A stretch of 64,000 bases of DNA. Source: Demequina sp. NBRC 110057. Its GTDB lineage: Bacteria; Actinomycetota; Actinomycetes; Actinomycetales; Demequinaceae. The stretch covers positions 248,001 to 312,000 of the forward strand of contig NZ_BBRN01000003.1 in the NCBI RefSeq assembly GCF_002090175.1. Direction: 5' to 3'. Within the stretch, counting starts at the first letter, position 1. Every line of letters begins with the position of its first letter. The position numbers and the translations under genes are program-made. Shown here piece by piece: positions 1 through 64,000 of the stretch. The notes beneath the pieces were generated by a model. That model was given only the letters and a program-made list of their open reading frames with translations, searched no databases and was not told the DNA's origin.

Positions 1-265
1 CGCGCACCTTCCACCCGAAGCCCGAGATGATCCACAGGCCGAGCATCCACACGAGCGCCACGGCGTCCCACAGCAGGTACAGGCCCGCCATGAACAGGAC
101 GCGCAGGATGCGCACGCGGCCCGGCAGGGCCCACGCCACGACGCCGGCGACGACGATGACCAGCCACGCCGTCATCGGCAGCCACACGAACGCGAGGGCC
201 ACGATGAGCGGCGCGATGACGCAGCGGCGCACCCACACCGGGGGCAGCCTCCAGTAGCGCGACAT
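1..265 (-). CDS. lysophospholipid acyltransferase-like protein, N-terminal part (runs off window)
   Basis: Only about the first 88 codons are present; the gene continues beyond base 1. The visible N-terminus begins MSRYWRLPPVWVRRCV and then alternates hydrophobic stretches (near residues 15-45 and 54-82) with a PGRVRILR-type basic loop. This is the usual membrane-anchored start of actinobacterial 1-acyl-glycerol-3-phosphate acyltransferase-like proteins. The HX4D catalytic box would lie outside the window, so the family call is by N-terminal resemblance only. The ATG (263-265 on the minus strand) shares one base with the patatin stop (TGATG), so the two are translationally coupled, which fits a joint role in membrane lipid turnover. 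Confidence 0.55.
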   Translation of the reverse strand, partial: MSRYWRLPPVWVRRCVIAPLIVALAFVWLPMTAWLVIVVAGVVAWALPGRVRILRVLFMAGLYLLWDAVALVWMLGLWIISGFGWKVR

Positions 266-1095
266 CAGCGGCCCACCCCCGCGGAGGCGAGGTAGGCGCC
301 GGTCGCCTCGTAGGCGGCGTCCATGCGCGCGCGCACGGTGTCGAGGCGGCGGAACGAGCCGAGTTTCTCGTCGCCGTCCTGGGCCCCTCCGTACGGAAGG
401 ACGTGCACGGTGACGCCCGCGGGGACATCGGCCATATCCCTCGCGAAGCGATGCCGGCGCGAGATCTCGAAGGCGACCTTGGCGACGTCGGACGGCTTCT
501 CGGGGGCGCTCAGCGGCTCCTCGATGCGCCCCACCTGGAGCACGAACACCTCGTCGGCGCCGCGCCTGATCGCCTCGCCCAGCGGGATCGAGTTCACGAC
601 GCCGCCGTCGATGTAGTGCTCGCCGCCGATGACGGTGGGCGGCAGGGCTGCGGGGACGGAGGCCGAGGCGAGGACAGCGTCGACCACGGGCCCGGAGTCG
701 AACCAGGTCTCGGCCGCGCGCTCGATGGACGCCGCGCACACCGCGAACGGCACCCGCAGGTCCTCGAAGGTGGCGTCCGCGCCGACGAGGCCGGCGATCA
801 TCTCGCGCAGCGGCGCCGGGTTGGACAAGTGGGTGCGCGACTTCGCGAGGCGGCGCAGCTGACGCGGCCACCACTCGCCGTAGATGGCCGATGCCGTGGG
901 GGCATGCCACGCCTCGTCGAGCGTGTCGATGACGCTCGGGGTGGGGTCGTGGGCCACGGCGGCGCCGTTCAGGGCGCCGATGCTGGTGCCGACGATGAGG
1001 TCCGGCGTCACCCCCGCCTCGAACAGGGCACGCAGCATGCCGACCTCGACGGCGCCGCGCACGCCGCCACCTCCCAGGACGAATCCGACGGTCAT
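265..1095 (-). CDS. patatin-like phospholipase
   Basis: 276 residues, the normal size of a bacterial single-domain patatin. The oxyanion loop GGGGVRG lies at residues 8-14, the nucleophile elbow GTSIG at 36-40 (Ser38), and the second member of the Ser-Asp dyad is in YIDGGVVNS near residue 163. All catalytic elements are intact, so it should be an active serine acyl hydrolase acting on membrane phospholipids or acylglycerols. No signal peptide or membrane span is evident. Its stop overlaps the start of the acyltransferase-like gene by one base, suggesting an acyl-removal/acyl-transfer pair. It is transcribed away from sigK across a 160-bp divergent gap. Confidence 0.87.
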   Translation of the reverse strand: MTVGFVLGGGGVRGAVEVGMLRALFEAGVTPDLIVGTSIGALNGAAVAHDPTPSVIDTLDEAWHAPTASAIYGEWWPRQLRRLAKSRTHLSNPAPLREMIAGLVGADATFEDLRVPFAVCAASIERAAETWFDSGPVVDAVLASASVPAALPPTVIGGEHYIDGGVVNSIPLGEAIRRGADEVFVLQVGRIEEPLSAPEKPSDVAKVAFEISRRHRFARDMADVPAGVTVHVLPYGGAQDGDEKLGSFRRLDTVRARMDAAYEATGAYLASAGVGR

Positions 1096-1255
1096 ATCCC
1101 CAGGCTAGTGGCGAGGTGCGACACGCCACCCATCCACCGCATCGGCCGCGCCGAATACCCGGTGACACGCGGCACCGGCCGGGGAACCCTCCCTCCGGCG
1201 CCGCATGAGCGAGGATGGCCGCGGACACTCACGCGAGCCACAGGGACGGGGACGG

Positions 1256-1885
1256 ATGACGACGGACGAGGAGGAGGGCATGGAGCGACATCTGCGCGCG
1301 GTGCCCGCCGCCGCGCAGGCCCCGGCGGACCCGGCGGTGGCCATGGCAGCGCTGCTGGAACGCACCGCGCTGGGCGACACGGCGGCCTACGAGGAGCTGT
1401 ACGGCCTCGTCGCGGGCGCGGTGTTCGGCCTCGCGCTACGCATCGTGCGCGACCGCGACATGGCGGAGGACGTGGCCCAGGAGGCGCTTGTCGAGGTGTG
1501 GCGGCGCGCGGCGAGGTTCGATCGCGAGTCAGGGACCGCAAGGTCGTGGATCCTCACGATCGCCCACCGCAGGGCCGTCGACCGAGTGCGGTCCGAGCAG
1601 GCGCACACCACACGCGTCCAGGCGCAGGCACCCACGGTCGAGGTCGACCATGCCGGCCCCGAGGACGTGATCGACGACATGCATAGCGAGTGGCAGGCCG
1701 CGCGGGTGCGCGCCGGGCTCGCGACGCTGACGGACCGTCAACGCGAGGCGCTCGACCTGTGTTTCTACAAGGGCTTCACGCATCGCGAGGCCGCGAAGGC
1801 GCTGGGGATACCGTTGGGCACCGCGAAGGCAAGAATCAGGGATGGATTGATCAAGTTGCGAGATGGATGGGGAGGAGAGCGATGA
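1256..1885 (+). CDS. sigK: ECF RNA polymerase sigma factor, SigK-like
   Basis: About 209 residues. Region 2 carries the typical DMAEDVAQEALVEVW helix and region 4 the TDRQREALDLCFYKGFTHRE...GIPLGTAKARI helix-turn-helix. Starts further upstream exist in frame (from 1205), but ATG at 1256 is preceded by a GGGACGGGGACGG purine-rich site and gives the family's usual length. Its stop overlaps the ATG of the anti-sigma gene (ATGA), the standard arrangement of a sigma factor and its membrane inhibitor. The SigK assignment rests on similarity to the actinobacterial SigK type and on the RskA-type partner. Regulation is expected through release from that partner, probably by proteolysis, as known for SigK-RskA. 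Confidence 0.8.
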   Translation: MTTDEEEGMERHLRAVPAAAQAPADPAVAMAALLERTALGDTAAYEELYGLVAGAVFGLALRIVRDRDMAEDVAQEALVEVWRRAARFDRESGTARSWILTIAHRRAVDRVRSEQAHTTRVQAQAPTVEVDHAGPEDVIDDMHSEWQAARVRAGLATLTDRQREALDLCFYKGFTHREAAKALGIPLGTAKARIRDGLIKLRDGWGGER

Positions 1886-2760
1886 GCGAGGAACTGCACA
1901 CGCTCGCGGCGCCGTACGTCGTCGACGCCCTCGAGCCCGCCGAGCGCGACGCCTTCGAGGCCCACCTGGCCACCTGCGCGGACTGCCGCGAGGAGGTCGC
2001 CTCGCTGGCCCTCGCCACGGAGGAGCTCGCCGCGTCGCACGCGGTCACTCCCCCGCCGTCGCTGCGCGCGGCCGTCATGGCCGAGGTGAGCCGGACTCCG
2101 CAGCTGCCTCCCGTGGTTGAGCCTGTGGCCGAGCCGGCTGCTGAGCCTGCGGCCGATGCCGGGGCTACGGCCGATGCCGTGGCCGGGCGGACGGCGGGCG
2201 CGTCTGTCTCGTCTGCCGCACCTGCCGCATCGGTCGACGTCGTTGACGGCGACGCCGCCTCGGTGACGCCGCTCGCACGCCGCCGCGCGGGCCGGTCGCG
2301 GCGCTGGTGGATCGCGGCCCCGGTCGCCGCCGTCAGCCTCGCCGTCCTCGTGGTGGGAGGCGTGATGATCGCCGATGCCCGCTCCGACCGCGCCGCGCAG
2401 CAGGCCCTTGAGGCCGACGCGCTCGAGGTCGCCGGGGCATCGGACATGGAGGCCATGGCGATGGACCTGGGCACCGGGCGGCTCATGGTGAGCGCCGAGA
2501 CGGGATCGGTCGCCCTGCTCGGTAGCAGCGCGCCGGTACCCGACGAGGGCCGCGAGTACCAGGTGTGGCTCGTCATGCGCGACGGTACCGTGGTCGCCGG
2601 GCCCACCTTCACCCCTGGCGCGGACGGCGACTACCTCGCGGTGTCGGACGCGGACGTGGCCCAGGTGGCGGCGGTGGCGCTGACGGAGGAGCCCGAGGGC
2701 GGTTCGGAGGCCCCCACCATGGAGCCCTTCGCGGTCACGGAGATGCCCGCCGAGGCCTGA
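1882..2760 (+). CDS. rskA: membrane anti-sigma factor, RskA-like
   Basis: 292 residues. The N-terminal zinc anti-sigma motif H28-x3-C32-x2-C35 is visible (FEAHLATCADCREEV) and is the part that binds the sigma factor. A linker rich in Ala, Glu and Pro follows, then one transmembrane helix near residues 142-163 after a basic RRRAGRSRRWW stretch. An extracytoplasmic domain ends the protein (YQVWLVMRDGTVVAGPTF, the anti-sigma-K C-terminal domain pattern). The start ATG is chosen because it overlaps the sigK stop by four bases. By analogy with RskA it holds SigK at the membrane until regulated intramembrane proteolysis; the signal cannot be read from the sequence. Confidence 0.83.
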   Translation: MSEELHTLAAPYVVDALEPAERDAFEAHLATCADCREEVASLALATEELAASHAVTPPPSLRAAVMAEVSRTPQLPPVVEPVAEPAAEPAADAGATADAVAGRTAGASVSSAAPAASVDVVDGDAASVTPLARRRAGRSRRWWIAAPVAAVSLAVLVVGGVMIADARSDRAAQQALEADALEVAGASDMEAMAMDLGTGRLMVSAETGSVALLGSSAPVPDEGREYQVWLVMRDGTVVAGPTFTPGADGDYLAVSDADVAQVAAVALTEEPEGGSEAPTMEPFAVTEMPAEA

Positions 2761-2766
2761 CGCGGT

Positions 2767-2804
2767 CCGCGGCGCGCGGCACGCTCGACGTGCGCGCGCC
2801 GCGG
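2767..2804 (+). terminator. GC-rich hairpin after the sigK-rskA operon
   Basis: Arms CCGCGGCGCGCGGCACG (2767-2783) and CGTGCGCGCGCCGCGG (2789-2804) pair over 16 bp with a single bulged base and a 5-base loop. It begins seven bases after the rskA stop. There is no T-tract, so it is either a non-canonical actinobacterial terminator or an RNA-stabilising end. Confidence 0.5.
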
Positions 2805-2824
2805 ATCGGCGCGAGACTGACCCT

Positions 2825-3397
2825 ATGGCGGAGATCCTGCTCTTCCACCACGCGCACGGCCTCACCGACGGGCTGAGCGCGTTTGCCGAGCGCCTGCGTG
2901 CCGACGGCCACACTGTCCACACTCCCGACACGTACGCGGGGCTGACGTTCGCCAATCTCGACGACGGCGTGGCCCACGCCGAGTCCATCGGCCGCGACGC
3001 CGTGGCCCACGTCGCGATGCGGGCGGCGCGCAAGCATCCCAACGCGACCGTCACCATCGGGTTCTCGCTGGGGTCGATGCAGGCGCAGATGCTCGCGCAG
3101 CACCGGCGCGGCATCCGCGGCTGCGTACTCGTGGGAGGGGCCATCCCTCCCGAGCACCTTGGTGGCCCCTGGCCTGCGCACCTGCCCGTGCAGGTCCACG
3201 TCGCCGACCCCGACGACTGGTGCACGCCCGACGAGGTCGAATCGCTTCGCCGCTCCGCGCCGCACGCGGAGGTCTTCACGTATGCGGGACGCGAGCACAT
3301 GTTCGTGGACCCCACGCTTGCCGACTACGACGCCGATGCCGCCGACGCCTTCGAGGAGCGCGTCACGGGGTGGCTGAAGGCGCTCGACGCGTCGTAG
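2825..3397 (+). CDS. dienelactone hydrolase family protein (alpha/beta hydrolase)
   Basis: 190 residues, the compact size of the dienelactone-hydrolase family. It opens MAEILLFHHAHGLTDG with the short beta strand and HHAxG loop of the fold. The nucleophile elbow GFSLG has Ser81, where classical dienelactone hydrolases have Cys. A likely acid is in VADPDDW and the catalytic His is in GREHMF near residue 162. It is probably a small-ester hydrolase of unknown substrate. The gene stands alone behind the sigK operon hairpin and converges on the YbaK gene. Confidence 0.78.
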   Translation: MAEILLFHHAHGLTDGLSAFAERLRADGHTVHTPDTYAGLTFANLDDGVAHAESIGRDAVAHVAMRAARKHPNATVTIGFSLGSMQAQMLAQHRRGIRGCVLVGGAIPPEHLGGPWPAHLPVQVHVADPDDWCTPDEVESLRRSAPHAEVFTYAGREHMFVDPTLADYDADAADAFEERVTGWLKALDAS

Positions 3398-3433
3398 GGC
3401 TCCGGCGGTCTGGTTCCGGCGCGCTGGCGGGGC

Positions 3434-3922
3434 CTAGGCCTGCTCGGTGACGTCGGCGACGGTCGCGCCGAGCACTTCAACCAGCACCGCGGGGTGGAGA
3501 GAGGCGGCGACGCCGTGCGCTCCCCCGCCGATCGACACGGGACCCTCACGGGAAACGATGAGACGGTCGGCGATGACGGGCCACGCGGTGGTCGCGCCGA
3601 ACGGCGTGATGGTGCCGCGCTCGTAACCGGTCACGTCGCGCGCGACGTCCTTGTCCGGCATCGATAGGCGGCTGACTCCCAGTTGGTCGCGCAGCTTGGG
3701 CCAGCTGATCTGCCTGTCTCCCGGCACCAGCACGAACAGGAAGTCGCCGTCGCCGCGACGCACCACGAGGGTCTTCAGCACCTGGTACGGGTCGATGCCC
3801 CTGGCATCGGCCGCCTCCTCGAGGGAGCGCACGGGGCCGTGGACGGTCACCTCGTAGTCGATGCCGAGGTTCTCGAGGGCGCGCAGGGCGGGGGTGTCGG
3901 GGGCCTCGGCGGCATCGGCCAT
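3434..3922 (-). CDS. YbaK/EbsC-family aminoacyl-tRNA deacylase
   Basis: 162 residues, the full length of a free-standing YbaK/ProX-type editing domain. The family pattern is clear: VxxxGPVRSLEEAADARG, then QVLKTLVVRRGDGDFLFVLVPGDRQI with the conserved catalytic-site Lys, and a GYERGTITPFG segment followed by the SIGGGAHG substrate loop. It hydrolyses misacylated tRNA (typically Cys-tRNA(Pro) in the YbaK branch); the exact tRNA is not readable here. The ATG at 3922 starts only 8 bases after the preceding minus-strand gene ends, so the two are probably co-transcribed. Confidence 0.85.
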   Translation of the reverse strand: MADAAEAPDTPALRALENLGIDYEVTVHGPVRSLEEAADARGIDPYQVLKTLVVRRGDGDFLFVLVPGDRQISWPKLRDQLGVSRLSMPDKDVARDVTGYERGTITPFGATTAWPVIADRLIVSREGPVSIGGGAHGVAASLHPAVLVEVLGATVADVTEQA

Positions 3923-3930
3923 CCGCGAAC

Positions 3931-4344
3931 TCAACCGACGCCGGCGGTGAAGGAGCCGCCCGAGGTCCCGGACTCGTTCACGATGTCGATGGCGAAGTAG
4001 GGGGCGATGTCGCCTGCCCACCAGTCGGCGAGGGCCTGGGTGGCGGACGGAATCCAGCCGTCGGTGATGGCGACGTAGGCGAGGGCGACCATGGCGGCGA
4101 TGACGGCGGCCCGGATGAGGAGGGCCACCAGGTTGACGCCGGCGCGGGCATCGAAGTGTTCGACAGGCGCCAGGTGGGCGCGGGCGGCGTGCGCGGGGGC
4201 CGGATGATCCACGTCGTGTGCGGTGGGGGTGGCCTCGTGCAACCAGGCGGTGTCGGCCGGCGGGGCACTCGGCGAGGCGGGCTCGGTTGCGCGCCGGGCG
4301 GGACTGGGTCGCAGGGCTCTGATGGAGAGCTCGGGGACAGTCAC
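3931..4344 (-). CDS. single-pass membrane protein of unknown function
   Basis: 137 residues, no family recognised. The first 75 residues are polar and rich in Ala, Pro and His and should be cytoplasmic. One strong hydrophobic helix follows (LVALLIRAAVIAAMVALAYV), then an extracellular tail with Trp/Ala and a Gly/Ser-rich end. Codon use is like its neighbours. It sits directly upstream of the YbaK gene in the same direction, and an 8-bp inverted repeat lies about 90 bp upstream of its start. Coding status is supported by composition and spacing, not by homology. Confidence 0.6.
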   Translation of the reverse strand: MTVPELSIRALRPSPARRATEPASPSAPPADTAWLHEATPTAHDVDHPAPAHAARAHLAPVEHFDARAGVNLVALLIRAAVIAAMVALAYVAITDGWIPSATQALADWWAGDIAPYFAIDIVNESGTSGGSFTAGVG

Positions 4345-4430
4345 GGTTCCTCCAAGGTGTGGGGACTGCGTGCCATCGCTTCAACTCTTTCAAAGTGCGG
4401 CGGATTCCGCTCGGCAGGTTGCGAAATCGT

Positions 4431-4453
4431 GATGTTCCAGATTCGGGAACATC
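4431..4453. promoter_or_regulatory. perfect 8-bp inverted repeat, operator-like
   Basis: GATGTTCC (4431-4438) and GGAACATC (4446-4453) are perfect complements separated by AGATTCG. The site lies between the end of the DUF2130 gene (4489) and the start of the membrane-protein gene (4344), both on the minus strand. No T-tract follows, and its AT-richness differs from the GC-rich terminators in the window, so an operator for the membrane protein/YbaK genes is more likely than a terminator. Confidence 0.4.
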
Positions 4454-4488
4454 CCTCCGCCCGTGCCCGTGTGTCTCCTCCTTGAGAC

Positions 4489-5832
4489 TTACCCGGCCTC
4501 GCCCGGCCGCGCTGACTCGATCTCGGCGAACTTGGCGGCCATCGTCGGATTTCCACGGGTGAGCTTCTTGATGGTGAGGTCTTCGGCCTTGTCGTTGGCG
4601 AGGCGGAGGTTGTTGGCCGACTTGTGCAGCGCCTGCTTGGTCTTCTCGAGGTCCTTGATGGCCTCGTCGATACGCTTGACCGCCTCCTCGAAGCCGTCCG
4701 AGGCGAGGCGCCAGTTCCGCCCGAAGCGCTCCTTGAACTCGTCGAGTTCGCTTTCGAAGTTGGTGATGTCGATGTTCTGGGCGCGGACGAGCGCGAGCTC
4801 CTGCTTGTAGGCGAGCGCGCTCTGGGCGGCGTTGCGCAGCAGCGTGATGATCGGGATGAAGAACTGGGGGCGTACCACGTACATCTTGGGATAGCGGTGG
4901 GAGACGTCGACAATTCCCGAGTTGTAGAGCTCGTTGTCCGGCTCCAGCAACGTCACGAGCACCGCATACTCGCAGCCCTTCTCGTTGCGGTCCTTATCGA
5001 GTTCCTTGAAGAAGTCCTCGTTCTTGTGCTTGGTCGCGGTGGTGTCGGACTCGTTCTTCATCTCAAACATGATCGAGACGACCTCGGTCCCGTCCACATC
5101 CGACTCACGGAAGATGTAGTCGCCCTTCGACCCGCTCGATGCGTCGTTGTCCTTCTCGAAATAGGCGTTCTGGAAGCCCATGGGGCGCATGCGGTTGAAC
5201 TCGTACTCGCAGTGCTGCTCGAGGGTCTCGCCAACCATCTTCGTGGACAGTCGCGCCTTCATGTCCTTGAGCCGCTCGATGGCGTCGTCGCGGTCCTTGA
5301 TCTGGACCTCGCGGGCGGCGAGCTCGGCGGCGTGCTTCTCCTTGAGGGCCGCCTCGGCGTGCGACTTCTCGAGCGCGGACTTCTCGAGCGAGTGCTGAAG
5401 TTCCGTGATCTGCGCCGACTGGGCGGCGGCGGCCTTCTGCAGTTCGGCGGCGAGCTTGGCCTCGGCAAGTTCGGCGGCCGATGCGCTGGTCGCCTTGGCC
5501 TGCTCCACCTGAGCCGCGAGGGCGTCTCGCTCCTTCTCGACGACCTTGAGGGCGTCGGCGACGGCAAGCTGCTGGCGAGTGCCCGATGCCTCGAGCTGCG
5601 CCTTGAGCTCCTGAATCTCCGCGTCCTTAGCCGAGGCGGCCTTCTGGGACTCCGCGGCCGCGCGGGAGGTCGCGAGGTCGACCGCCGCCTTCTTGTCGGC
5701 CTCGGCGAGGTGCAGGCGCTTCTCGAGTTCGGCGTCGAACTCCTTGGTGCGGACCTGGTTCACGATGTCCGCGTAGCCCGCCTCGTCGACGGTGAAGGCC
5801 TTCCCACAGTGCGGGCAGGTGATCTCGTGCAT
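4489..5832 (-). CDS. DUF2130 protein: zinc ribbon, long coiled coil, PD-(D/E)XK-like domain
   Basis: 447 residues. The N-terminus has one CPHCGKAF zinc knuckle (C6/C9). Residues about 25-200 are an uninterrupted Ala/Glu/Lys/Gln-rich coiled coil. The DUF2130 core follows, with SKGDYIF near residue 239 and SIMFEMKN near 257. These match the D...ExK layout of the PD-(D/E)XK nuclease fold, so a nuclease-like activity is inferred, not shown. A GGAGGAG ribosome site precedes the ATG. It starts 2 bases after the stop of the HNH gene and is co-directional, so the two nuclease-like genes form an operon. Its biological role is not established. Confidence 0.78.
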
Positions 5833-5834
5833 GC

Positions 5835-7619
5835 CTAGCTCCTCCTCGTTGCCTGCGAGTGTAGGCGGGCTCGGCGGCCCGGCGGCCCGAGGGTTTCCGC
5901 GTGGCGGCGGGCGGGCGCGCGACTCCGCGATGGCGTTCGCCCGGACATTTGGCGTGCACCTCCAGAGGCTGCCCGGACAGCGTGGCTCTCTTCGACCACT
6001 CCGTGCGCCAGATAGCCGACCAGTTCTTCGACCGCCTCATCGGCCGGAGTCTTTACGGAATCGTCACGCGCCTCGACCCGCATCGACACGCAGGGCTCCC
6101 GCCGCACCAGCGGACACGCGCCACCGCCCCGCTCCCTCGGCTCGTCGACGGCGTCGACTTCCGCGGCGTCGGCTCCCCGCGGCACCTCGGGTTCCAACGG
6201 ATAGACATCGAACAGCCGTCTGCCGCCCGGGCGTCGTCGACGGGCGGGATCGACCTCGGCCGGAGGTATGAACCACACCTCGCTCGCGGTGGCCTCGATC
6301 TTCCAACCCGCCCGGTGCACGTCGTGGTGGCACCGCACGCAGAGCATGACCCCGTTGGCCAGGTCGGTCCGGCCGCCGTGCGCCCAATGAACGAGATGGT
6401 GAGCGTCACACCACGAGGGCGGCGCACCGCACATCGCGCAGCCGCCGTCCCGCTCGACGAGCGCCAGCTTCTGCTCGGAGCTGAACAGCCGCACCTTGAC
6501 GCCCTGATCGAGCACCTCGGACTTGCTTCCCAGCACCTGCGGGACCACACCAGCCGCGGCTGCAGCGCGTCGAAGCGCTCCGGCGTCGATGCTGGCCGCG
6601 TGTCCGTCGACGGATGCCCCGCCCAGGCCCTGACGCAGTTGTTCGAGACTCGTCCGCACCACCAGCGTCACGCCGGCGCGAGGCAGCACTGTCACCTCAC
6701 ACCCCAGGAGGTGGCGTGCGAAGTCGCCCATGGCATCGGCCCGCACCTGTTCGGGCGTGCGCTCGTCGACGATGACGGACTCCCCCGCCTTCGCCGCGTC
6801 CTGCATGCGCTTGCGCAGGCGGAAGTTCTGATTGACCATCGCCTGCATCGCGGCGACGAGGGGCGCGCCGTTCTCAGGGTCGAGCCGGCCGTTGATGGTG
6901 ACCATGCCATCGGCCGCCTCCCCGATGCGCAGGAAGCGCCGCTCGCGGCGCTCCTGAGCGAGGGCGTCGCGATGCTCGGCGTCGAGCCGCTCCTCGGTGC
7001 GCGTGATGAGACCGGCAAGCCGTTCGAGGCGCATGTAGCGCGCGGAGAAGACGAGGTCGCGCTCCGCGGCGGCGAGGGCCGATGCCTCGACACGCTTCCC
7101 GACCCGGCGCAGCATCCGGGTGATCATGGTCGACGCCTCGACGCTCAGCTCGCCCGCGTTCACGGCGCGTGCCACCTCGGGGAACACGGGCATAGGCCGC
7201 TCGGTGATTGTCTCGACTGCGGGCTCGCCACGCTCGACCCGCTCGGCGTCGCGAAGGGTCTCGCCGAGCTCGATGAGGCGGCTGGCATCGGCCGCGGAGC
7301 CTCCAGTCTGGGACGAGACAAGTCCGCGCTCGTCACCCCTGCCGCGCCCGCGCGCCAACCCGACCTTGCCGGCCTTCGCTCGCGACCGAGCGGCCTGTTC
7401 GGCCGCCACGACGGCCATCATGCGATCGGCATCCTTGCGCACGACACCGACCGCGACGGCGAGCGCGACCAAGTCGTCGTCGCCCATGCCGCTGACACCC
7501 GCATGAGTGAGGGGGCGCCGCTCCGACAGCGCGCGCCGCACCCGCGCGTCCCACTCGTCACCGGAACGCGCGCCCGGAACGACTCCCGTGGGAGCCGCCT
7601 GCGCCGTCGTCTCGGTCAT
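5835..7619 (-). CDS. DUF222 / HNH endonuclease (13E12 family)
   Basis: 594 residues. The N-terminal two thirds are the helical DUF222 region. An HNH domain follows near residues 395-440: [19 protein letters not shown], then [16 protein letters not shown], with the zinc cysteines and HH dyad intact. The last 90 residues are Arg/Ser/Pro rich and look disordered. The family is highly multiplied in actinobacteria and often lies at variable loci; its function is not firmly known. ATG at 7619 is divergent to a GNAT gene across 53 bp, and the stop is 2 bases before the DUF2130 start. Confidence 0.85.
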
Positions 7620-7672
7620 GACTCCATCAGATCAGAGGGGTCTGACATCGCGGATTGCGCGACACTGAATGG

Positions 7673-8248
7673 ATGAGCATCGAGGTGCGCGCGGCGACCG
7701 ACTTCGCGGATGTGGCCACGCTCGTGGGGCCCAAGAAGCCCTCGTCGAACGTGTGTTTCTGCCTCAGCTACCGCATCGGCTCCAAGGAGAACCAGGTGCT
7801 GCGAGGGCCGGCTCGGGCCGATCGGGTGCGCGAGCTCTGCGCCCAAGATCCCGCGCCCGGAGTCATCGCCTATAGCGATGGCGAGCCCGTGGGGTGGGCG
7901 GCGGTGCACCCGCGCGCGGCGACGAGCTTCGCGCGCAACCGACTGATACCGCATGTCGACGACCTCGACGTCTGGTCGTTGTGGTGCATCCGCGTGCGGC
8001 CTGGGCACAGGAAGCAGGGCATCTCGCACGCGCTCGTTGAGGGCGCGGTGGCTCACGCTCGTGAACAGGGCGCGCCCGCCATCGAGGCGTATCCGGTCGA
8101 TAACCAGGGAGAACGCGTCGACCTCACCATGGCGTACGTCGGCACGCGCGCGCTGTTCGAGAAGGCGGGGTTCACGAAGGCCGCGGACACCGGCTCCGTG
8201 TTGAACGGGTTTCCGCGGGTACTGATGCGGCTCGACCTGCGCGGTTGA
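7673..8248 (+). CDS. GNAT-family N-acetyltransferase
   Basis: 191 residues. The acetyl-CoA pyrophosphate loop is seen as CIRVRPGHRKQGISHALVEGA, split by family convention as the R/Q-x-x-G-x-G/S segment, and the C-terminal strand-helix as RALFEKAGFTKA. The ATG at 7673 is preferred over an in-frame TTG 18 bases upstream because the latter has no ribosome site and adds nothing conserved. Acceptor substrate is unknown. The gene is divergent to the HNH gene and monocistronic as far as can be seen. Confidence 0.83.
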   Translation: MSIEVRAATDFADVATLVGPKKPSSNVCFCLSYRIGSKENQVLRGPARADRVRELCAQDPAPGVIAYSDGEPVGWAAVHPRAATSFARNRLIPHVDDLDVWSLWCIRVRPGHRKQGISHALVEGAVAHAREQGAPAIEAYPVDNQGERVDLTMAYVGTRALFEKAGFTKAADTGSVLNGFPRVLMRLDLRG

Positions 8249-8341
8249 GCAACGCTGGCCCCCACGCCGATGGTCCCGCCTCAGCAGGCATCACCGCCGA
8301 TACGATCACGCGGGAGACTTCGCGACCTGAGGAGAGCGGCA

Positions 8342-9526
8342 ATGGCGGGATATGCAGTCATCGACCTCGAAACAACGGGCTTTGCGTACAAGAGCCTCGA
8401 CCGGATCTGCGAGATTGCCGTCGTACTCGTCGACCATGACGGGCGACGCGAGGACGCGTACTCGACCCTCGTCAACCCCATGCGGGATCTCGGCGCCCAG
8501 CACATCCACGGCATCGATGCCACGGACGCCCGCGTCGCACCGACCTTCGATCGCTTGATCGGCGACCTCACGGAACTCTTGGGGGGACGCACGATCGTCG
8601 CGCACAATGCGGCCTTCGATGTGCGATTCCTCGCAGCTGAGTACTCGCGCGCCGGGTTTGCCGTGAACCTCACTCCGGCGGACGCTGTGTGCACCATGCA
8701 GCTCGCCCGCGAAGTCGGCATCCCGCCGAAACTCGGCGAGGCATGCCGGCATGTCGGCATTCCTCTCAACGATGCGCACGCGGCGCTTGCCGACGCAGAG
8801 GCAACGGCCCGGCTTTTCGCAAGCTATCGAACGTTCAGCGCTGTCGAGAGGCGGTGGCACAGCCTTAGTTCGACAGGCTCAGGCGTTGCCTGGCCAGCGC
8901 TGCCTCCACTTCGCACACCGGCCGTCGGACGCGGGGCGACCCGGGCGGGTAGCGGCCTCCTTGAGTCGGTCGTGGCGCGGTTCGATGCCGCCCACCATGG
9001 GGACGGCGAGGCCCAGTACATCGAGGCGCTCGCACGGGTGCTGCTCGACCGCAAGATCACCGCAGAAGAGAAGCGAGACCTTGCTCGGGTGGCAGACTCT
9101 GCGGGCCTCTCCGCCGACGACTGCGCGCGACTTCACCGGACCTACTTACTGGGCATCGTCGATGTCGCGTGCGATGACGATGTCCTCACGGCTGACGAGC
9201 GCGCCTACATCGTCCAGCTGGCAAACTTCCTCGGTCTCGCCGACCTCGAAGTCGAGGCATTACTCGCTCACGCGAGCGCGAAGGTTTCCTCTGTCTCCGA
9301 CGCGGTCACCTTCGACGAGGGTTCACTGGTGGTGTTCACCGGTCACTCCGCTGCAGACAAGGCTCGCCTCACGGCCTTGGCCAACGCGCGAGGTCTAGTG
9401 GTGTGGCCCGGCGTGAAGAAGGGCGTCTCCGCCGTCATCGCCAAGGATCCAGGGACTAATTCGGGAAAGGCCAAGAAGGCACGCGACATGGGCATACCCG
9501 TCGTGGGGCCGGACGTCCTCGCCTAG
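8342..9526 (+). CDS. DEDDh 3'-5' exonuclease with TerB-like middle and C-terminal BRCT domain
   Basis: 394 residues in three parts. Residues 1-165 form a DnaQ-type exonuclease with VIDLETTG (ExoI), HNAAFDVRFL (ExoII) and HAALADAEATARL (ExoIII with the DEDDh His). Residues near 210-320 form a helical acidic module (ADERAYIVQLANFLGL) resembling the tellurite-resistance/TerB fold. The end (VVFTGHSAADKARLTAL...VSAVIAKDP...ARDMGIPV) is a BRCT domain like that of NAD-dependent ligase. It probably degrades or proofreads DNA ends during repair. ATG at 8342 follows a GGAGAGCGGCA ribosome site and restores the exact N-terminal strand of the exonuclease. Confidence 0.84.
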   Translation: MAGYAVIDLETTGFAYKSLDRICEIAVVLVDHDGRREDAYSTLVNPMRDLGAQHIHGIDATDARVAPTFDRLIGDLTELLGGRTIVAHNAAFDVRFLAAEYSRAGFAVNLTPADAVCTMQLAREVGIPPKLGEACRHVGIPLNDAHAALADAEATARLFASYRTFSAVERRWHSLSSTGSGVAWPALPPLRTPAVGRGATRAGSGLLESVVARFDAAHHGDGEAQYIEALARVLLDRKITAEEKRDLARVADSAGLSADDCARLHRTYLLGIVDVACDDDVLTADERAYIVQLANFLGLADLEVEALLAHASAKVSSVSDAVTFDEGSLVVFTGHSAADKARLTALANARGLVVWPGVKKGVSAVIAKDPGTNSGKAKKARDMGIPVVGPDVLA

Positions 9527-9559
9527 GTCACCGGCGGTCCCGGGCCGGTCGCAGGCGGC

Positions 9560-10033
9560 CTAACCCACCTCCCCAAACGGGTACCGCACCTCCACGAAAG
9601 GCCACGCCTCCGCAAGCCAGCGCGGTACGAAGGCCGCCACGGCATCGGCCAACCCGGCCGGGGCATCGGCCACCACCCACCACGAGACCTCCGCCACCGA
9701 CCCGACATTCCCCACCGCGTCAGCAGGGTCGATGTACACGCACCCATAGATCGCGCCCTCGCCGGCAGGCAGGATCGCGTAATTGAACGACTCGTGCGTG
9801 ACCATCTCGCGCGCGTGGCGGTCGAGGTCGGCGCGGTCGGCCTCGGCGGTCATGTCGGCCGGCGGCCAGCCCCACTCCTCGCCGTACTTCGCCCACAGGC
9901 GAGCCTGGTTCCCCATCACCGCGACCATGTCGATGTCCGTGTCGTCGGGACTGATGGGCCGCAGGTGCACGCCCTCGACCAGGGGCACCAGCAGCGGGTG
10001 CTCGAAGTCGGCGGGGAGCCACGCGTCAGTCAT
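9560..10033 (-). CDS. GNAT-family acetyltransferase-like protein
   Basis: About 157 residues. Recognisable features are the N-terminal LLVPLVEGVHLRPISPDD strand and the central YAILPAGEGAIYGCVYIDP sheet, followed by SWWVVADAPAGLADAVAAFVPRWL. It lacks a clear Q/RxxGxG/A acetyl-CoA loop, so it may be a divergent or inactive member. The start is ATG 10033; a GTG two codons upstream (10039) is possible. Substrate unknown. Confidence 0.68.
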   Translation of the reverse strand: MTDAWLPADFEHPLLVPLVEGVHLRPISPDDTDIDMVAVMGNQARLWAKYGEEWGWPPADMTAEADRADLDRHAREMVTHESFNYAILPAGEGAIYGCVYIDPADAVGNVGSVAEVSWWVVADAPAGLADAVAAFVPRWLAEAWPFVEVRYPFGEVG

Positions 10034-10048
10034 AGGCACAACGTAGCG

Positions 10049-11395
10049 TCAGCCCTTCTCGGCCTCCGGCAGCCCGCGCCCCACCCACGCGCCCACCACG
10101 CCAAGCACCGCCAGCGCCACCAGAGCGACAGCATTACCGAACACCGCCAGGCCCGCCGTCACCACGCCCACCGCGAGCAGCAGCACGCCCATGAGCGTGT
10201 TCGCGACGGCCACGTACTCGGTGCGCTGATCGCCCTCGGCGATGTCGACCACGTACGTCTTGCGGGCCAGGCGCACGCCCAGGTGCACCAGCGCGAGCAC
10301 AAAATAGGCGGCAGCCGGCAGCCACGCCGCCTCCCCCACGCCAGGCAGAGCCCGCAGCCCGAGGAACATCACAATCGTGGCCGATGCCGCGATCGAGGCG
10401 CCGATCATGAGCCGCCTCGAGGACGCATCGGCCAGCCGTCCGAACACCCGCCCGCCAATGATCCCGGCCACCCCCTGCGCCAGGATGAACAGCCCCAGCG
10501 ACGACAGCCCCTCGCCGTCGCCCTGCAGCGACAGCGCCACCACGAACGGCGGGCTGAGCGCGGACACGAGCAGCAGGCCGCGGGCCACGACGAAGCGGCG
10601 GAAGACGCCGTCGTCCCGCCACAGCCCGGCCGCCTGGCTCACCCAGCCGGGTCCGTCATCGTCCGGCGGGGAATCGCCGGTGGCCGATGCCTGGGTCGCC
10701 TCGCGAGGCTTGCTCGCCTCGCCCTCCTCGCTCGGCTCCCGGATGGTCGCGTAGATCAGGGCGCCCAGCGCCCACAGCACGGCCGCGCCGCCGAGCAGCG
10801 CCGCGAGCACGCCCACACCCAGGTCCCCGCCCCAGAACCGCAGCCCCAGGCCGAGCGTCACCGCCACGATGGCCGATGCGACGGTCGTCACTCCCTGGAT
10901 CTGACCCCGCTGCCCTTGCGACACGGTGCGGCCGAGCACGTCTTTGCTCGCGATCGAGCTCAGCGAGCGAGCGACGGCAAACACCGCGAGCGCCACGAGG
11001 ATGCCGATGCCGGCGACCCAGCCCTCGGCGGTGGCGGCCACGAGCGCCATCGCGGCGGTCGCGACGGCCTGCCCGGCGGCGCCCGCGACCCACACCCACT
11101 TGCGTTGGCGCCTGGCCTGCACGCGCGGCGCCCACGCGGCCTGCGGGAGCATGGACCCGGACTCGCGGATGGGCACCAGGAACGCGACGAACGCGCCCGG
11201 GGCGCCCAGCGCGTTCATCAGCCACGGCAGGACCGTCTTGGCGTTGACCACCTCGTCGCCCGCCGACTGCAGCGCCTGCGCCGCCATCTGGCGCAGGCCG
11301 TTGCCCGCGATGTGCGGGCGCGCGTCGGCGCTCAGGTCATCCGCGTCCGAGTCCTGGTGGCGGACCAGGAGGTCGTAGAGCTTCTGCGCGGACAT
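10049..11395 (-). CDS. MFS transporter
   Basis: 448 residues with about 11-12 hydrophobic spans. A charged cytoplasmic loop rich in Glu, Ser and Asp in the middle (REPSEEGEASKPREATQAS) separates the two six-helix halves. The N-terminal 45 residues are polar. Segments such as GGRVFGRLADASSRRLMIG resemble the loop between helices 8 and 9 of the major facilitator fold. The cargo cannot be deduced. It ends 16 bp before the minus-strand GNAT start region and is probably co-transcribed with it. Confidence 0.8.
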   Translation of the reverse strand: MSAQKLYDLLVRHQDSDADDLSADARPHIAGNGLRQMAAQALQSAGDEVVNAKTVLPWLMNALGAPGAFVAFLVPIRESGSMLPQAAWAPRVQARRQRKWVWVAGAAGQAVATAAMALVAATAEGWVAGIGILVALAVFAVARSLSSIASKDVLGRTVSQGQRGQIQGVTTVASAIVAVTLGLGLRFWGGDLGVGVLAALLGGAAVLWALGALIYATIREPSEEGEASKPREATQASATGDSPPDDDGPGWVSQAAGLWRDDGVFRRFVVARGLLLVSALSPPFVVALSLQGDGEGLSSLGLFILAQGVAGIIGGRVFGRLADASSRRLMIGASIAASATIVMFLGLRALPGVGEAAWLPAAAYFVLALVHLGVRLARKTYVVDIAEGDQRTEYVAVANTLMGVLLLAVGVVTAGLAVFGNAVALVALAVLGVVGAWVGRGLPEAEKG

Positions 11396-11452
11396 GCGGC
11401 TATTTTCTCAAAGGCTTGAGGGCGGCCGATGCCGTGGCCGGCTTGGCAGCCC

Positions 11453-11917
11453 CTACTCCCCCAGGAACGGCCCGCCGTTGTCGCGGGGGCCGTCGGGCGC
11501 GCGGAACTCCAGGCGGCAAATCGCCCGAATGGCACTGACGAGCCACTCGGCGATCATCTCGTCGTACTCCCCCTGCACGCCGCTGAACGCGACGACGAGC
11601 CCCTCGCGCACAATGCCGCCGGGCCACTTGATGTCGCCCGCGCGGTACAGGTGCGGCGAGTGGTCGCGCAGGCGCGAGGTGTCCATGCCGGTGCGCGCGG
11701 CGACGCGAGCCTTGGCGGTGGCCCACTCGACAAACTGCTCGGGGTCGTCGCCCAGGTAGGCGTTGAACAAAGGATCGGCCGATGCGTCGGCCGGGTCAAG
11801 CACCACGACCCCACCCTTGTAGCCGTTAAGCAGGCCGACCTCGTGGCCGCGCGCGATGGCGGGCTCGATGATGTCCCAGGCTTGGGCGCAGATCTCGCTC
11901 GTGATGCCGGTGAACAT
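11453..11917 (-). CDS. hypothetical protein, possibly GlcG/HbpS-like
   Basis: 154 residues, no signal peptide or membrane span. The middle and end (WPGGIVREGLVVAFSGVQGEYDEMIAEWL) resemble the GGxP-[IV]-xxGxxVGAxGVSG...D motif of GlcG/HbpS-type domains, but the match is loose. A Gly-rich start and the pattern VxLLNGYKGGVVVLDP would fit the same alpha/beta fold. It is the last chromosomal-type gene before the defence island, transcribed away from it. Confidence 0.55.
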   Translation of the reverse strand: MFTGITSEICAQAWDIIEPAIARGHEVGLLNGYKGGVVVLDPADASADPLFNAYLGDDPEQFVEWATAKARVAARTGMDTSRLRDHSPHLYRAGDIKWPGGIVREGLVVAFSGVQGEYDEMIAEWLVSAIRAICRLEFRAPDGPRDNGGPFLGE

Positions 11918-12097
11918 GTTGAAGTCCTTTCGCTCGGCGCAACCCCGTCATTCTGGCGCATTCTTCGGCACGGCTCCCGAGGTCGGATCACCGCGACACT
12001 CGCCAAGGGCCGCCGCTCGACACTCCCAGAGCCGATAGCATCCCTGGAGGAGCGCCGGAGCCGTCTTCGCGCACCAAGCCGCCGTGAGGGGAACACA

Positions 12098-15000
12098 ATG
12101 CCGGCCGAAGAACAACGCACGCTTGAAGCCGTCCGTTCGCACCTCCGCGACGCCACGTCAGTTGATTCCCTCTCTGAGTCTTTCTCTGTATTCGTGCACG
12201 AGGCGCTCGAGGGCGACCTCGCAGAGGTCGACGCCCGTCTATTGCTCTGGAAGGACAGCCTCGAGAACCATCCGCTGAACGGCCTGGAGGAAGAGAACCT
12301 TCTCCGAGCCCGCCTTGACCAGCACCGTGTGGCGCGAGATTTCATCGCATGGGCCGAGCACAAACTCGACGTCAGGGCTCTGGCGAAGAGGACCCGCGAC
12401 ACCTCGACGATCGTTCACGGTGCGAACCCCCTTGCCGTCCAGGGCGCCGGCCTTGAAGCGGAGAGTCTGGGTCTGGTCGCGTCGCCAAACCTTCACATGC
12501 CCCTGGGAACGACGGACCGGGCCCAGGTCGGCCAGATCGCCGAGCACTTCGAGCGCGCCTGGAACCACCCCACTGCAGCCGCCGCGGCACGCGAGGCGTT
12601 CTTCGAAGCCGCCCGCGCTCTGTACGAGAACCGCGCCCCAGAGTCTCTGTACCTCCGCATCTTGACATCCCTCTTCAGCGACTTCGTCGACGAGTCGGGC
12701 GAGGAGACCGAGCGGCGTGGCCGCACCGGTTTCTACGACACGGAAGTGTGGAAGAAGCTCTACAAGTTCCAACGGGACGGAGTCCTCGGCGCGATCGAGA
12801 AGCTCGAGCGCCACAATGGCTGCATCATCGCGGACAGTGTTGGTCTCGGAAAGACCTTCGAGGCACTCGCCGTCATCAAGTACTACGAACTCCGCAATGA
12901 CCGTGTGCTGGTGCTCGCTCCGAAGCGTCTTCGCGCGAACTGGACGCTCTACCGCGCCAATGACGCGCGCAACCCTCTGGTTGCCGATCGCTTCAATTTC
13001 GACGTTCTGAACCACACCGACCTGTCTCGCGAAGCCGGCATAAGCGGCGATATCGACCTTGCCCACCTGGAGTGGGGCAACTACGACCTCGTCGTCATCG
13101 ACGAGTCGCACAACTTCCGCAACAACCCTCAGAGGGACGACCGCACCACGCGCTACGAGCGGATGATGAACGCGGTCATCAAGTCCGGCGTGCGCACCAA
13201 GGTGCTCATGCTGTCTGCGACCCCGGTCAACACCCGCCTGGCCGACCTTCGCAACCAAGTCCTCTTCGCCACTGAAGGCGACGACCGGGCGCTCGCACGC
13301 GAGGGAGTGAAGGACATCGGCCAGACCCTTCGCCAAGCGCAGACGCGTTTCAACGCGTGGCAGAAGACCCCCGATGAGCAGCGCACGGCAAAGTCCCTCG
13401 TCGGCATGCTCGGCATGGACTACATCCGGCTTCTCGATCTCCTCACGATCGCCCGCTCTCGCAAGCACATCGAGAAGTACTACGGCGTCGAGGACACAGG
13501 CAAGTTCCCGGAGCGCCTCGCCCCGATCAACCTGACACCAGGCATCGACCTCGACGGCGCCATGATCCCGCTAAACGAGATCAACCGCGCAATCCTGCGG
13601 CTCACTCTCGCCGCCTACAAGCCTACGAGCTACGTGCGCGATGGGCTCAAGGAGAAGTACGCCGAGGTCTACGACAGGTCGCTCCGCACCGGTGGGGCCC
13701 GCAAGTGGATCCAGACGGACCGCGAGAACAACGTGGTACACCTCCTGCGAGTCGGCCTTCTGAAGCGACTCGAGTCCTCGGTGAAGTCGCTCGGCCTCAC
13801 GCTGGGGAAGATCCTCGACACGATCGACGCGTCGATCGAACGCCTCAATGAGTTCGAGGTCGACGGGTCACAGGGCGCGTCGATCCAGGACGAGGGCGCA
13901 GCCGCAAACCTTGGGCTCGACGACCCTGACCTGGACGATGCGGTTGGCGGCAACGTCAAGGTCTATCTCCAGGACATGAACCGCAGCGGTTGGCGGCAGG
14001 ACTTGGAAGCCGACCGTGAGACGGTCGCCTCGCTCCTCGCCGAGGTAACCAAGGTCGACGTCTCACGCGATGCGAAACTGGCCGAACTCAAGCGGTTCCT
14101 GCGCGACAAGGTGGAGAATCCGACAAACGAGGGCAACCGCAAGGCACTGATCTTCACGGCGTTCAGCGACACCGCGCAGTACCTCTACGAGCATGTGGGG
14201 GTGTGGGCACGGCGCGAGCTCGGGGTCAACGTCGCCCTCATCACGGGTCAGTCGACCAAGAGCACTGTGCCTGGTCAGCGCCAGGACATGCACGTCGTGC
14301 TCTCCGCGTTCTCGCCGATCTCGAAGGGAGGCAACCCCGACGGCGACACCGTCGACATCGTCATCGCAACCGACACGATCTCGGAGGGGCAGAACCTCCA
14401 GGATTGCGACACCGTCGTCAACTACGACATCCACTGGAACCCGGTCCGCATCGTGCAGAGATTCGGACGCGTCGATCGCCTCGGATCGTCCAACGCTTCG
14501 GTCCAGCTCGTGAACTTCTGGCCCACGGACGACCTGGATTCGTACATCAACCTCGAAGGCCGGGTCTCGAGCCGGATGAAGCTCCTCGACGTCTCCGCGA
14601 CGGGCGAGGAAAACGTACTCGACTCGTCGGACATGAACGATCTCGACTACAGGCGCCATCAGCTCGAGCAGCTTCAGAAGGCTGCGCCGGCGATGGAGGA
14701 CCTCGCCAGTGGACTGTCGATCACGGACCTCACACTGTCGGACTTCCGCATGGATGCCTCGTCGCGGCCCAGAGCCGAACTTCAGCGCATCGATGCGTGG
14801 CCGCTCGCCCTATTCGGTGTTGCGAGGTTCGATGCAGGGTTGGAGTCGGATGGGCTCTCGCCTGGGGCCGTATTCCTCCTTCGGGTCAGGGCCGATGCGT
14901 TTGGTTTCTCCCAGGCGTATCCGCTCGCCCCGTATGTGCTCGCCTTCGTACGGGACGACGGGACGCTCGCCCACGCTATTGAGGAGCCCAAGCTCGCGCT

Positions 15001-15265
15001 CGACGTGCTTCGCAGGCACGCGCTCGATCGTGCCGAGCCGGACGATGCGGCGATCGCCGACTTCGAAGCAGCGACACGGCGCGGTCGTGACATGAACCAC
15101 TATCGGAGTCTGCTGAGTGTGGCGGTCGAGGCCGCCTCGGGCCATGCGGAGCAGAAGCTAGCGGCTTCCATCTTCTCCTCCGCTCCGTCCTTGCTTGGCG
15201 CCGATGCGACGACCCCCGGGCTGGAGTCGATCGACGTCGTGGCGTGGATGGCGATCGTCCCGTGA
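12098..15265 (+). CDS. SNF2-family helicase of an extended type III restriction-modification operon
   Basis: 1055 residues. A helical N-terminal region (about 1-210) precedes the ATPase. DSVGLGKT (Walker A, residues 246-253), VIDESHNFRNN (DEAH box, near 333), LMLSATPVNT (motif III), and in the second RecA lobe ATDTISEGQNLQDCDTVVNYD plus QRFGRVDRLGS (motifs V and VI) are all intact. The last 200 residues show no nuclease motif that I recognise. ATG at 12098 follows TGAGGGGA. The stop overlaps the next gene by GTGA. Position in a gap-free operon with DUF4391, Mod and Res suggests DNA translocation or remodelling in phage defence. Confidence 0.85.
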   Translation: MPAEEQRTLEAVRSHLRDATSVDSLSESFSVFVHEALEGDLAEVDARLLLWKDSLENHPLNGLEEENLLRARLDQHRVARDFIAWAEHKLDVRALAKRTRDTSTIVHGANPLAVQGAGLEAESLGLVASPNLHMPLGTTDRAQVGQIAEHFERAWNHPTAAAAAREAFFEAARALYENRAPESLYLRILTSLFSDFVDESGEETERRGRTGFYDTEVWKKLYKFQRDGVLGAIEKLERHNGCIIADSVGLGKTFEALAVIKYYELRNDRVLVLAPKRLRANWTLYRANDARNPLVADRFNFDVLNHTDLSREAGISGDIDLAHLEWGNYDLVVIDESHNFRNNPQRDDRTTRYERMMNAVIKSGVRTKVLMLSATPVNTRLADLRNQVLFATEGDDRALAREGVKDIGQTLRQAQTRFNAWQKTPDEQRTAKSLVGMLGMDYIRLLDLLTIARSRKHIEKYYGVEDTGKFPERLAPINLTPGIDLDGAMIPLNEINRAILRLTLAAYKPTSYVRDGLKEKYAEVYDRSLRTGGARKWIQTDRENNVVHLLRVGLLKRLESSVKSLGLTLGKILDTIDASIERLNEFEVDGSQGASIQDEGAAANLGLDDPDLDDAVGGNVKVYLQDMNRSGWRQDLEADRETVASLLAEVTKVDVSRDAKLAELKRFLRDKVENPTNEGNRKALIFTAFSDTAQYLYEHVGVWARRELGVNVALITGQSTKSTVPGQRQDMHVVLSAFSPISKGGNPDGDTVDIVIATDTISEGQNLQDCDTVVNYDIHWNPVRIVQRFGRVDRLGSSNASVQLVNFWPTDDLDSYINLEGRVSSRMKLLDVSATGEENVLDSSDMNDLDYRRHQLEQLQKAAPAMEDLASGLSITDLTLSDFRMDASSRPRAELQRIDAWPLALFGVARFDAGLESDGLSPGAVFLLRVRADAFGFSQAYPLAPYVLAFVRDDGTLAHAIEEPKLALDVLRRHALDRAEPDDAAIADFEAATRRGRDMNHYRSLLSVAVEAASGHAEQKLAASIFSSAPSLLGADATTPGLESIDVVAWMAIVP

Positions 15266-16044
15266 CTCCCGCGCCTGTCGACGTCGTGGAGATGCTGGGG
15301 CTTCCGGCACGCGCGCGAGAGACACATCGGCTCACGAAGAAGGACATCGTTGAGCAGTGGGAGCACTCGGCGCCTGCCGACGCCCGACTCCTCAGCCGGG
15401 CGATCGCCTCGGCAAGAATCGTGGGAGTGTTGAGTCCCGCGACGACCGGCGTTCCTGCCGTCCGCGACGCAGACCGCCCTGTCGACATGATCCCGGTCCT
15501 GGAGGTGCGGATGGCCGACGGCATCACCGCGAAGGATCAGCGCCGCGTAGCCGAGCTCCTGCACCGCGCGATGCCCCGTCCCGCCATCGTCGCCCTGTAT
15601 CCGTCCGAACAGGTCCCTTTTCTCTCGCTCGCCCTCACCAGGCTCAGCAAGACCGAGGCAGGTATGTCGGTCGTAGAGGAGCACCTGGCCGCACCGGCTG
15701 ACCGGATCGTAGCCGCGTCTCTACACGTGGGCGAACTCGACCGCACCGACCTCGGCGCGCTGTACCGCGATCTCGTGCGACGAGCAGCAGCAGACGGGGT
15801 GCCCTCTCCGAGTCTGCGTAACGCCGCCGAGGCGGTGGAACTCCGCCGCCGGGTTGCGGCGCTCGACGAGGATCTCCAGTCGGCGGTGCGCAGCGCAGCG
15901 CGCGAGAAGTCGATGCAACGGCGCATAGCGCACAACGGCGAGGCGCGCATCCTCCGTGACCAGATTGCCCAGACCCGCGCGGCGCTCTTCGGAGCCGGCG
16001 CTGATCAGACCCGAATAAGCGACGACCCTAAGGTAGGACCGTGA
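15262..16044 (+). CDS. DUF4391 protein
   Basis: 260 residues. The family pattern is visible: an N-terminal LPARARETHRLTKKDIVEQW segment with the conserved Lys pair, a central AIVALYPSEQVPFLSLALTRLSK strand-helix, and a C-terminal helical region with RRRVAALDEDLQSAVRSAARE. Known members sit in restriction and SNF2-helicase loci; the molecular role is unknown, an adaptor between helicase and methylase being one guess. GTG 15262 was chosen over GTG 15244 because it forms a four-base GTGA overlap with the helicase stop; its own stop overlaps the mod start in the same way. Confidence 0.78.
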   Translation: MTPAPVDVVEMLGLPARARETHRLTKKDIVEQWEHSAPADARLLSRAIASARIVGVLSPATTGVPAVRDADRPVDMIPVLEVRMADGITAKDQRRVAELLHRAMPRPAIVALYPSEQVPFLSLALTRLSKTEAGMSVVEEHLAAPADRIVAASLHVGELDRTDLGALYRDLVRRAAADGVPSPSLRNAAEAVELRRRVAALDEDLQSAVRSAAREKSMQRRIAHNGEARILRDQIAQTRAALFGAGADQTRISDDPKVGP

Positions 16045-18050
16045 CGACGCCCGCAGACAACGACTCAATTCAGTACGCACCGATCGAGGAACTGAGTGGT
16101 CGGGGTGAGGCCGCCGACAACGTTGCCCGACTCGCCGAGTTGTTCCCGGATGCAGTCACTGATGGGCATGTCGACCTTGAGGCGCTGCGTGGAATCCTTG
16201 GCGATGACGCCGCGCCGGCCGGTAGCGAAGCGTCGGGACTACGGTGGGTCGGAATGGCCGAGGCCCGTCGCCTGTCGACGCTTCCCGCGACCGGGACGCT
16301 CTTGCCCCGCCCGGACGAGTCCGTGGACTGGGACTCGACGCGGAACATCGTGATCGAGGGCGACAACCTCGAGGTTCTCCGACTCCTTCGGCGCGGTTAC
16401 ACGAACGAGGTCGATGTCATCTACATAGACCCGCCCTACAACACCACGAACGACTTCGTCTATGACGACAGCCGCGTCTCGACGGTAGCTGAGCATGAGA
16501 CCGACGCCGGCCTGCGTGATGAGGAAGGTGCAACCCAGGTTGGTGCTGGGTCCAACCGCGCGGAAGAACGCCGTCTCGCCTCTGCACGGCATGCCAAGTG
16601 GCTCTCGATGATGTATCCGCGTTTGCTCGTGGCGCACTCGCTCCTCAAGGAGACGGGCGTGCTCGTCGCGGCGATCGATGACAACGAGCACGCGCGGCTG
16701 AAGTTGCTCTTGGACCGAGTGTTTGGCGCCGAGAACTTTATTGCCAATGTGGTGTGGCAGGGCGGGCGCAAGAACGACTCTCGCTACATTTCCGTGGGCC
16801 ACGACTACATGCTTGTATACGCCAAGAGCGAAGGCGCGCTCGCGGAACTTGGCACTCGGTGGCGCGAAGAAAAGATCGGCGTCGAAGACGTTCTTGCCGC
16901 AGGCCAGCGCGCGTGGAGCGCCGCTGACGGCGACGAGGCCGGGGCTCGGCGCCACATGGTCGATTGGTTCCGTTCGCAGCCCGAAGACTCGCCTGTGCAT
17001 GCCATGGCGCGCTATACCTATTTCTTGCCGGACGGAAGGCTCTGTCGGGACGATAACGTCACCTGGCCCGGCGGCGGCGGGCCGAAGTACGACGTGCTGC
17101 ACCCAGTCACGGGACTTCCGGTGCCTGTTCCCGAGCGTGGCTGGCGTTCATCTGAGCCCAAGATGCTCGAAGACATTGCGGCCGGCCGAATCATCTTCCG
17201 CGACGATCACACGAAGCCCATCAGTGCCAAGCGACCACTTGATGAAGTCACGGGTCAGGTCGCGATGTCGGTTTTCGACCGCCAGCGGACTCACGGCGGA
17301 CGCCGGCTGAAGGAGTTGTTTGATGGTGAGTCACCCTTCGATTTCCCCAAGGACGTAGAAGTGCTGAGTCGCTGGATCAATCTCGTTTCGGGCAGCAAGA
17401 AGGACGCGCTCGTAGTCGATTACTTTGCGGGGTCGGGCTCCACCGGGCACGCTGTCATGGACCTCAACGCCGCTGATGGTGGAATCCGTCGATACATGCT
17501 CGTGCAGCTCGACGAGGAGGTCGGGAAGGACGGCTACGACACCATCGCCGACATCACCCGCGAACGGCTGCGCCGAGCTGGCAAGAAGGTCGCAGAGAAC
17601 CTCACCCTCGAGTCCGCTGACATCGACCTCGGCTTCCGTTCCTACCGCCTTGCGTCGTCGAACCTCGAGCCATGGGACGGTACCGGCGAACTGAACCTGA
17701 TGGAGGCCGTCGACAACCTCGTTGAGGGCCGTTCGAGCGATGACCTGCTGGTCGAGATGATGCTTCGACTCGGCATCGAGCTCACGACGCCTGTCGAGAC
17801 CCGCGAGGTCGCGGGCAGCACCCTCTACAACCTTGGCGCGGGCACGCTCTACGCCTACTTCGGCGAGAACGTGACGACCGAGCTAGCGATCGAGCTGGCG
17901 CGTGCGCTGGTGCAGTGGCGTGACGAGAACCCCGTCGACTCGGACGTGACGATCGTCGTGCGCGACACCGGCTTCGTCGATTCGTCAGCGAAGTTGAACT
18001 TGGACGCCGCAGTGAAGCAGGCCGGATTCACCACCTTCCGGAGCATCTGA
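16041..18050 (+). CDS. mod: type III DNA adenine methyltransferase (Mod)
   Basis: 669 residues. Catalytic motif IV is DPPYNT in IYIDPPYNTTNDFVYDD near residue 130. The AdoMet motif I is DYFAGSGSTGHAVMDL near residue 461. DPPY before FxGxG is the beta-class order of type III Mod proteins. Between them lies about 300 residues of target-recognition sequence that would set the asymmetric recognition site. It methylates adenine N6 to protect host DNA and also guides Res. GTG 16041 overlaps the DUF4391 stop. The Res gene starts 4 bases after its stop. Both catalytic motifs are intact. Confidence 0.9.
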   Translation: MTTPADNDSIQYAPIEELSGRGEAADNVARLAELFPDAVTDGHVDLEALRGILGDDAAPAGSEASGLRWVGMAEARRLSTLPATGTLLPRPDESVDWDSTRNIVIEGDNLEVLRLLRRGYTNEVDVIYIDPPYNTTNDFVYDDSRVSTVAEHETDAGLRDEEGATQVGAGSNRAEERRLASARHAKWLSMMYPRLLVAHSLLKETGVLVAAIDDNEHARLKLLLDRVFGAENFIANVVWQGGRKNDSRYISVGHDYMLVYAKSEGALAELGTRWREEKIGVEDVLAAGQRAWSAADGDEAGARRHMVDWFRSQPEDSPVHAMARYTYFLPDGRLCRDDNVTWPGGGGPKYDVLHPVTGLPVPVPERGWRSSEPKMLEDIAAGRIIFRDDHTKPISAKRPLDEVTGQVAMSVFDRQRTHGGRRLKELFDGESPFDFPKDVEVLSRWINLVSGSKKDALVVDYFAGSGSTGHAVMDLNAADGGIRRYMLVQLDEEVGKDGYDTIADITRERLRRAGKKVAENLTLESADIDLGFRSYRLASSNLEPWDGTGELNLMEAVDNLVEGRSSDDLLVEMMLRLGIELTTPVETREVAGSTLYNLGAGTLYAYFGENVTTELAIELARALVQWRDENPVDSDVTIVVRDTGFVDSSAKLNLDAAVKQAGFTTFRSI

Positions 18051-18054
18051 CGCG

Positions 18055-21000
18055 ATGAAGTTCTCCTTCGACGCGGACCTCGATTACCAGCGTGCCGCCA
18101 TCGACGCCGTGACCGGACTGTTTGCCGGCCAGGATGTGATGACCGGAGCCTTCGATGTGTACGCGCATCCCGCTCTGCACGCGGGCTTCCACGGCATGGC
18201 GGACACCGGTGTCGCCAACCGCCTGGTGCTCGACGCGGACTCCGTCCTTGAGAATCTCCACGCCGTCCAGGAGAACTCAGGCTTCGCGCCGGAGCCGGCT
18301 CTCGCTTCGTCCAACTTCACGATCGAGATGGAGACCGGTACGGGAAAGACGTACGTCTACCTCCGCACCGTCTACGAGCTGAACCAGCTGTACGGGTTCA
18401 CCAAGTTCATCGTCGTTGTGCCCTCGGTCGCCATCAAGGAAGGCGTGCTGACCTCGCTCGGGATGCTGAAGGAGCACTTCGGGTCCCTGTATGGCAACCC
18501 GCCGATGCAGTACTTCCAGTACGACGGAGCCAACCCGTCGCGTGTGCGTTCCTTCGCCACGTCGTCGGGCATCGAGATCATGGTCGTCACCGTGGCGGCG
18601 ATAAACAAAGCCTCGAACACGATGCACAAGCCGGTGGAGGCCCTTGACGACGAGCGGCCGATCGACCTGATCGCCGCGACGAAGCCCATCGTCATCGTCG
18701 ACGAACCCCAGAGCGTCTATGGCGACGACGGCAGCCCACGCAAGAAGAAGGGCGCTGGCCGCGTAGCCATCGAGAAGTTCGATCCGCTCGCGGTGCTGCG
18801 GTATTCGGCCACGCATCCCAAGTTCGACAAGGGAAACCTCGTCTACCGCCTGGACGCCATCGCCGCGTACGAGAAGCAGCTCGTGAAACAAATCGAGGTG
18901 GACTCGCTCGTGACCGAGTCCAGCGGGACTTCGCCGTATGTGCAACTCAAGAGTGTGAAGCGCACTGCCGGTCGGTTCAGCGCGCGCGTCGAGGTGGATG
19001 CGGAGCAGGGCGGGAAAATCGTGCGCAAGGTCGTTACGGTGCGCGACCACGACAATCTGCAGTTCATCACTGGCCGTGATCTCTACAAGGACCTCACAGT
19101 GAGTGGGCTGAGTGTGTCGCCTGACTGGATCCGTTTCCACGAGGTCGCGGAGGAGCTTCGTCCAGGAGAGTCGATCGGCGCTGAGGTGAGTCTGGGTGAG
19201 CGGGCGCGTCAGATGATCGCGCAGACGATCCGCCAACATCTGCGCAAGGAGAAGGAGTTCGCCTTCTCAGGTCTCCCGATCAAGGTGCTGAGCCTGTTCT
19301 TCGTTGACTCGGTTGCCAAGTACCGGGAGTACGACGCCGACGGCGTGGCGCAGCCGGGGGAGTACGCGCTCATCTTCGAGGAGGAGTACGCGAAGGTCTC
19401 GCGCGAGGCCGAGTTCTCGACGATCCTTCCTGAGCAGCCCGCAGACGCTGTGGCACAAAACGCCCATCAGGGCTACTTCTCCGTCGACCGCAACAAGAAG
19501 AGTGGTGCAGAGCGGTTTGTCGATACGGCCGAAACCACCGCTGCTGGGCGTCAGCAGGCGGAATTTGCGTACGAGCAGATCATGAGGAACAAGGTCGAGC
19601 TCACCAAACCGGGGACCCCGATCCGCTTCATCTTCAGCCACTCCGCTCTCCAGGAGGGGTGGGACAACCCAAACGTCTTCCAGGTCTGCGTGCTGCGCAA
19701 CATGGGGTCTGAGCGGTGGCGGCGTCAGAGCATCGGCCGCGGTCTGCGCCTCGCGGTGGACGGCCACGGCAACCGAATCCGCGGATTCGGCGTCAACCGC
19801 CTGACGGTCATCGCCAACGAGTCCTTCGAGGAGTTCGCCGAGCAGCTCCAGCATGAGCTCGCCGAGGACCTCGGTATCGAGTTCGGCAAGGTCACCATCG
19901 ACGGATTTGCGCGGCTCACCTTCAAGGATCCCGATCAGGACGGGAAGGTCGTTCCGGTCGGCAACGACTCTGCGCAGAAGCTCTTCGAGAGCCTCGTGGC
20001 CGGCGGCTACGTCGACAAGGCTGGTGCTGTCCAGGAGTCGCTGCGGAAGGCGATCACGGAGGACAGCGAGAGCCTCAAGGCTTTGGTTAAGGACGTCGTC
20101 GAAACGGATGTGGCGCAAATCGCACTGCTCGGGCTCCTCAAGCGCCTGTCGAAGCCGATCGAGATCAAGAAGGCGTCCGAGCGTGTCGTCGTGCCCGTCG
20201 TCCGCGAGCGGCTCGAGAGCCCGGAGTTCGAGGCGTTGTGGAGTCGAATCCGGCATCGGACCGAGTACCGACTGCACGTGGACGAGGAGAACCTGCGAGA
20301 GACGCTGATCGACAAGCTGCGACAGATGGAACCTGTTCGGAAGCGCAAGGGCGAATGGCAGACCTCTCGCGTCGAGCGGATCGATCAGAGCGGTCTCACC
20401 GCCGATGTTACGAGTATTCGCCGCGCGGACATGACCTACGCGGACTCTGAAGACCTGCCCGACATCCTGTCGGTGCTCGCAGACAGGACGCAGCTCACGC
20501 GCGCGACGATCGCTTCGGTTCTCACCGAGTCTGGGACGTTGCCACAGTTCCGCGACAACCCGCAGGCCTACGTGGACCGAGTCTCAAAGCTGCTGAACGA
20601 GACGAAGGCGCAGTTTCTGGTGAACGGGCTCACATATGACCTGGTTGCCGATGATCGTCCCGATGATGACCGATGGTACCCGCTCACTCTGCTCGAGCAG
20701 GCTGATCTCCAGGGCTATGTGGGTAACGGCGGCAACGTCGTCGTCAACAGCGATGGCGAGGCAATCGACTTCAGTGCCAAGTCCCCGTACACCCATGTGG
20801 TGTCGGACTCCCAGGTGGAGTCCGCTCTCGCGCTCGAGTTGCTTCGCCGCGAGGACGTAAAGTCCTTCGTCAAGCTGCCCTCGAACTTCACGGTGCCGAC
20901 GCCGTTCGGGAAGTACAACCCGGACTGGGCGGTTACCGTGGAGACCCCCGATGGTGGCCGCCACATAGTTTTCGAGACCAAGGGGACGACGAACACGGCG

Positions 21001-21138
21001 CTGCTCGGCGGGTTCCAGGAGCCGAAGACGATCGCTGGCCGACTCCACTTCTCGACGGTCGCCGAGAGGCTCGGATACGGCGATCTGAAGTACGCGGTTG
21101 GGGTTGGCATAAATGACCTCGAGGGTTCCCTTGAGTAG
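18055..21138 (+). CDS. res: type III restriction enzyme helicase-nuclease subunit (Res)
   Basis: 1027 residues, the usual Res length. Helicase motifs: METGTGKTYVYLRT (Walker A, near residue 94), VIVDEPQS (motif II, DEPQ variant typical of Res, near 216), QEGWDNPNVFQVCVLR (motif V) and RRQSIGRGLRLAVD (motif VI). The C-terminal nuclease is complete: NPDWAV near residue 955 and VFETKGT near 973, a PD...ExK arrangement. ATG 18055 follows the Mod stop by 4 bases. With Mod it should cut DNA after ATP-driven contact between sites. Everything needed for activity is present. Confidence 0.9.
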   Translation: MKFSFDADLDYQRAAIDAVTGLFAGQDVMTGAFDVYAHPALHAGFHGMADTGVANRLVLDADSVLENLHAVQENSGFAPEPALASSNFTIEMETGTGKTYVYLRTVYELNQLYGFTKFIVVVPSVAIKEGVLTSLGMLKEHFGSLYGNPPMQYFQYDGANPSRVRSFATSSGIEIMVVTVAAINKASNTMHKPVEALDDERPIDLIAATKPIVIVDEPQSVYGDDGSPRKKKGAGRVAIEKFDPLAVLRYSATHPKFDKGNLVYRLDAIAAYEKQLVKQIEVDSLVTESSGTSPYVQLKSVKRTAGRFSARVEVDAEQGGKIVRKVVTVRDHDNLQFITGRDLYKDLTVSGLSVSPDWIRFHEVAEELRPGESIGAEVSLGERARQMIAQTIRQHLRKEKEFAFSGLPIKVLSLFFVDSVAKYREYDADGVAQPGEYALIFEEEYAKVSREAEFSTILPEQPADAVAQNAHQGYFSVDRNKKSGAERFVDTAETTAAGRQQAEFAYEQIMRNKVELTKPGTPIRFIFSHSALQEGWDNPNVFQVCVLRNMGSERWRRQSIGRGLRLAVDGHGNRIRGFGVNRLTVIANESFEEFAEQLQHELAEDLGIEFGKVTIDGFARLTFKDPDQDGKVVPVGNDSAQKLFESLVAGGYVDKAGAVQESLRKAITEDSESLKALVKDVVETDVAQIALLGLLKRLSKPIEIKKASERVVVPVVRERLESPEFEALWSRIRHRTEYRLHVDEENLRETLIDKLRQMEPVRKRKGEWQTSRVERIDQSGLTADVTSIRRADMTYADSEDLPDILSVLADRTQLTRATIASVLTESGTLPQFRDNPQAYVDRVSKLLNETKAQFLVNGLTYDLVADDRPDDDRWYPLTLLEQADLQGYVGNGGNVVVNSDGEAIDFSAKSPYTHVVSDSQVESALALELLRREDVKSFVKLPSNFTVPTPFGKYNPDWAVTVETPDGGRHIVFETKGTTNTALLGGFQEPKTIAGRLHFSTVAERLGYGDLKYAVGVGINDLEGSLE

Positions 21139-21171
21139 TATTCGAGCAACTCGAAGCCACCGCGAGGCGAC

Positions 21172-21822
21172 GTGACACCCAGTTCGGTAACTCAGGTCGT
21201 GATCTGGTTGCTGGCATTGGTACCAGGCATCGTCTACCGTGCTGCTCGCATGCGATCTGCAGGTGCGAACTCAAGAGATCTAGACGCCACTCATCGAATC
21301 CTCGGCGCCTTCGTCGCCTCGGTGGTGTTTGCTGCGTGTTACGCGTTGTTGTTCGGGGACGCCATTCTCGAACTACTGACGACGCCCATCGCGGAGACCG
21401 ACCTCGCGACACTCGGAGGCACTGCAATTGTGTGCTGCGTCGTTGCGCCCATGCTTGTCGCCGTGGCGGTCAACGTCGCGGCCAATGTTGCAGCGAAGGA
21501 GAACTGGCAAGATCTCCGTGGCTGGAAGTCGTCCGACAAAAGGATTCGCACCACCACGGCCAATGTCGCCGCATGGCTGTATGTGAACGCGCTCGGGCGC
21601 TTCATTAGGGTCACTCCGTGGGACCTCCGAGTGCCGCACCTCGGGGACACTTGGGTTCGGATCCGCAAACGTGACGGAGTCTTCCTGATGGGGTATCTTT
21701 CCGCCGAAGCCGGATTCGTCGCAACGTATCCTGACCGGCCATCGCTATTCCTCTCCCCTCAGGCAAGTGTCGATTCGGACGGGACATTCATCAAAGTCGC
21801 TCCAGATGGGCGGGGACTCTAG
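21172..21822 (+). CDS. DUF6338-family membrane protein, C-terminus interrupted by in-frame TAG
   Basis: 216 residues up to the first stop. Three hydrophobic segments near residues 5-20, 44-62 and 78-105 anchor the protein. The cytoplasmic part carries the family's TPWD (residues in RVTPWDLRVP) and a GDTWVRIRKRDG...GYLSAEAGFVATYPD...LFLSP strand pattern. The TAG at 21820-21822 falls inside the final family motif: the same frame continues for 35 codons (YELEPGDMVEFLDQ...) to TGA 21928-21930, as intact members would. So this is probably a nonsense mutation, read-through site or sequence error. GTG start 21172 follows GCGAGG. It lies 33 bp after Res; role unknown. Confidence 0.7.
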   Translation: MTPSSVTQVVIWLLALVPGIVYRAARMRSAGANSRDLDATHRILGAFVASVVFAACYALLFGDAILELLTTPIAETDLATLGGTAIVCCVVAPMLVAVAVNVAANVAAKENWQDLRGWKSSDKRIRTTTANVAAWLYVNALGRFIRVTPWDLRVPHLGDTWVRIRKRDGVFLMGYLSAEAGFVATYPDRPSLFLSPQASVDSDGTFIKVAPDGRGL

Positions 21823-21931
21823 TATGAACTCGAGCCCGGAGATATGGTCGAGTTCCTCGACCAGGGCGATGATGAAAGCCCGCCCAGCGGGGAGAAGTCC
21901 GAGTCCGCGAACGATCACCGAGAGGGATGAA

Positions 21932-22099
21932 ATGGCTGACACAGACCCGAAGCGGAAGTCTCTTGTTGGCGGCGCCGTGCCGTTTAGCGAGGGGGCATCA
22001 CTTACGCATGGTGCTTTTCCCTCAAGCGCAGCAAAGGGTGTACCCCGTCCTCCGGCGAAGACGCCAGCGTCGTCGAGTGACGCGAACCCGAAGAAGTAG
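21932..22099 (+). CDS. 55-residue protein following the DUF6338 gene
   Basis: Begins MADTDPKRKSLVGGAVPFSE and ends in a Pro/Ala/Ser-rich tail with a terminal NPKK. No domain is recognised. It has GAGAGGG upstream of the ATG and begins just after the TGA (21928-21930) that would end the uninterrupted DUF6338 frame, which supports the longer DUF6338 frame being ancestral. The charged, low-complexity make-up suggests a small accessory or substrate protein. I rate coding status as likely but unproven. Confidence 0.5.
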   Translation: MADTDPKRKSLVGGAVPFSEGASLTHGAFPSSAAKGVPRPPAKTPASSSDANPKK

Positions 22100-22242
22100 T
22101 CAACCCGACCCGATCCACTCTGGCTCGTAGGCCCAGCGGATACGCGGCGAGACATTGCCGTAGCGACAGGCAGATGACGATTCCTCACGAGGAGTGTGCG
22201 AAGTAGACGTTGCGGGTCCGTAGTGCATTGGCTCCCCGGCAC

Positions 22243-22276
22243 ACCGACTCTAGGCACCACGAGGCTAGGAGTCGGT
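22243..22276. terminator. stem-loop between the Res/DUF6338 genes and the convergent DUF262 gene
   Basis: ACCGACTC (22243-22250) pairs with GAGTCGGT (22269-22276), and TAG/CTA extends the stem past one bulged G. It lies within the 250-bp gap (22100-22351) between convergent genes and could terminate either strand. No T-tract follows. Nothing else was seen in the gap. Confidence 0.4.
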
Positions 22277-22351
22277 CACGTAGCAACGTCGGCGGCGCCA
22301 TAGTCGGACTAGAGTGCGGTGTGCAGGCCCCGCGCGCTAAGGCGCGATCGG

Positions 22352-24211
22352 CTAAGCGTCGGATCTGCCTGGTTCGTCTGCATCATCAAAGGCAACTTCA
22401 AATTCGACATCGTCGAACTGCTCCGAACCTTCATCAGCGTGGCCAGCGTCGATGTCTCGTTGAACGGCCTTACCAAGAACCGCCTCTACGATGACGCAGA
22501 GCGCCTCGCGACGCTCGCGGAAGAACGCATCAAAATCATCAATGCGAAGTGCCGCTGACGGCACCGCGTGGCTGGCGAGGACGGCGTCGAGTTGGGACGC
22601 TTCGATTTGACCTCGACTTTGAATAACTTGCACATATTCCGACGGTGCCGCGCCCCCAATCGTTCGATTAGTACGAGCGCTGATCGCAGTCTTGTTGACG
22701 ATGCTCTCCCTACGCTCGTCGTCGATCCCGTGCTGGTGGCACCAGTGCTGAGGGAAGATGTGATGAATGTCCACTGCGAGGTCGACATACTGGACTTTGT
22801 CGAGAGCCTTGTCTTCCATCCAGTCCCGTGCCCCGTTGGCGAGCAGAAGCGCGGCAATGCCTTTGTAGGCCGCCGCGTTGCGCGTCCGCAGCGAGTGGAG
22901 GCGCGACTCCGTGAAGTTCGCATCCTGAACGGTCCGCGGTGTCGATTCCGTCTGACCGAGCGCCCAGCCGGGCACCATCTCAATGTCGCGTGCGAACCTC
23001 GTCTCGATCGCCGATCCATAAAGCTCACCGAGCACTCCACACCAGTACCAGCGCCGGAGCTTCTCGCTCACGCCGACCAGGTCCGCATCCTTGCCCAGCA
23101 CAACCCGGATCGCCGCTAGCGGCACGAGCTGTTTTGCGTAGGGGATGTCCCGCGATACGAAGATGTGCCGATCTGCGAGGAAGGTCGCGGCCCAGGCAAA
23201 TGCCTCACGCAAAGGATCGCGCCATCGAAGGTAGTCCTGGAGGGTGAGCTTCAAGACATCCTCGCGCTTGGCGGAGATCGCAGGGCGCCGTTCCGACGTG
23301 TCGCTCAGGTGTCGTTCCCGCGTTGTGAGCATCGTCACCGCCTGCAGGAAGTCGGTACTTTCCACTTTGCTCAATACAGGTTGCTGGGCCCACGCGCGCT
23401 GCGTCTCGTGCCAGTCGTCGTTCAACCTGAAGTCCTGGCCTGTCTCCGCAAAGAAGTCCGCATCGCCTGCGAACACGGCTGTCAGGAGCTCGAACACGTT
23501 AAGCGGCAGGCCTCCAATGTTGACTTTCTCGAACACAGTGGCGACCGCCGCTTTGTCCGTACTCTCGTCGAGCACGATCGCTGGGATATCGTAGGTCGCT
23601 GCCGGCTTGATGAACGCCTCGTGGAACTGCTTGCCCAGGTCGCGATCGTCGAGTTCGAGGATCCAACTCATGTAGTCGCCATACAGCAGATGCAACGGAA
23701 AGTAGCCGAGCGCTCGCTGCTTGTCGAAGTCGCTGAGGTCGAGTTCGACGTCTTTGCCGAAGTTCGTCCGCACGACCCCGTCAGCAGGAATGCTGATGAC
23801 CGCCTCATCGACGCGGTCGAACGACGATAGTGCCGACTCCATGTGAACGAGGTATCGCCGGTCAAGGAGCTTTCCGCGACTGTCTTTCGTGGCCACGGCA
23901 CCGTTGCCACTCAACGCTTGAGTGAGCGACGTCAAACGCTGTTGCCCATCGAGGAGTAGGTGCTTGGCCTCGGTACCAGGCTGCAGGTCGACCCCTTCGA
24001 TCGCGCGTGGCTTGAAGCGGACCTGCGCGTTTCCAGTCTTGAGGAGCATGACTGCACCCATGGGATGACCTCTAAGCACCGTCACGAGCAGCTGGCGGAT
24101 GCGCTCGTCTTCCCACTTGTACCCGCGCTGGAAGTCCGGCAACTGAATCTCGCCAGACCGCGTCCACGCGAGGTACTCGCCCAACTCGTACATCGGCGTC
24201 AGGAAGCCCAT
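22352..24211 (-). CDS. DUF262/DUF1524 protein, GmrSD-like type IV restriction nuclease
   Basis: 619 residues. The DUF262 domain starts with IQLPDFQRGYKWEDERIRQLL (split across residues 22-42) and has the signature LLLDGQQRLTSL at 86-96, the ParB-like NTP-binding loop. The C-terminal DUF1524 HNH nuclease has DIHHIFPQHW at 481-490 and a later NKTAI Asn near 506. Fused GmrS-GmrD proteins cut DNA with modified bases such as glucosylated hydroxymethylcytosine, so this would act against modified phages that evade the type III system. It converges with that operon, and a small helix-turn-helix gene lies 37 bp upstream in the same direction. Confidence 0.83.
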   Translation of the reverse strand: MGFLTPMYELGEYLAWTRSGEIQLPDFQRGYKWEDERIRQLLVTVLRGHPMGAVMLLKTGNAQVRFKPRAIEGVDLQPGTEAKHLLLDGQQRLTSLTQALSGNGAVATKDSRGKLLDRRYLVHMESALSSFDRVDEAVISIPADGVVRTNFGKDVELDLSDFDKQRALGYFPLHLLYGDYMSWILELDDRDLGKQFHEAFIKPAATYDIPAIVLDESTDKAAVATVFEKVNIGGLPLNVFELLTAVFAGDADFFAETGQDFRLNDDWHETQRAWAQQPVLSKVESTDFLQAVTMLTTRERHLSDTSERRPAISAKREDVLKLTLQDYLRWRDPLREAFAWAATFLADRHIFVSRDIPYAKQLVPLAAIRVVLGKDADLVGVSEKLRRWYWCGVLGELYGSAIETRFARDIEMVPGWALGQTESTPRTVQDANFTESRLHSLRTRNAAAYKGIAALLLANGARDWMEDKALDKVQYVDLAVDIHHIFPQHWCHQHGIDDERRESIVNKTAISARTNRTIGGAAPSEYVQVIQSRGQIEASQLDAVLASHAVPSAALRIDDFDAFFRERREALCVIVEAVLGKAVQRDIDAGHADEGSEQFDDVEFEVAFDDADEPGRSDA

Positions 24212-24248
24212 GCCAACTCCTTTCGGTCAGTTTGCTGCGACGCTCGCG

Positions 24249-24437
24249 TCACTCCGCGCCTCCGCTGTGCCGGTTTGGTTGCATGACGCGCCTTACGGCA
24301 TCGACCATCTCGTCGTCGAGCACCCAACGAGCATGCTTGTTCTCGCCGTTCGGTCGGTAGATGTCGCGGAGGACTGCTCTCACTCTGCGTTGATCCACGC
24401 CGAGCTGGACCGCGATTTCTTTGGGAGTCGTAGCCAT
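24249..24437 (-). CDS. small helix-turn-helix-like protein upstream of the GmrSD-like gene
   Basis: 62 residues. Residues 4-26 (TPKEIAVQLGVDQRRVRAVL) have the periodicity of a helix-turn-helix: an A-x-x-L-G-V turn followed by an Arg-rich recognition helix. The rest is charged. No full-length family is recognised. The gene lies between the NERD helicase (ends 24545) and the DUF262 gene (starts 24211) on the same strand, so it may regulate them or serve as a DNA-binding partner. Confidence 0.6.
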   Translation of the reverse strand: MATTPKEIAVQLGVDQRRVRAVLRDIYRPNGENKHARWVLDDEMVDAVRRVMQPNRHSGGAE

Positions 24438-24544
24438 GGCTCGAACCTATCGATCATCCGCTGCATGTGCCGGTCCATCGTGTGGCGTTCTCCCGCCTGA
24501 GGCATCTCGCGGACCATCACCGACGCTGGCGCACCGACTCTGTG

Positions 24545-26629
24545 TCATCCCAACACCCCCACCCACAGCCCATCGCGCGCTCGCGTCATCCCCACATAGA
24601 GTTCGCGCCGGGCGAGATCCCAGCGCTCACGCTCCACCTCGTTTTCCGGCGGCACCGCTCCTGCGAGTAGCGAAGTGGAGACATCGGCGACCACCACCTG
24701 CTTGAACTCGAGACCCTTGGCACGCTTGATCGTTCCCACCTTGACCGCGTCCACAGGTGAACCGTCGTACGACGTCAGTTTCACGACAGGTATGCCAGCC
24801 ACTTTCAGGGCATCGGCGATCCGGTTGGCCGTATAGCCCGAGTACGACAGCACGCCGATGTCGCCCCAATTGGTCGCAACGTCTGTCTGCACCTGCTCGA
24901 CGTGACGGACCACCCGCCGGTCCATCTCGGTCTTGGTCATGCACTCGACGACCGAGGGCTCAGGTCCGGTTCGCGGCACGTTCCCGGGCCGCTCGCCGCG
25001 AGCGATCTCTCCGTCGATGTCTGCGTATTCCGAACCAGCGATGACCCCGTGCGCAAAGTCGAGGACCTCCCGCGTGTTGCGGTAGTTGGTGTCGAGCACC
25101 ACGCCACGGTTCGCGACCGAGATTCCCGCCTCCGCAAGCGTGTAGCCGCCGGGGTAGATGGACTGCTGGCCGTCGCCGATGAGCGTGAATCCGTCGGGCG
25201 CGTCGCCGACGATGGAATGCAGCATGCGCACCATGGCACAGCTCAGGTCTTGCGCCTCGTCCACAATCACGGCGGCGAACGGCTCGTCAAGCGGCAGGCG
25301 GCGCAGCTCAGACTCGGCGAGCAGGATCACATCCGCGAAGTCGTGGACCCGGGCCGCGCGCAGTTCGCTCGAGTAATCCTCGTAGAGATCCCACACCGCG
25401 CGCCGCTGCACTGCACCAAGCTGATGCCCCCTCCCAGTGCGCACAAGATCCGCGTATGCGCGGAAGTCAGTGACGCCACGCCCCTTCAGCACGTGCGCGA
25501 TCTCGTCCTTCCAGTACGCCTGCGGTAGCCCCTTCGCCTTAAGGGGACTATCGCCTGACAGACTCCCCCACGCGCGACGGAAGGCAGCATCGGCCAACTT
25601 CGCGTCGACCTTGACACTCACTCCCCTGTCGCGCAGAACACCGAGCGCAAACTGGTGGACGCCCATGAAGTCGACGCGGTCAGCGACGTCCGGCGCCATG
25701 CGGTCGAGGTGGCTCTTGAGAACATCGGGCAGGGTGCGCACGAAGGTCGTCACGAGCACGCGGCCCGGCCGCGTGCGGGCGAGGTACGCAGCGCGGTGCA
25801 AGCCCACGACCGTCTTCCCGGTGCCCGCTGCACCACGAATGCGAGAAGGCCCCTTGAAGTTGCGGCGAACTAGTTTCGCCTGGTCCGGGTGGAGGAAGGA
25901 CATCCACTCCTCGATCGGCTGCGCAAGGATTCCGACAAGGATCGCGGCTGCGACGTCGGACTGTTCCAGGAGCGCTGGCGGGAGTTCCGGTTCGGGCGGC
26001 GGAGAGAGAACGGGCTCGGCCACGACTGCCTGTGGGGCGGGACTGGCGCCGACCAACGGGAACAGCTTGAGCGCACGCTCGAGGACCGCATCGACTTGGC
26101 CGGGTGTGAGCCGGGTGCCGCGCCCGGCGATGTAGCGAGCGATGTCCTTTTCACCGACGATGTCGACAGGGCCGATGCGGTGGCTGAGTTGCGCATGACC
26201 TGCCAACACCACCACGACGTGCACTTCTCCGGGCGCGAGGCCTACGACTGCGAGGTCTTCCTCAACGGTATCGCCCAGGTCGGCCAGACTCATCAGGGAT
26301 TCGGTGACGTCCTCGTCGGCGCGGAAGATTCGCTGGTCGCGGATCGAGACATCGTTCCACGCCTTCGTATCGACGATGAAGACCCCCTGCGGCCCCAGGG
26401 CCACAAGGTCCACCTGTGCGCTGCGACTGCCCGGCCACTTGCGATCGGCAAGGAACGTAACGCCGATGGCGGAGAGCGGCGCGAGTGCTTCCATAGTGCG
26501 GCGCTCGGTGATAGACGCGATGTCATATCGGCCGGCCGTCGCGTTGGCCTCCTTGGCAGCCGCTGCATGTGCTTGCGCGAGCGCGCGCTGGCGCTGCGCC
26601 TCGATTCCGGCCGATTCCCCTGCGAACAT
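24545..26629 (-). CDS. NERD-domain UvrD-like helicase
   Basis: 694 residues from ATG 26629 (GTG 26635 is an alternative; a GCGGGGG ribosome-like run lies before both). Residues about 45-150 form the NERD nuclease-related domain, with SRSAQVDLVALGPQGVFIVDTKAW giving the D...(D/E)xK pattern in split form. The UvrD-type motor follows: GAAGTGKTVVGLH (Walker A, near 265), VIVDEAQDLS (motif II), DTNYRNTREVLDFA, IKRAKGLEFKQVVVADV and YVGMTRARD (motif VI). Similar NERD-helicases are common in defence islands. It is probably co-transcribed with the small HTH and DUF262 genes and divergent from the SHOCT gene. Confidence 0.83.
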   Translation of the reverse strand: MFAGESAGIEAQRQRALAQAHAAAAKEANATAGRYDIASITERRTMEALAPLSAIGVTFLADRKWPGSRSAQVDLVALGPQGVFIVDTKAWNDVSIRDQRIFRADEDVTESLMSLADLGDTVEEDLAVVGLAPGEVHVVVVLAGHAQLSHRIGPVDIVGEKDIARYIAGRGTRLTPGQVDAVLERALKLFPLVGASPAPQAVVAEPVLSPPPEPELPPALLEQSDVAAAILVGILAQPIEEWMSFLHPDQAKLVRRNFKGPSRIRGAAGTGKTVVGLHRAAYLARTRPGRVLVTTFVRTLPDVLKSHLDRMAPDVADRVDFMGVHQFALGVLRDRGVSVKVDAKLADAAFRRAWGSLSGDSPLKAKGLPQAYWKDEIAHVLKGRGVTDFRAYADLVRTGRGHQLGAVQRRAVWDLYEDYSSELRAARVHDFADVILLAESELRRLPLDEPFAAVIVDEAQDLSCAMVRMLHSIVGDAPDGFTLIGDGQQSIYPGGYTLAEAGISVANRGVVLDTNYRNTREVLDFAHGVIAGSEYADIDGEIARGERPGNVPRTGPEPSVVECMTKTEMDRRVVRHVEQVQTDVATNWGDIGVLSYSGYTANRIADALKVAGIPVVKLTSYDGSPVDAVKVGTIKRAKGLEFKQVVVADVSTSLLAGAVPPENEVERERWDLARRELYVGMTRARDGLWVGVLG

Positions 26630-26844
26630 CAACACCCCCGCTGGGACAATATCGGAAGGCGTCGCGAGAAAGTTGAATCATCTGCCGTCGTCGATACCGC
26701 CGAGCCCGCGACCCTGCGTGTGCCGGCTGTGTCACAGGCTTCACCTAGAATCTCACTGGGCTCCGGGCCGCGAAGAGATATCGCGGGTCGAGACGCGGAT
26801 TCGCGCGAGCAGCGAAGCCACGCGAAGTATCGAAAGTGGGGATC

Positions 26845-27678
26845 ATGGCTGAGGAGACACCGCGGGATTTCCCGTTGGAGGAGAGCACCGGGAAGCTCCG
26901 AATGAGCGGCGGGTTTCGGAAGTTCGGGCAATCAATGCAGAAGGTTGTCTCCGACAAGAAAGCGTCTCTGGACGAAGCGAAGCTCAAGCACGCAGCGGAC
27001 GCCGAAGCCGCCGGCAGACTCGTGACGGCCGGCGTGTTCGGGACCTCGACAGTCGAGATCTACGAGCACGGGTATGTCCGGGTCGCCTCCCACGGCGACG
27101 GTGCAGCCATGTCTCAGGCCAAGACCATTGGGAAGAAAACGCCCTACGAAAAGCTGCGCTCCATCAGCTATTCGCCGTCCGAGCAGGAGCGCGCGGCGAT
27201 CAGTGCCGCGAACCCGCTAGAAAGCGCAGTGGGAACCGCCCTCATGGGACTGATGAAGGGGACAACGAGCTTCATGAAGACGACTGCTCCTGGTCTCGCG
27301 GCAAGTGGGATTGCGCATGTCGCGGCGAAGGGTTCTCGCGTCAGCCAGTTGACGATCGCTACTGACAAGACGATCCATCGCCTCACGAATGAGACTTACA
27401 ACGGCTTGATGAATTCCGGCCAGAAGGGCCACAACGTTATCGGCCGCGAGCTCGAGGCAGCAGGTAAGTCGGTCCTGCCGAGCGACGATCCGGCCGAGGT
27501 TCATGGCAGTCCGACCACGGCTGCGGCGACGGCACCGCTGCCCAGCACGACTGCGCTTCCCACAGCAGCTCCCACACTCGCTGAGCGCATGCGCGAACTC
27601 GCAGAGCTACACCGCGAAGGCATCCTTTCAGACGAAGAGTTCGCTGCCGCGAAGACGAAGTTTCTCGGCGGGCTCTAG
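26845..27678 (+). CDS. SHOCT-domain protein
   Basis: 277 residues. The SHOCT module is at the very end (ERMRELAELHREGILSDEE, then FAAAKTKFL). The middle contains FGTSTVEIYEHGYVRV and RVSQLTIATDKTIHRLTNE, a pattern like bacterial PH-type oligomerising domains. Residues near 125-165 (TALMGLMKGTTSFMKTTAPGL and onward) are weakly hydrophobic but no clear membrane span. ATG 26845 is chosen because AAAGTGGGG lies just upstream. It is divergent from the NERD-helicase gene over about 215 bp and AT-richer than flanking chromosome, as expected for island DNA. Function unknown. Confidence 0.72.
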   Translation: MAEETPRDFPLEESTGKLRMSGGFRKFGQSMQKVVSDKKASLDEAKLKHAADAEAAGRLVTAGVFGTSTVEIYEHGYVRVASHGDGAAMSQAKTIGKKTPYEKLRSISYSPSEQERAAISAANPLESAVGTALMGLMKGTTSFMKTTAPGLAASGIAHVAAKGSRVSQLTIATDKTIHRLTNETYNGLMNSGQKGHNVIGRELEAAGKSVLPSDDPAEVHGSPTTAAATAPLPSTTALPTAAPTLAERMRELAELHREGILSDEEFAAAKTKFLGGL

Positions 27679-27791
27679 TCGCGGCCCCCGACGCGCAAGA
27701 TATCTATCTCGGACGCCGCCATTGGCGCGTGACCTCGGTCGCGTAAACAACCGCGCGCGGCGGCGAGCGGCGAGCCACGGGTTTCCGCCGA

Positions 27792-27825
27792 CGCCGGCTT
27801 CGCGCACACCCACGTGAAGCCGGCG
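27792..27825. terminator. 10-bp perfect stem-loop at the end of the first defence block
   Basis: CGCCGGCTTC (27792-27801) and GAAGCCGGCG (27816-27825) are perfect complements; three more pairs, one of them G-T, extend inward to an 8-base loop. It lies between the SHOCT gene stop and the monooxygenase start. Without a T-tract it is a non-canonical terminator candidate. Confidence 0.45.
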
Positions 27826-27903
27826 CTCTCGGAGTAGCGTTTCGAATCTGTCTAGATCACCTGCTCTACACTCGCCTCATCTCAACGACGAGAAAGAGGA
27901 ACG

Positions 27904-29202
27904 ATGGCTGAGGATCGCACCCTCGTGATCGGCGCCGGGCCCGCTGGCCTGGCCGCCGCGCGCGCACTCAAGGAGCAGGGACTGCCCTACGACCACGTCG
28001 AGCGGCACAGCGCGGTTGGCGGCCTGTGGGATATCGACTCCCCCGGCACGCCCATGTACGAGTCGGCCCACTTCATCAGCTCCCGCACCATGTCCGGCTT
28101 CCCCGGCTACCCCATGCCCGAGGACTACCCCGACTACCCGAACCACCGCCAGATCCTCGCGTACCTCCGCTCGTTTGCGGCCGATGCCGGACTCGCCGAT
28201 GCCATCACCTTCAGTACCGAGGTGGTCACCATCGAGCGCGGCGACGACGGCGCGTTCACCGTCACCACGCGGGCCGCGGACGGCACCACGCAGACACGGC
28301 GCTACGCCCAGGTGATCGCGGCATCGGGCGTCCAGTGGGACCCCAACGTCATCGACATCCCCGGCTACACGGGCGAGATCCGCCACAGCGTCACGTACCG
28401 CGACCCCAGCGATTTCGCGGGTCGGCGCGTACTCATCGTGGGTGCGGGAAACTCGGGATGCGACATCGCCTGCGACGCCGCCCGCAGCGCCGATCACGCC
28501 GCGATCTCGATGCGTCGCGGCTACTGGTTCATCCCCAAGCACATCTTCGGCAAGCCCGTCGACGTCTTCGCCGAGTCCGGGCCCTCCATGCCGATGTGGC
28601 TCGAGCAGGCCGTCTTCGGCCGCCTGCTGCGCGTCATCAACGGCGACCCCACGCGCCTGGGCCTCCAGAAGCCCGACCACAAGCTCTTCGAGACCCACCC
28701 GCTGCTCAACGACCAACTCCTCCACCACCTCCAGCACGGAGACATCGCGGCGCGGCCGGGCATTGCATCGGCCGATGGCACCGTCATCACCTTCACCGAC
28801 GGCACTACCGAGGACGTGGACCTGGTGCTGCTCGCCACGGGCTACCGGCACACCATCGCCTACGCGCAGGACCTCTACGGCGACGAGCAGCACCCCGACA
28901 TGTACCTCACGGCCTTTGCGCGCACGCCGGGGCTGTACGGGATCGGGTTCGTGGAGACCAACTCGGGCGCGTACATCCTTATGGACATGCTGAGCCAGAT
29001 GGTCGCGCAGCACATAGCGGACCGCACTCGCCGGCCGGGGGCATGGAAGGCGTTCGAGCGGCACGTGGCGACCGACCGGCCCGACCTGTCCGGCGGGATC
29101 AACTTCGTGGACTCGCCGCGGCACACCGGATACGTCGATGCGCACGCGATCCAGAAGTACCTGAAGGCCGTCTCGCGGCGCATGGGGTGGGCGCTGAGGT
29201 AG
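27904..29202 (+). CDS. flavin-containing monooxygenase (FMO/Baeyer-Villiger type)
   Basis: 432 residues. The FAD-binding Rossmann motif is VIGAGPAGLAAARAL (from residue 8). YTGEIRHSVTYR matches the FMO fingerprint FxGxxxHxxxY with Tyr for Phe at its first position. The NADPH-binding motif is LIVGAGNSGCDIA near residue 180. LLATGYRHTIA is the late ATG-type motif. It should oxygenate a soft nucleophile or ketone with NADPH and O2; substrate unknown. ATG 27904 follows GAAAGAGGA. Codon use and GCCGATGC motif density are those of the core chromosome, so it interrupts the defence block instead of belonging to it. Confidence 0.86.
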   Translation: MAEDRTLVIGAGPAGLAAARALKEQGLPYDHVERHSAVGGLWDIDSPGTPMYESAHFISSRTMSGFPGYPMPEDYPDYPNHRQILAYLRSFAADAGLADAITFSTEVVTIERGDDGAFTVTTRAADGTTQTRRYAQVIAASGVQWDPNVIDIPGYTGEIRHSVTYRDPSDFAGRRVLIVGAGNSGCDIACDAARSADHAAISMRRGYWFIPKHIFGKPVDVFAESGPSMPMWLEQAVFGRLLRVINGDPTRLGLQKPDHKLFETHPLLNDQLLHHLQHGDIAARPGIASADGTVITFTDGTTEDVDLVLLATGYRHTIAYAQDLYGDEQHPDMYLTAFARTPGLYGIGFVETNSGAYILMDMLSQMVAQHIADRTRRPGAWKAFERHVATDRPDLSGGINFVDSPRHTGYVDAHAIQKYLKAVSRRMGWALR

Positions 29203-29221
29203 AAAGGGCCGCGCCCGCGCG

Positions 29222-29851
29222 TTACGGGGCCCAGGTTCCGCAAAGAATCACGGACGGTGGCGTGGCGTCTCCGGCCTGACGCATCGCGTCGTCGAGACGA
29301 CGAGCGAGTCGACCACTCGCCGCGGACGAGGATCGCGACAGATCCCGTTGGATCTCGTCGAGTGACATCGATCGAGGTTCCGCCGCCGACCAGCCATGGA
29401 TTGCGACTATCGGCAGCAAGGGACGGCGAACGAGCTCGTCGATATCCACACCCGCTGCCACGCTTGCAATGACCTGCGAGATCGGAGCATTCTGCGCGAG
29501 CGCAGCACGGCCGAGCGCCCCGGCCCGAGCAGCACGGTAGACGTACTCGACTTTCTCTCGCGTCACCGAATGACCGAGTGCCAGCGCCGAGGCAAGAGCC
29601 TGAGCCGCCGCCTGCGCTGTCGCGACTCGCCCACGTGATGCAGGCTTGATCTCGATAGCAGCGAGCCGCCCGGCCTCCACGACCCCCAGAAAATCGACCG
29701 CAGGCTCACCCCAGTACGCCCGGGAATCGTTCACACGCCACGAAGGCGCCATGACTTCCCATCCGGTAATGCGGGCTTCCATGCCGGCGACCGAGATCGG
29801 GGCGCTCGTCGCCGCCCGCGTGAGGTCTGCCTGCAGATCCCATTCGGTCAC
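29222..29851 (-). CDS. PD-(D/E)XK nuclease-like protein of unknown function
   Basis: 209 residues, no named family recognised. The core AVDFLGVVEAGRLAAIEIK (near residues 51-69) has the D-x(12-15)-ExK spacing of a restriction-type nuclease active site, preceded by RVNDSRAYWGE. The remainder is Ala/Arg-rich helix. GTG 29851 is the only start before that core that gives a complete first helix. It is divergent from the MntA/HepT toxin-antitoxin pair over 73 bp and so probably belongs to the same accessory cluster. Confidence 0.6.
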   Translation of the reverse strand: MTEWDLQADLTRAATSAPISVAGMEARITGWEVMAPSWRVNDSRAYWGEPAVDFLGVVEAGRLAAIEIKPASRGRVATAQAAAQALASALALGHSVTREKVEYVYRAARAGALGRAALAQNAPISQVIASVAAGVDIDELVRRPLLPIVAIHGWSAAEPRSMSLDEIQRDLSRSSSAASGRLARRLDDAMRQAGDATPPSVILCGTWAP

Positions 29852-29902
29852 GCCGACACCCTAGCGATGGACGATGCTTACCGAGCCTCCCGGTGGCGCT
29901 AA

Positions 29903-29918
29903 TAGCACTTGCTATATT
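29903..29918 (+). promoter_or_regulatory. palindromic operator overlapping the -10 box of the toxin-antitoxin operon
   Basis: TAGCA-CT-TGCTA (29903-29914) is a perfect 5-bp inverted repeat, and its right half runs into TATATT (29913-29918), a good -10 hexamer. The predicted start point, six to seven bases downstream, coincides with the GTG start at 29925, so the mRNA would be leaderless. A repressor on the palindrome would block the polymerase, fitting autoregulation by the helix-turn-helix of the first gene product. Confidence 0.55.
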
Positions 29919-29924
29919 TTCGAG

Positions 29925-30395
29925 GTGAGCGAGCCCTTGGAAAATATCGCGCGTCGCGTCGACGCGACGATCGCCGACGCCCGCGGCGAGCTTGTCGCAG
30001 CCATCCGAGCCGCTTCACGCGCCGGCATGACTCAGACGGAGATCGCTCGGCGCATCGGCCGCAGCCAACCCGAGGTCAACCGCCTTCTCCGACTCCACGG
30101 CACCTCGCCACTGTCCCGCGCAGCGCGAGCCCACGCGGCGGAAATCAAGGCACAACTCGCCGAAATAGGTGGCCGCGACGTGCGCGTCTTCGGCTCCACG
30201 GCCCGGGGCGAGGACGGCGCCGAATCGGACATCGACATACTGTTCAGGCCCACCGAGACGCTGAGCCTCATGCGCCTCTCCGCCGTCGAGCGGGCCCTCT
30301 CCGAGCTCATCGGCGCCAAAGTTGATCTGGTGCCCGACGATTCGTTGCGGGAGGACCTTCGCGAGCGCGTCCTGGACGAGGCGGTACCGCTATGA
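29925..30395 (+). CDS. MntA-like antitoxin: helix-turn-helix plus minimal nucleotidyltransferase
   Basis: 156 residues. Residues about 20-60 (AIRAASRAGMTQTEIARRIG, then SQPEVNRLLRLH) form a helix-turn-helix. Residues near 85-156 form an MNT domain with FGSTARG...SDIDILF, an intact GS-x10-DxD catalytic motif. MNT antitoxins of this type AMPylate and silence a HEPN RNase toxin; the fused DNA-binding domain would let it repress its own operon. GTG 29925 is chosen because it coincides with the predicted transcription start and excludes a Cys/Tyr-rich leader. It overlaps the next gene by ATGA. Confidence 0.82.
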   Translation: MSEPLENIARRVDATIADARGELVAAIRAASRAGMTQTEIARRIGRSQPEVNRLLRLHGTSPLSRAARAHAAEIKAQLAEIGGRDVRVFGSTARGEDGAESDIDILFRPTETLSLMRLSAVERALSELIGAKVDLVPDDSLREDLRERVLDEAVPL

Positions 30396-30727
30396 GCCGT
30401 AGCGCGACCGAGCGCTTGGGCGATGCGCTCATCCTTATCGATACGGCCATCGAATACGCAGCTCGATCCGCTCTCGACGACGTCACCGTCGACGCGATCT
30501 CCCTGCGCATCGCATCCGGCATCGAGTGCCTGCAGAAGCTTCCGGACGCAGTGAGAGACGCGATGTTCGGTGATGCATGGCCGGACGTGTGGGGCATGCG
30601 GAACCGCATCGCGCATACCTCTTCGACAGTCCAGCCCGATGTGGTCATGGCGACCGTCACACACGACCTGCCCGGCATCCGCTCACGTATCGCGGACGAG
30701 CTCGCGGAGCGCGAATCAGCCCGCTGA
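30392..30727 (+). CDS. HepT-like HEPN RNase toxin
   Basis: 111 residues, all-helical. The HEPN catalytic motif R-x4-H is R70-NRIA-H75. In canonical HepT the motif continues x-Tyr, and that Tyr is the residue AMPylated by MntA; here it is T76-S77, so the modification site is missing. The toxin should still cleave RNA, but neutralisation must use another residue or direct binding. Start ATG overlaps the antitoxin stop. Its last 12 bases overlap the 3' end of the convergent beta-galactosidase gene. Confidence 0.8.
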   Translation: MSRSATERLGDALILIDTAIEYAARSALDDVTVDAISLRIASGIECLQKLPDAVRDAMFGDAWPDVWGMRNRIAHTSSTVQPDVVMATVTHDLPGIRSRIADELAERESAR

Positions 30728-32899
30728 CACCACCACTCGCACGTCCCAGTCACCCAGCTCGATCACACCGCCGGCTGCAATGGCCTCGCCCGACACAGCA
30801 TCAACGACGTCGAACGGCGCAGCGACGGAAGCACTCCCCCACCCCCAGTGGTGCAGGAACCAGGCGCGTCGACCATCGGCCAGCGACGACGACGTCACGC
30901 GCACGCTCTCCGGCACACCCTCCCAGGCTCCGGCCACCGGCGAACCCGCGGCCCACCCCATGAGCGACGCGGCGGTCGCCTGGTCGGGCACTGTGCCGGC
31001 CACAGTGATGCGCCCCTCGCCCACGGGCATAGTCGTGATCGCCGCGTAGCCTGCCAGGTGCGGGTGGTCGTAGCGGGCGAGCACCTCGGCTCCCTCGGGG
31101 CGCAGGTACTCGGCCCAGTGCGTGGCGGCGCCACCAGCACCACCAGCACCGCCAGCAAGCGGACCACCATCGGCCACCAGACCCACGGGCGAAGCCAAGG
31201 ACTGAAACTCCTGGTAGCTCACGCCCGCCAGGGTCGCGAGCCGCGCGGGCTTCACGTCCAGCCGCGCCCGCGCCTCCTCGTCCCCGTACGCCGAGCGCGG
31301 CCCCAACAGCAGGTGCCCACCCGCCCGGGCGTAGTCACCCAGCCAGTCGAGCATCGCATCGGACGCCGTGAAGTCCGCGGCCACGACGAGCACCGGCCGC
31401 GCGGCGGCAAACTCCGACGCCGACCCGAACACAGCATCGGCCCCCACCACCTGCTCGGGCCGCACCAGGTTCACCTGCAGCCCGGCATCGAACGCCGCCC
31501 GATAGAACGGCAGCGCCAGCTGGCGGTACGCGTCCGGGTTCACCCCCATGCGCGCATCCCCCAGCGGCTGCCCGAGCGTGAACGCCGATAGCGCCCACTT
31601 CGCATCGGACGAGTACAAGAAGGCGACGTCGGCATCGGGCGTCGCGCCCGCGAACAGCCCACCGACCGCCGAGAAGTCCGCCCCAATCTGTGCCACCTCG
31701 GCGTGAATCCGCCCAGGCTCACGGTCGTGCGGGACGACGCCGATCCAGTAGGTCTCGGCGCCGTAATGGAGCGTGTGCCAGTGCCAATACTCGATCGCCT
31801 GCGCGCCGCGCGAGACGAGTGCCCATGCCACCTGGCGCAGCTGCCCGTCGTATGGCGGCAGGTTGTAGGCGGACTGGCCGATGCCGCCCGCCGTCGTCTC
31901 CGTCACCCAGAACCCGGCCTGCTTCGAGCTGTACGCAAGGTCGGCAAGTTCGTACAGGCCCCACGTGCCGTTGGCGATCCAGTCGGGGGTGAGCTCGGCA
32001 TCGGACGGATGCGCGAGCCCATCCTGGACCGTGTAATAGACGTTGCAGCTCGCCACGTCGAGCGCACGGCTGAGCGACGCGTCCTCAACACCCGCCTGCT
32101 CGTAGGCGATGCAGGTGGTCACGAAAGGCGTGCGGCCGGCCGATGCCGGGATCGCCTCGGCGACGATCTCCCGCACCAGGTCGGCTTGCCACGCGATGTA
32201 GTCGTCCACGAGGGACGCCTGGAAGCGGCGCCAGGCGAGGTGATACTGCGGCTGGAAGTTGCTGTCGGGGCGCCACAGGTCGTCCCAGGACGTGAGCCGG
32301 TGCGACCAATAGACGAGACCCCACTCCTCGTTGAGCGTCTGGACGTCGCCGTAGCGGTGCTGCAGCCACTCCTTGAACGCGGCGAAGATTCCCTCGTTGA
32401 ACAGGAGGCGCAGCCCCGGCTCGTTGTCGACCTGGTAGCCGACGATGCTCGGGTGGCCCGCGTAGCGTCCGACCACCTGGCGGATCACGCGCTCGGCATG
32501 CTCGCGGAAGGCAGGGTGGGTGAAGTCCATCTCCTGGCGAGCGCCCCAGCCGATGGGCTGCCCGGTGGCGCCGTCGCCGTTGATCTCGGGGTGCTTCTTC
32601 GCGAGCCACATGGGCAGCGCGTAGGTGGGAGTGCCGAGGATGACGTCGATGCCGTTCTCGTGCGCCGCGTCGAGCACGGGCTCGAGCCAGTCGAGTTCAA
32701 ACTCGCCGTCGCGCGGCTCCCACGTGGACCACACAGACTCGCCTACGCGAATGAGGGTGAGGCCAGCCTCGCGCATCTGCCGCATGTCGGTGGCGAGCCG
32801 CTCGGGGCTCGGCTGCTCGCCGACGGCCGGGTACTCGTAGTAGTAGGCGGCACCGAGGTGCAGGCGGGACGACGATGTCTGATGCTGCGGCTGCGTCAT
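30716..32899 (-). CDS. beta-galactosidase, GH42 family
   Basis: 727 residues. The (beta/alpha)8 domain starts at LHLGAAYYYEYPAVGEQ. The acid/base Glu is in YQVDNEPG (near residue 162) and the nucleophile Glu in FWVTETTAGG (near 330). A trimerisation domain and a beta-sandwich follow, ending IELGDWDVRVVVSAG. No signal peptide, so it is cytosolic, hydrolysing short beta-galactosides taken up by the cell. No sugar transporter or LacI regulator is adjacent. Its stop lies inside the HepT gene end (12-bp tail-to-tail overlap). Confidence 0.9.
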   Translation of the reverse strand: MTQPQHQTSSSRLHLGAAYYYEYPAVGEQPSPERLATDMRQMREAGLTLIRVGESVWSTWEPRDGEFELDWLEPVLDAAHENGIDVILGTPTYALPMWLAKKHPEINGDGATGQPIGWGARQEMDFTHPAFREHAERVIRQVVGRYAGHPSIVGYQVDNEPGLRLLFNEGIFAAFKEWLQHRYGDVQTLNEEWGLVYWSHRLTSWDDLWRPDSNFQPQYHLAWRRFQASLVDDYIAWQADLVREIVAEAIPASAGRTPFVTTCIAYEQAGVEDASLSRALDVASCNVYYTVQDGLAHPSDAELTPDWIANGTWGLYELADLAYSSKQAGFWVTETTAGGIGQSAYNLPPYDGQLRQVAWALVSRGAQAIEYWHWHTLHYGAETYWIGVVPHDREPGRIHAEVAQIGADFSAVGGLFAGATPDADVAFLYSSDAKWALSAFTLGQPLGDARMGVNPDAYRQLALPFYRAAFDAGLQVNLVRPEQVVGADAVFGSASEFAAARPVLVVAADFTASDAMLDWLGDYARAGGHLLLGPRSAYGDEEARARLDVKPARLATLAGVSYQEFQSLASPVGLVADGGPLAGGAGGAGGAATHWAEYLRPEGAEVLARYDHPHLAGYAAITTMPVGEGRITVAGTVPDQATAASLMGWAAGSPVAGAWEGVPESVRVTSSSLADGRRAWFLHHWGWGSASVAAPFDVVDAVSGEAIAAGGVIELGDWDVRVVVSAG

Positions 32900-32938
32900 G
32901 CCAAGAATTCTGCCAGGCGGTCGGGATTTGCGGAATCC

Positions 32939-34930
32939 CTACTCCAACTCGCCCAACTCCACGCCAAGGTCAATCTCTCCCGGTGCGCTCATCCCGCTCG
33001 GCAGCGTGGGCCGCTCGGCGCGGCCCTGGACGTGCACGATCTCCTCGGCGAGCCGCTCCGGCACCGCCGCCAGGAAGTACGCGTCCTCGGCCGTCAGCCC
33101 GCCGACTCCCCCGACCCACGCGCGCATCGGCGTGTGGACCACGGAACGGGTCACCATGAGCCGGTCGCGGGCGCGCGTGAGCGCCACGTAGAGCACGCGA
33201 CGCTCCTCCTCCATCTCGCCCTCGTCGCCCAGCGAGCGCGGCGACGGATAGGTCCCCGCCGACGCCCCCGCCACGAACGCCCAGTCCCGCTCCAACCCCT
33301 TCGCCGAGTGCACCGTGGAGACAATCACGTGGTCGCTCTCCCCCTGCTCAGGCGTCAGCTCGGACGCGAACACGGGCGACAGGATGTACTCCTCGATGAA
33401 CTCCAGGATGCTCCGCCGCGTCGCCGCGAGCCGCTCCACGTGCGCGAGGTCGCGAGCGCGCGCGTCCCAGTTCTCGTTGCGGTACTTGTGCGCCAGGATC
33501 GGCTGCAGCATCGCCGCCGCGCGCCCGACCGCGTCGCCCACGCGCTGCGCGGCCTCCTCGATCGCGTCGAGCCCGTCGCGCAGCCAGCCCGGCATACCCT
33601 TGAGGGCCGATGCCCGCGCCTCCTTCGCACTCGCCCCACCATCACGGGCGGTGAGGAACGCGTCGAAGGCCCGGGCTGCCGTGACGTCGCCCACGCGCGG
33701 CACCAGGGTGAGAAGGCGAAGCCACGCCACCTCGTCGTCCGGGTTCGCGACCACGCGCAGCGCTGCGAGCACGTCGCGCACGTGCGCCGACTCCAGCAGC
33801 TTCACTCCACCGAAGAACACGTAAGGGATGTCGTTCTCGACAAGCCGCGCCTCGATGGCACGCCCCGAGTAGTTCGACCGCACCAGGATGAGGTGCGTGG
33901 ACCACGGCAGCTCGTCCGCGCGGGCACGGACCATCTCGGAGACGATCCACCCCGCCTCGTCGGCAGGCGTCTCGAAGGAATGCAGCTCCGGCTTCAGCCC
34001 CCGCCCCCGCACGGCGCGCAGCCGCTTCTGGTAGTCGAGCGGCGACACGGCGAGCAGCCAGTTCGCGAGGTCGAGGATCTCCTGCGTGGACCGGTAGTTG
34101 TCCTCGAGCCGTAGCACGCTCGCACCCGGCACGCGGTCGCCAAAACTGTGGATCGACTCGAAGTCGGCCCCGCGAAAGCCGTAGATCGACTGCGCGTCGT
34201 CGCCCACACAGTAGAAGCGCGTGTGCGACACCAGGGGGTCGATGATCTGCCACTGCAGCGGATTCGTATCCTGCATCTCGTCGATCAGGACCTCGTCGTA
34301 GTGGCTGCCCACCCAGGCGGCCACAGCATCGTCCCTCAGCCGCGCGGCGAAGACGCGCAGGATGTCGTCGTAGGTGAGATACCGGCGCTCCTTCTTGCGT
34401 TCCTCGAACGCGCGCACTGCCGCGCCGACGGCCTTGGCGTCGATGGCATCGTCCGGAAACTTGGCGCGGATCGCCTCGGCGAGCGTGCGGCGCGTGTTGA
34501 GCGCGAACGACAACACGTCGAGGATCTGCGCGGCCTTGAGCCCCTCGACCCGCTTGCCCCGCCCGAGCACTCCGCGCATCACCTGGGTGGTGTCGTCCTG
34601 GTCCAGCACGCTCCAGCCGTCGTAGCCGAACACGTCGGGACTAGTGCGCACCTCCCGCATCGCCCACGCGTGGAAGGTCATGGCGGCGACCTCGCCGGCG
34701 CGCTGGGACGAGTCCACCTGCACCCGCGAGCGGATCTCCGCGGCCGCGCGGCGCGTGAATGTGAGGGCGAGGATCCGCTCGGGCGGAGTCCCGTTCCTGA
34801 TGAGGTGACGGATGCGCGCAACGATGGTGGTCGTCTTGCCCGTGCCCGCCCCCGCGAGGATCAGGTTATGGCTCGCTCCTGCCTGGACGGCGGCCGCCTG
34901 GGCAGCATTCAACCCGTCCGTCTCGCTCAT
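32939..34930 (-). CDS. UvrD/PcrA-family ATP-dependent helicase
   Basis: 663 residues. LNAAQAAAVQAG (Q motif), LILAGAGTGKTTTIVARI (Walker A near residue 24), LTFTRRAAAEIRSR (Ia), EVLIDEMQDTNPLQ (II), VGDDAQSIYGFRGAD (III), LEDNYRSTQEILDLAN (IV), STVHSAKGLERDWAFV (V) and YVALTRARDRLMVT (VI) are all present. It is a 3'-5' superfamily 1A motor for DNA repair. ATG 34930 is preferred over an in-frame upstream start (34999) because it places the Q motif at the normal distance. It is shorter than full UvrD, lacking the usual C-terminal extension. Confidence 0.87.
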   Translation of the reverse strand: MSETDGLNAAQAAAVQAGASHNLILAGAGTGKTTTIVARIRHLIRNGTPPERILALTFTRRAAAEIRSRVQVDSSQRAGEVAAMTFHAWAMREVRTSPDVFGYDGWSVLDQDDTTQVMRGVLGRGKRVEGLKAAQILDVLSFALNTRRTLAEAIRAKFPDDAIDAKAVGAAVRAFEERKKERRYLTYDDILRVFAARLRDDAVAAWVGSHYDEVLIDEMQDTNPLQWQIIDPLVSHTRFYCVGDDAQSIYGFRGADFESIHSFGDRVPGASVLRLEDNYRSTQEILDLANWLLAVSPLDYQKRLRAVRGRGLKPELHSFETPADEAGWIVSEMVRARADELPWSTHLILVRSNYSGRAIEARLVENDIPYVFFGGVKLLESAHVRDVLAALRVVANPDDEVAWLRLLTLVPRVGDVTAARAFDAFLTARDGGASAKEARASALKGMPGWLRDGLDAIEEAAQRVGDAVGRAAAMLQPILAHKYRNENWDARARDLAHVERLAATRRSILEFIEEYILSPVFASELTPEQGESDHVIVSTVHSAKGLERDWAFVAGASAGTYPSPRSLGDEGEMEEERRVLYVALTRARDRLMVTRSVVHTPMRAWVGGVGGLTAEDAYFLAAVPERLAEEIVHVQGRAERPTLPSGMSAPGEIDLGVELGELE

Positions 34931-35018
34931 GCGCACCACTCTAGGCGCGCGCCCTGACACGGCCGCGCGGGCGGCTGTCACTAGCATCGGACCTGTCACG
35001 TCTCAGCGAGGAGATCCC

Positions 35019-35912
35019 ATGGCAAAGGCGCCATCTGCATCCCACGCCCGCAAGGGCTGGTCCGGCCACGACCGCGTCGTCGTCATCACGGGAGGCGGCG
35101 GGGGCATCGGCTCCGCGTTCGCCCACCTTGTCGCCGCGCGCGGCGCCACCGTGGTGCTGGTGGATCTTCGACCGGAGGCGGCCGATGCCGTGGCCGCCTC
35201 CCTTCCCGGCTCCGGTCACAGCGTGCTCACCGGCGACCTCACGTCGCGCGGCAACGTCGAGGGGGTGCTGGAGGCGATCGCCGCCGAGCACGGGCGCATC
35301 GACGTGCTCGTGAACTGCATGGGGATGACGAGCGCCGAGCGGTTCGACGAGCGCGACCCCGACTCCATCGACCACGAGCTGCGGGTCAACCTCAACGCAC
35401 CCCTGATGCTCACCAACCTCGCGATTCCGCTCCTCAAGGCCGCGCCGGACCCGCGCATCATCACCGTGGTGTCGCTTGGCGCGATCTTTCCGCTGGGCGA
35501 GACGCCCATCTATACGGCGTCCAAGTACGGCCTGCGCGGGGCGATGCTGTCGATCGCGCTCGACCTCGCCCCCAAGGGCATCACGGTGTCCTCGGTCATG
35601 CCGTCCGCGACCGACACCCGCATGCTGCGCCAGGAGGCGATTGACGGCGGCAACGCCTTCCAGTTTCAGGACCCGCCGCAGTCACCCCAGACGGTCGCGC
35701 GCTGCATGGCCTGCCTGCTCGACAAGCCGCGCCTCGAGGCCTATCCCAAGCCCAGCGAGTCGTGGCTGGTGCGGGCGGCCCTGCTCGCACCCAACCTGCT
35801 TCCCCGCGTGATGCCGATGTTCCGCGGCAAGGGCGAGCGCGGGCAGGCGAAGTACCTCAGGGAGCTACGCGACCGCGGCCTGATCGACGAGCAAGGCGAG
35901 CTGGTCGAGTAG
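35019..35912 (+). CDS. short-chain dehydrogenase/reductase (SDR)
   Basis: 297 residues. Cofactor motif VITGGGGGIGSAFA at 22-35, NCMG in place of NNAG, active-site Ser in VVSLGAIFPLG and the catalytic pair in YTASK near 166. Acidic residues after the second strand (VDLRPE) suggest NAD over NADP. The C-terminal 45 residues are an amphipathic, basic extension (LLPRVMPMFRGKGERGQAKY) that could associate with membrane. ATG 35019 follows AGCGAGGAGA. Substrate unknown. Confidence 0.84.
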   Translation: MAKAPSASHARKGWSGHDRVVVITGGGGGIGSAFAHLVAARGATVVLVDLRPEAADAVAASLPGSGHSVLTGDLTSRGNVEGVLEAIAAEHGRIDVLVNCMGMTSAERFDERDPDSIDHELRVNLNAPLMLTNLAIPLLKAAPDPRIITVVSLGAIFPLGETPIYTASKYGLRGAMLSIALDLAPKGITVSSVMPSATDTRMLRQEAIDGGNAFQFQDPPQSPQTVARCMACLLDKPRLEAYPKPSESWLVRAALLAPNLLPRVMPMFRGKGERGQAKYLRELRDRGLIDEQGELVE

Positions 35913-36005
35913 CCGGCCCCGGCATCGGCCGCCTCCGATGCCCAGGAATGCCGAGCCCCCGCGAATGGTTGACGCCTCACGCAACCCGTCAGAAAGGCTT
36001 CACCC

Positions 36006-36983
36006 ATGCACGCCCTCGTTCAGCAGCAGTTCGGCGATCCCGCCACCGTCCTCCAGTACGAGGAGGTCGACACCCCCGAGCCCGGTCCCGGCCAGGCGCG
36101 CGTCCGCCTGCTGCTGTCCCCCATCCACAATCACGACCTCTGGACCGTCAGCGGCAACTACGGCTTCAAGCCCGAGATGCCCGCGCTGGCCGGCACCGAG
36201 GCAGTCGGCGTCGTGGACGCCGTGGGTGAGGACGTCGACAACCTGAAGGTGGGCCAGCGCGTCGCGAGCGCCGGCGCCTTCGGCGTGTGGGCCGAGTACT
36301 TCCTGGCCGACGCCAAGGCCCTCATCCCCGTCGCCGACGAGATCCCCGATGAGGTCGCCTCGCAGCTGGTCTCCATGCCGTTCTCGGCCATCAGCCTGCT
36401 CGACTCGCTCGACCTGAACGAGGGCGACTGGCTCATCCAGAACGCCGCCAACGGCGCCGTCGGCCGCCTCGTCGCGCAGCTCGCCAAGGGCCGCGGCATC
36501 AACGTCGTGGGCCTGGTGCGCCGCGCCGAGGGCGTGACGGAGCTGGCCAACCAGGGCATCGGCCGCGTGGTCGCCACCGACTCCGAGGGCTGGCAGGATA
36601 AGGTCGCCGAGATCACCGGCGGCGCCCCCATCCGCGTGGGCGTCGAGCAGGTGGGCGGTCAGGCGGCCGGCGACATGCTCGACCTCCTAGGCGAGAACGG
36701 CGAGCTCGTCATCTTCGGCGCCATGGCCTCCCCCGAGCTCAACCTGCGCTCCGGCCAGGTCATCTTCAAGCAGGCGACGGTGCGCGGCTTCTGGGGATCG
36801 CGCGTGTCCGCGACGATGTCCTCCGAGGACCGCTCGCGCCTCATGGGCGAACTCTTCGCTCGCTTGGGCGACGGCGCGATCACCCTGCCGGTCGAGGCCA
36901 CCTTCGGCCTCGCCCAGGTGGCCGATGCGGTGGCCGCCCACTTCACGCCCGGACGCGTGGGCAAGGTGCTGCTGAAGCCGTAA
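36006..36983 (+). CDS. zinc-independent medium-chain dehydrogenase (quinone oxidoreductase / enoyl reductase-like)
   Basis: 325 residues. GroES-like domain with ALAGTEAVGVVDAVGEDV, then a Rossmann domain with IQNAANGAVGRLVAQLAKG (the AxxGxVG nucleotide loop variant NGAVG). Catalytic-zinc ligands of alcohol dehydrogenases are absent, placing it with quinone oxidoreductases and MECR-type enoyl reductases. It ends in GRVGKVLLKP, typical of the family. ATG 36006 follows AGAAAGG. Neighbouring SDR is co-directional but 93 bp away; a functional link is not shown. Confidence 0.82.
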   Translation: MHALVQQQFGDPATVLQYEEVDTPEPGPGQARVRLLLSPIHNHDLWTVSGNYGFKPEMPALAGTEAVGVVDAVGEDVDNLKVGQRVASAGAFGVWAEYFLADAKALIPVADEIPDEVASQLVSMPFSAISLLDSLDLNEGDWLIQNAANGAVGRLVAQLAKGRGINVVGLVRRAEGVTELANQGIGRVVATDSEGWQDKVAEITGGAPIRVGVEQVGGQAAGDMLDLLGENGELVIFGAMASPELNLRSGQVIFKQATVRGFWGSRVSATMSSEDRSRLMGELFARLGDGAITLPVEATFGLAQVADAVAAHFTPGRVGKVLLKP

Positions 36984-36996
36984 CCCGACCGTGCCG

Positions 36997-37047
36997 AGGC
37001 CCGCGCCCGGCTGCCCCGAGATGGTGGGGGCAGGCGAGCGCGGGCCT
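36997..37047 (+). terminator. long hairpin after the MDR gene
   Basis: AGGCCCGCGC (36997-37006) pairs perfectly with GCGCGGGCCT (37038-37047), with an inner CTGCCCC/GGGGCAG stem. It starts 14 bases after the stop codon. Two T residues follow the stem, a weak tract. It is likely a terminator, possibly for both converging genes. Confidence 0.6.
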
Positions 37048-37074
37048 TCGTGCGTCTCAGTTCGTGCGTCTCAG
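37047..37074. repeat. 14-bp tandem duplication
   Basis: TTCGTGCGTCTCAG occurs twice without spacer (37047-37060 and 37061-37074), just beyond the hairpin and next to the MscS gene end. It is a likely replication-slippage site; copy number may vary between strains. Confidence 0.75.
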
Positions 37075-37081
37075 TGGACGC

Positions 37082-38251
37082 TCAGGGCGCCTCGTCGTCG
37101 GCCATCTCCACCCGCGGAATCGCATGGGTGAACTGGCTCGCGCGCTCCTCCGCCTCGGCGGAGCCGGAGAACAGGCCGCCCTCGCCCGCCTGCTCGGCCT
37201 TGCGCTTGCGCCCGGTCGGCGCCGCCTGCTCGGTGAGAAGAATGCGCTGGGTGGGGGCGGCATCGGGTAGCACCGACTGGATCCACAGCACCATCGCCTC
37301 GCGCACGTAGCAGCGCAGGTCGAAGAGCGTGGGGGCATCGGCCGCGGTGACGAGGATGCGCACGCGCACGTAGCCGCCCGTGGCCTCGGTGACCTGGAGG
37401 ACGTTGGCGCGGCCGTCGTAGAGCGGGGTGTCCTCGAGGATCTTCTCGAGGTGTTCGCGCATCCTCTGCGGGGAGACGCGCCAGTCCAGGTCGAGCTCGA
37501 CCGAGCCGAGCAGCTCCGAGCCGTGGCGGGTCCAGTTTTGGTACGGCGTGGTGGTGAAGTACGTGCACGGCAGCACCAGGCGGCGGTCGTCCCACAGGTC
37601 GAGCACCACGTAGCTCAGCGTGATCTCGCCGACCTTTCCCCACTCGCCCTCGGCCACAATCACGTCGTCGACGCGCAGCGCATCGGAGAACACCAGCTGG
37701 ATGCCGGCGAACATGTTGGCGAGCACCGACTGTGCGGCGAGACCGGCGACGATGGACGCGATACCGGCCGATGCCAGCACGCTCGCGCCGATGGCGCGCA
37801 CCGAGTCGAAGGTCAACAGCGCCGCACCCACCGCCACGACGACGATGAGCGCGATGGCGAGGCGGCGCATGATGAGCGTCTGCGTGTGGAGCTTGCGGGC
37901 CAGGCGGTTGTCCCGCATGTCGATGGGGTTGCGGGCGAGCGCCTGAGCGGTGCCGAACTGCACGAAGGCGATGAGCAGCCACGCGAGCGCGCCGATGGCC
38001 GCGATCGACAGCACCCGCGAGACCGCGGGCGTCCACGTGCCCTCCGGGGCCGCGGCGTGCAGCCCCGCCCACGCACCGAGCACCACGATCAGCAGCCAGA
38101 ACGGGTTGCGGGCCTTGGTCATGAGGTCCGCCGCCCAGGCCTTGCGGCACGCGATGAGGCGCACCGTCACCTCTACGGCGCCCGCGACGGCCACCGCGAA
38201 GAGGACCGCGATGGCGGCCGTGATGCCGTGATCCAGCCAGGAATCGAGCAT
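37082..38251 (-). CDS. MscS-family mechanosensitive ion channel
   Basis: 389 residues. Several N-terminal hydrophobic helices precede the pore helix ASVLASAGIASIVAGLAAQS (Gly/Ala-rich as in MscS TM3), then LANMFAGIQLVFSDALRVDD and VGEITLSYVVLDLWDDRRLV, the beta domain signature. The C-terminal part is the alpha/beta cytosolic cage, ending in a charged tail. It opens on hypo-osmotic shock to release solutes. ATG 38251 sits 75 bp before the ABC permease gene end. Confidence 0.88.
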   Translation of the reverse strand: MLDSWLDHGITAAIAVLFAVAVAGAVEVTVRLIACRKAWAADLMTKARNPFWLLIVVLGAWAGLHAAAPEGTWTPAVSRVLSIAAIGALAWLLIAFVQFGTAQALARNPIDMRDNRLARKLHTQTLIMRRLAIALIVVVAVGAALLTFDSVRAIGASVLASAGIASIVAGLAAQSVLANMFAGIQLVFSDALRVDDVIVAEGEWGKVGEITLSYVVLDLWDDRRLVLPCTYFTTTPYQNWTRHGSELLGSVELDLDWRVSPQRMREHLEKILEDTPLYDGRANVLQVTEATGGYVRVRILVTAADAPTLFDLRCYVREAMVLWIQSVLPDAAPTQRILLTEQAAPTGRKRKAEQAGEGGLFSGSAEAEERASQFTHAIPRVEMADDEAP

Positions 38252-38326
38252 GGTTCTCCCTCGGAAAGGTTCGTCGGTGAATATCGAAACGAACGCTCAC
38301 CAGGGGGCGGGGTGTTCCCGTGGCCG

Positions 38327-39940
38327 CTAGGCGGCGCCAGTGCCGTAGCGCCGGATCACCGGCCGCTCCAGCACTCCGATCAGCGCGTAGAGCGCAACCG
38401 ACACCGCCAGAATGACGGCCGTCGTCGCCCACAGGTCGTTGAACTGCGACGCCGCGAAGTTGCGCACCAACATGCTTCCCAGGCCCTCCCCAGTCGCCAG
38501 CCACTCCGCGAGGGTGGCGCCGGCGATGGCGCCAGGCACGGCGATGCGGGCCGAGGCGAACACGGCGGGAAGCGCGTAGAGCATGCGCACCTTGCGCGTC
38601 ACCACGGCGTCGCCGCCTCCCATCGAACGCACCACGTCACAGGCGATCACCGGCGCCGACCTCAGCGCCGCAGCCACCGTCACGAGCGTCGGAAAGAAGG
38701 TGACGAGCGACACGATGACCGTCACTCCCAGGAGCCCACGCCCGAAGACGAGAGCAATGAGCGGGGTCATGGCGACGAGCGGGATGGAGCGCATGACGAT
38801 GGCTCCGGGCATGATGAAACGCTCGGCGAGTCGGGACGTGGCGATGAGAACGGCGACGAGGCAGGCGGCCACGGTGCCAATGAAGTACCCCACTCCGGCA
38901 TCGCGCAGCGTGACTCCGAGGCCAGCGGCGACGGTGGCGCGATGCTCGGCCGCAGCATCGTCGATGAAGAGGTGCGATACGACGTCGAACGGCGTCTTGG
39001 CGAAGTACGGGTCGAGGTCGAACACGACGATCAGCGCCCACCAGCCCGCCAGGACGATGGCGACGGTTCCGAGGACGCCGCCGATGCCAGCGAGCGTTCC
39101 GCGGGTGCGGCGCCCGTCACTCGTGGGCGCGGTGGGCTGTCCCACGGCCGTCGATACCTCGCGCCCCATCCATGGAGCCGCGCGGCGACCTACCCACCCG
39201 GCGAGCGCGTAGACAAGCCCCGCGAGACCCGACATCACGAGCGCCACGGCCCAGGTACGCGACACTTCGAAGGATGCCTGTGCCTGGACGAGTTGCACGC
39301 CGAGCCCTCGGCTCGCGCCGAGGTACTCACCCAGGATGGTGCCGAGGACTGCGGCGGGGGCGGCGATCTGGAGTCCTGCGAAGAGGGACGGAAGCATTGC
39401 CTGGAGGCGCGCCTTGACGAGGACAGTGCGCGAGCGACCACCCATCGACACCACCAGGTCGACCGTCGCGCCGTTGACAGAGCGAAGGCCCATGAGGCAG
39501 GCGATGAGTGTGGTGAAGAAGACGCTGAGTCCGGCAAGGATCTGTTTCGGCACATCACCGGGGAAGATCACGACGAGAATTGGCGTAATCGCCACGAGCG
39601 GCACGCAGAAGCTCATCACGGCGACCCTCATCAGGAGACGTTCCGCCCAGGGAACCTGGACGAACACCACGGCGGCAACGATGGCTGCGACGTTTCCGAC
39701 CAGGTAGCCGATCGCGGCATTCGAAAGCGTCGCACCCACGTTCGTCGGAAGTACCCCGAGGTCGCCGACGACCGCCTGGAGCACCGCCCACGGAGTCGGG
39801 ATCACCCGGAGATCGGCAAGCAGGGTCGCGATAACGGCCCACGCGGCGATTCCGAGCACGACGGGGAGAATCCAGCCGCCGACCTCGCGCCACCAACCGG
39901 CGACGCTTCTCCGCGCCCTGTCCTGCACCAGCGCGCTCAT
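38327..39940 (-). CDS. fused double-permease subunit of a SsuC/TauC/ThiX-type ABC importer
   Basis: 537 residues made of two homologous permease halves (about 20-260 and 285-530). Each half carries the EAA-type loop: [20 protein letters not shown] followed by [13 protein letters not shown] in the first, [20 protein letters not shown] with [13 protein letters not shown] in the second. Relatives are normally homodimers of one half, so this protein is a tandem fusion giving a whole membrane channel. The ATG overlaps the ATPase gene stop by four bases. Substrate class (NMT1-like) is set by its lipoprotein partner. Confidence 0.85.
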
Positions 39941-40749
39941 GCCCCCACCGCCGCCTGTTCGCCGAAGAGGCCCCGCGAGAGGTGATCACAATAGGCGTGG
40001 AACTCCGGCGTCTGCATCATCTCCGGCGTGCGGGGCCGTGGCAGGTCGATGTCGACGACCTCGACGATGCGGCCTGGCCGCGCGGCCATCAGGACCACTC
40101 GATCGGCGAGGAAGACCGCCTCGCTGATGCTGTGGGTGACCAACAGCGTCGTGGTGCGCCGCTCCGTCCAGATCCGCTGGAGCTCGAGGTTGAGCCGATG
40201 CCGGGTCACCTCGTCGAGCGCACCGAACGGCTCGTCGAGCATGAGCGCCTCGGGTTCCATGGCGAGCGCGCGGGCGAGCGACACTCGCTGGCGCATGCCT
40301 CCCGAAAGCTGCGCGGGGGTCGAGCGTTCGAATCCCGTGAGCCCCACGAGCTCCACGAGTTCGGCGATCGCCGCGCGGTCGACTGCCCGTCCCGAGACCT
40401 CGTATGCGAGCGCGATGTTCTTCACGACGCTGCGCCACGGCAGCAGTGCGGAGTCCTGGAAGGCGACGCCGATGCGGTGCTCCTGGCGCGCACGGTCGGG
40501 CTCGCCTCCGTGCAGCTCGGCGACGCCGGCGGTAGCGGTGTCGAGGCCGGCGAAGATGCGCAGGAGAGTCGACTTTCCACATCCGGACGGCCCAAGAAGC
40601 GCGGTGAACTCCCCGTCGCGCGTCTCGAGGTCAATCGCATCGAGAGCGAGGAGCTCGCCACCGCTGACGGCGAAGGACTTGGTGAGGCGGTTGGCCCGCA
40701 GGCCGGAGCGTGCTGCCCCGGCCTGCGGCTCGCCCATACGGGCGCTCAT
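39937..40749 (-). CDS. ABC importer ATP-binding subunit (SsuB/TauB/ThiZ-like)
   Basis: 270 residues. Walker [19 protein letters not shown]-loop [13 protein letters not shown], signature [19 protein letters not shown] and Walker [17 protein letters not shown] are complete, with the switch His in VTHSISEAV. It is the motor of the importer in this operon. Start overlaps the preceding gene stop by ATGA and its stop overlaps the permease start, so the proteins are made in fixed ratio. Confidence 0.88.
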
Positions 40750-41333
40750 GCCTTCCAGTCGCCTGCAGCACGCAGACGATTGATCTCGTCACGCAGAGCC
40801 GTGTCGCGCCCCGGGCGCTCATTGACAAGCGCCGATCCGCCGCCGTCACCCCAGAAGTCGTCGGTCGAGCTCCCCGCCTCCTGGCCGCGCCGGGTGTGGA
40901 CGTCGAGCGCGTACTCGGGAATCTCGAACGGGGGCTCGTGCGCATTCATGAGATGCATGGTCATGTTCGCCCACTCATCACTGCTGCGGTCCTTAGTCCG
41001 CTCGGACAGGAACCGGATGGCGTGCGTCGCAAACAGCCACCTGTCCCCAAAGGTGCGGTCCATGCGTTCGTGCATCTGGAACAGGCTGTTGAGCACTACC
41101 GGTTCGAGCCACGAACCGTCGGCAACGTCCTCACACGAGATGACGCTGAGGCGGGCCCACATGATGCCCTCGAGCTCGGGGCTGGTTTCGTACATCTCGC
41201 GGCCCACGAGCATCGCCAGTTGGGTGTCTCCGCGGCGGATGCTCTTCTGGAGGGTGGAAATGAGTTCGTCCGCCGCATAGCCGCGCTTGGAGACGACGTG
41301 GGTCCAGGGGTCTTCTGAATGGTGAACAGGCAT
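40746..41333 (-). CDS. stand-alone RarA/MgsA C-terminal-like protein in the ABC importer operon
   Basis: 195 residues, helical. Residues near 15-75 ([20 protein letters not shown], then [18 protein letters not shown]) match the pattern of the C-terminal oligomerisation domain of RarA/MgsA ATPases (K/R-x-x-IRRGD...WxRLxxxxxEDV). The AAA motor itself is absent. The gene lies between the lipoprotein and ATPase genes and its stop overlaps the ATPase start. Its function in an importer operon is unknown; nucleotide-linked regulation or a metabolic enzyme role are guesses. Confidence 0.6.
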
Positions 41334-41352
41334 GAAGGTCTCGTTTCGGGAA

Positions 41353-41371
41353 GCGGGGCGTGCCGCCCCGC
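41353..41371 (-). promoter_or_regulatory. intra-operon stem-loop behind the substrate-binding-protein gene
   Basis: GCGGGGC (41353-41359) and GCCCCGC (41365-41371) pair perfectly around GTGCC. It lies in the only gap of the operon, between the binding-protein gene and the RarA-like gene. Such hairpins commonly keep binding-protein mRNA more abundant than the mRNA of the membrane subunits. Confidence 0.45.
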
Positions 41372-41405
41372 GGGATCTGGAGAGAAAAGGGGTGTGGATC
41401 GACGC

Positions 41406-42425
41406 CTACGACTGCGCGATCTCGTCGAGGATGCTGGTGTCGAAGAGCGCGTCGAGGTCACCCTCGATCCCTTGCTCCTCGAGGGTCGCGATGTTCGCCG
41501 CGATGCCCTCGTCGGTCATCGCCAACAGCCCCGCTTCGTCGGTGTCCGGCGTCGCGATGAGCTCGACGAACGCGGCGGCGGCGAGTTCCTGCTGCTCGAG
41601 GTCCAGGTTCTGGCTCGCGCCCGGCCCCTCCACCATGTACTCGGCAGCACCGTCGGTGTCTGCCAGCGCCGTGGCCCAGCCGTCCTGCAGGCCCGCAACG
41701 ATGCCACGCACAGCCTGACGGGTGGCGTCATCCTCGAGGGCGGCACGCGTCGTGAAGACCACGTTTCCCCACGCCTCGTACCCGTACTCGTTCAGGGTGA
41801 AGGACTCGGTCTCGACGCCCTGGAGCTGAAGGGTGACGGGCTGGTTATTGAGCAGTGACACGAAGGCGTCGCAGTCGCCCGTCACGAGCGGAGAGGGATC
41901 GAACTCGGCAGTGACGTACTCGACGTCGGCCGGGTCGATACCGTTTTGCTCGAGCACGCCATCCATGACGGAGACGCCGCTGGTCTGGATGCACAGGCGC
42001 TTGCCCACAAGGTCTCCGAGGGTCTCGACCGGGCTCTCCGCCAGGGACATGATGCTGGTCGGATTGACCTGCAGTGTCGCGCCGACAATGACGAGGTCGG
42101 CACCTTCGGCGTTCGCCCGCGCAATGACATCGGTGCTGCTCAAACCCACGAGGGCGCGGCCGCTTTGAACCAGCGGTTCCACGGTGACGCTAGGGCCGCC
42201 AGGAGTGATCGTGACATCGACACCGTGATCGGTGAAGTTGCCATCGCGATCCGCCACGTAGGGACCCATGTTCTCGACGTTGGCGATCCAGCCGAGCTGA
42301 AGCGAGCCCTCAACGGTCTGGGCCTCCGGCTCGGACGACGACTCTGAACACGCGGAAAGGGCCACGGCGGCGGCGACCAGCAGGGAGGGAGCGGCAAGCC
42401 GGCGGGTACGGGAAAGGGGGGACAT
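41406..42425 (-). CDS. NMT1/SsuA-like substrate-binding lipoprotein
   Basis: 339 residues. Signal peptide with lipobox LSAC (Cys near 26), so it is anchored outside the membrane. The mature part has LQLGWIANVENMGPYVADRDG, the N-terminal strand of the NMT1/THI5-like and SsuA families, followed by LVGKRLCIQTSGVSVMDGVL. Ligands in these families include thiamine precursors, sulfonates, nitrate and nucleobase-like compounds; none can be picked from sequence. It is first in the importer operon, and divergent from a nucleoside deoxyribosyltransferase, which favours a base-like ligand. Confidence 0.83.
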   Translation of the reverse strand: MSPLSRTRRLAAPSLLVAAAVALSACSESSSEPEAQTVEGSLQLGWIANVENMGPYVADRDGNFTDHGVDVTITPGGPSVTVEPLVQSGRALVGLSSTDVIARANAEGADLVIVGATLQVNPTSIMSLAESPVETLGDLVGKRLCIQTSGVSVMDGVLEQNGIDPADVEYVTAEFDPSPLVTGDCDAFVSLLNNQPVTLQLQGVETESFTLNEYGYEAWGNVVFTTRAALEDDATRQAVRGIVAGLQDGWATALADTDGAAEYMVEGPGASQNLDLEQQELAAAAFVELIATPDTDEAGLLAMTDEGIAANIATLEEQGIEGDLDALFDTSILDEIAQS

Positions 42426-42978
42426 GATTCTTCTCTCATGAGGGTGCAGGTCGGTGCCGAGCGCAGCGGAGCGCGCCGGGGCGACGTGCGGAAGTGTGGT
42501 GGACCGCCCTCCTCACGAGGCGGGCGGAGGGAGGCATGAGCACTGCCGGCGGTTGCACGGCGGTGACTCACTCCCCCAGGAAGGGACCACGTGGCCGATG
42601 CGGGCGCGAGTCGCGGTTGCGGTGTCGGCGCGGGCGGCGGCCGCTCAAAGAGCGAGTCAGGCGTCGGACGGAGCGCGCGAGTTCGACCGGCGCCAGGTGC
42701 CGCTGGTGCGGTCCTCAGAGCTGTCGGCGAGCATCGGTCTCTCCCCATCGTTCGGTGCGGCGGGATGCCTGTGTGACCGCCACACTACGACCCCCACAAG
42801 GCGCTCTTTGACGAGATTCGACACCTTTTACACGCGCGAAACTCGCCGTAACGCAGCCGACTCACAAAGCAGACAACCTGCTCATCGGTACGGAAATACG
42901 ACAGCTCTGCTCCCTGCGCTCTGCATCGCGAGATTTCGACCTTCACTCACCGCGAAGCCGACCGACAAGGACTCAGCC
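42426..42978. other. 553-bp divergent intergenic region
   Basis: No gene is supported here. On the minus strand it is the presumed leader of the importer operon and contains a hairpin (CCGCCC 42504-42509 with GGGCGG 42522-42527, inner CCT/AGG). The part next to the deoxyribosyltransferase is AT-richer and includes TTGACG at about 42808 as a possible -35 box. I could not match either side to a riboswitch consensus; TPP elements (CUGAGA, ACCUGAUCNGG) were looked for and not found. Confidence 0.4.
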
Positions 42979-43533
42979 ATGACTATCTCTCTTTATCTCG
43001 CCGGACCCGAGGTCTTTCACCCGGACGGGCCCGCACTTGCCGAAGCCATGCGTGAAAAATGCGCCGCCTATGGCCTGCGTCCGATCTCACCGCTGGATGC
43101 CGGTGACGAGCCCCTTGACGGGAAGCCCGTCGGGAACCGCACCATGGCCGAGGTGATCTTTGCGAACAACCTCGCCATGATTGAGCGCGCCGACGCGGTG
43201 GTCGCCAACCTGACTCATTTCCGCGGACCAGACCCCGACCCCGGCACCGCGTTCGAGGTGGGCTACGGATTCGCGCAAGGCAAGCGTTGCTACGTGTATT
43301 CGCACGACGGCGCCACCGCGGTCGAGCGCGTCGAGCGGTTCTACGGCCCCGTCTCGCACCGTTCAGACGGCACCCCCGTCGACCACGACGGGCTCACCAT
43401 CGAGAACTTTGGCGCGCCGTTCAACCTCATGCTGTCCTCCGCTTCCGTCGTCATCAGCGGAGACTTCGACGCCGCGCTTCGGCGCGTGGCCAGCGACCTC
43501 AAGGCAGGCATCTTCGCCAATATGAACGCCTGA
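42979..43533 (+). CDS. nucleoside 2-deoxyribosyltransferase
   Basis: 184 residues. It opens with SLYLAGPEVF, the family's substrate strand, and has DAVVANLTHFRGPDPDPGTA followed by FEVGYGFAQGK, where the Glu of the GTAFEVG motif is the catalytic nucleophile. The enzyme moves 2'-deoxyribose between nucleobases, serving base salvage. ATG 42979 was chosen because it exactly precedes the first conserved strand. It is divergent from the ABC importer operon, suggesting a joint salvage function. Confidence 0.86.
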   Translation: MTISLYLAGPEVFHPDGPALAEAMREKCAAYGLRPISPLDAGDEPLDGKPVGNRTMAEVIFANNLAMIERADAVVANLTHFRGPDPDPGTAFEVGYGFAQGKRCYVYSHDGATAVERVERFYGPVSHRSDGTPVDHDGLTIENFGAPFNLMLSSASVVISGDFDAALRRVASDLKAGIFANMNA

Positions 43534-43575
43534 CGGTAACCACGCCGCGCCGTGGGGGCGGCGATCACCGCAGGA

Positions 43576-43935
43576 TCATGGCAGGGTGTTCGCCGTCACC
43601 ACTTCGCGATCGCCCAGCGGTGCGTCCAGGTTGAACGTCGCCACGCACTCCTCCTGCATCGCATTGCGGGGAATACCAGGGATCGGACCGATGCTGCGGA
43701 TGTCGATCGAGACCGTCGTCGCGGTCTCCGTCACGCGCTCCCACACCACGCTGTCGCAACTGCCGGCCGGCGCGTGGCTCACGATCAGGGTGTCGCTGTC
43801 GGCGGCGAAGCTCAGCACGTAGGTCTGCTCAAGCAGTAACGCTACGAGGGCCGCGGCGAGGCCGATCCCAGCCACCACCACGGCGGTGATCCACACCCCA
43901 GCGCGTACGCCGCGCCTCGTCGTCGAGTCCCCCAT
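43576..43935 (-). CDS. small single-pass membrane protein of unknown function
   Basis: 119 residues: a short basic cytoplasmic start, one transmembrane helix (residues about 13-36, AGVWITAVVVAGIGLAAALV), and an extracellular domain with two Cys (GSCDSVVWERV and QEECVATFNL) that could form a disulfide. No family recognised. It lies 27 bp upstream... of nothing obvious on its strand other than the DUF2254 gene ending at 43963, so it may be the last gene of that transcript. Confidence 0.6.
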   Translation of the reverse strand: MGDSTTRRGVRAGVWITAVVVAGIGLAAALVALLLEQTYVLSFAADSDTLIVSHAPAGSCDSVVWERVTETATTVSIDIRSIGPIPGIPRNAMQEECVATFNLDAPLGDREVVTANTLP

Positions 43936-43962
43936 GGCGCGACCTTACTCGCGCCATGCGGT

Positions 43963-45207
43963 TCAGGCGGGGTGACGGGCGGCGCGGGCGGCCTCCGCCA
44001 CCAGGGCGGCATCCTCGGCGTCACTGAGTGCGGCCGATGTTCGCGCCTCCGCCCGCTCGGACACTCGCCTAAGGACGGCTCGGGTGTCGTCATCGGCGTC
44101 TCGCATGAGGTGACCGATGACCCGCTGCAGCCTGAGCGCGACCTCGACCATCCCGGCACCATCGCGGGCGATGGGCCGGAACGCGTCCTCCACCATGTCC
44201 GCGAATCGTGCGCGGGGAACGTGGACGTGGGGAGCGACGGGCTCCTCCTCCGACCCCTCGGCGAGCATCGCGCTCATCACGCGATCGATGGCATTGAGCA
44301 CCTCGATGGCGGTGCCGGGGTCGTTGACGGCCGGGGACAGGGCACGGCTCGCAATTTCGGACAGGGCCACGTAGCCCAGTCGGGGATCCTGTTCGAAGGT
44401 CCGATGCTCCTCGACCCGAAACGCGAGACGCACCCGGGCGGCATCGTCGTCGCGCATCGGCCGGCCGCGAACCACGTAGGCGAGCGGCTCTCCCCTGCCC
44501 ACCTCTGCGCCGGGAAGGCACGCGACGTGCACGGTCGCATCGTGGTCCACCGCGAAGTCTTCGAGCTGGTCGATAGCGATGCCCGTGATGACACCGGCGG
44601 CCGATGCGGTGATCGGCTCGGCGTGGCGAGGGATCTCGACGGGCGCCACGCCGCCCAGGTGAGGCTGGCGCGCGTGGTGACAGGAGGCATCGGCCGCCGC
44701 CTGTTCGACGCGGTCGATGATGTCCGGCACGCGGCCGAACGTCGTGAGGTGGGCGATCCAGCGCAGGAGGGTGATCGACACGAGAGCGATGACGAGGAGG
44801 GTGCCCAGGAACAGGATCGACCGGGCCTGGTCGGTGAACGTGTCAGTGCTGAGCGCGATGATGCCGACGATGGAGAAAACGAAGCTGCCGAGGAAGGTCG
44901 ACAGCGCGTTCTGGGAGGTGGTGTCCGCGATGAGCAACTGAGTGGCGCGCGGTGTGGTGGAGGTGGCGACCGAGCCGAACGCCGTGATCATCGCCGTCAG
45001 GGAGAAGGTCGTGACGGCGAGCATGGAGGTCGCGAGGATCTGCAGGATGTTCTGCACCGCGTCCTCGCCGAGCTTGAGGTCCGCGGGGAGCGTGGGGCCG
45101 ACGGCCGCTGCCGCGAGGACGAAGATGACGGCGCCGGCGGTAAAGAGCGTGGCGCGGAACCAGATCTGGCGGGTCAGTCGCCCCAGAAACGTGCGCCATC
45201 GCTGCAT
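43963..45207 (-). CDS. DUF2254 membrane protein
   Basis: 414 residues. Four hydrophobic segments occur in the first 170 residues, then a soluble domain with TASAAGVITGIAID and LGYVALSEIASRALSPAVND, the latter a hallmark of DUF2254. In-frame starts also exist at 45303 and 45246. ATG 45207 is chosen because GGAGG lies five bases upstream (45213-45217) and the protein then begins just before the first helix. The function of the family is unknown. Confidence 0.82.
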   Translation of the reverse strand: MQRWRTFLGRLTRQIWFRATLFTAGAVIFVLAAAAVGPTLPADLKLGEDAVQNILQILATSMLAVTTFSLTAMITAFGSVATSTTPRATQLLIADTTSQNALSTFLGSFVFSIVGIIALSTDTFTDQARSILFLGTLLVIALVSITLLRWIAHLTTFGRVPDIIDRVEQAAADASCHHARQPHLGGVAPVEIPRHAEPITASAAGVITGIAIDQLEDFAVDHDATVHVACLPGAEVGRGEPLAYVVRGRPMRDDDAARVRLAFRVEEHRTFEQDPRLGYVALSEIASRALSPAVNDPGTAIEVLNAIDRVMSAMLAEGSEEEPVAPHVHVPRARFADMVEDAFRPIARDGAGMVEVALRLQRVIGHLMRDADDDTRAVLRRVSERAEARTSAALSDAEDAALVAEAARAARHPA

Positions 45208-45341
45208 GGGTGCCTCCACTGCGGGGTCGTCGAGCCTTCGCGCCATTGTGCCTGGTCGTTTCGTGGGGTTCGGTGCACGCCTGTCCACAGATTCTCGCTT
45301 CACCCGACGCAGCGGCGCGGTGCTGGGTAGGGTCGCAAGGC

Positions 45342-45992
45342 ATGGGGGCTAGCGAAGCGAAGCTGACGCGGCGGGCGATCGCGTGGGCATGCGCGCTCGG
45401 TGCGGCGGCAGTGCTCGCGGGGTGCACCGACGACCCCGAGCCCATCGTGACCACGACTCCGACAAGTTCGTCTTCGGTGGCGGCGGTGGACCCGACCGCG
45501 TCCGCATCGCCGTCTGCCAGCGCCACCCCGTCCGCAAGCGCGACAGCGCTCAGCGAGGACGAGGTGCTCGCGATGATTCCCGAGGAGGCACAGGACGAAA
45601 CCCTGGCAAGCGCCATTCACTTCGCGGAGTTCATCATTGTCGAATCGCAAGCCATGATGTCTGACCTCGACACCGCCCTTTTCCGCGCCGTTAGCGCCAC
45701 GGACTGCGAATTCTGCTCGTCACGTCTAGAGACCAGTGCCGACTTCGAGTCCAAGGGACAGCGTGTCGTCGGCCCGCCCATCACCATGGATATCGCCGAA
45801 GCTAGCGGCGGCTTGCAAAGCGACGGCACTTGGCTCGTGGAAGGTCCTATCCACGTACCCGGCGTTGAGGTCGTCGACGGCGAGGGCAAGGAAATCGAAA
45901 CGGTTGCAGCGGCAGATTACGAAGCTCGAGTCCTGCTTCGACACAACGAAGACGCCTGGATACTGCTCGAGGTCGCGGCTGAGGAAACCTGA
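45342..45992 (+). CDS. DUF6318-like lipoprotein
   Basis: 216 residues. Signal peptide with lipobox LAGC, then a Thr/Ser/Pro/Ala linker. The folded part contains LASAIHFAEFIIVESQAMMS and ATDCEFCSSRLE, the paired-Cys segment of DUF6318 proteins. It is exported and lipid-anchored. ATG 45342 is selected since only from there does the signal peptide begin properly. Its stop overlaps the next start by one base (TGATG), coupling it to the secreted protein gene. Confidence 0.7.
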   Translation: MGASEAKLTRRAIAWACALGAAAVLAGCTDDPEPIVTTTPTSSSSVAAVDPTASASPSASATPSASATALSEDEVLAMIPEEAQDETLASAIHFAEFIIVESQAMMSDLDTALFRAVSATDCEFCSSRLETSADFESKGQRVVGPPITMDIAEASGGLQSDGTWLVEGPIHVPGVEVVDGEGKEIETVAAADYEARVLLRHNEDAWILLEVAAEET

Positions 45993-47026
45993 TGGCTCCT
46001 CTAACCGTCACGGTGGTTCACGCAATCGCGCTACTGCTTCCGCTGGCGTTCGCTCATAACGCCCCTGCCGAAGGCGACCGGTGCGAAACGTCGTCGCCCA
46101 GCGGGGATTGGGGCGCAGCTACGTGCGGGACCTCTATCGACGCAGTTGGAGGCACCGTAGGCTCGTCCGAGGCTGCCAGCGACAGCGAAGCGGCAACGAG
46201 CAGCGACCGCTACATGCGACACCCGTTGTGCGAAGAGTGGTTTGAGGATGCGGGCGCACTTCTGTGGTTCGATTTCGCATTCCAAGGGACGATTCCCGCG
46301 TGCGGCGGCACAGCACGGGAGATGCCGGCAGACTTCTGCCCAGCGGGCGAGGTCGTACTGGAACCGCTTTGGGTGAGCCGGGAACAGACCGACGGCACCT
46401 TCGGGCCATGGCAGATCGCGTCGGACTACTCCTGCACCACCGACCCCCTCTACGACGCAGCCATCGCGGCCTGGCGCTCGATGGAGATCACCCCCACCTC
46501 CTACGACCTCCAGCCCAACACGGGCTACGCGGTGACCACCCTCGGCATCGTGCCGGTCGCCGACGGATCCCCGCAGACCCGCACGGTGACCCTGCTGGGC
46601 ACCGACGTCCAACTGCGCGCCACGCCCGCCGACTTCACCTGGTCCACCGACGACGGCGAGGCATGGACCACGACCGACCCCGGCGCGACCTACGCCAACG
46701 GCGGCGAGCCGCACACCTTCGACCCCGGCGAGCGCCGCATTCACCTCACGCTTGCCACCACGTGGACGGGCGAGTTCTCGCTCAACGGCGGCACCACCTG
46801 GATCGACGCGCCCGGTACGGCGACCACGACATCGGCCACCACCAGCGTCCACCTGTACAACCCGCGCTCGCGCCTGGTGGACTGCGACCTCAGCGGCCAC
46901 TGCGACTCGGGCAACGCCGCCACGGCCGCGCCCTCACCCAGCCTCCTCGACCCCGACGCCGACGGCACCGACAACTACACAGTCCCGGACGACCAGATCG
47001 ACGCCTACCTTGCCGCGCGAGGATGA
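45992..47026 (+). CDS. secreted protein coupled to the DUF6318 lipoprotein
   Basis: 344 residues. N-terminal signal peptide (VTVVHAIALLLPLAFAHNAP). The mature part has several Cys and a beta-rich region (VTLLGTDVQLRATPADFTWS, GEPHTFDPGERRIHLTLATT) reminiscent of PKD-like or Ig-like modules of proteins found next to DUF6318 genes in Micrococcales. No catalytic motif. Base composition shifts from moderately GC-rich in the first third to very GC-rich after about 46440. Function unknown. Confidence 0.65.
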   Translation: MAPLTVTVVHAIALLLPLAFAHNAPAEGDRCETSSPSGDWGAATCGTSIDAVGGTVGSSEAASDSEAATSSDRYMRHPLCEEWFEDAGALLWFDFAFQGTIPACGGTAREMPADFCPAGEVVLEPLWVSREQTDGTFGPWQIASDYSCTTDPLYDAAIAAWRSMEITPTSYDLQPNTGYAVTTLGIVPVADGSPQTRTVTLLGTDVQLRATPADFTWSTDDGEAWTTTDPGATYANGGEPHTFDPGERRIHLTLATTWTGEFSLNGGTTWIDAPGTATTTSATTSVHLYNPRSRLVDCDLSGHCDSGNAATAAPSPSLLDPDADGTDNYTVPDDQIDAYLAARG

Positions 47027-47042
47027 GCGCAACAATGAACGC

Positions 47043-47660
47043 ATGAACGACCTCTGGACCGCCGCCGTCGCCGCCACGACCGCACCCGAGCCGGCCCCCG
47101 CACCGGCCGAGCACCCTGGCTGGGTCAGCGAGCCGGAGACGAGCGACGACACCCTGCGCGAGGCCACCGGCCGCGGCTGGGACGAGTGGGTCGCGATCAT
47201 CGACGCGGGCCCTGCGCGCGGTCTCGGCCACACCCAGATCGCGGACTGGGTCAAGGCCGAGACCGACATCGTCAGCTGGTGGTGGGCGCAAAACGTGACC
47301 GTCGGCTACGAGCGCATCACCGGCCTGCGCCTGCCCGGACAGATGAAGGACGGCACCTTCACCGTCTCGCGCTCGCGGAGCCTTCAGTCGGCCGATGCGT
47401 CCCTCACCTACGAGGACCAGGCTCTCCTCGAGGCCTCGCTCCCCCAGGCTCGCATCACCCGGACGTCCAAGGCCGGCGTCAAGACGCCGCGGTTCACGCT
47501 GGCCGATGCCGCGAGCGCCGCGCCGCTCGGCCAGGTCACGTTCACGGTGGACCCCACCACGAAGGGCCAACGCCTCACCGTCACCCACGAGAAGCTCCCC
47601 GGGCTCGGTGCTTGCGAGCCGTGGAAGGCTTTCTGGAGCGCCTGGCTCGCCGCGCGCTGA
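47043..47660 (+). CDS. hypothetical protein with DUF4287-like N-terminal module
   Basis: 205 residues. Residues about 35-90 contain ATGRGWDEWVAIIDAGPA, HTQIADWVKAE and WWWAQNVTVGYERITGLR, the layout of the short DUF4287-type domain that often precedes an SRPBCC/AHSA1-like domain. The C-terminal half (FTLADAASAAPLGQVTFTVD...LTVTHEKLPG) would fit an SRPBCC fold. ATG 47043 is 16 bases after the previous stop. No function is known. Confidence 0.65.
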   Translation: MNDLWTAAVAATTAPEPAPAPAEHPGWVSEPETSDDTLREATGRGWDEWVAIIDAGPARGLGHTQIADWVKAETDIVSWWWAQNVTVGYERITGLRLPGQMKDGTFTVSRSRSLQSADASLTYEDQALLEASLPQARITRTSKAGVKTPRFTLADAASAAPLGQVTFTVDPTTKGQRLTVTHEKLPGLGACEPWKAFWSAWLAAR

Positions 47661-47667
47661 GCACCCA

Positions 47668-47686
47668 CAGAGCCCACTGGGAGACG
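47668..47686 (+). repeat. intergenic repeat, copy A
   Basis: CAGAGCCCACTGGGAGACG matches CAGCGCCCACTGGGTGACG at 50158-50176 in 17 of 19 positions. Both copies sit just after a gene's stop and are followed within about 80 bp by a CAGGGCGC ... ACCCTGG stretch, so the similarity is of an element, not one word. Confidence 0.4.
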
Positions 47687-47744
47687 GCGAAGTCCCGAAA
47701 CGCGCCGTGAGGTCCCACCAGGGCGCATGTGACACCCTGGGCGC

Positions 47745-48335
47745 ATGAGGATCCTGATCATCGGCAACGGACACGTCGGAGGCGCCGCCCGCGCCGCGCT
47801 CGAGGCGGACCACGAGGTCATCGTGGCGAGCCGCTCCACGTCCCCCGCGGTGGACATCACCGACCCCCCGTCGATCGCCGCCCTCTTCGAGCAGGTCGGG
47901 ACGGTCGACGCCGTCATCACCACCGCCGGCAAGGTCCCCTTTAGGCCGCTGGCCGACCTCACGCACGAGGACTTCGCCGCGGGCATCGCCGGCAAGGTGC
48001 TGTCGCAGATCGACGTGGTGCGCATCGGCCTGCCGTACGTCACCGACGGCGGATCGTTCACCGTGACGAGCGGCGTCCTGTCGCGCGAGCCCATCCGCAC
48101 CGGCGCGGCCGCCTCCATGGCCAACGGCGCGCTCGAGACCTACGTCATGGCCGCCGCACCCGAGATGCCCCGCGGCATCCGCCTCAACGCCGTGAGCCCC
48201 TCGGTCCTCGAGTCGTCGCCGCAGCACCACCGCGCGTTCGCCGGCTTCCCGCCGGTGAGCGACGAGGCAGTGGGCCACGCCTACCGCCGCGCCGTCGAGG
48301 GTGTTCAGACGGGACGCACCCACATCGTCGACTGA
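47745..48335 (+). CDS. short SDR-fold protein lacking the YxxxK catalytic pair
   Basis: 196 residues. NAD(P) loop IIGNGHVGGAARAAL and reduced-length fold with TVDAVITTAGKVPFRPL. The expected Tyr-x3-Lys is replaced by GAAASMANGALETYV, so the usual SDR proton relay is missing, as in other short SDR-like proteins of this type (often annotated simply as short-chain dehydrogenase). A role in binding a nucleotide or a different chemistry is possible. Eighteen bases... no overlap with the MFS gene: the stop is 16 bp before its GTG, consistent with co-transcription. Confidence 0.76.
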   Translation: MRILIIGNGHVGGAARAALEADHEVIVASRSTSPAVDITDPPSIAALFEQVGTVDAVITTAGKVPFRPLADLTHEDFAAGIAGKVLSQIDVVRIGLPYVTDGGSFTVTSGVLSREPIRTGAAASMANGALETYVMAAAPEMPRGIRLNAVSPSVLESSPQHHRAFAGFPPVSDEAVGHAYRRAVEGVQTGRTHIVD

Positions 48336-48351
48336 GTCGTAGCCTGAGCGC

Positions 48352-49728
48352 GTGAGCACCATCGCGCCCAGCACCCCCGAGCAGCGCACCGTCCTGTGGA
48401 TCGCGATACTCGCGAGCTTCGTCAGCTTCCTCGACGGGACGGTCGTGAACGTCGCGCTGCCCGCGATCGTCGAGGAGCTCGGCGGCGGCATCACCACGCA
48501 GCAGTGGACGGTCGACGCCTACCTCATCACCCTCGGCGCGCTCATGCTCGTGGCGGGCTCGGTCTCCGACACGTACGGGAGGCTGCGCGTCATCCGCTGG
48601 GGGCTGATCGGCTTCGGCCTCACCTCGGTCGCGATCGCCGTGGCGCCCACGGCGGGCGTCCTGATCGTCGCCCGCCTCCTCCAGGGCGTCGCCGGCGCTC
48701 TGCTCGTGCCCAGTTCGCTCGCCCTCATCACGTCAAACTTCCGCGGCCCGGCGCAGGGGCGCGCCATCGGCACCTGGACCGCGGCGACGAGTGGCGCGAT
48801 GGTCGCGGGACCCGTCATCGGCGGCCTCTTCATCGACCTGTGGTCGTGGCGCCTGGTGTTCCTCATCAACGTCATCCCCATCGCCCTCACGCTCTACCTG
48901 CTCACTCGCCTCACGCAGCGCGACGTCCGGCTGCCCGATGCCCACATCGACGCCATCTCCGCCGCCCTGTGCGCGGCGGGCCTCGGCGGCATGGTCTACG
49001 CCCTCATCGAGGAGCCCAACGTCGGCTGGGGTCACCCCCAGGTCTGGCTCACCGGCACGCTGGGGGTCGCGGCGTTCGTCGCCTTCATCTGGCGGCAGGC
49101 GGTCGTCGAGCGGCCGATGCTCCCGCTGGGCCTTTTCCGCGCCCGCAACTTCGCGTGGGGCAACCTTTCCACCTTCACGGTCTACGGCGCGCTGTCGCTC
49201 AACGGCTTCGTCATCACTGTCTACCTGCAGGAGACCGCCGGCCTGAGCGCCACGGCCGCGGGCCTCGCGAGCCTCCCGCTCACGCTCATCATGATCGCGC
49301 TGAGCTCGAAGGTGGGCTCCCTCGCCGGCCGGCTGGGACCGCGCCTGTTCATGACAGCCGGGCCCCTCGTGATGGCAGCGGGCTCCCTGATGATGCTCGC
49401 CGTGTCCGACGACTTCTCGTACTGGACCCAGCTGCTCCCCGGCATCATCGTGTTCGGCCTGGGCCTCACCGTCACCGTGTCGCCGCTCACAAGCGCCATC
49501 CTCGGCGCCATCGAGACCGAGCGCTCCGGCATCGCGAGCGCCACCAACAACGCGATCAGCCGCGTCGCCGGCCTCGTCACGATCGCCCTCGTCGGGGCCA
49601 TAGTCGGCGGCGCGCTCGACCTCGCAGGCTTCCACCGGGCGATGGGCGCCACCGCCGCGCTGATGGCCGGTGGCGGCGTCATCGCCTGGCTCGGCATCCG
49701 CAACCCGGCCCCGCCCACGGAGGACTAA
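48352..49728 (+). CDS. DHA2-family MFS drug exporter (EmrB/QacA-like)
   Basis: 458 residues with about 14 hydrophobic spans. Motif D1/A are visible: LDGTVVNVALPAI at the first helix, GSVSDTYGRLRVIRWG in loop 2-3, and motif C in helix 5 (GAMVAGPVIGGLFID). It should be a proton-coupled exporter of hydrophobic cations or drugs. GTG 48352 is the first start with the correct N-terminus. Co-transcribed with the preceding SDR-like gene; no TetR or MarR regulator adjoins it. Confidence 0.87.
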   Translation: MSTIAPSTPEQRTVLWIAILASFVSFLDGTVVNVALPAIVEELGGGITTQQWTVDAYLITLGALMLVAGSVSDTYGRLRVIRWGLIGFGLTSVAIAVAPTAGVLIVARLLQGVAGALLVPSSLALITSNFRGPAQGRAIGTWTAATSGAMVAGPVIGGLFIDLWSWRLVFLINVIPIALTLYLLTRLTQRDVRLPDAHIDAISAALCAAGLGGMVYALIEEPNVGWGHPQVWLTGTLGVAAFVAFIWRQAVVERPMLPLGLFRARNFAWGNLSTFTVYGALSLNGFVITVYLQETAGLSATAAGLASLPLTLIMIALSSKVGSLAGRLGPRLFMTAGPLVMAAGSLMMLAVSDDFSYWTQLLPGIIVFGLGLTVTVSPLTSAILGAIETERSGIASATNNAISRVAGLVTIALVGAIVGGALDLAGFHRAMGATAALMAGGGVIAWLGIRNPAPPTED

Positions 49729-49768
49729 CCGCTCACGGCGACCGCGGCATCGGGCATACGCTGTGACC

Positions 49769-50002
49769 ATGACCAACGGACCGGTGTACGTCTACACGCC
49801 CAAGTCGCTGCTCGTCGCCTACGTGCTGTGGTTCTTCCTCGGCGTCTTCGGCATCCACCACTTCTACCTGGGCAAGATCGGACGCGGGCTGCTGTACCTG
49901 TTCACTGCGGGAATCTTCGGCATCGGCCTCCTGGTCGACCTGTTCACCCTTCCCTCGCAGACGCGCACCGTGAACGCGCAGCGCGCCGTCGGCATCCGTT
50001 GA
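49769..50002 (+). CDS. TM2-domain protein
   Basis: 77 residues. KSLLVAYVLWFFLGVFGIHH, then FYLGKIGRGLLYLFTAGIFG and a second helix with the LVDLFTLP ending: the complete TM2 domain (two helices joined by the G-x-HRFYLG-type turn, here GIHHFYLG). Small integral membrane protein of unknown function, common in actinobacteria. ATG 49769 is the only start that gives a free N-terminus without an Arg-rich extension. Confidence 0.85.
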   Translation: MTNGPVYVYTPKSLLVAYVLWFFLGVFGIHHFYLGKIGRGLLYLFTAGIFGIGLLVDLFTLPSQTRTVNAQRAVGIR

Positions 50003-50021
50003 GAGTGAGAGACTGACACCC

Positions 50022-50141
50022 ATGTGCTCCCCCATCGCGTGCTCCTCCTGCGGCAAGACCACCTGGACCGGCTGCGGCCTCCACGTCGACGAGGCCCTCG
50101 CGGGCGTCGCCACCGAGAACCGCTGCACCTGCGAGCGCTGA
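50022..50141 (+). CDS. 39-residue Cys-rich protein (zinc-knuckle-like)
   Basis: Begins MCSPIACSSCGKTTWTGC and ends ENRCTCER. Six cysteines at 2, 7, 10, 18, 35 and 37 are spaced like a small zinc-binding knuckle (CxxCGKxTW...C and CxC). The pattern CxxCGKTTWxGCGxHV recurs in small actinobacterial proteins as far as I can recall, but no function is known. It is 20 bp after the TM2 gene, with GAGAGTGAGAG upstream of the ATG. Confidence 0.65.
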   Translation: MCSPIACSSCGKTTWTGCGLHVDEALAGVATENRCTCER

Positions 50142-50157
50142 CGCACCGGGACGCCCT

Positions 50158-50252
50158 CAGCGCCCACTGGGTGACGCCGGCTGCCCGGTGCTCGCCAATG
50201 GACACTCAGGGCGCCTTTTCGCACCGCCACGCACCCTGGTGGGCGCTCAGTG
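50158..50252. repeat. intergenic repeat copy B with inverted arms, probable bidirectional terminator
   Basis: CAGCGCCCACTGGGTGACG opens the element; the far end, read on the minus strand, is CACTGAGCGCCCACCAGGGTG, so the two ends form an imperfect inverted repeat around GGGCGCCTTTTCG. It separates the convergent Cys-rich and GNAT genes and overlaps the last bases of the latter. Confidence 0.45.
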
Positions 50253-50777
50253 CGCGGGCCGCACCCAGTAATTCAGTAGCATCGCGACGCCCCTGAACTC
50301 CGTCTCCTGCGACGCGACCATCTCGAACCCAGCAGCCGCGCACACCCCGTTGGACGCCTTGTTCTCCACCGGCGGGCACGCCATGAGGTCACGCCCGTCG
50401 CCGTGTGCGATGGCATCGGCCACCGCGAGCCTGGCCGCCTGCGACGCGACTCCTCGCCCCTGGAACTCGGGAAGAGTCACCCAGCCCAGCTCGTACACGT
50501 CGCGGCCGTCAAAGCGCGACTCCCACCAGCCCACCGAGCCCATCGCCTCGCCGCGGGACCCGCGCACGGAGAACATCCGCGGGGTGCCGGCGTCCCAGCC
50601 GCGCAGGTAGCGCTCGTGGCGCCGGTGGAGTTGCCAGTCGTCCTCGGGCCCGGCCAGCAGCGCCATCATCTCGGGCGAGTTGGCAGCCTCGAGGATAGGC
50701 GTGTCGGCATCGGTCCAGCGACGCAGGCGGACCGATGCGGGGTCAAGGCGCGCGCTCAGAGCGGCTCGACTCCCCAC
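50247..50777 (-). CDS. GNAT-family N-acetyltransferase
   Basis: 176 residues. VRLRRWTDADTPILEAANSP opens the fold; the acetyl-CoA loop is LPEFQGRGVASQAARLAVAD (QGRGVA matches Q/RxxGxA) and the end has NGVCAAAGFEMVASQE. Similar to RimJ/RimL-type acetyltransferases acting on protein N-termini or small amines; acceptor unknown. GTG 50777 is the likely start and overlaps the RraB-like gene end by 22 bases. Confidence 0.83.
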   Translation of the reverse strand: MGSRAALSARLDPASVRLRRWTDADTPILEAANSPEMMALLAGPEDDWQLHRRHERYLRGWDAGTPRMFSVRGSRGEAMGSVGWWESRFDGRDVYELGWVTLPEFQGRGVASQAARLAVADAIAHGDGRDLMACPPVENKASNGVCAAAGFEMVASQETEFRGVAMLLNYWVRPAH

Positions 50778-51151
50778 GCGGCCTTTTCCTCGGCCGTGTA
50801 CATCGCGGTCCAGGCCTCGAACTCACCGCCGTGCTCGTCGGCCACCTCGTGGCCCAGGTCGATCGCGGTCCTCAGCAGGTCTGGCACGAGCGCGCCACGG
50901 GACGTCACGACGATGGTCCACTCGGGGACGTCGTGGCTGGGGGCGCTGAGCTCGTGCCACGCGCGCCGCGCCTTGAGCGTCTCGACCGCGGCCTCCGCCG
51001 ACGCCTGGCGTGTGAAGGTCAGGGACACCTCCAGCTCGCGGGGCGCAGCGACATCGGCCCCACGCGCGAGGAACGTCTCGAGCTGCTCCTGATCGTCGGC
51101 GAACAGCTGGTACGGCTCGACCCTCTTGGGGCGGCGTGAGAACAGGCCCAT
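50756..51151 (-). CDS. RraB-like (RNase E inhibitor B family) protein
   Basis: 131 residues. The pattern LEVSLTFTRQASAEAAVETL, then WTIVVTSRGALVPDLLRTAI and DEHGGEFEAWTAMY, corresponds to the two-strand/helix repeats of RraB-type domains ending in the G-G-E-x-D/E-x-W motif. RraB modulates RNase E in gamma-proteobacteria; the role in actinobacteria is not established. Start ATG 51151 is used (GTG 51160 possible). It is co-transcribed with the GNAT gene, overlapping it by 22 bp. Confidence 0.68.
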   Translation of the reverse strand: MGLFSRRPKRVEPYQLFADDQEQLETFLARGADVAAPRELEVSLTFTRQASAEAAVETLKARRAWHELSAPSHDVPEWTIVVTSRGALVPDLLRTAIDLGHEVADEHGGEFEAWTAMYTAEEKAAWGVEPL

Positions 51152-51234
51152 GGGGCTCACGCTAGTCGCTCGCCGGGGTCGCCTAGGACCAAGGCTCCAC
51201 GAGTACGAGTCGGAGCACTTTTACCCTGGCAACC

Positions 51235-51612
51235 ATGATCGACTTCTCCAACGGCACCTTCGTCAAACTACGCCAGATCACCCCCGAGGCGGCCGACGCT
51301 GGCTACTCGGCCATCCTTCTAGACGATGAGCAGATCTACTTGGCGTTCAAGGGCATGCGCGACGGCGTGGTGTTTACCTCCAAGCGGATCATCAGCCGCA
51401 ACGTGCAGGGCCTGACGGGCTCCAAGCAGGACTTCACCTCGATGCCGTACTCGAAGATCCAGACCTGGTCGGTCGAGACTGCTGGCACATTCGACCGCGA
51501 CGCGGAGTTGGAGCTCTACTTCTCGTCGATCGGCAAGGTGAAATTCGAATTCGCAGGTGACGTCAACATTGCGTACATTTCCAAGCTGATCGCGCACTAC
51601 GCGCTGCGGTAA
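51235..51612 (+). CDS. bacterial PH-domain protein
   Basis: 125 residues, one domain. AILLDDEQIYLAFKGMRDGV, FTSKRIISRNVQGLTGSKQD and FTSMPYSKIQTWSVETAGTF follow the strand order of bacterial PH domains. It ends in a long helix (NIAYISKLIAHYAL). No membrane span or signal. Function unknown. It lies divergent to RraB, and its last 16 bases overlap the convergent decarboxylase gene end. Confidence 0.8.
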   Translation: MIDFSNGTFVKLRQITPEAADAGYSAILLDDEQIYLAFKGMRDGVVFTSKRIISRNVQGLTGSKQDFTSMPYSKIQTWSVETAGTFDRDAELELYFSSIGKVKFEFAGDVNIAYISKLIAHYALR

Positions 51613-53018
51613 TCCTCCGCCCCGACCGCGCCGTCGATCCCGTCACGCACCCAGTCGCCTCCCTCGCGCACCACGGTGGCCGCGAGCGGCAGCTGGTGGG
51701 AGGCGCTTTCGAGGATGTGCATCAGGTAACCGCCCGTGTTGACGAACGCGGCGATGTCACCGCGTGCCACGCCGTCGGGGAAACGCAGGCGCCTGCGCAG
51801 GATGAGCTCGTCCTCGACGCAGTACGCGCCTACCAGGAACCCGTCGAAGGCGGGGCTCGCCTCCCCCGCCCCGGACGGCCGCACCCAGCGCGGGTCGACC
51901 ATGAAGTCGGCCGACGTCGACCTCACCTGCGTGCGGTTCATGTGCAGCCCCACGAGGGGAATCCCGTCGCTCGTCGCCTTGCGGAACGCCACGCTCGCGA
52001 GCGTCAAACCGCAACCGTCGAGCACCGACCTGCCCGGCTCGCACCGCAGCTCCAGCCCGCGCGCCGCGATCTCCTCCGCGAGGGTCCTGCGCTCCAGGCC
52101 GTGGGCGCGCAGCACGTCGAGCATCCACGGCCCGCGGACCTTGCGCTGCCAGTACGGATATACCGAGGGCGAGGGCCTGGACGCGGACGGATCCGTCAGG
52201 CCCAGCCGGTCGCCGCGCCATGTCAGCGTCCCGTGCGCGTCCTGCGCGAGCCTCTCCCAGAACGCCCGCCACTGGGCACGATCCTCGAGGTAGCTCATGG
52301 GGATGCCGCCGCCGATGTCGATGAAGCCGACGTCGTGACCCGCCTCACGCAGGGCATCGGCCCACGGCAGCGCCTCGCGCAGCACCGCCGCGCGTTCCTC
52401 GGCGCTGTAGGCGTTGAGATGGAAGTGGATCCCCTCGATCGACACGTCCGTGAGGCGGGCCGATGCCAGGGCAGAGTCCCACTGCCTGCTCGCCATCCCG
52501 AAGCGGGTCGGGGGGATCGCCGGATCGCTCGAGGCAAGGCGCAGCGCCACGCGCGCCCGGGCGCCCACGGACGCGGCAACGGCCACCACGTCGGCAAGTT
52601 CATCCGCGTTGTCGAGACTCACGGTCGCCCCGGCGCGGACGGCGGCCTCGAGGAGCGCCCTGGACTTCACCGCGGCAGTGACGATGACCCGCTCCCCCGG
52701 CATCCCCGCGTCGAGGCTTTGGGTGAGCTCGGCGAGCGAGGCGACATCGACGCCGAGCCCCGCCTCGCGCGCGGCGTGCACCAACCCCAGCGCCTTATTT
52801 GCCTTGCGCGCCACGAACACGCCGAGCCGCACGCCCTCCGAGGCGGCCGCGTCGACAAGCTCGGCGGCGTTCCTCGCGAGCGGCCCGAAGTCGAGCACGT
52901 TCACCGGCGACCCGTACTCGGCGACCAGCGCGGCGCAGGCATCGGCGTCCGCGAGAAGGTCCTCCATCCACGGTTCCGTGCGACCGGTGAGAGGCGAGAC
53001 TCCGTGCACCTCAGCCAT
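51597..53018 (-). CDS. Y4yA-like PLP-dependent decarboxylase-fold enzyme
   Basis: 473 residues. Fold-type III (alanine racemase/ornithine-diaminopimelate decarboxylase) features: the PLP lysine in VARKANKALG, the HFHLNAYS glycine-rich strand, GGGIP and RCEPGRSVLDGCG, and the second-domain FDGFLVGAYCVEDELILRRR with the active Cys of the decarboxylase family. It is likely a pyridoxal-phosphate amino-acid decarboxylase; the Y4yA assignment is a family-level memory, not a search. ATG 53018 overlaps the upstream FAD protein by 8 bases. It is last in the three-gene operon. Confidence 0.78.
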   Translation of the reverse strand: MAEVHGVSPLTGRTEPWMEDLLADADACAALVAEYGSPVNVLDFGPLARNAAELVDAAASEGVRLGVFVARKANKALGLVHAAREAGLGVDVASLAELTQSLDAGMPGERVIVTAAVKSRALLEAAVRAGATVSLDNADELADVVAVAASVGARARVALRLASSDPAIPPTRFGMASRQWDSALASARLTDVSIEGIHFHLNAYSAEERAAVLREALPWADALREAGHDVGFIDIGGGIPMSYLEDRAQWRAFWERLAQDAHGTLTWRGDRLGLTDPSASRPSPSVYPYWQRKVRGPWMLDVLRAHGLERRTLAEEIAARGLELRCEPGRSVLDGCGLTLASVAFRKATSDGIPLVGLHMNRTQVRSTSADFMVDPRWVRPSGAGEASPAFDGFLVGAYCVEDELILRRRLRFPDGVARGDIAAFVNTGGYLMHILESASHQLPLAATVVREGGDWVRDGIDGAVGAEDYRSA

Positions 53019-54627
53019 GGGCGAGCACCTCCTCGCACGCCGGCTCGCCGGCGTCCCCATCCTCTCCCCACGCGCATGCGAGCGCCCGCGCCCACCGACG
53101 AGAATCGTCGTGGAGCCCGCGCTGCAGGGAGTCGTGGCCGATGACCGGATCCTCAGTAGGACGCCCGAGCGCCGCAAGGCCGTGCGCCACGCTCCCGTCG
53201 CGCCGCAGGCACGCGCCGTCGACGCGGGTGAGCACGCCGCGCTCGCCCGCCCGGACGGTCACCTCGCCAGCGTCGATGAGCCCCTGCCACGGCGCACGGT
53301 CGGCCGATGCGCCGGTCGCCTCGGCGGCTGCCTCGCCCTCCCACGGGTGGGGCGCCTCAAGCACGCCGGGGCCACGAGTGAAGGCGTCGATGGCCGGCTC
53401 GCCGGCCACGGCATCGGGCGCCGCCACGACGCGCAGCAGACCGGCGTCGCGCAACGCCACGAGGCGCCGATGGGTGACGAGCGGAGGCCCGAAGGCCCAC
53501 CGCTCCAGCATCGCGGCGCGCCGGCGCCAGCGAGGCCAGGTGTCGGCGTCGCGAGGACCGCGCTCGAGCGAGCGCACCACGTCCGCGTACCCTGCCGACC
53601 AGGCACGGCCCCACCACCAGGCGGGATCGGCGTCGACGTCGCCCTCGGCGCGGCCGATGTCGCGCGTCCACCGCGCGGACGGGTCACCGTCGAGCGTCGG
53701 CGAGTCGAGCCGTTCCCACAACTCCTCGTGGGTCACGCGCACCCCAGCCTCGAGCGCCGCGGCCACGGCGGCATCGGCCAGGACCTGCCACCACGCGTCA
53801 TGAGGGACGGCGTCGGGAAGCCAGCGCGCGGTGCGCGCGCGCACGGCGGCGATGACGGACGAGGGCGCGGAGACGGGCTTGGGAAGCATCGGCTCGCCAG
53901 TGCGACTCACGAGCGTGATGAGCGACGGCTCGCGGCCGCTCGGCGCGTAGGTGCCGTCCTCGCCCCAGGTGCCGCCGCGCGCGGCCGTGAGGTCCATGAC
54001 GACGTCGAAAGCGGTGAGCGCGGCGCCGTGCACCGTCACGGGCTCGCCGGGCGCCGGCCCGCTCGAGGCATCGGCGATCGCGGCGTGGTCGAGGCCTGCG
54101 CCGCCCGCGTGACCCGTGGCGAGCAGCACCCGCGTGGCGCGCAGAGTGACCGGCGCCTCGCCCCGCACCGCGCACACCCACGCCTCACCGTCACGAGTCA
54201 CGTCGGCGACGGAGCCGACCACGTGACGCACCTCGAGCCACGGCGAGTCCGACAGGCGCTCGAAAGCCCACGACAGGTAGCGCCCGGCACGGGCGCGCGC
54301 CGGGAAGGTCTCTACCTCGCCGTCGTGCTCCTGCCATTGCGTGAAGGTCCACGGCACCGACGGGCTCGAGGCATCCACGATGTGCGAGGACACGTTCATG
54401 AGCAGGTGCTCACCCTGGGCCCGGTCCCACACCGCACCCGCGCCCGGCGCGGCGGGATCCACGACCATCACGCGCATCGGCCTCGCCGGCCCGCCCCTGT
54501 CGTGGCCACGGTCCGCGAGCGCCTCCTCGAGGTCCGCGAGCGCGTAGAGCGCACGCGGCCCGGCGCCCACGATGATGAGGTCGGCGTCGTCCCGCCTCGT
54601 GGCGGGAGCGACCCTCGCGGCGTTCAC
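53011..54627 (-). CDS. FAD/NAD(P)-binding protein, PF13454 type
   Basis: 538 residues. The dinucleotide motif is DLIIVGAGPRALYALADL near residue 15; further family marks are GEHLLMNVSSHIVDASSPSV, RAGRYLSWAFERL and RVLLATGHAGG. Large proteins of this type (COG4529) are found in several secondary-metabolite loci and their reactions are mostly unknown. GTG 54627 overlaps the stop of the SbnA-like gene by GTGA; its own end overlaps the decarboxylase start, so the three enzymes are synthesised together. Confidence 0.78.
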   Translation of the reverse strand: MNAARVAPATRRDDADLIIVGAGPRALYALADLEEALADRGHDRGGPARPMRVMVVDPAAPGAGAVWDRAQGEHLLMNVSSHIVDASSPSVPWTFTQWQEHDGEVETFPARARAGRYLSWAFERLSDSPWLEVRHVVGSVADVTRDGEAWVCAVRGEAPVTLRATRVLLATGHAGGAGLDHAAIADASSGPAPGEPVTVHGAALTAFDVVMDLTAARGGTWGEDGTYAPSGREPSLITLVSRTGEPMLPKPVSAPSSVIAAVRARTARWLPDAVPHDAWWQVLADAAVAAALEAGVRVTHEELWERLDSPTLDGDPSARWTRDIGRAEGDVDADPAWWWGRAWSAGYADVVRSLERGPRDADTWPRWRRRAAMLERWAFGPPLVTHRRLVALRDAGLLRVVAAPDAVAGEPAIDAFTRGPGVLEAPHPWEGEAAAEATGASADRAPWQGLIDAGEVTVRAGERGVLTRVDGACLRRDGSVAHGLAALGRPTEDPVIGHDSLQRGLHDDSRRWARALACAWGEDGDAGEPACEEVLAHG

Positions 54628-55664
54628 GCCCGACCGCCGGCGAACGGGTTGGCGTCGTCGAGGGAACTCAGCGCCTCGGCGCCGCCGTCCAACTCGCGCT
54701 CCACCCACGCGTCGTCGTACACCGTCGGCAGGTAGGCACCGCCGCCGTCGTGCACCAGCATGGCGACGGTCTCCCCCGGTCGCATCGACGCGAGGTCGGC
54801 GCCGATGGCGGCGACGATCGCCCCCGTCGACGCCCCCGTGAGCATGCCCTCACGGCGCGCCAGGAGCCGGCAACCGCGGACCATGTCCGCCTCGGCCACG
54901 CGCACCACAGCATCGGGGCGCGCCTCCTCGGACAGTTCGGTCTCGAATCCGGCGCCGAGACCCGGCAGCTTGCGCTCCCCCACCTCGCCGCCGAAGAGCG
55001 CGGAGCCGGCGGAGTCCACGCCCACCAGCCGCGTGCGCCAGCCGTGCTTCTTGATCGCGCGCTGGCATCCGAGCAGGGTGCCTGTCGTACTCATCGCCAC
55101 GTAGAGGCGGTCGGGAGCCGCGCCCAGGGACGCGACAAGCTCGGGCATCGTGGTGCTCGCGTGGGCGTCGGGGTTGGCGCCGTTGCCGTACTGGTGGGTC
55201 GTGACGGCGCCCGGGAGGGACGCGAGCAGCTCGGCGACACGTTCCACGCGGGCGCGCAGCCGGTTGCCGTCCGCGGGGGTGGGCACGCGGTCCACGCGCG
55301 CCCCGAACGCGGCCATCGTCTGCACGGCGGCCGCGTTGGCGCGCTCGTCCACGACGGCGACGAAGGTGTACCCGCGCAGCGCGCACTGCCGGGCCAGTGC
55401 CATGCCGAGGTTTCCCGAGGTCGACTCCACGACGGCGCCGCCGGGCAGCAACACCCCCGTGCGCTCAAGGTCGTCGAGAAGGAACTTTGCGGTGCGCTCC
55501 TTGGTGCTGCCGGATACCTGCAGCTGGTCGAGCTTGGCGTACAGTCCCACGTCGCTGTCGGGGAACAGCCGCGTCAGCCGGGTCATCGGCGTCGGCAGAT
55601 AACCCTCGTGCACGCTCAGGCCCGGCATGGTGTGGATCCGAGCGTCGTGGTTCGTCGTCGTCAC
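54624..55664 (-). CDS. SbnA-like cysteine-synthase-fold PLP enzyme
   Basis: 346 residues. PLP lysine in LDQLQVSGSTKERTAKFLLD, phosphate loop STSGNLGMALARQCA, and a Gly/Ser motif STTGTLLGCQRAI. The C-terminus has EGMLTGASTGAIVA. SbnA and close relatives join O-phosphoserine and glutamate to a precursor of 2,3-diaminopropionate; which donor and acceptor are used here is not readable. GTG 55664 is chosen for its GGGAGGTG ribosome site. It heads the operon and is divergent from arginine deiminase over 176 bp. Confidence 0.77.
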   Translation of the reverse strand: MTTTNHDARIHTMPGLSVHEGYLPTPMTRLTRLFPDSDVGLYAKLDQLQVSGSTKERTAKFLLDDLERTGVLLPGGAVVESTSGNLGMALARQCALRGYTFVAVVDERANAAAVQTMAAFGARVDRVPTPADGNRLRARVERVAELLASLPGAVTTHQYGNGANPDAHASTTMPELVASLGAAPDRLYVAMSTTGTLLGCQRAIKKHGWRTRLVGVDSAGSALFGGEVGERKLPGLGAGFETELSEEARPDAVVRVAEADMVRGCRLLARREGMLTGASTGAIVAAIGADLASMRPGETVAMLVHDGGGAYLPTVYDDAWVERELDGGAEALSSLDDANPFAGGRA

Positions 55665-55840
55665 TGCGCACCTCCCTTGGTCGCCGCCGGCGAGCCCGCG
55701 CCCGCCGCCGTCTGGGGCGCGGTGGCGCCCTCGACGTCGAGACAAACCGCGCCGCGCACCTTCTCATTCCGGCGATTTCGCAGCGGCCGATGCGGCGGCT
55801 GGCTTGATAGCGTCGAGCCACCCGGGACAAGGAGGCATCG

Positions 55841-57097
55841 GTGAGCGAGACCCTGGTCGACACGGAACCGCGCCGCTTCGGCGTGCACTCGGAGGTGGGG
55901 CGCCTGCGCACGGTGCTGGTGTGCTCCCCCGGCCTCGCGCACAACCGGCTCACGCCCTCCAACGCGGAGGCGCTGCTGTTCGACGACGTCATGTGGGTCG
56001 AGAACGCGCGCCGCGACCACGCCCAGTTCGTGTCCCTCATGGCGGGCCGCGACATCGAGGTGGTCGAACTCACCGAGACGCTGGCGGAGACGCTGGAGAT
56101 CCCCGAGGCACGCGCGTGGCTCCTGGACCGCAAGATCACCCCGGACGAGGTGGGGCTCGGGCTCGTCGACGACGTCCGCGCCTACCTCGACTCGCTGCCC
56201 AGCGAGTCGCTCGCGCGCGACGTGCTGGGCGGCCTCGCCGTCGCCGACCTCCCGCGCGACTTCGCGCCTCCCACGGTGGACCTCATCCGCGAGGAGTCGG
56301 GCATGCGCGACTACCTGATGCCGCCGCTTCCCAACACGCTGTACACACGCGACACCACCAGCTGGATCTACGGCGGCGTCACCCTCAACCCCCTGTACTG
56401 GCCCGCGCGCCACGCCGAGACGCTCGTCATGAAGTGCGTCTACACGTTCCATCCCCGCTTCGCCGGCGAGGTCACCACCTGGTGGGGCGACCCCGAGCTT
56501 GACCACGGCCTAGCGACCCTCGAGGGCGGCGACGTGATGCCGCTGGGCAACGGCGTGGTGCTCGTGGGAATGTCCGAGCGCTCGAGCCGCCAGGCCATCT
56601 CGCAACTGGCGGCGGAACTGTTCGCGGCCGGCGCGGCGCAACGCGTCATCGTCGCGCGCCTTCCCAAGCTTCGCTCCGCGATGCACCTTGACACGGTGTT
56701 CACGCTGGCAGACCGCGATATCGCGACCATCTTCCCCGCGATCGTCGACGACATCGAGACCTTCTCCATCTACGAGGCGCCTCAGCCACTGGGCCTCGAC
56801 GTGCGCCGCGAGACGCGCCCGTTCACCGAGGTGGTCGCGCGAGCCATGGGTCTCGAGTCGCTGCGGCTCATCGAGACCGGCGGCGATCGCTACGCGGCCG
56901 AGCGCCAGCAGTGGGACGACGCGAACAACGTGCTCGCGCTCGAGCCGGGCGTGGTGGTCGCCTACGACCGCAACACCACCACCAACGCCGCCCTGCGCGC
57001 CGCGGGCATCGAGGTGCTCGAGATCGTGGGAGCCGAGCTGGGGCGCGGGCGCGGCGGAGCCCACTGCATGACGCAACCCCTGCGGCGCGACGCCTGA
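55841..57097 (+). CDS. arcA: arginine deiminase
   Basis: 418 residues, the family's usual length. [15 protein letters not shown] at the start, the [12 protein letters not shown] motif with the substrate Asp, EGGDVMPLG Glu, MHLDTVFTL His and catalytic Cys in GGAHCMTQP near residue 408. It converts arginine to citrulline and ammonia. The arc operon partners (ornithine carbamoyltransferase, carbamate kinase, antiporter) are absent here. GTG 55841 is preceded by AAGGAGG at 55829-55835. Its divergent partner operon suggests citrulline or ammonia feeding a shared pathway. Confidence 0.87.
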
Positions 57098-57137
57098 ACG
57101 CCCGCCCGGCCCCGGCATCGGCCGCTAGCCTTCCCCC

Positions 57138-57524
57138 ATGATCCGCCTGCAGAACGTGACCTACCTGGTAAGCGACCAGGACGAGGCGCTGCGCTTCTTC
57201 GTCGACGCCCTCGGCTTCGAGGTGCGCCAGGACCAGACGTTCGACGGCGGCTGGCGCCGCGTCGTCGTGGGCCCCGCGGAGGGCGACACTGGTCTGGTGC
57301 TGGTGCTGGCGCGGGCGGCGGCCGATGCCCCGGTCGGCTCCCAGGCGGGCGCGGACGTCGCGTTCTTCCTGGAGACCGACGACTTCGCCGCTGCGCACGC
57401 GCGCATGACCGCGCACGGCGTGCACTTTCGCGAGGAACCCCGGCACGAGCCCTACGGCACCGTCGCGATCTTCGAGGACCTCTACGGCGCGCCGTGGGAC
57501 CTCATCGAGCCGCCACGCGCCTGA
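57138..57524 (+). CDS. VOC (glyoxalase/bleomycin-resistance) family protein
   Basis: 128 residues: one beta-alpha-beta-beta-beta unit pair, LQNVTYLVSDQDEALRFFVD, ADVAFFLETDDFAAAHARMT and YGTVAIFEDLYGAPWDLIEP. The C-terminal D(L)YGxPWDL is the typical metal-side strand of small VOC proteins. Substrate unknown. ATG 57138 is 40 bp after arcA, co-directional. Confidence 0.84.
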   Translation: MIRLQNVTYLVSDQDEALRFFVDALGFEVRQDQTFDGGWRRVVVGPAEGDTGLVLVLARAAADAPVGSQAGADVAFFLETDDFAAAHARMTAHGVHFREEPRHEPYGTVAIFEDLYGAPWDLIEPPRA

Positions 57525-57542
57525 GCCTCACGCCCCCCGGCG

Positions 57543-58034
57543 TCAGCGCGTACGCGGCGCCTGCGGCCCCGTGCGCGGGTCCCACGCGTCGGTGATCGCG
57601 AGCATGCGCAACACGTCCTCGTGGAACTCCCCCGAGACCAACTGGTCCAGCGTCACCTCGTCGAACACGAGCCTCACCGAGGCGCGCGCCGCGACCCACA
57701 CCTCCTGGAGGTGCTGAAACGCGTCGGGGTACGTGACCTCGTCGGGCCGCAGCCCGTGGACGTCGGCGAGCGGTCCGTCGATGGCGCGTAGCACCTCGCC
57801 CAGCGTGATCTCCGCCGGCGGCCGGCGCAGCGCGTACCCGCCGTCCGCTCCCCTGGTAGACGAGACGATCGCGGCGCGCTTCAGGTCCGCGAGCACCGCC
57901 TCGAGGAACTTGCGGGGTAGGTCGTGCGCGTCCGCGAGCGCCTGCGCCGAGGCGCGGTCGGGGTAGCGCGCGGCCAGGGCCGTGACGGCCCTGGCCGCGT
58001 AGTCACCCTTCGCCGACACATGCATGGTGGTCAT
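57543..58034 (-). CDS. Rrf2-family regulator without Fe-S cysteines (CymR-like)
   Basis: 163 residues. MHVSAKGDYAARAVTALAAR is the canonical Rrf2 start (winged helix-turn-helix), with PRKFLEAVLADLKRAAIVSS as recognition helix and GYALRRPPAEITLGEVLRAI as wing. No Cys occurs anywhere, so it cannot carry an IscR/NsrR-type cluster. Rrf2 proteins of the CymR type control sulfur assimilation without cofactor. The gene is one base after cysA, in the sulfate operon, which makes sulfur control likely. ATG 58034 is used; an internal ATG at 58025 is possible. Confidence 0.82.
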   Translation of the reverse strand: MTTMHVSAKGDYAARAVTALAARYPDRASAQALADAHDLPRKFLEAVLADLKRAAIVSSTRGADGGYALRRPPAEITLGEVLRAIDGPLADVHGLRPDEVTYPDAFQHLQEVWVAARASVRLVFDEVTLDQLVSGEFHEDVLRMLAITDAWDPRTGPQAPRTR

Positions 58035-58035
58035 G

Positions 58036-59043
58036 CTAGTGCGAGCCGGACGTCGCCTCCTCGAGCACGGCCGATGCCGCGGTCGCCGGGGCGCGCACAG
58101 CATCGGCCGGAAGGCGTAGCCACACGGGGTCGCCCACGTCCACGCCCAGCTCGAGGTAGCGCGAGCGCGGGAGCGTGACAGTGGCGGGGTCGCGCGCCTC
58201 GCTGGTCTGCACCGTGAGGCGCACCTCGAAGCCCACACGTTGCACCACGCGCACCGTGCCGGGGATGGCCCCCGCGACGGGGAGCGCCACCACCCCGATG
58301 TCGTGGGGCCTCACCACCAGCCCCGCGAGGGTCGTGGTGGGGCCGAGGAACCTCATGACGAAGTCGTTCGCGGGCCGGTCGTACAGGTCGTCGGGTGTGC
58401 CGACCTGCTCCACGCGGCCCTCGTTGATGACGACGATCTGGTCGGCCACTTCGAGCGCCTCCTCCTGGTCGTGGGTGACGAACACTGTGGTGACGTGGAC
58501 CTCGTCGTGAAGGCGCCGCAGCCACTGGCGCAGCTCCTTGCGCACCTGGGCGTCGAGCGCCCCGAACGGCTCGTCGAGGAGCAGCACGGTGGGCTCCACC
58601 GCGAGCGCGCGGGCTAGTGCCATGCGCTGGCGTTGGCCACCGCTCAGCTGCGACGGCAGCCGGTGTCCGAACTGCTCGAGGTGCACCAGGCGGAGCAACT
58701 CGTCGACGCGCGCGCGGACCTCCTCCTTGGGACGGTGCCGGATCTCGAGCCCGAAGGCCACGTTCTTCGCGACGCTCATGTGTGCGAAGGCCGCGTAGTG
58801 CTGGAACACGAATCCCACCCCGCGCTTTTGCGCCGGCAGGTCGGTGGCGTCCCGGCCCTCAATGCGGATGCGTCCAGCATCGGCCGTCTCGAGGCCCGCG
58901 ATGATGCGCAGCAGCGTGGACTTGCCGCCGCCCGAGGGGCCCAGCAGCGCCGTGAGCTGCCCGGTGGGTAGGGACAGGTTGACGTCGTCGAGCGCGACGA
59001 AGCTGCCGAAGCGCTTGCCCACTGCCTGGATGTCGATGCTCAT
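58036..59043 (-). CDS. cysA: sulfate/thiosulfate ABC importer ATP-binding subunit
   Basis: 335 residues. Walker [18 protein letters not shown], signature [19 protein letters not shown], Walker [16 protein letters not shown] and a TOBE-like C-terminal part ([20 protein letters not shown]). These are standard for CysA-type importers. ATG 59043 overlaps the cysW stop (ATGA). It powers the CysT/CysW channel. Confidence 0.9.
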
Positions 59044-59960
59044 GAGGTGCCCTTCCTTTCGGCGCGGGAGCGCAGCACGCTCACCACGACGATCGCGATG
59101 ATGGAGATGGAGGCGAGCAGCCCGGCGACCGCGAAGGCCTGCTCCTGGTCGAAGTCGAAGTACATTTGCTCGACCATCAGGGTGGCGGTCTGGGTCTGGC
59201 CGATGAGGTTGCCGGAGACCACCTTGACCGCGCCGAATTCGCCGATCGAGCGGGCGAGGCACAGCACCACGCCGTACGTGAGGCCCCACCGGATCGCGGG
59301 GATGGTGATGCGCCAGAACGTCTGCGGTCCGCTCGCGCCGAGCGACCGCGCCGCCTGCTCCTGCTCGGTTCCCACCTCGGTCAGGACCGGCACGATCTCG
59401 CGGATCACGAGGGGCATCGCGATGAACGTCGTGGCGAGGATGATGCCGGGCGTAGAGAACAGCACCTGGATGCCGGCCGCCGCGAGGGGGACGCCGAAGA
59501 TCCCGCGGGTCGACTCGTAGACCAGCACGATCGACAGGCCCACCACCACCGGCGACACCGACAGCGGCAGGTCGAGGATCGCATTGAGCAGTCGCTTGCC
59601 GGGGAACTCGTAGCGCACCAGCACCAGGGATACCGTGACGCCGAAGACGACGTTCAGCACCACGGACGCGGCCGCGGCGATGGCGGTGAGCCGCAGCGAT
59701 GCCAGCACGAGCGGGTCGGTGAAGGTCTCGATCACCGGTGCGAGGCCATCGGCGAAGGTGTTCCAGAACACCAGCGCCACAGGCCACGCTACAAGCAGGC
59801 CCACGTAGACGATCACGACGGCGCGCAGGATCAGGGGGCCGATGCGCCGTCCGGCCGGGCGGCCGAGCGTCGCCGCGTCGCGGGGCTCGCGCCGCCGCGG
59901 CGCCACGGGGGGCGAGGCGATGTCAACCACGGCGGGCCACCCGTCGCTGGATGAGGTCAA
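59040..59960 (-). CDS. cysW: sulfate ABC importer permease CysW
   Basis: 306 residues, six spans after a Pro/Arg-rich cytoplasmic tail. The EAA loop is [20 protein letters not shown] with TIPAIRWGL, and [18 protein letters not shown]-type text ([20 protein letters not shown]) is characteristic of CysW. It forms half of the sulfate channel with CysT, with which it overlaps by 38 bases. Confidence 0.9.
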
Positions 59961-60786
59961 GCGCGACGAGCACGAGGAACGCGATCACCAGCAGCACCGT
60001 CGCGACGGCGGCGGCCTGGGCGAGCTGGCCGTTCTCGACGTAGGTGAGGATGCGCACGCTCGTGACCTCGGTGCGCAGCGCGAGGTTGCCCGACAGCAGC
60101 ACGAGGGCTCCGTACTCGGAGACCGCCCTGGCGAAGGACATGGCGGCACCGGCGGCGATCGCCGGGGCGAGCGCCGGCAGGAGCACCCGCGTCCAGGTCT
60201 GGGTGCCCGACGCCCCGAGGCTGCGCGCGGCGCGCTCCACGTCGGGGTCCAGCTGCTCGAGCACGGGCTGGACGGCGCGCACCACGAACGGCAGGGTGAC
60301 GAACGCGAACGCGAGGAACACCGCCGCCTTGGTGTTGGCGACGTCGACCCCCACGGGGCTGCGCGGGCCATACAGGCCCAGCAGCACGAGGCCCGCGACG
60401 ATGGTGGGGAGCGCGAACGGCACGTCGATGATGACCTCGATGACGCGCTTGCCGGGGAACGAGTCGCGCACCAGCACCCACGCGATGGCGGTGCCGATGA
60501 CGACGTTGAGCGCCGTGACGAGGGCCGCCTGGGACACCGTTAGGGTGATGGCGGCGACGGTCTGCGGGTTGGTCAGCACCGCCCAGAAGCCCGCCCAGCC
60601 GCCCGAGGCCGCGGCCGCGACCACCGCCCCGAGTGGGATGAGCACGAGGATCGACAGCCACAGGACGGAGACGCCGAGCGCGAGTCCCGCACCCCTGGTG
60701 AGGGTGGATCGCGGGCGGTGCGGCCGGGCGGCCGCCCGCCGCCCCGTGAGGGGCGACGGGGCGGCCGTGTCGGTGAGGGACGTCAC
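59923..60786 (-). CDS. cysT: sulfate ABC importer permease CysT
   Basis: 287 residues, six spans. EAA loop [20 protein letters not shown] and SEYGALVLLSGNLALRTEV are characteristic of CysT/CysU. It pairs with CysW. Its start overlaps the binding-protein gene by four bases (ATGA on the minus strand), and its end overlaps cysW. Confidence 0.9.
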   Translation of the reverse strand: MTSLTDTAAPSPLTGRRAAARPHRPRSTLTRGAGLALGVSVLWLSILVLIPLGAVVAAAASGGWAGFWAVLTNPQTVAAITLTVSQAALVTALNVVIGTAIAWVLVRDSFPGKRVIEVIIDVPFALPTIVAGLVLLGLYGPRSPVGVDVANTKAAVFLAFAFVTLPFVVRAVQPVLEQLDPDVERAARSLGASGTQTWTRVLLPALAPAIAAGAAMSFARAVSEYGALVLLSGNLALRTEVTSVRILTYVENGQLAQAAAVATVLLVIAFLVLVALDLIQRRVARRG

Positions 60787-61850
60787 GACGACTTCCCCGT
60801 ATCGACCTGAATCTGCGTGATGATGCCGTCCTCGGTGTCGAAGAATTCGGGCCCCGCGACCTCCCAGCCGCCGAAGTCGTCGTCGATCGTGAGGAGCGTC
60901 CCCGGGGTGGGGAACGGGTCCGCGGGGTCGTTGGCCCCCTCGACCTCGGAGACCTCGACCCCGTCAACGACGGGACGGAAGCCCAGCTTCGCGAACTCTC
61001 CCTGCGCCTCGGGCGTGTAGAGGAACTCGAGCCAGTCGGCGGCCTTGGGATCGGCGTCCTTCAGCACGGCGCCGGGGTTGTCGATCCTCAGCGTCGTGTC
61101 GGGCACCACGTAGTCGAGCTCCTCGCCCTCCTGCTTGGCGAGGATCGCCTCGTTCTCGTAGGACAGCAGCACGTCACCAGTGCCCGAGAGGAAGGCGCTG
61201 GTCGCGTCGCGTCCGGAGCCGGGGAGGGCGACCACGTGCTCGAACAGCTCGGTGGTGTACTCCTTGGCGTCCTCCTCCGAGCCGCCTTCCGCGATGGCCT
61301 GCCCCCATCCCGCGAGGATGTTCCACCGCGCAGATCCGGAGGAGCCGGGGTTGGGGGTCACGATCTCGACGCCCTCGGCGATGAGGTCGTCCCAGTCCTC
61401 GATGCCCTTGGGGTTGCCCGGGCGTACCGCGAACACGACCACGGACTGCGAGACGATGCCTCCGTACTCTCCCTGGTTCCAGTCCTCGTCCACCAGGCCG
61501 GCGTCGACGAGCCTCGTCACATCCCCCTCGAGGGAGAAATGCACGTAGTCGGCCTCCAGCCCGGACTCGACGGCCCGGCTCTGGTCGCCCGAGGCGCCGT
61601 AGGACTCGGTCCACGTCACTCCCTCGCCCTCGGGGGTCTGCGACCACAGCTCCTGGATCGCATTGTTGGCGGCCTTGGGAACCGCGAAGCCCACGAGCGA
61701 GAGGTTGGTCTCCTCGGCAGCGGCGGCGTCGCCGCCACCGGCCGCGGCGCTGGCGGTCGGCGAGGACGCCGTCTCGGCGGGGGCGCACGCGGCCACCACC
61801 ATCGCCACGATCACCGCTCCACCCGCCTTCAGCCACGTCGTCCTGGTCAT
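60783..61850 (-). CDS. cysP: sulfate-binding lipoprotein
   Basis: 355 residues. Lipoprotein signal peptide with lipobox VAAC (Cys near 22). ETNLSLVGFAVPKAANNAIQ opens the mature domain and VTPNPGSSGSARWNILAGWG contains the SSGxxR anion-binding loop of sulfate-binding proteins. ATG 61850 follows AAGGAGACGAC. It captures sulfate outside the cell and hands it to CysT/CysW. First gene of the operon. Confidence 0.88.
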   Translation of the reverse strand: MTRTTWLKAGGAVIVAMVVAACAPAETASSPTASAAAGGGDAAAAEETNLSLVGFAVPKAANNAIQELWSQTPEGEGVTWTESYGASGDQSRAVESGLEADYVHFSLEGDVTRLVDAGLVDEDWNQGEYGGIVSQSVVVFAVRPGNPKGIEDWDDLIAEGVEIVTPNPGSSGSARWNILAGWGQAIAEGGSEEDAKEYTTELFEHVVALPGSGRDATSAFLSGTGDVLLSYENEAILAKQEGEELDYVVPDTTLRIDNPGAVLKDADPKAADWLEFLYTPEAQGEFAKLGFRPVVDGVEVSEVEGANDPADPFPTPGTLLTIDDDFGGWEVAGPEFFDTEDGIITQIQVDTGKSS

Positions 61851-61897
61851 GTCGTCTCCTTGCGTCGAGGGGCCGCGCCGATCGTCAGCCCTATTTC

Positions 61898-61912
61898 CTA
61901 TCGGCTTGATAG
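61898..61912 (-). promoter_or_regulatory. CTATC-N5-GATAG operator candidate before the sulfate operon
   Basis: CTATC (61898-61902) and GATAG (61908-61912) are perfect inverted repeats around GGCTT, in an AT-rich stretch (CCTATTTCC ... GAGATTAGGG) about 48 bp upstream of the cysP start. The dyad and its AT-rich flanks fit an Rrf2-type operator, and the operon's own last gene encodes such a protein, so autoregulated sulfur control is inferred. Confidence 0.5.
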
Positions 61913-62028
61913 AGATTAGGGATGGAGCGCGCCCGATGTCAAGGGCGGCGCGGCCAGAAGCCTGGGCCGACGCATCGGGTCCGTCAGATAACCTCGAGGC
62001 GAGGGGCGCGACACCGACCGGAGCGGGA

Positions 62029-63768
62029 ATGATGACAACCGGAGTGCTGGACCGTGCGCGGGACCGGCTCTACGAGCCCAGGCCACCGCGACGCCGCGCG
62101 CCCGGCATCGTCGAACTCTCGTTCTCCGCCGTGGGCCTCGTGGTGGGGCTGTCGTTCTTCGCACTGTCCCTCACCCCCTCACTCCTGCCCCGCGAGGGCT
62201 GGGTGCAGGGCATCGAGTCGGGCGTGAGCTTCATGGTCGGCTACGGCATCGGCGCCGGGCTCTACGCTGTCGCCCGCTTCTTCACCGTCCCCCCGGCACG
62301 GGGCCGCGTGCGCGCGGCGCTGCTCGTCGTCTCACTCGGCGCGATTGCCGTCCAGGCCTCGTTCACCATCTGGGCCTATGTGGGCTGGCAGAACGCCACA
62401 CGCCTGAGCTTCGGGATGAGCCCGCTGTCGCCCTTGGTGTGGCCCGTCATCGTGGCTGTCGCGGCGGCGACGGCGGCGCTCCTGCTCGTGATCGCGCGCC
62501 TGGTGCGCCGCCTCTTCCGATGGGGCGACGCCCTCGCCATCCGCTTCCTCCCGCGCCGGCTCGCGGTCGCCCTCGTCGGCGTCGTGCTCACCGCCCTCAT
62601 CTGGTGGGTCGCATCGGGCGCGTTCGTCAACGCCTTCTTCACCTTCTCCAACTGGACATTCTCGGGGCGCGACCTTCAAACAAACCCCGGCGCCACCCAG
62701 CCCGAGCTCGCCGAGAAATCGGGCTCGCCGGCATCGGCCGTGGAATGGGACGACCTGGGCCGCCAGGGCCGCTCCTTCGTGTCCACGGGGCCCACCGCAT
62801 CGGACCTCGACGAGGCGGGGCCGGGCGGGGCGCTCGAGCCCATCCGCGCGTACGTGGGCCTGCGCAGCGCCGACTCGCTCGAGGAGCGCGCCCAGCTGCT
62901 CCTCGACGAGCTGGTCCGCACCGACGCGTTCGACCGCGAGATCCTGGTGGTCGCCACCACGACCGGCACCGGCTACCTCGACCCCCACGGCGTGGACTCC
63001 CTCGAGTACCTGTGGAACGGCGACACCGCCATCGCGGGCGTCCAGTACTCCTACCTGCCCAGCTGGATCTCGCTGCTCGCGGATCAGGCCGAGGTGGAGG
63101 AGACGAGCAGGGTGGTGTTCCGGACCATCCACGACTACTGGTCCACGCTTCCCGACGGCTCGCGCCCGCAGCTGTACCTGTACGGGCTGTCGCTGGGCAC
63201 CACGGGCGTCGAGGCAGTGCTGTCGAGCGTGGACATCCTCAACGAGCCCATCGACGGAGCCCTCATGACGGGCCCGCCCTTCCTCAACGAGATGCACTAC
63301 GAGATCACGCGCGCCCGCGACGACGGATCGACGGCGGCGCTCCCCCTGCTCAACGCGGGCCGCACCGTGAGGTTCGCCGACGAGTCGGGAGTGGTCGCGG
63401 GCAACACCGCACCGTGGGGCTCCACCCGGCTCCTCTACCTCCAGCACGGCTCCGACCCGGTGGTGTGGTTCAACCAGCAGCTCGCCTTCGAGTCGCCGGC
63501 CTGGCTCATCGACGGCGAGCGTGCGCCGGACGTGTCAGCGACCATGGCCTGGTACCCGCTCGTCACCCTGTGGCAGGTGTTGCTCGACATGCCGGCGGCG
63601 GGATCGGTGCCCGAGGGATTCGGGCACCTCTACACCGTGACCGCCAACCTGCAGGCGTGGAACGCGGTCACCGGCTCGCCCCTGGATGATGGCGACGTGG
63701 CGTCGCTGGCCGACACGCTCGAGCGGCGGGCCGATGCCATCGAGGCGGAGCTCGAGTCCTCCTCCTAG
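62029..63768 (+). CDS. membrane alpha/beta hydrolase (Abhydrolase_9 family)
   Basis: 579 residues. Four or five transmembrane helices occupy residues about 25-210 (VELSFSAVGLVVGLSFFALS through VVLTALIWWVASGAFVNAFF). The C-terminal hydrolase domain has the nucleophile elbow LYGLSLGTTG and a later acid/His region (AFESPAWLIDGERAPDVSAT). It is the actinobacterial Abhydrolase_9 type with its N-terminal membrane module; function unknown. ATG 62029 is used (an adjacent ATG at 62032 is equivalent), following GAGCGGG. It is divergent from cysP over 178 bp. Confidence 0.82.
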   Translation: MMTTGVLDRARDRLYEPRPPRRRAPGIVELSFSAVGLVVGLSFFALSLTPSLLPREGWVQGIESGVSFMVGYGIGAGLYAVARFFTVPPARGRVRAALLVVSLGAIAVQASFTIWAYVGWQNATRLSFGMSPLSPLVWPVIVAVAAATAALLLVIARLVRRLFRWGDALAIRFLPRRLAVALVGVVLTALIWWVASGAFVNAFFTFSNWTFSGRDLQTNPGATQPELAEKSGSPASAVEWDDLGRQGRSFVSTGPTASDLDEAGPGGALEPIRAYVGLRSADSLEERAQLLLDELVRTDAFDREILVVATTTGTGYLDPHGVDSLEYLWNGDTAIAGVQYSYLPSWISLLADQAEVEETSRVVFRTIHDYWSTLPDGSRPQLYLYGLSLGTTGVEAVLSSVDILNEPIDGALMTGPPFLNEMHYEITRARDDGSTAALPLLNAGRTVRFADESGVVAGNTAPWGSTRLLYLQHGSDPVVWFNQQLAFESPAWLIDGERAPDVSATMAWYPLVTLWQVLLDMPAAGSVPEGFGHLYTVTANLQAWNAVTGSPLDDGDVASLADTLERRADAIEAELESSS

Positions 63769-63845
63769 AGGTGCGGCAACGCAGGTCACGTCACGAAACG
63801 GTCACAAGAGTCCGGCAAATCGGGTCACCGAGGTATGGTGAAGAG

Positions 63846-63923
63846 GTGCGCCACGTGCGCGCGGCCGATGCCATCGCGACCGCGCAGCCGGGTGCACCTT
63901 GCCGGGCCGCGACGCCGAGCTGA
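63846..63923 (+). CDS. possible 25-codon leaderless reading frame before a terminator
   Basis: GTG CGC CAC GTG... TGA encodes about 25 residues (MRHVRAADAIATAQ...). TATGGT at 63834-63839 is a -10-like hexamer 6 bases before the GTG, so the transcript would be leaderless. The terminator stem begins inside the frame and contains the stop. It could be an attenuator leader peptide or just part of a small RNA; coding is unproven. Confidence 0.3.
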   Translation: MRHVRAADAIATAQPGAPCRAATPS

Positions 63924-63948
63924 GGGAGCCGTCGCGGCCCGGCTTTTT
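63901..63948 (+). terminator. rho-independent terminator
   Basis: GCCGGGCCGCGAC (63901-63913) and GTCGCGGCCCGGC (63931-63943) pair perfectly over 13 bp around a 17-base loop, followed by TTTTT (63944-63948). The best canonical terminator in the window; it lies about 130 bp after the hydrolase stop and can end a short RNA from the -10 box near 63834. Confidence 0.8.
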
Positions 63949-64000
63949 GCTGCCCGCGGGCCCTGCGCGCGCATCGGAGCGCTTTTCGCAACGAAGGTAT

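Follow-up and report, generated by a model that had tools for sequence, protein, structure and literature searches.

SNF2 and DUF4391 genes associated with mod and res in a candidate four-gene variant of type III restriction-modification

Introduction

Type III restriction-modification enzymes are described as two-subunit machines that hemimethylate an asymmetric site of 4-6 bp and need two sites for ATP-dependent cutting. In the classical systems (EcoP15I, EcoP1I, and LlaFI) two genes are present, and their products Mod and Res suffice. The window analyzed here, a stretch of 64,000 nucleotides of Demequina sp. NBRC 110057 (contig NZ_BBRN01000003.1), contains mod and res directly behind two further genes, encoding an SNF2-family ATPase and a DUF4391 protein. 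This raises the question of whether the additional pair belongs to the restriction-modification system and what it might contribute to it.

Results

Organization of the locus

The open reading frames form one tight operon on the plus strand in the order SNF2-DUF4391-Mod-Res, as a first-pass annotation of the DNA had described. The following features were assigned:

12098..15265, + strand, SNF2-family ATPase/helicase of 1055 aa whose N-terminal domain is PLD-like (ORF, Pfam, PADLOC)
12098..12712, + strand, PLD/HKD-type domain without the HxK nuclease motif, SNF2 residues ~1-205 (alignments)
15262..16044, + strand, DUF4391 protein of 260 aa (Pfam PF14335, 1.3e-26)
16041..18050, + strand, Mod, type III beta-class DNA methyltransferase of 669 aa (Pfam, PADLOC)
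16638..17345, + strand, probable target recognition region of Mod, residues ~200-435 (conservation, E. coli comparison)
18055..21138, + strand, Res, type III restriction subunit of 1027 aa with helicase and PD-(D/E)xK nuclease (PADLOC, Pfam)
20779..21084, + strand, C-terminal nuclease domain of Res (RE_endonuc), residues 909-1010 (Pfam, 7.3e-22)

The GTGA overlaps reported in the same annotation are seen at the SNF2/DUF4391 and DUF4391/Mod junctions, and its 4-base gap before res lies between the Mod stop at 18050 and the Res ATG at 18055. DUF4391 starts with GTG at 15262, with an in-frame GTG at 15244 as a possible alternative, and Mod starts with GTG at 16041. The SNF2 start, ATG at 12098, has the purine-rich gtgaggggaacaca immediately 5' of it, and its frame is open further upstream as far as 11429. 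This upstream extension is occupied by an antisense ORF (11453-11917), the DNA at 11429-11919 is 92% identical in the genus relative G452, and a 90%-identical block in G023 has its edge at 11918. Since the antisense ORF and the DNA conserved in these genomes fill the upstream space, 12098 is a sensible start.

The motifs DPPY, FAGSG, GTGKT, DEPQ, PDW...ETKG, GLGKT, DESH, and QRFGR were found in the operon proteins. Mod matched Pfam N6_N4_Mtase (5.4e-23) and PADLOC MTase_III (5.4e-161), while Res matched Pfam ResIII (2.8e-11) and RE_endonuc and PADLOC REase_III (8.8e-256). With DPPY at 130 before FAGSG at 462, Mod shows the DPPY-before-FxGxG order of a type III beta-class N6/N4 amino-methyltransferase, and its variable central recognition region is the least conserved of the four parts measured (0.36 vs 0.50-0.68, with residues 1-89 outside the measurement). 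Res combines an SF2 helicase with a C-terminal PD-(D/E)xK nuclease, as expected of type III, and its gene adjoins mod; the nuclease residues D957, E974, and K976 are conserved in 90, 89, and 90 of 90 cassettes, respectively.

Spread, order, and co-inheritance

Loci were collected around SNF2 homologues, taking the best 80 of at least 581 relatives in genomes and 77 loci on viral contigs. Loci with less than 9 kb downstream were excluded (27 of the 80 and 28 of the 77), so that 102 readable loci remained. In this survey, which favours the four-gene subtype because all 11 SNF2 proteins in the alignment behind its search patterns came from DUF4391 loci, the order SNF2-DUF4391-Mod-Res occurred in 51 of 53 readable loci from named genomes, spanning 12 phyla. 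On viral contigs, 40 of 49 readable SNF2 homologues were followed by DUF4391, Mod, and Res, and 39 of the 49 loci showed this set in order. One locus with SNF2 in two ORFs (L027) was scored as having it. Starting from DUF4391 in Actinomycetota, the full set was found in 9 of 12 other loci. From the Res side (E limit 1e-60), DUF4391 was present in 12 of the 14 Actinomycetota genomes with a full-length Res homologue, the window genome included, and in none of the 8 with shorter or partial Res matches only.

The four genes are also inherited as a unit. Family distances correlated among all of them, with Mantel r of 0.64-0.84 vs a permutation maximum of 0.18 in 90 cassettes (89 loci and the window), a set restricted to cassettes with single intact copies. 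The first-pass annotation had argued that the extra pair acts with Mod and Res, perhaps as a translocation or activation module, and would be incidental if Mod plus Res alone restricted fully and SNF2 and DUF4391 were adjacent in only a few genomes. The wide adjacency and congruent distances indicate that the pair belongs with Mod and Res, an association that is well supported; a translocation or activation module would be one possible role.

Its further claim of fixed co-translation stands in part. The spacing between SNF2 and DUF4391 has a median of -4 and is at most 30 bases in 48 of 51 genome loci, but 27 of 51 complete genome loci and 22 of 40 viral ones are split by a gap of more than 300 bases somewhere within the four genes, so that a complete operon does not depend on all four being tightly co-translated. 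Between DUF4391 and Mod, more than 300 bases intervene in 14 of the 51. The gap-free arrangement of the window is thus one of two common forms.

Insertions of more than 250 bases were present in 64 of 157 SNF2 loci. They contained 108 ORFs, of which 84 from 53 loci were scanned after 6 fragments of the four genes and ORFs below 150 aa had been dropped. The embedded cargo includes GajA-like, IetS-like, AbiP2-like, RhuM, GmrSD, and DarT proteins, making the operon a recurrent carrier of defence genes that is useful for finding further ones.

Some loci are incomplete or divergent. Mod-Res pairs were found without SNF2 and DUF4391 (L188, L189) or without DUF4391 and with an SNF2 of another lineage (L190, L231, L232, L234). 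SNF2 is absent from a DUF4391-Mod-Res locus (L022), DUF4391 and Mod from an SNF2-Res locus (L118), and Res from L100, L108, and three viral loci, while G039 has DUF4391 alone. L187 is the only one of the 102 readable loci to carry SNF2-DUF4391 with no Mod detected, and it has a Res gene end just upstream. The other four viral loci in which only DUF4391 was scored after SNF2 are methylase operons with an intact HKD motif.

The SNF2 protein and its sister operons

SNF2 matched Pfam SNF2-rel_dom (7.4e-9) and Helicase_C (9.8e-15), and its best PADLOC model was C3a139 'HKD+Snf2' (2.5e-109, 365 bits). The Walker A residue K252, D335/E336, R788, and R791 are conserved in 90 of 90 cassettes. In contrast, both H and K of the PLD HxK site are kept in the aligned columns of only 6 of 150 SNF2 homologues and neither in 140, and the window protein has neither in either alignment. 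One protein that keeps HxK (L153) matched Pfam PLDc_2 at residues 105-182 (2.7e-10). These alignments place the SNF2 N-terminus among PLD-type nuclease domains, with no intact catalytic motif. On a FastTree phylogeny of SNF2, 2 changes are needed to explain the HKD-intact state, since L089, which comes from a truncated contig and sits on a long branch, does not group with the other five HKD-intact proteins; this leaves the number and direction of changes provisional.

Five HxK-intact SNF2 genes had downstream DNA (L132, L138, L153, L161, L169), and no Mod or Res was seen after SNF2 in these loci. The next protein begins in all five with a DUF4391-like N-terminus, which hhalign matched to DUF4391 at 96.8% (E 2.8e-10). 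In the four that were scanned this protein is an Eco57I-type methylase, while L161 is cut off by the contig end. An ATPase gene follows the methylase in L132, L153, and L169, and none was seen after that of L138. These IIG/Eco57I-type operons, which correspond to PADLOC C3a139 'HKD+Snf2', share the SNF2 family of the window, with 714 and 737 bits to its SNF2, about as close as the SNF2 of an E. coli four-gene cassette (739 bits). They differ from the window in their intact PLD nuclease motif and in carrying the DUF4391-like domain in cis on another methylase class. The sister SNF2 is likely itself a nuclease, and the dead and live PLD domains form a natural pair to compare. Systems of an HKD-SF2 helicase and a methylase, related in kind to these operons, are discussed in an extract of PMC10853773.

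The DUF4391 protein

The AlphaFold2 model of DUF4391 (pLDDT 93.0, pTM 0.87) predicts an alpha/beta core (residues ~1-180) and a C-terminal helical hairpin (~188-243). Neither Foldseek nor VIA-align gave a confident PDB fold match, whether queried with the complete model or with just its core. The best Foldseek E values were 0.12 and 0.072 in the PDB and 0.035 among viral models, the core reached Z 5.0 in VIA-align with an rmsd of 4.4 over 121 residues, and where the whole model scored a high Z the matches were to long helices. A profile search against solved structures likewise gave weak rows, the best being a response regulator (E 0.0037). The lack of a match for a predicted model does not establish DUF4391 as a new fold. 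A degenerate restriction-endonuclease fold was considered from weak hits (9y1l, Hjc) and strand-helix order but dropped as too thin, and the absence of conserved ExK-type residues from the DUF4391 alignment counts against it. Among the PADLOC matches listed, no model hit the window protein. Among the papers listed from the open-access PMC literature, which mostly leaves subscription papers uncovered, DUF4391 was found only in a table row of PMC7784981.

Sequence specificity

Three of ten E. coli cassettes were compared. Their SNF2, DUF4391, and Res are 93.6-99.7% identical and their Mod 69-70%, falling to 22-79% in 100-base windows across the centre of Mod. Identity also drops, to 0.40-0.43, in a stretch at the DUF4391-Mod junction because of a length difference. 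Since these nearly identical cassettes differ chiefly in the Mod recognition region, neither SNF2 nor DUF4391 is a specificity subunit, and for DUF4391 that reading was rejected.

Discussion

We favour, at slightly better than even odds (about 0.55), a variant of type III restriction-modification with DUF4391 coupling Mod/Res to an SNF2 motor that is dead as a nuclease. Mod alone would set specificity by recognizing and methylating one asymmetric site, and Res would act as the ATP-dependent nuclease. SNF2 would be a motor on double-stranded DNA, its dead PLD domain possibly retained for docking or DNA gripping. DUF4391 is probably the adaptor between this motor and Mod (or Mod-Res), a job that may be done in cis in the sister system, where its relative is the N-terminal domain of the methylase. 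On unmethylated DNA the motor would most likely load beside site-bound Mod-Res, and its ATP-driven movement or remodelling could license Res to cut or bring it there. Physical contact of the four proteins, motor action of SNF2, and its requirement in restriction are what we infer from gene content and conservation. The Mod-Res pairs lacking DUF4391, the incomplete loci, and the operons split by long gaps count against this reading. The claim of an obligatory SNF2 subunit is weakened because, as passages of PMC8259958 report, the extra helicase of the three-gene system Eco86II is dispensable, though it is of another SNF2 lineage.

That dispensability, for methylation and for partial cutting in vitro, would also suit a second-line guard of Mod-Res, in which SNF2 and DUF4391 come into play once restriction fails or a phage inhibits it and take no part in ordinary cutting. 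PrrC guards a type I system in this manner. The habit of the operon to host embedded genes and the Mod-Res pairs lacking the extra genes are consistent with such a guard, which we nevertheless consider unlikely: whereas the cargo is diverse, the SNF2 and DUF4391 genes are nearly constant, stand first in order, and are co-inherited with Mod-Res. No toxic activity is apparent in either, the SNF2 nuclease site being missing and DUF4391 being without an effector fold match, though the lack of a match is weak evidence. A service to modification or self-protection, with the motor clearing proteins or replication intermediates for Mod or stripping Res from host DNA, appears quite unlikely. The sister DUF4391-like domain does sit on a methylase-type protein and not on SNF2, and two m4C type III systems need Res besides Mod for efficient methylation according to the same passages of PMC8259958; these also report that Mod of the three-gene systems methylates without the helicase, and the likely nuclease activity of the HKD-intact sister SNF2 places SNF2 on the restriction side. 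Most improbable among these alternatives are two independent systems, SNF2 and DUF4391 as a defence pair and next to it a standard two-gene type III system, joined by co-transfer selection alone. Exceptions in both directions (L022, L118, L187, G039, L188, L189) and the wide gap between DUF4391 and Mod in 14 of 51 genome loci would fit this, but congruent distances, conserved order, the 4-base SNF2/DUF4391 overlap, the DUF4391-like domain on the sister methylase-type protein, and the specificity switch inside an otherwise constant E. coli cassette argue against it, as does the single readable locus with SNF2-DUF4391 and no detected Mod, which has a Res end just upstream.

As a tentative extension, held with less than even confidence, DUF4391 may be a general adaptor linking PLD-SNF2 motors with methylases of two classes, type III Mod and IIG/Eco57I-type, and the origin of the four-gene system may lie in the motor losing its nuclease and Res taking over cutting; this direction of change is conjectural. 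On this extension, restriction in the four-gene subtype would need two ATP motors, a true SNF2 translocase and a Res switch, and we know of no characterised type III enzyme with two different ones. Annotation tools ask only for Mod and Res at type III loci, and a widespread four-gene form would change how these loci are annotated. It would also make it testable whether a true DNA translocase is ever used in type III restriction.

Comparison with known systems

DISARM, in which the SNF2 helicase DrmD occurs with a methylase and a PLD protein, shares an SNF2 helicase beside a methylase with the window. It was rejected, as PADLOC DrmD models reached at most 121 bits to the window SNF2 and the NCBIfam models NF038317 and NF038318 reached 148.9 and 99.1 bits vs cut-offs of 610 and 950. 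For other DISARM models and seven window proteins, the only hit among the best 25 matches listed was a DrmA cross-hit of SNF2. BREX (BrxHI) and Dpd (DpdE) scored far below C3a139 and below the NCBIfam cut-off where one exists. Hma was set aside with 85.8 bits for HmaA vs 365 for C3a139, PADLOC having no cut-off; it comprises an HmaA-type helicase, an m5C methylase, and an ATPase (extract of PMC8565338), whereas the window methylase is of the N6/N4 class.

The first-pass annotation knew of no named system with exactly these four parts. None was found, and no description of the set among the papers listed from the open-access PMC literature, which covers few subscription papers; an additional SF2 helicase in type III systems was, however, already published in 2021. 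In the passages of PMC8259958 available, Murray et al. describe the three-gene m4C systems Eco86II and BspHIV with an extra helicase-like ATPase, report an extra SF2 helicase close by 5' of mod/res in more than 500 genomes, and note that an Eco86II preparation in which mass spectrometry found no helicase still cut DNA partially. The window shares with them an SF2 helicase-like ATPase 5' of mod and res, and its SNF2 resembles their subgroup in having no intact nuclease motif. The locus of their host strain, E. coli NCTC86, which from strain and gene order we infer to be Eco86II, has an SNF2 of another lineage (834 bits to that of L190 vs 62 to the window) and no DUF4391. Its Mod is 25% identical to the window Mod over 502 aa, and between its Res and that of the window BLASTP found no significant match. 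In this one locus compared, the helicase gene lies immediately 5' of mod, whereas DUF4391 sits between them in the window. The four-gene form would thus be distinct from the three-gene form of 2021.

With classical type III enzymes, of which EcoP15I has the composition Mod2Res1 (extract of PMC4490356), the window shares the beta-class motif order and variable recognition region of Mod, mod before res, and a Res that joins an SF2 helicase to a PD-(D/E)xK nuclease at its C-terminus; it differs from them in the conserved SNF2 and DUF4391 genes placed before mod.

The restriction operon and its genomic site

The four genes that the first-pass annotation had placed in one gap-free defence operon were all recovered on the + strand, followed by three neighbours:

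12098-15265, +, SNF2 helicase
15262-16044, +, DUF4391 protein
16041-18050, +, type III Mod
18055-21138, +, type III Res
21172-21822, +, DUF6338 gene, starting 33 bases past Res
22352-24211, -, GmrSD_N (DUF262) protein, adjoining the operon, with a PADLOC match
24545-26635, -, NERD-UvrD helicase protein, adjoining the operon, with a PADLOC match

The GTGA overlaps at the SNF2/DUF4391 and DUF4391/Mod junctions and the 4-base spacing between Mod and Res were likewise as annotated, and Pfam and PADLOC agreed with the families assigned to the four proteins. In profile searches of the window proteins, PADLOC named Mod and Res as type III (5.4e-161 and 8.8e-256, respectively), while the best PADLOC name for the SNF2 protein was C3a139, 'HKD+Snf2' (2.5e-109), and none of the PADLOC models matched DUF4391. 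All active-site motifs searched for in Mod, Res and SNF2 were present. Judged on those features of Mod and Res that were tested, the system is classed as type III restriction-modification; it is real and widespread. The DUF6338 gene may be cotranscribed with Res. The GmrSD_N and NERD-UvrD neighbours matched PDC-M55C/HEC-05 and C3a187/GajB, respectively.

The genome holding the window measures 2.7 Mb. Apart from this genome, none of 36 searched in the genus had a Pfam DUF4391 match; in the rest of the order one of 22 genomes had it, as a lone gene (G039). GC content was 0.61-0.66 in 12001-28000, which covers the cassette and the genes 3' of it, and 0.66-0.74 elsewhere in the window. In a relative from the same genus (G023), the DNA matched the window up to 11918 and resumed at 24542, with a different 11.5 kb in between whose ORFs, judged by eye, resembled type I S and R subunits. 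Since homology resumes at 24542, both genomes share the UvrD gene, and the GmrSD gene of the window falls within the segment that differs. Another genome (G452) kept the left flank, followed by other genes including a 1812-aa ORF. With different genes at the same place in these relatives, 11919-24541 looks like a hotspot of restriction-system exchange, as judged from three relatives.

Constancy of the four-gene set

Loci were collected from the SNF2 side as the best 80 of at least 581 relatives in named genomes and 77 loci from IMG/VR. Only loci with 9 kb or more of downstream sequence were counted, which left out 27 genome and 28 viral loci, and the sample leans to the four-gene subtype because its search patterns were derived from that subtype. 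DUF4391, Mod and Res all followed SNF2 in order in 51 of 53 readable genome loci; the two exceptions (L100 and L108) carried DUF4391 and Mod without Res. Among 49 readable viral loci, 40 had all three genes, 39 of them in order, and the others had DUF4391 and Mod (3), DUF4391 only (5) or Res only (1). Four of the five with DUF4391 only belong to an HKD-intact sister system, in which the weak DUF4391 match lies within a larger protein, and the fifth is L187. The 80 named loci covered 19 named phyla, with 2 unassigned and one archaeon (L100), and the 51 complete loci were spread over 12 phyla. Two plasmid relatives with 30% identical DUF4391 had the same layout, with Res interrupted by an IS in one, and five further plasmid loci (L191-L195) held all four genes. 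In L195, the cassette of a Lactococcus dairy plasmid, additional methylase ORFs separate Mod from Res; a plasmid of Paraburkholderia phytofirmans (L003) also bears a complete cassette.

A sample free of the SNF2-pattern bias took Pfam DUF4391 as its starting point and comprised the 13 of 396 Actinomycetota genomes that carry the domain. All four genes occurred in 9 of the 12 loci besides the window, one with a split SNF2 ORF. Of the remainder, one contig ended after SNF2-DUF4391-Mod, one genome (G400) was without an adjacent Res, its sole Res homologue at 1e-60 lying 133 kb distant, and in another (G434) SNF2 was absent from the stretch read. Starting from Res, 22 of the same 396 genomes had a homologue at 1e-60; DUF4391 was also present in 12 of 14 genomes with a full-length homologue (window included) and in 0 of 8 with a shorter or partial one.

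The viral locus with Res only (L118:5858-12114) had SNF2 directly overlapping Res, with no Mod or DUF4391 found; the C-terminus of its SNF2 matched the PADLOC Orf5/HEC-06 models. A WYL-domain protein was seen 5' of the cassette as an annotated remnant on three E. coli plasmids (L196, L197, L198) and as an annotated CDS preceding the cassette in Citrobacter (L193:1-633). BrxR-type WYL regulators are reported near type III restriction systems (PMC9122601).

Spacing, inheritance and cargo

The first-pass annotation had argued from fixed co-translation that the two extra proteins act with Mod and Res. Such tight spacing holds for SNF2 and DUF4391, which lay within 30 bases of each other in 48 of 51 genome loci (median an overlap of 4), but the argument is weakened by the looser other junctions, as a gap of more than 300 bases occurred somewhere among the four genes in 27 of 51 genome and 22 of 40 viral loci. 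Many loci share the gap-free form of the window, but it is not the rule. For 90 cassettes (89 loci and the window) in which each gene is present as a single intact copy, the pairwise distances within the four families correlated, with Mantel r of 0.64 to 0.84 against a permutation maximum of 0.18 in 999. This correlation shows inheritance as a unit and not by itself contact between the proteins.

Insertions of more than 250 bases separated operon genes in 64 of 157 SNF2 loci, and 96 of 108 cargo ORFs lay on the operon strand. Matches among the 84 cargo ORFs scanned included RhuM (6), GmrSD_N (4), Bro-N (4), Schlafen (3), PLD (3), YhcG (2) and DarT (1). PADLOC candidates included PDC-S05, a single model counting as many as 10 members, and the GajA, IetS, AbiP2 and PDC-S06 models were single cases. 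The operon is a frequent carrier of embedded defence-model genes (L036-L185; e.g., L180:12752-16478, L171:14949-17300 and L111:13940-15466), while that of the window holds none.

The SNF2 N-terminus, DUF4391 and the sister system

The first ~200 residues of the window SNF2 could be aligned to a PLD domain, and none of H, K, F and T was found at its motif columns. Across 150 aligned SNF2 homologues, H and K were both kept in 6 and neither in 140, and the F of the FT frame was kept in 129. HGK, the catalytic motif, and GSSNFT were both intact in L132, L138, L153, L161 and L169, with a Pfam PLDc_2 match in L153; in the sixth HKD-intact homologue (L089) the contig ends just past SNF2. HKD-intact proteins scored 714 and 737 bits against the window SNF2, about the same as the E. 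coli four-gene SNF2 with 739 bits, and are therefore assigned to one family.

No Mod or Res was found 3' of the HKD-intact SNF2 in any of the five loci with downstream DNA (only 1.3 kb in L161), all of them viral contigs and a small sample. The large protein that follows carried an Eco57I-type methylase domain in all four scanned, with type IIG as the best name in L153. Its N-terminus gave a weak Pfam DUF4391 match (8.6e-5 to 0.028) that did not reach the curated cut-off. Profile-profile comparison with DUF4391 gave 147 columns at 96.8% probability (E 2.8e-10 for the single pair), and the DUF4391 core alone gave E 1.4e-10 (single pair) with the same N-terminus. By these profile matches, loci whose SNF2 retains its nuclease motif therefore have a DUF4391-like domain fused to another class of methylase, and loci that use Res as the nuclease have it as a separate protein.

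The AlphaFold2 model of DUF4391, a confident one (pLDDT 93.0; 94.4 for the core alone), combines an alpha/beta core with a C-terminal helical hairpin. Because it had no convincing match among solved structures, and only M1, K26 and P105 were nearly invariant in 44 sequences, an enzymatic role appears unlikely and binding the likelier function. Among the loci examined, DUF4391 accompanies the PLD-SNF2 lineage and not type III systems generally.

Mod specificity and a proposed mechanism

A search of 5426 complete E. coli genomes gave 10 with a near copy of the E. coli cassette on pLAO18, nine of them holding at least 80% of it. Against three of the ten copies, identity was 98.3-99.7% for SNF2, 93.6-98.5% for DUF4391 and 98.5-99.0% for Res. 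For Mod it was 69-70%, and across its central ~900-1100 bases individual 100-base windows ranged from 22 to 79%. This divergence of the Mod centre between near-identical partners suggests that specificity resides in Mod and that the SNF2-DUF4391 pair works with Mods of different specificity. A second, chromosomal SNF2-DUF4391 pair occurred in 54 of the 5426 genomes.

Most likely, Mod and Res would act as in other type III enzymes, with DUF4391 tying on the SNF2 motor, which would move or remodel DNA and so enable cutting by Res; the PLD domain would now be structural. Beyond gene content and conservation, we infer this mechanism. The SNF2-DUF4391 pair may instead serve as a guard, or may have a role in modification. 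The strongest counterpoint to the motor reading is the in vitro dispensability of another lineage's helicase: in the account of Eco86II, a three-gene system, the extra helicase is described as dispensable for methylation and as undetected when a partially active preparation was analysed by mass spectrometry (PMC8259958).

Comparison with known type III systems

Two loci (L188, L189) carried Mod-Res with neither SNF2 nor DUF4391; in L188 an IS and a Mod-like fragment lie directly upstream of mod, and this locus may be a damaged cassette. Four others (L190, L231, L232, L234) paired Mod-Res with a different SNF2 of ~950-1000 aa and no DUF4391. The best PADLOC model for these SNF2 proteins was DrmD (PDLC02619, 581-706 bits), and such genes in type III operons may be miscalled as DISARM.

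Murray et al. (2021) describe Eco86II, hosted by E. coli NCTC86, with an extra helicase-like ATPase encoded 5' of mod; over 500 genomes are reported to have such a gene nearby (PMC8259958). The NCTC86 locus (L242), which we take to be Eco86II, encodes an SNF2 of the L190 lineage, with a BLASTP score of 834 bits to L190 and 62 to the window SNF2. Its Mod is 25% identical to that of the window, its Res had no significant match, and no DUF4391 was found in the 53 kb read. No description of a four-gene form with dead-nuclease SNF2 and DUF4391 was found in the open PMC literature searched. The published three-gene form, as read in the NCTC86 locus, differs from the four-gene form in its SNF2 lineage and in being without DUF4391.
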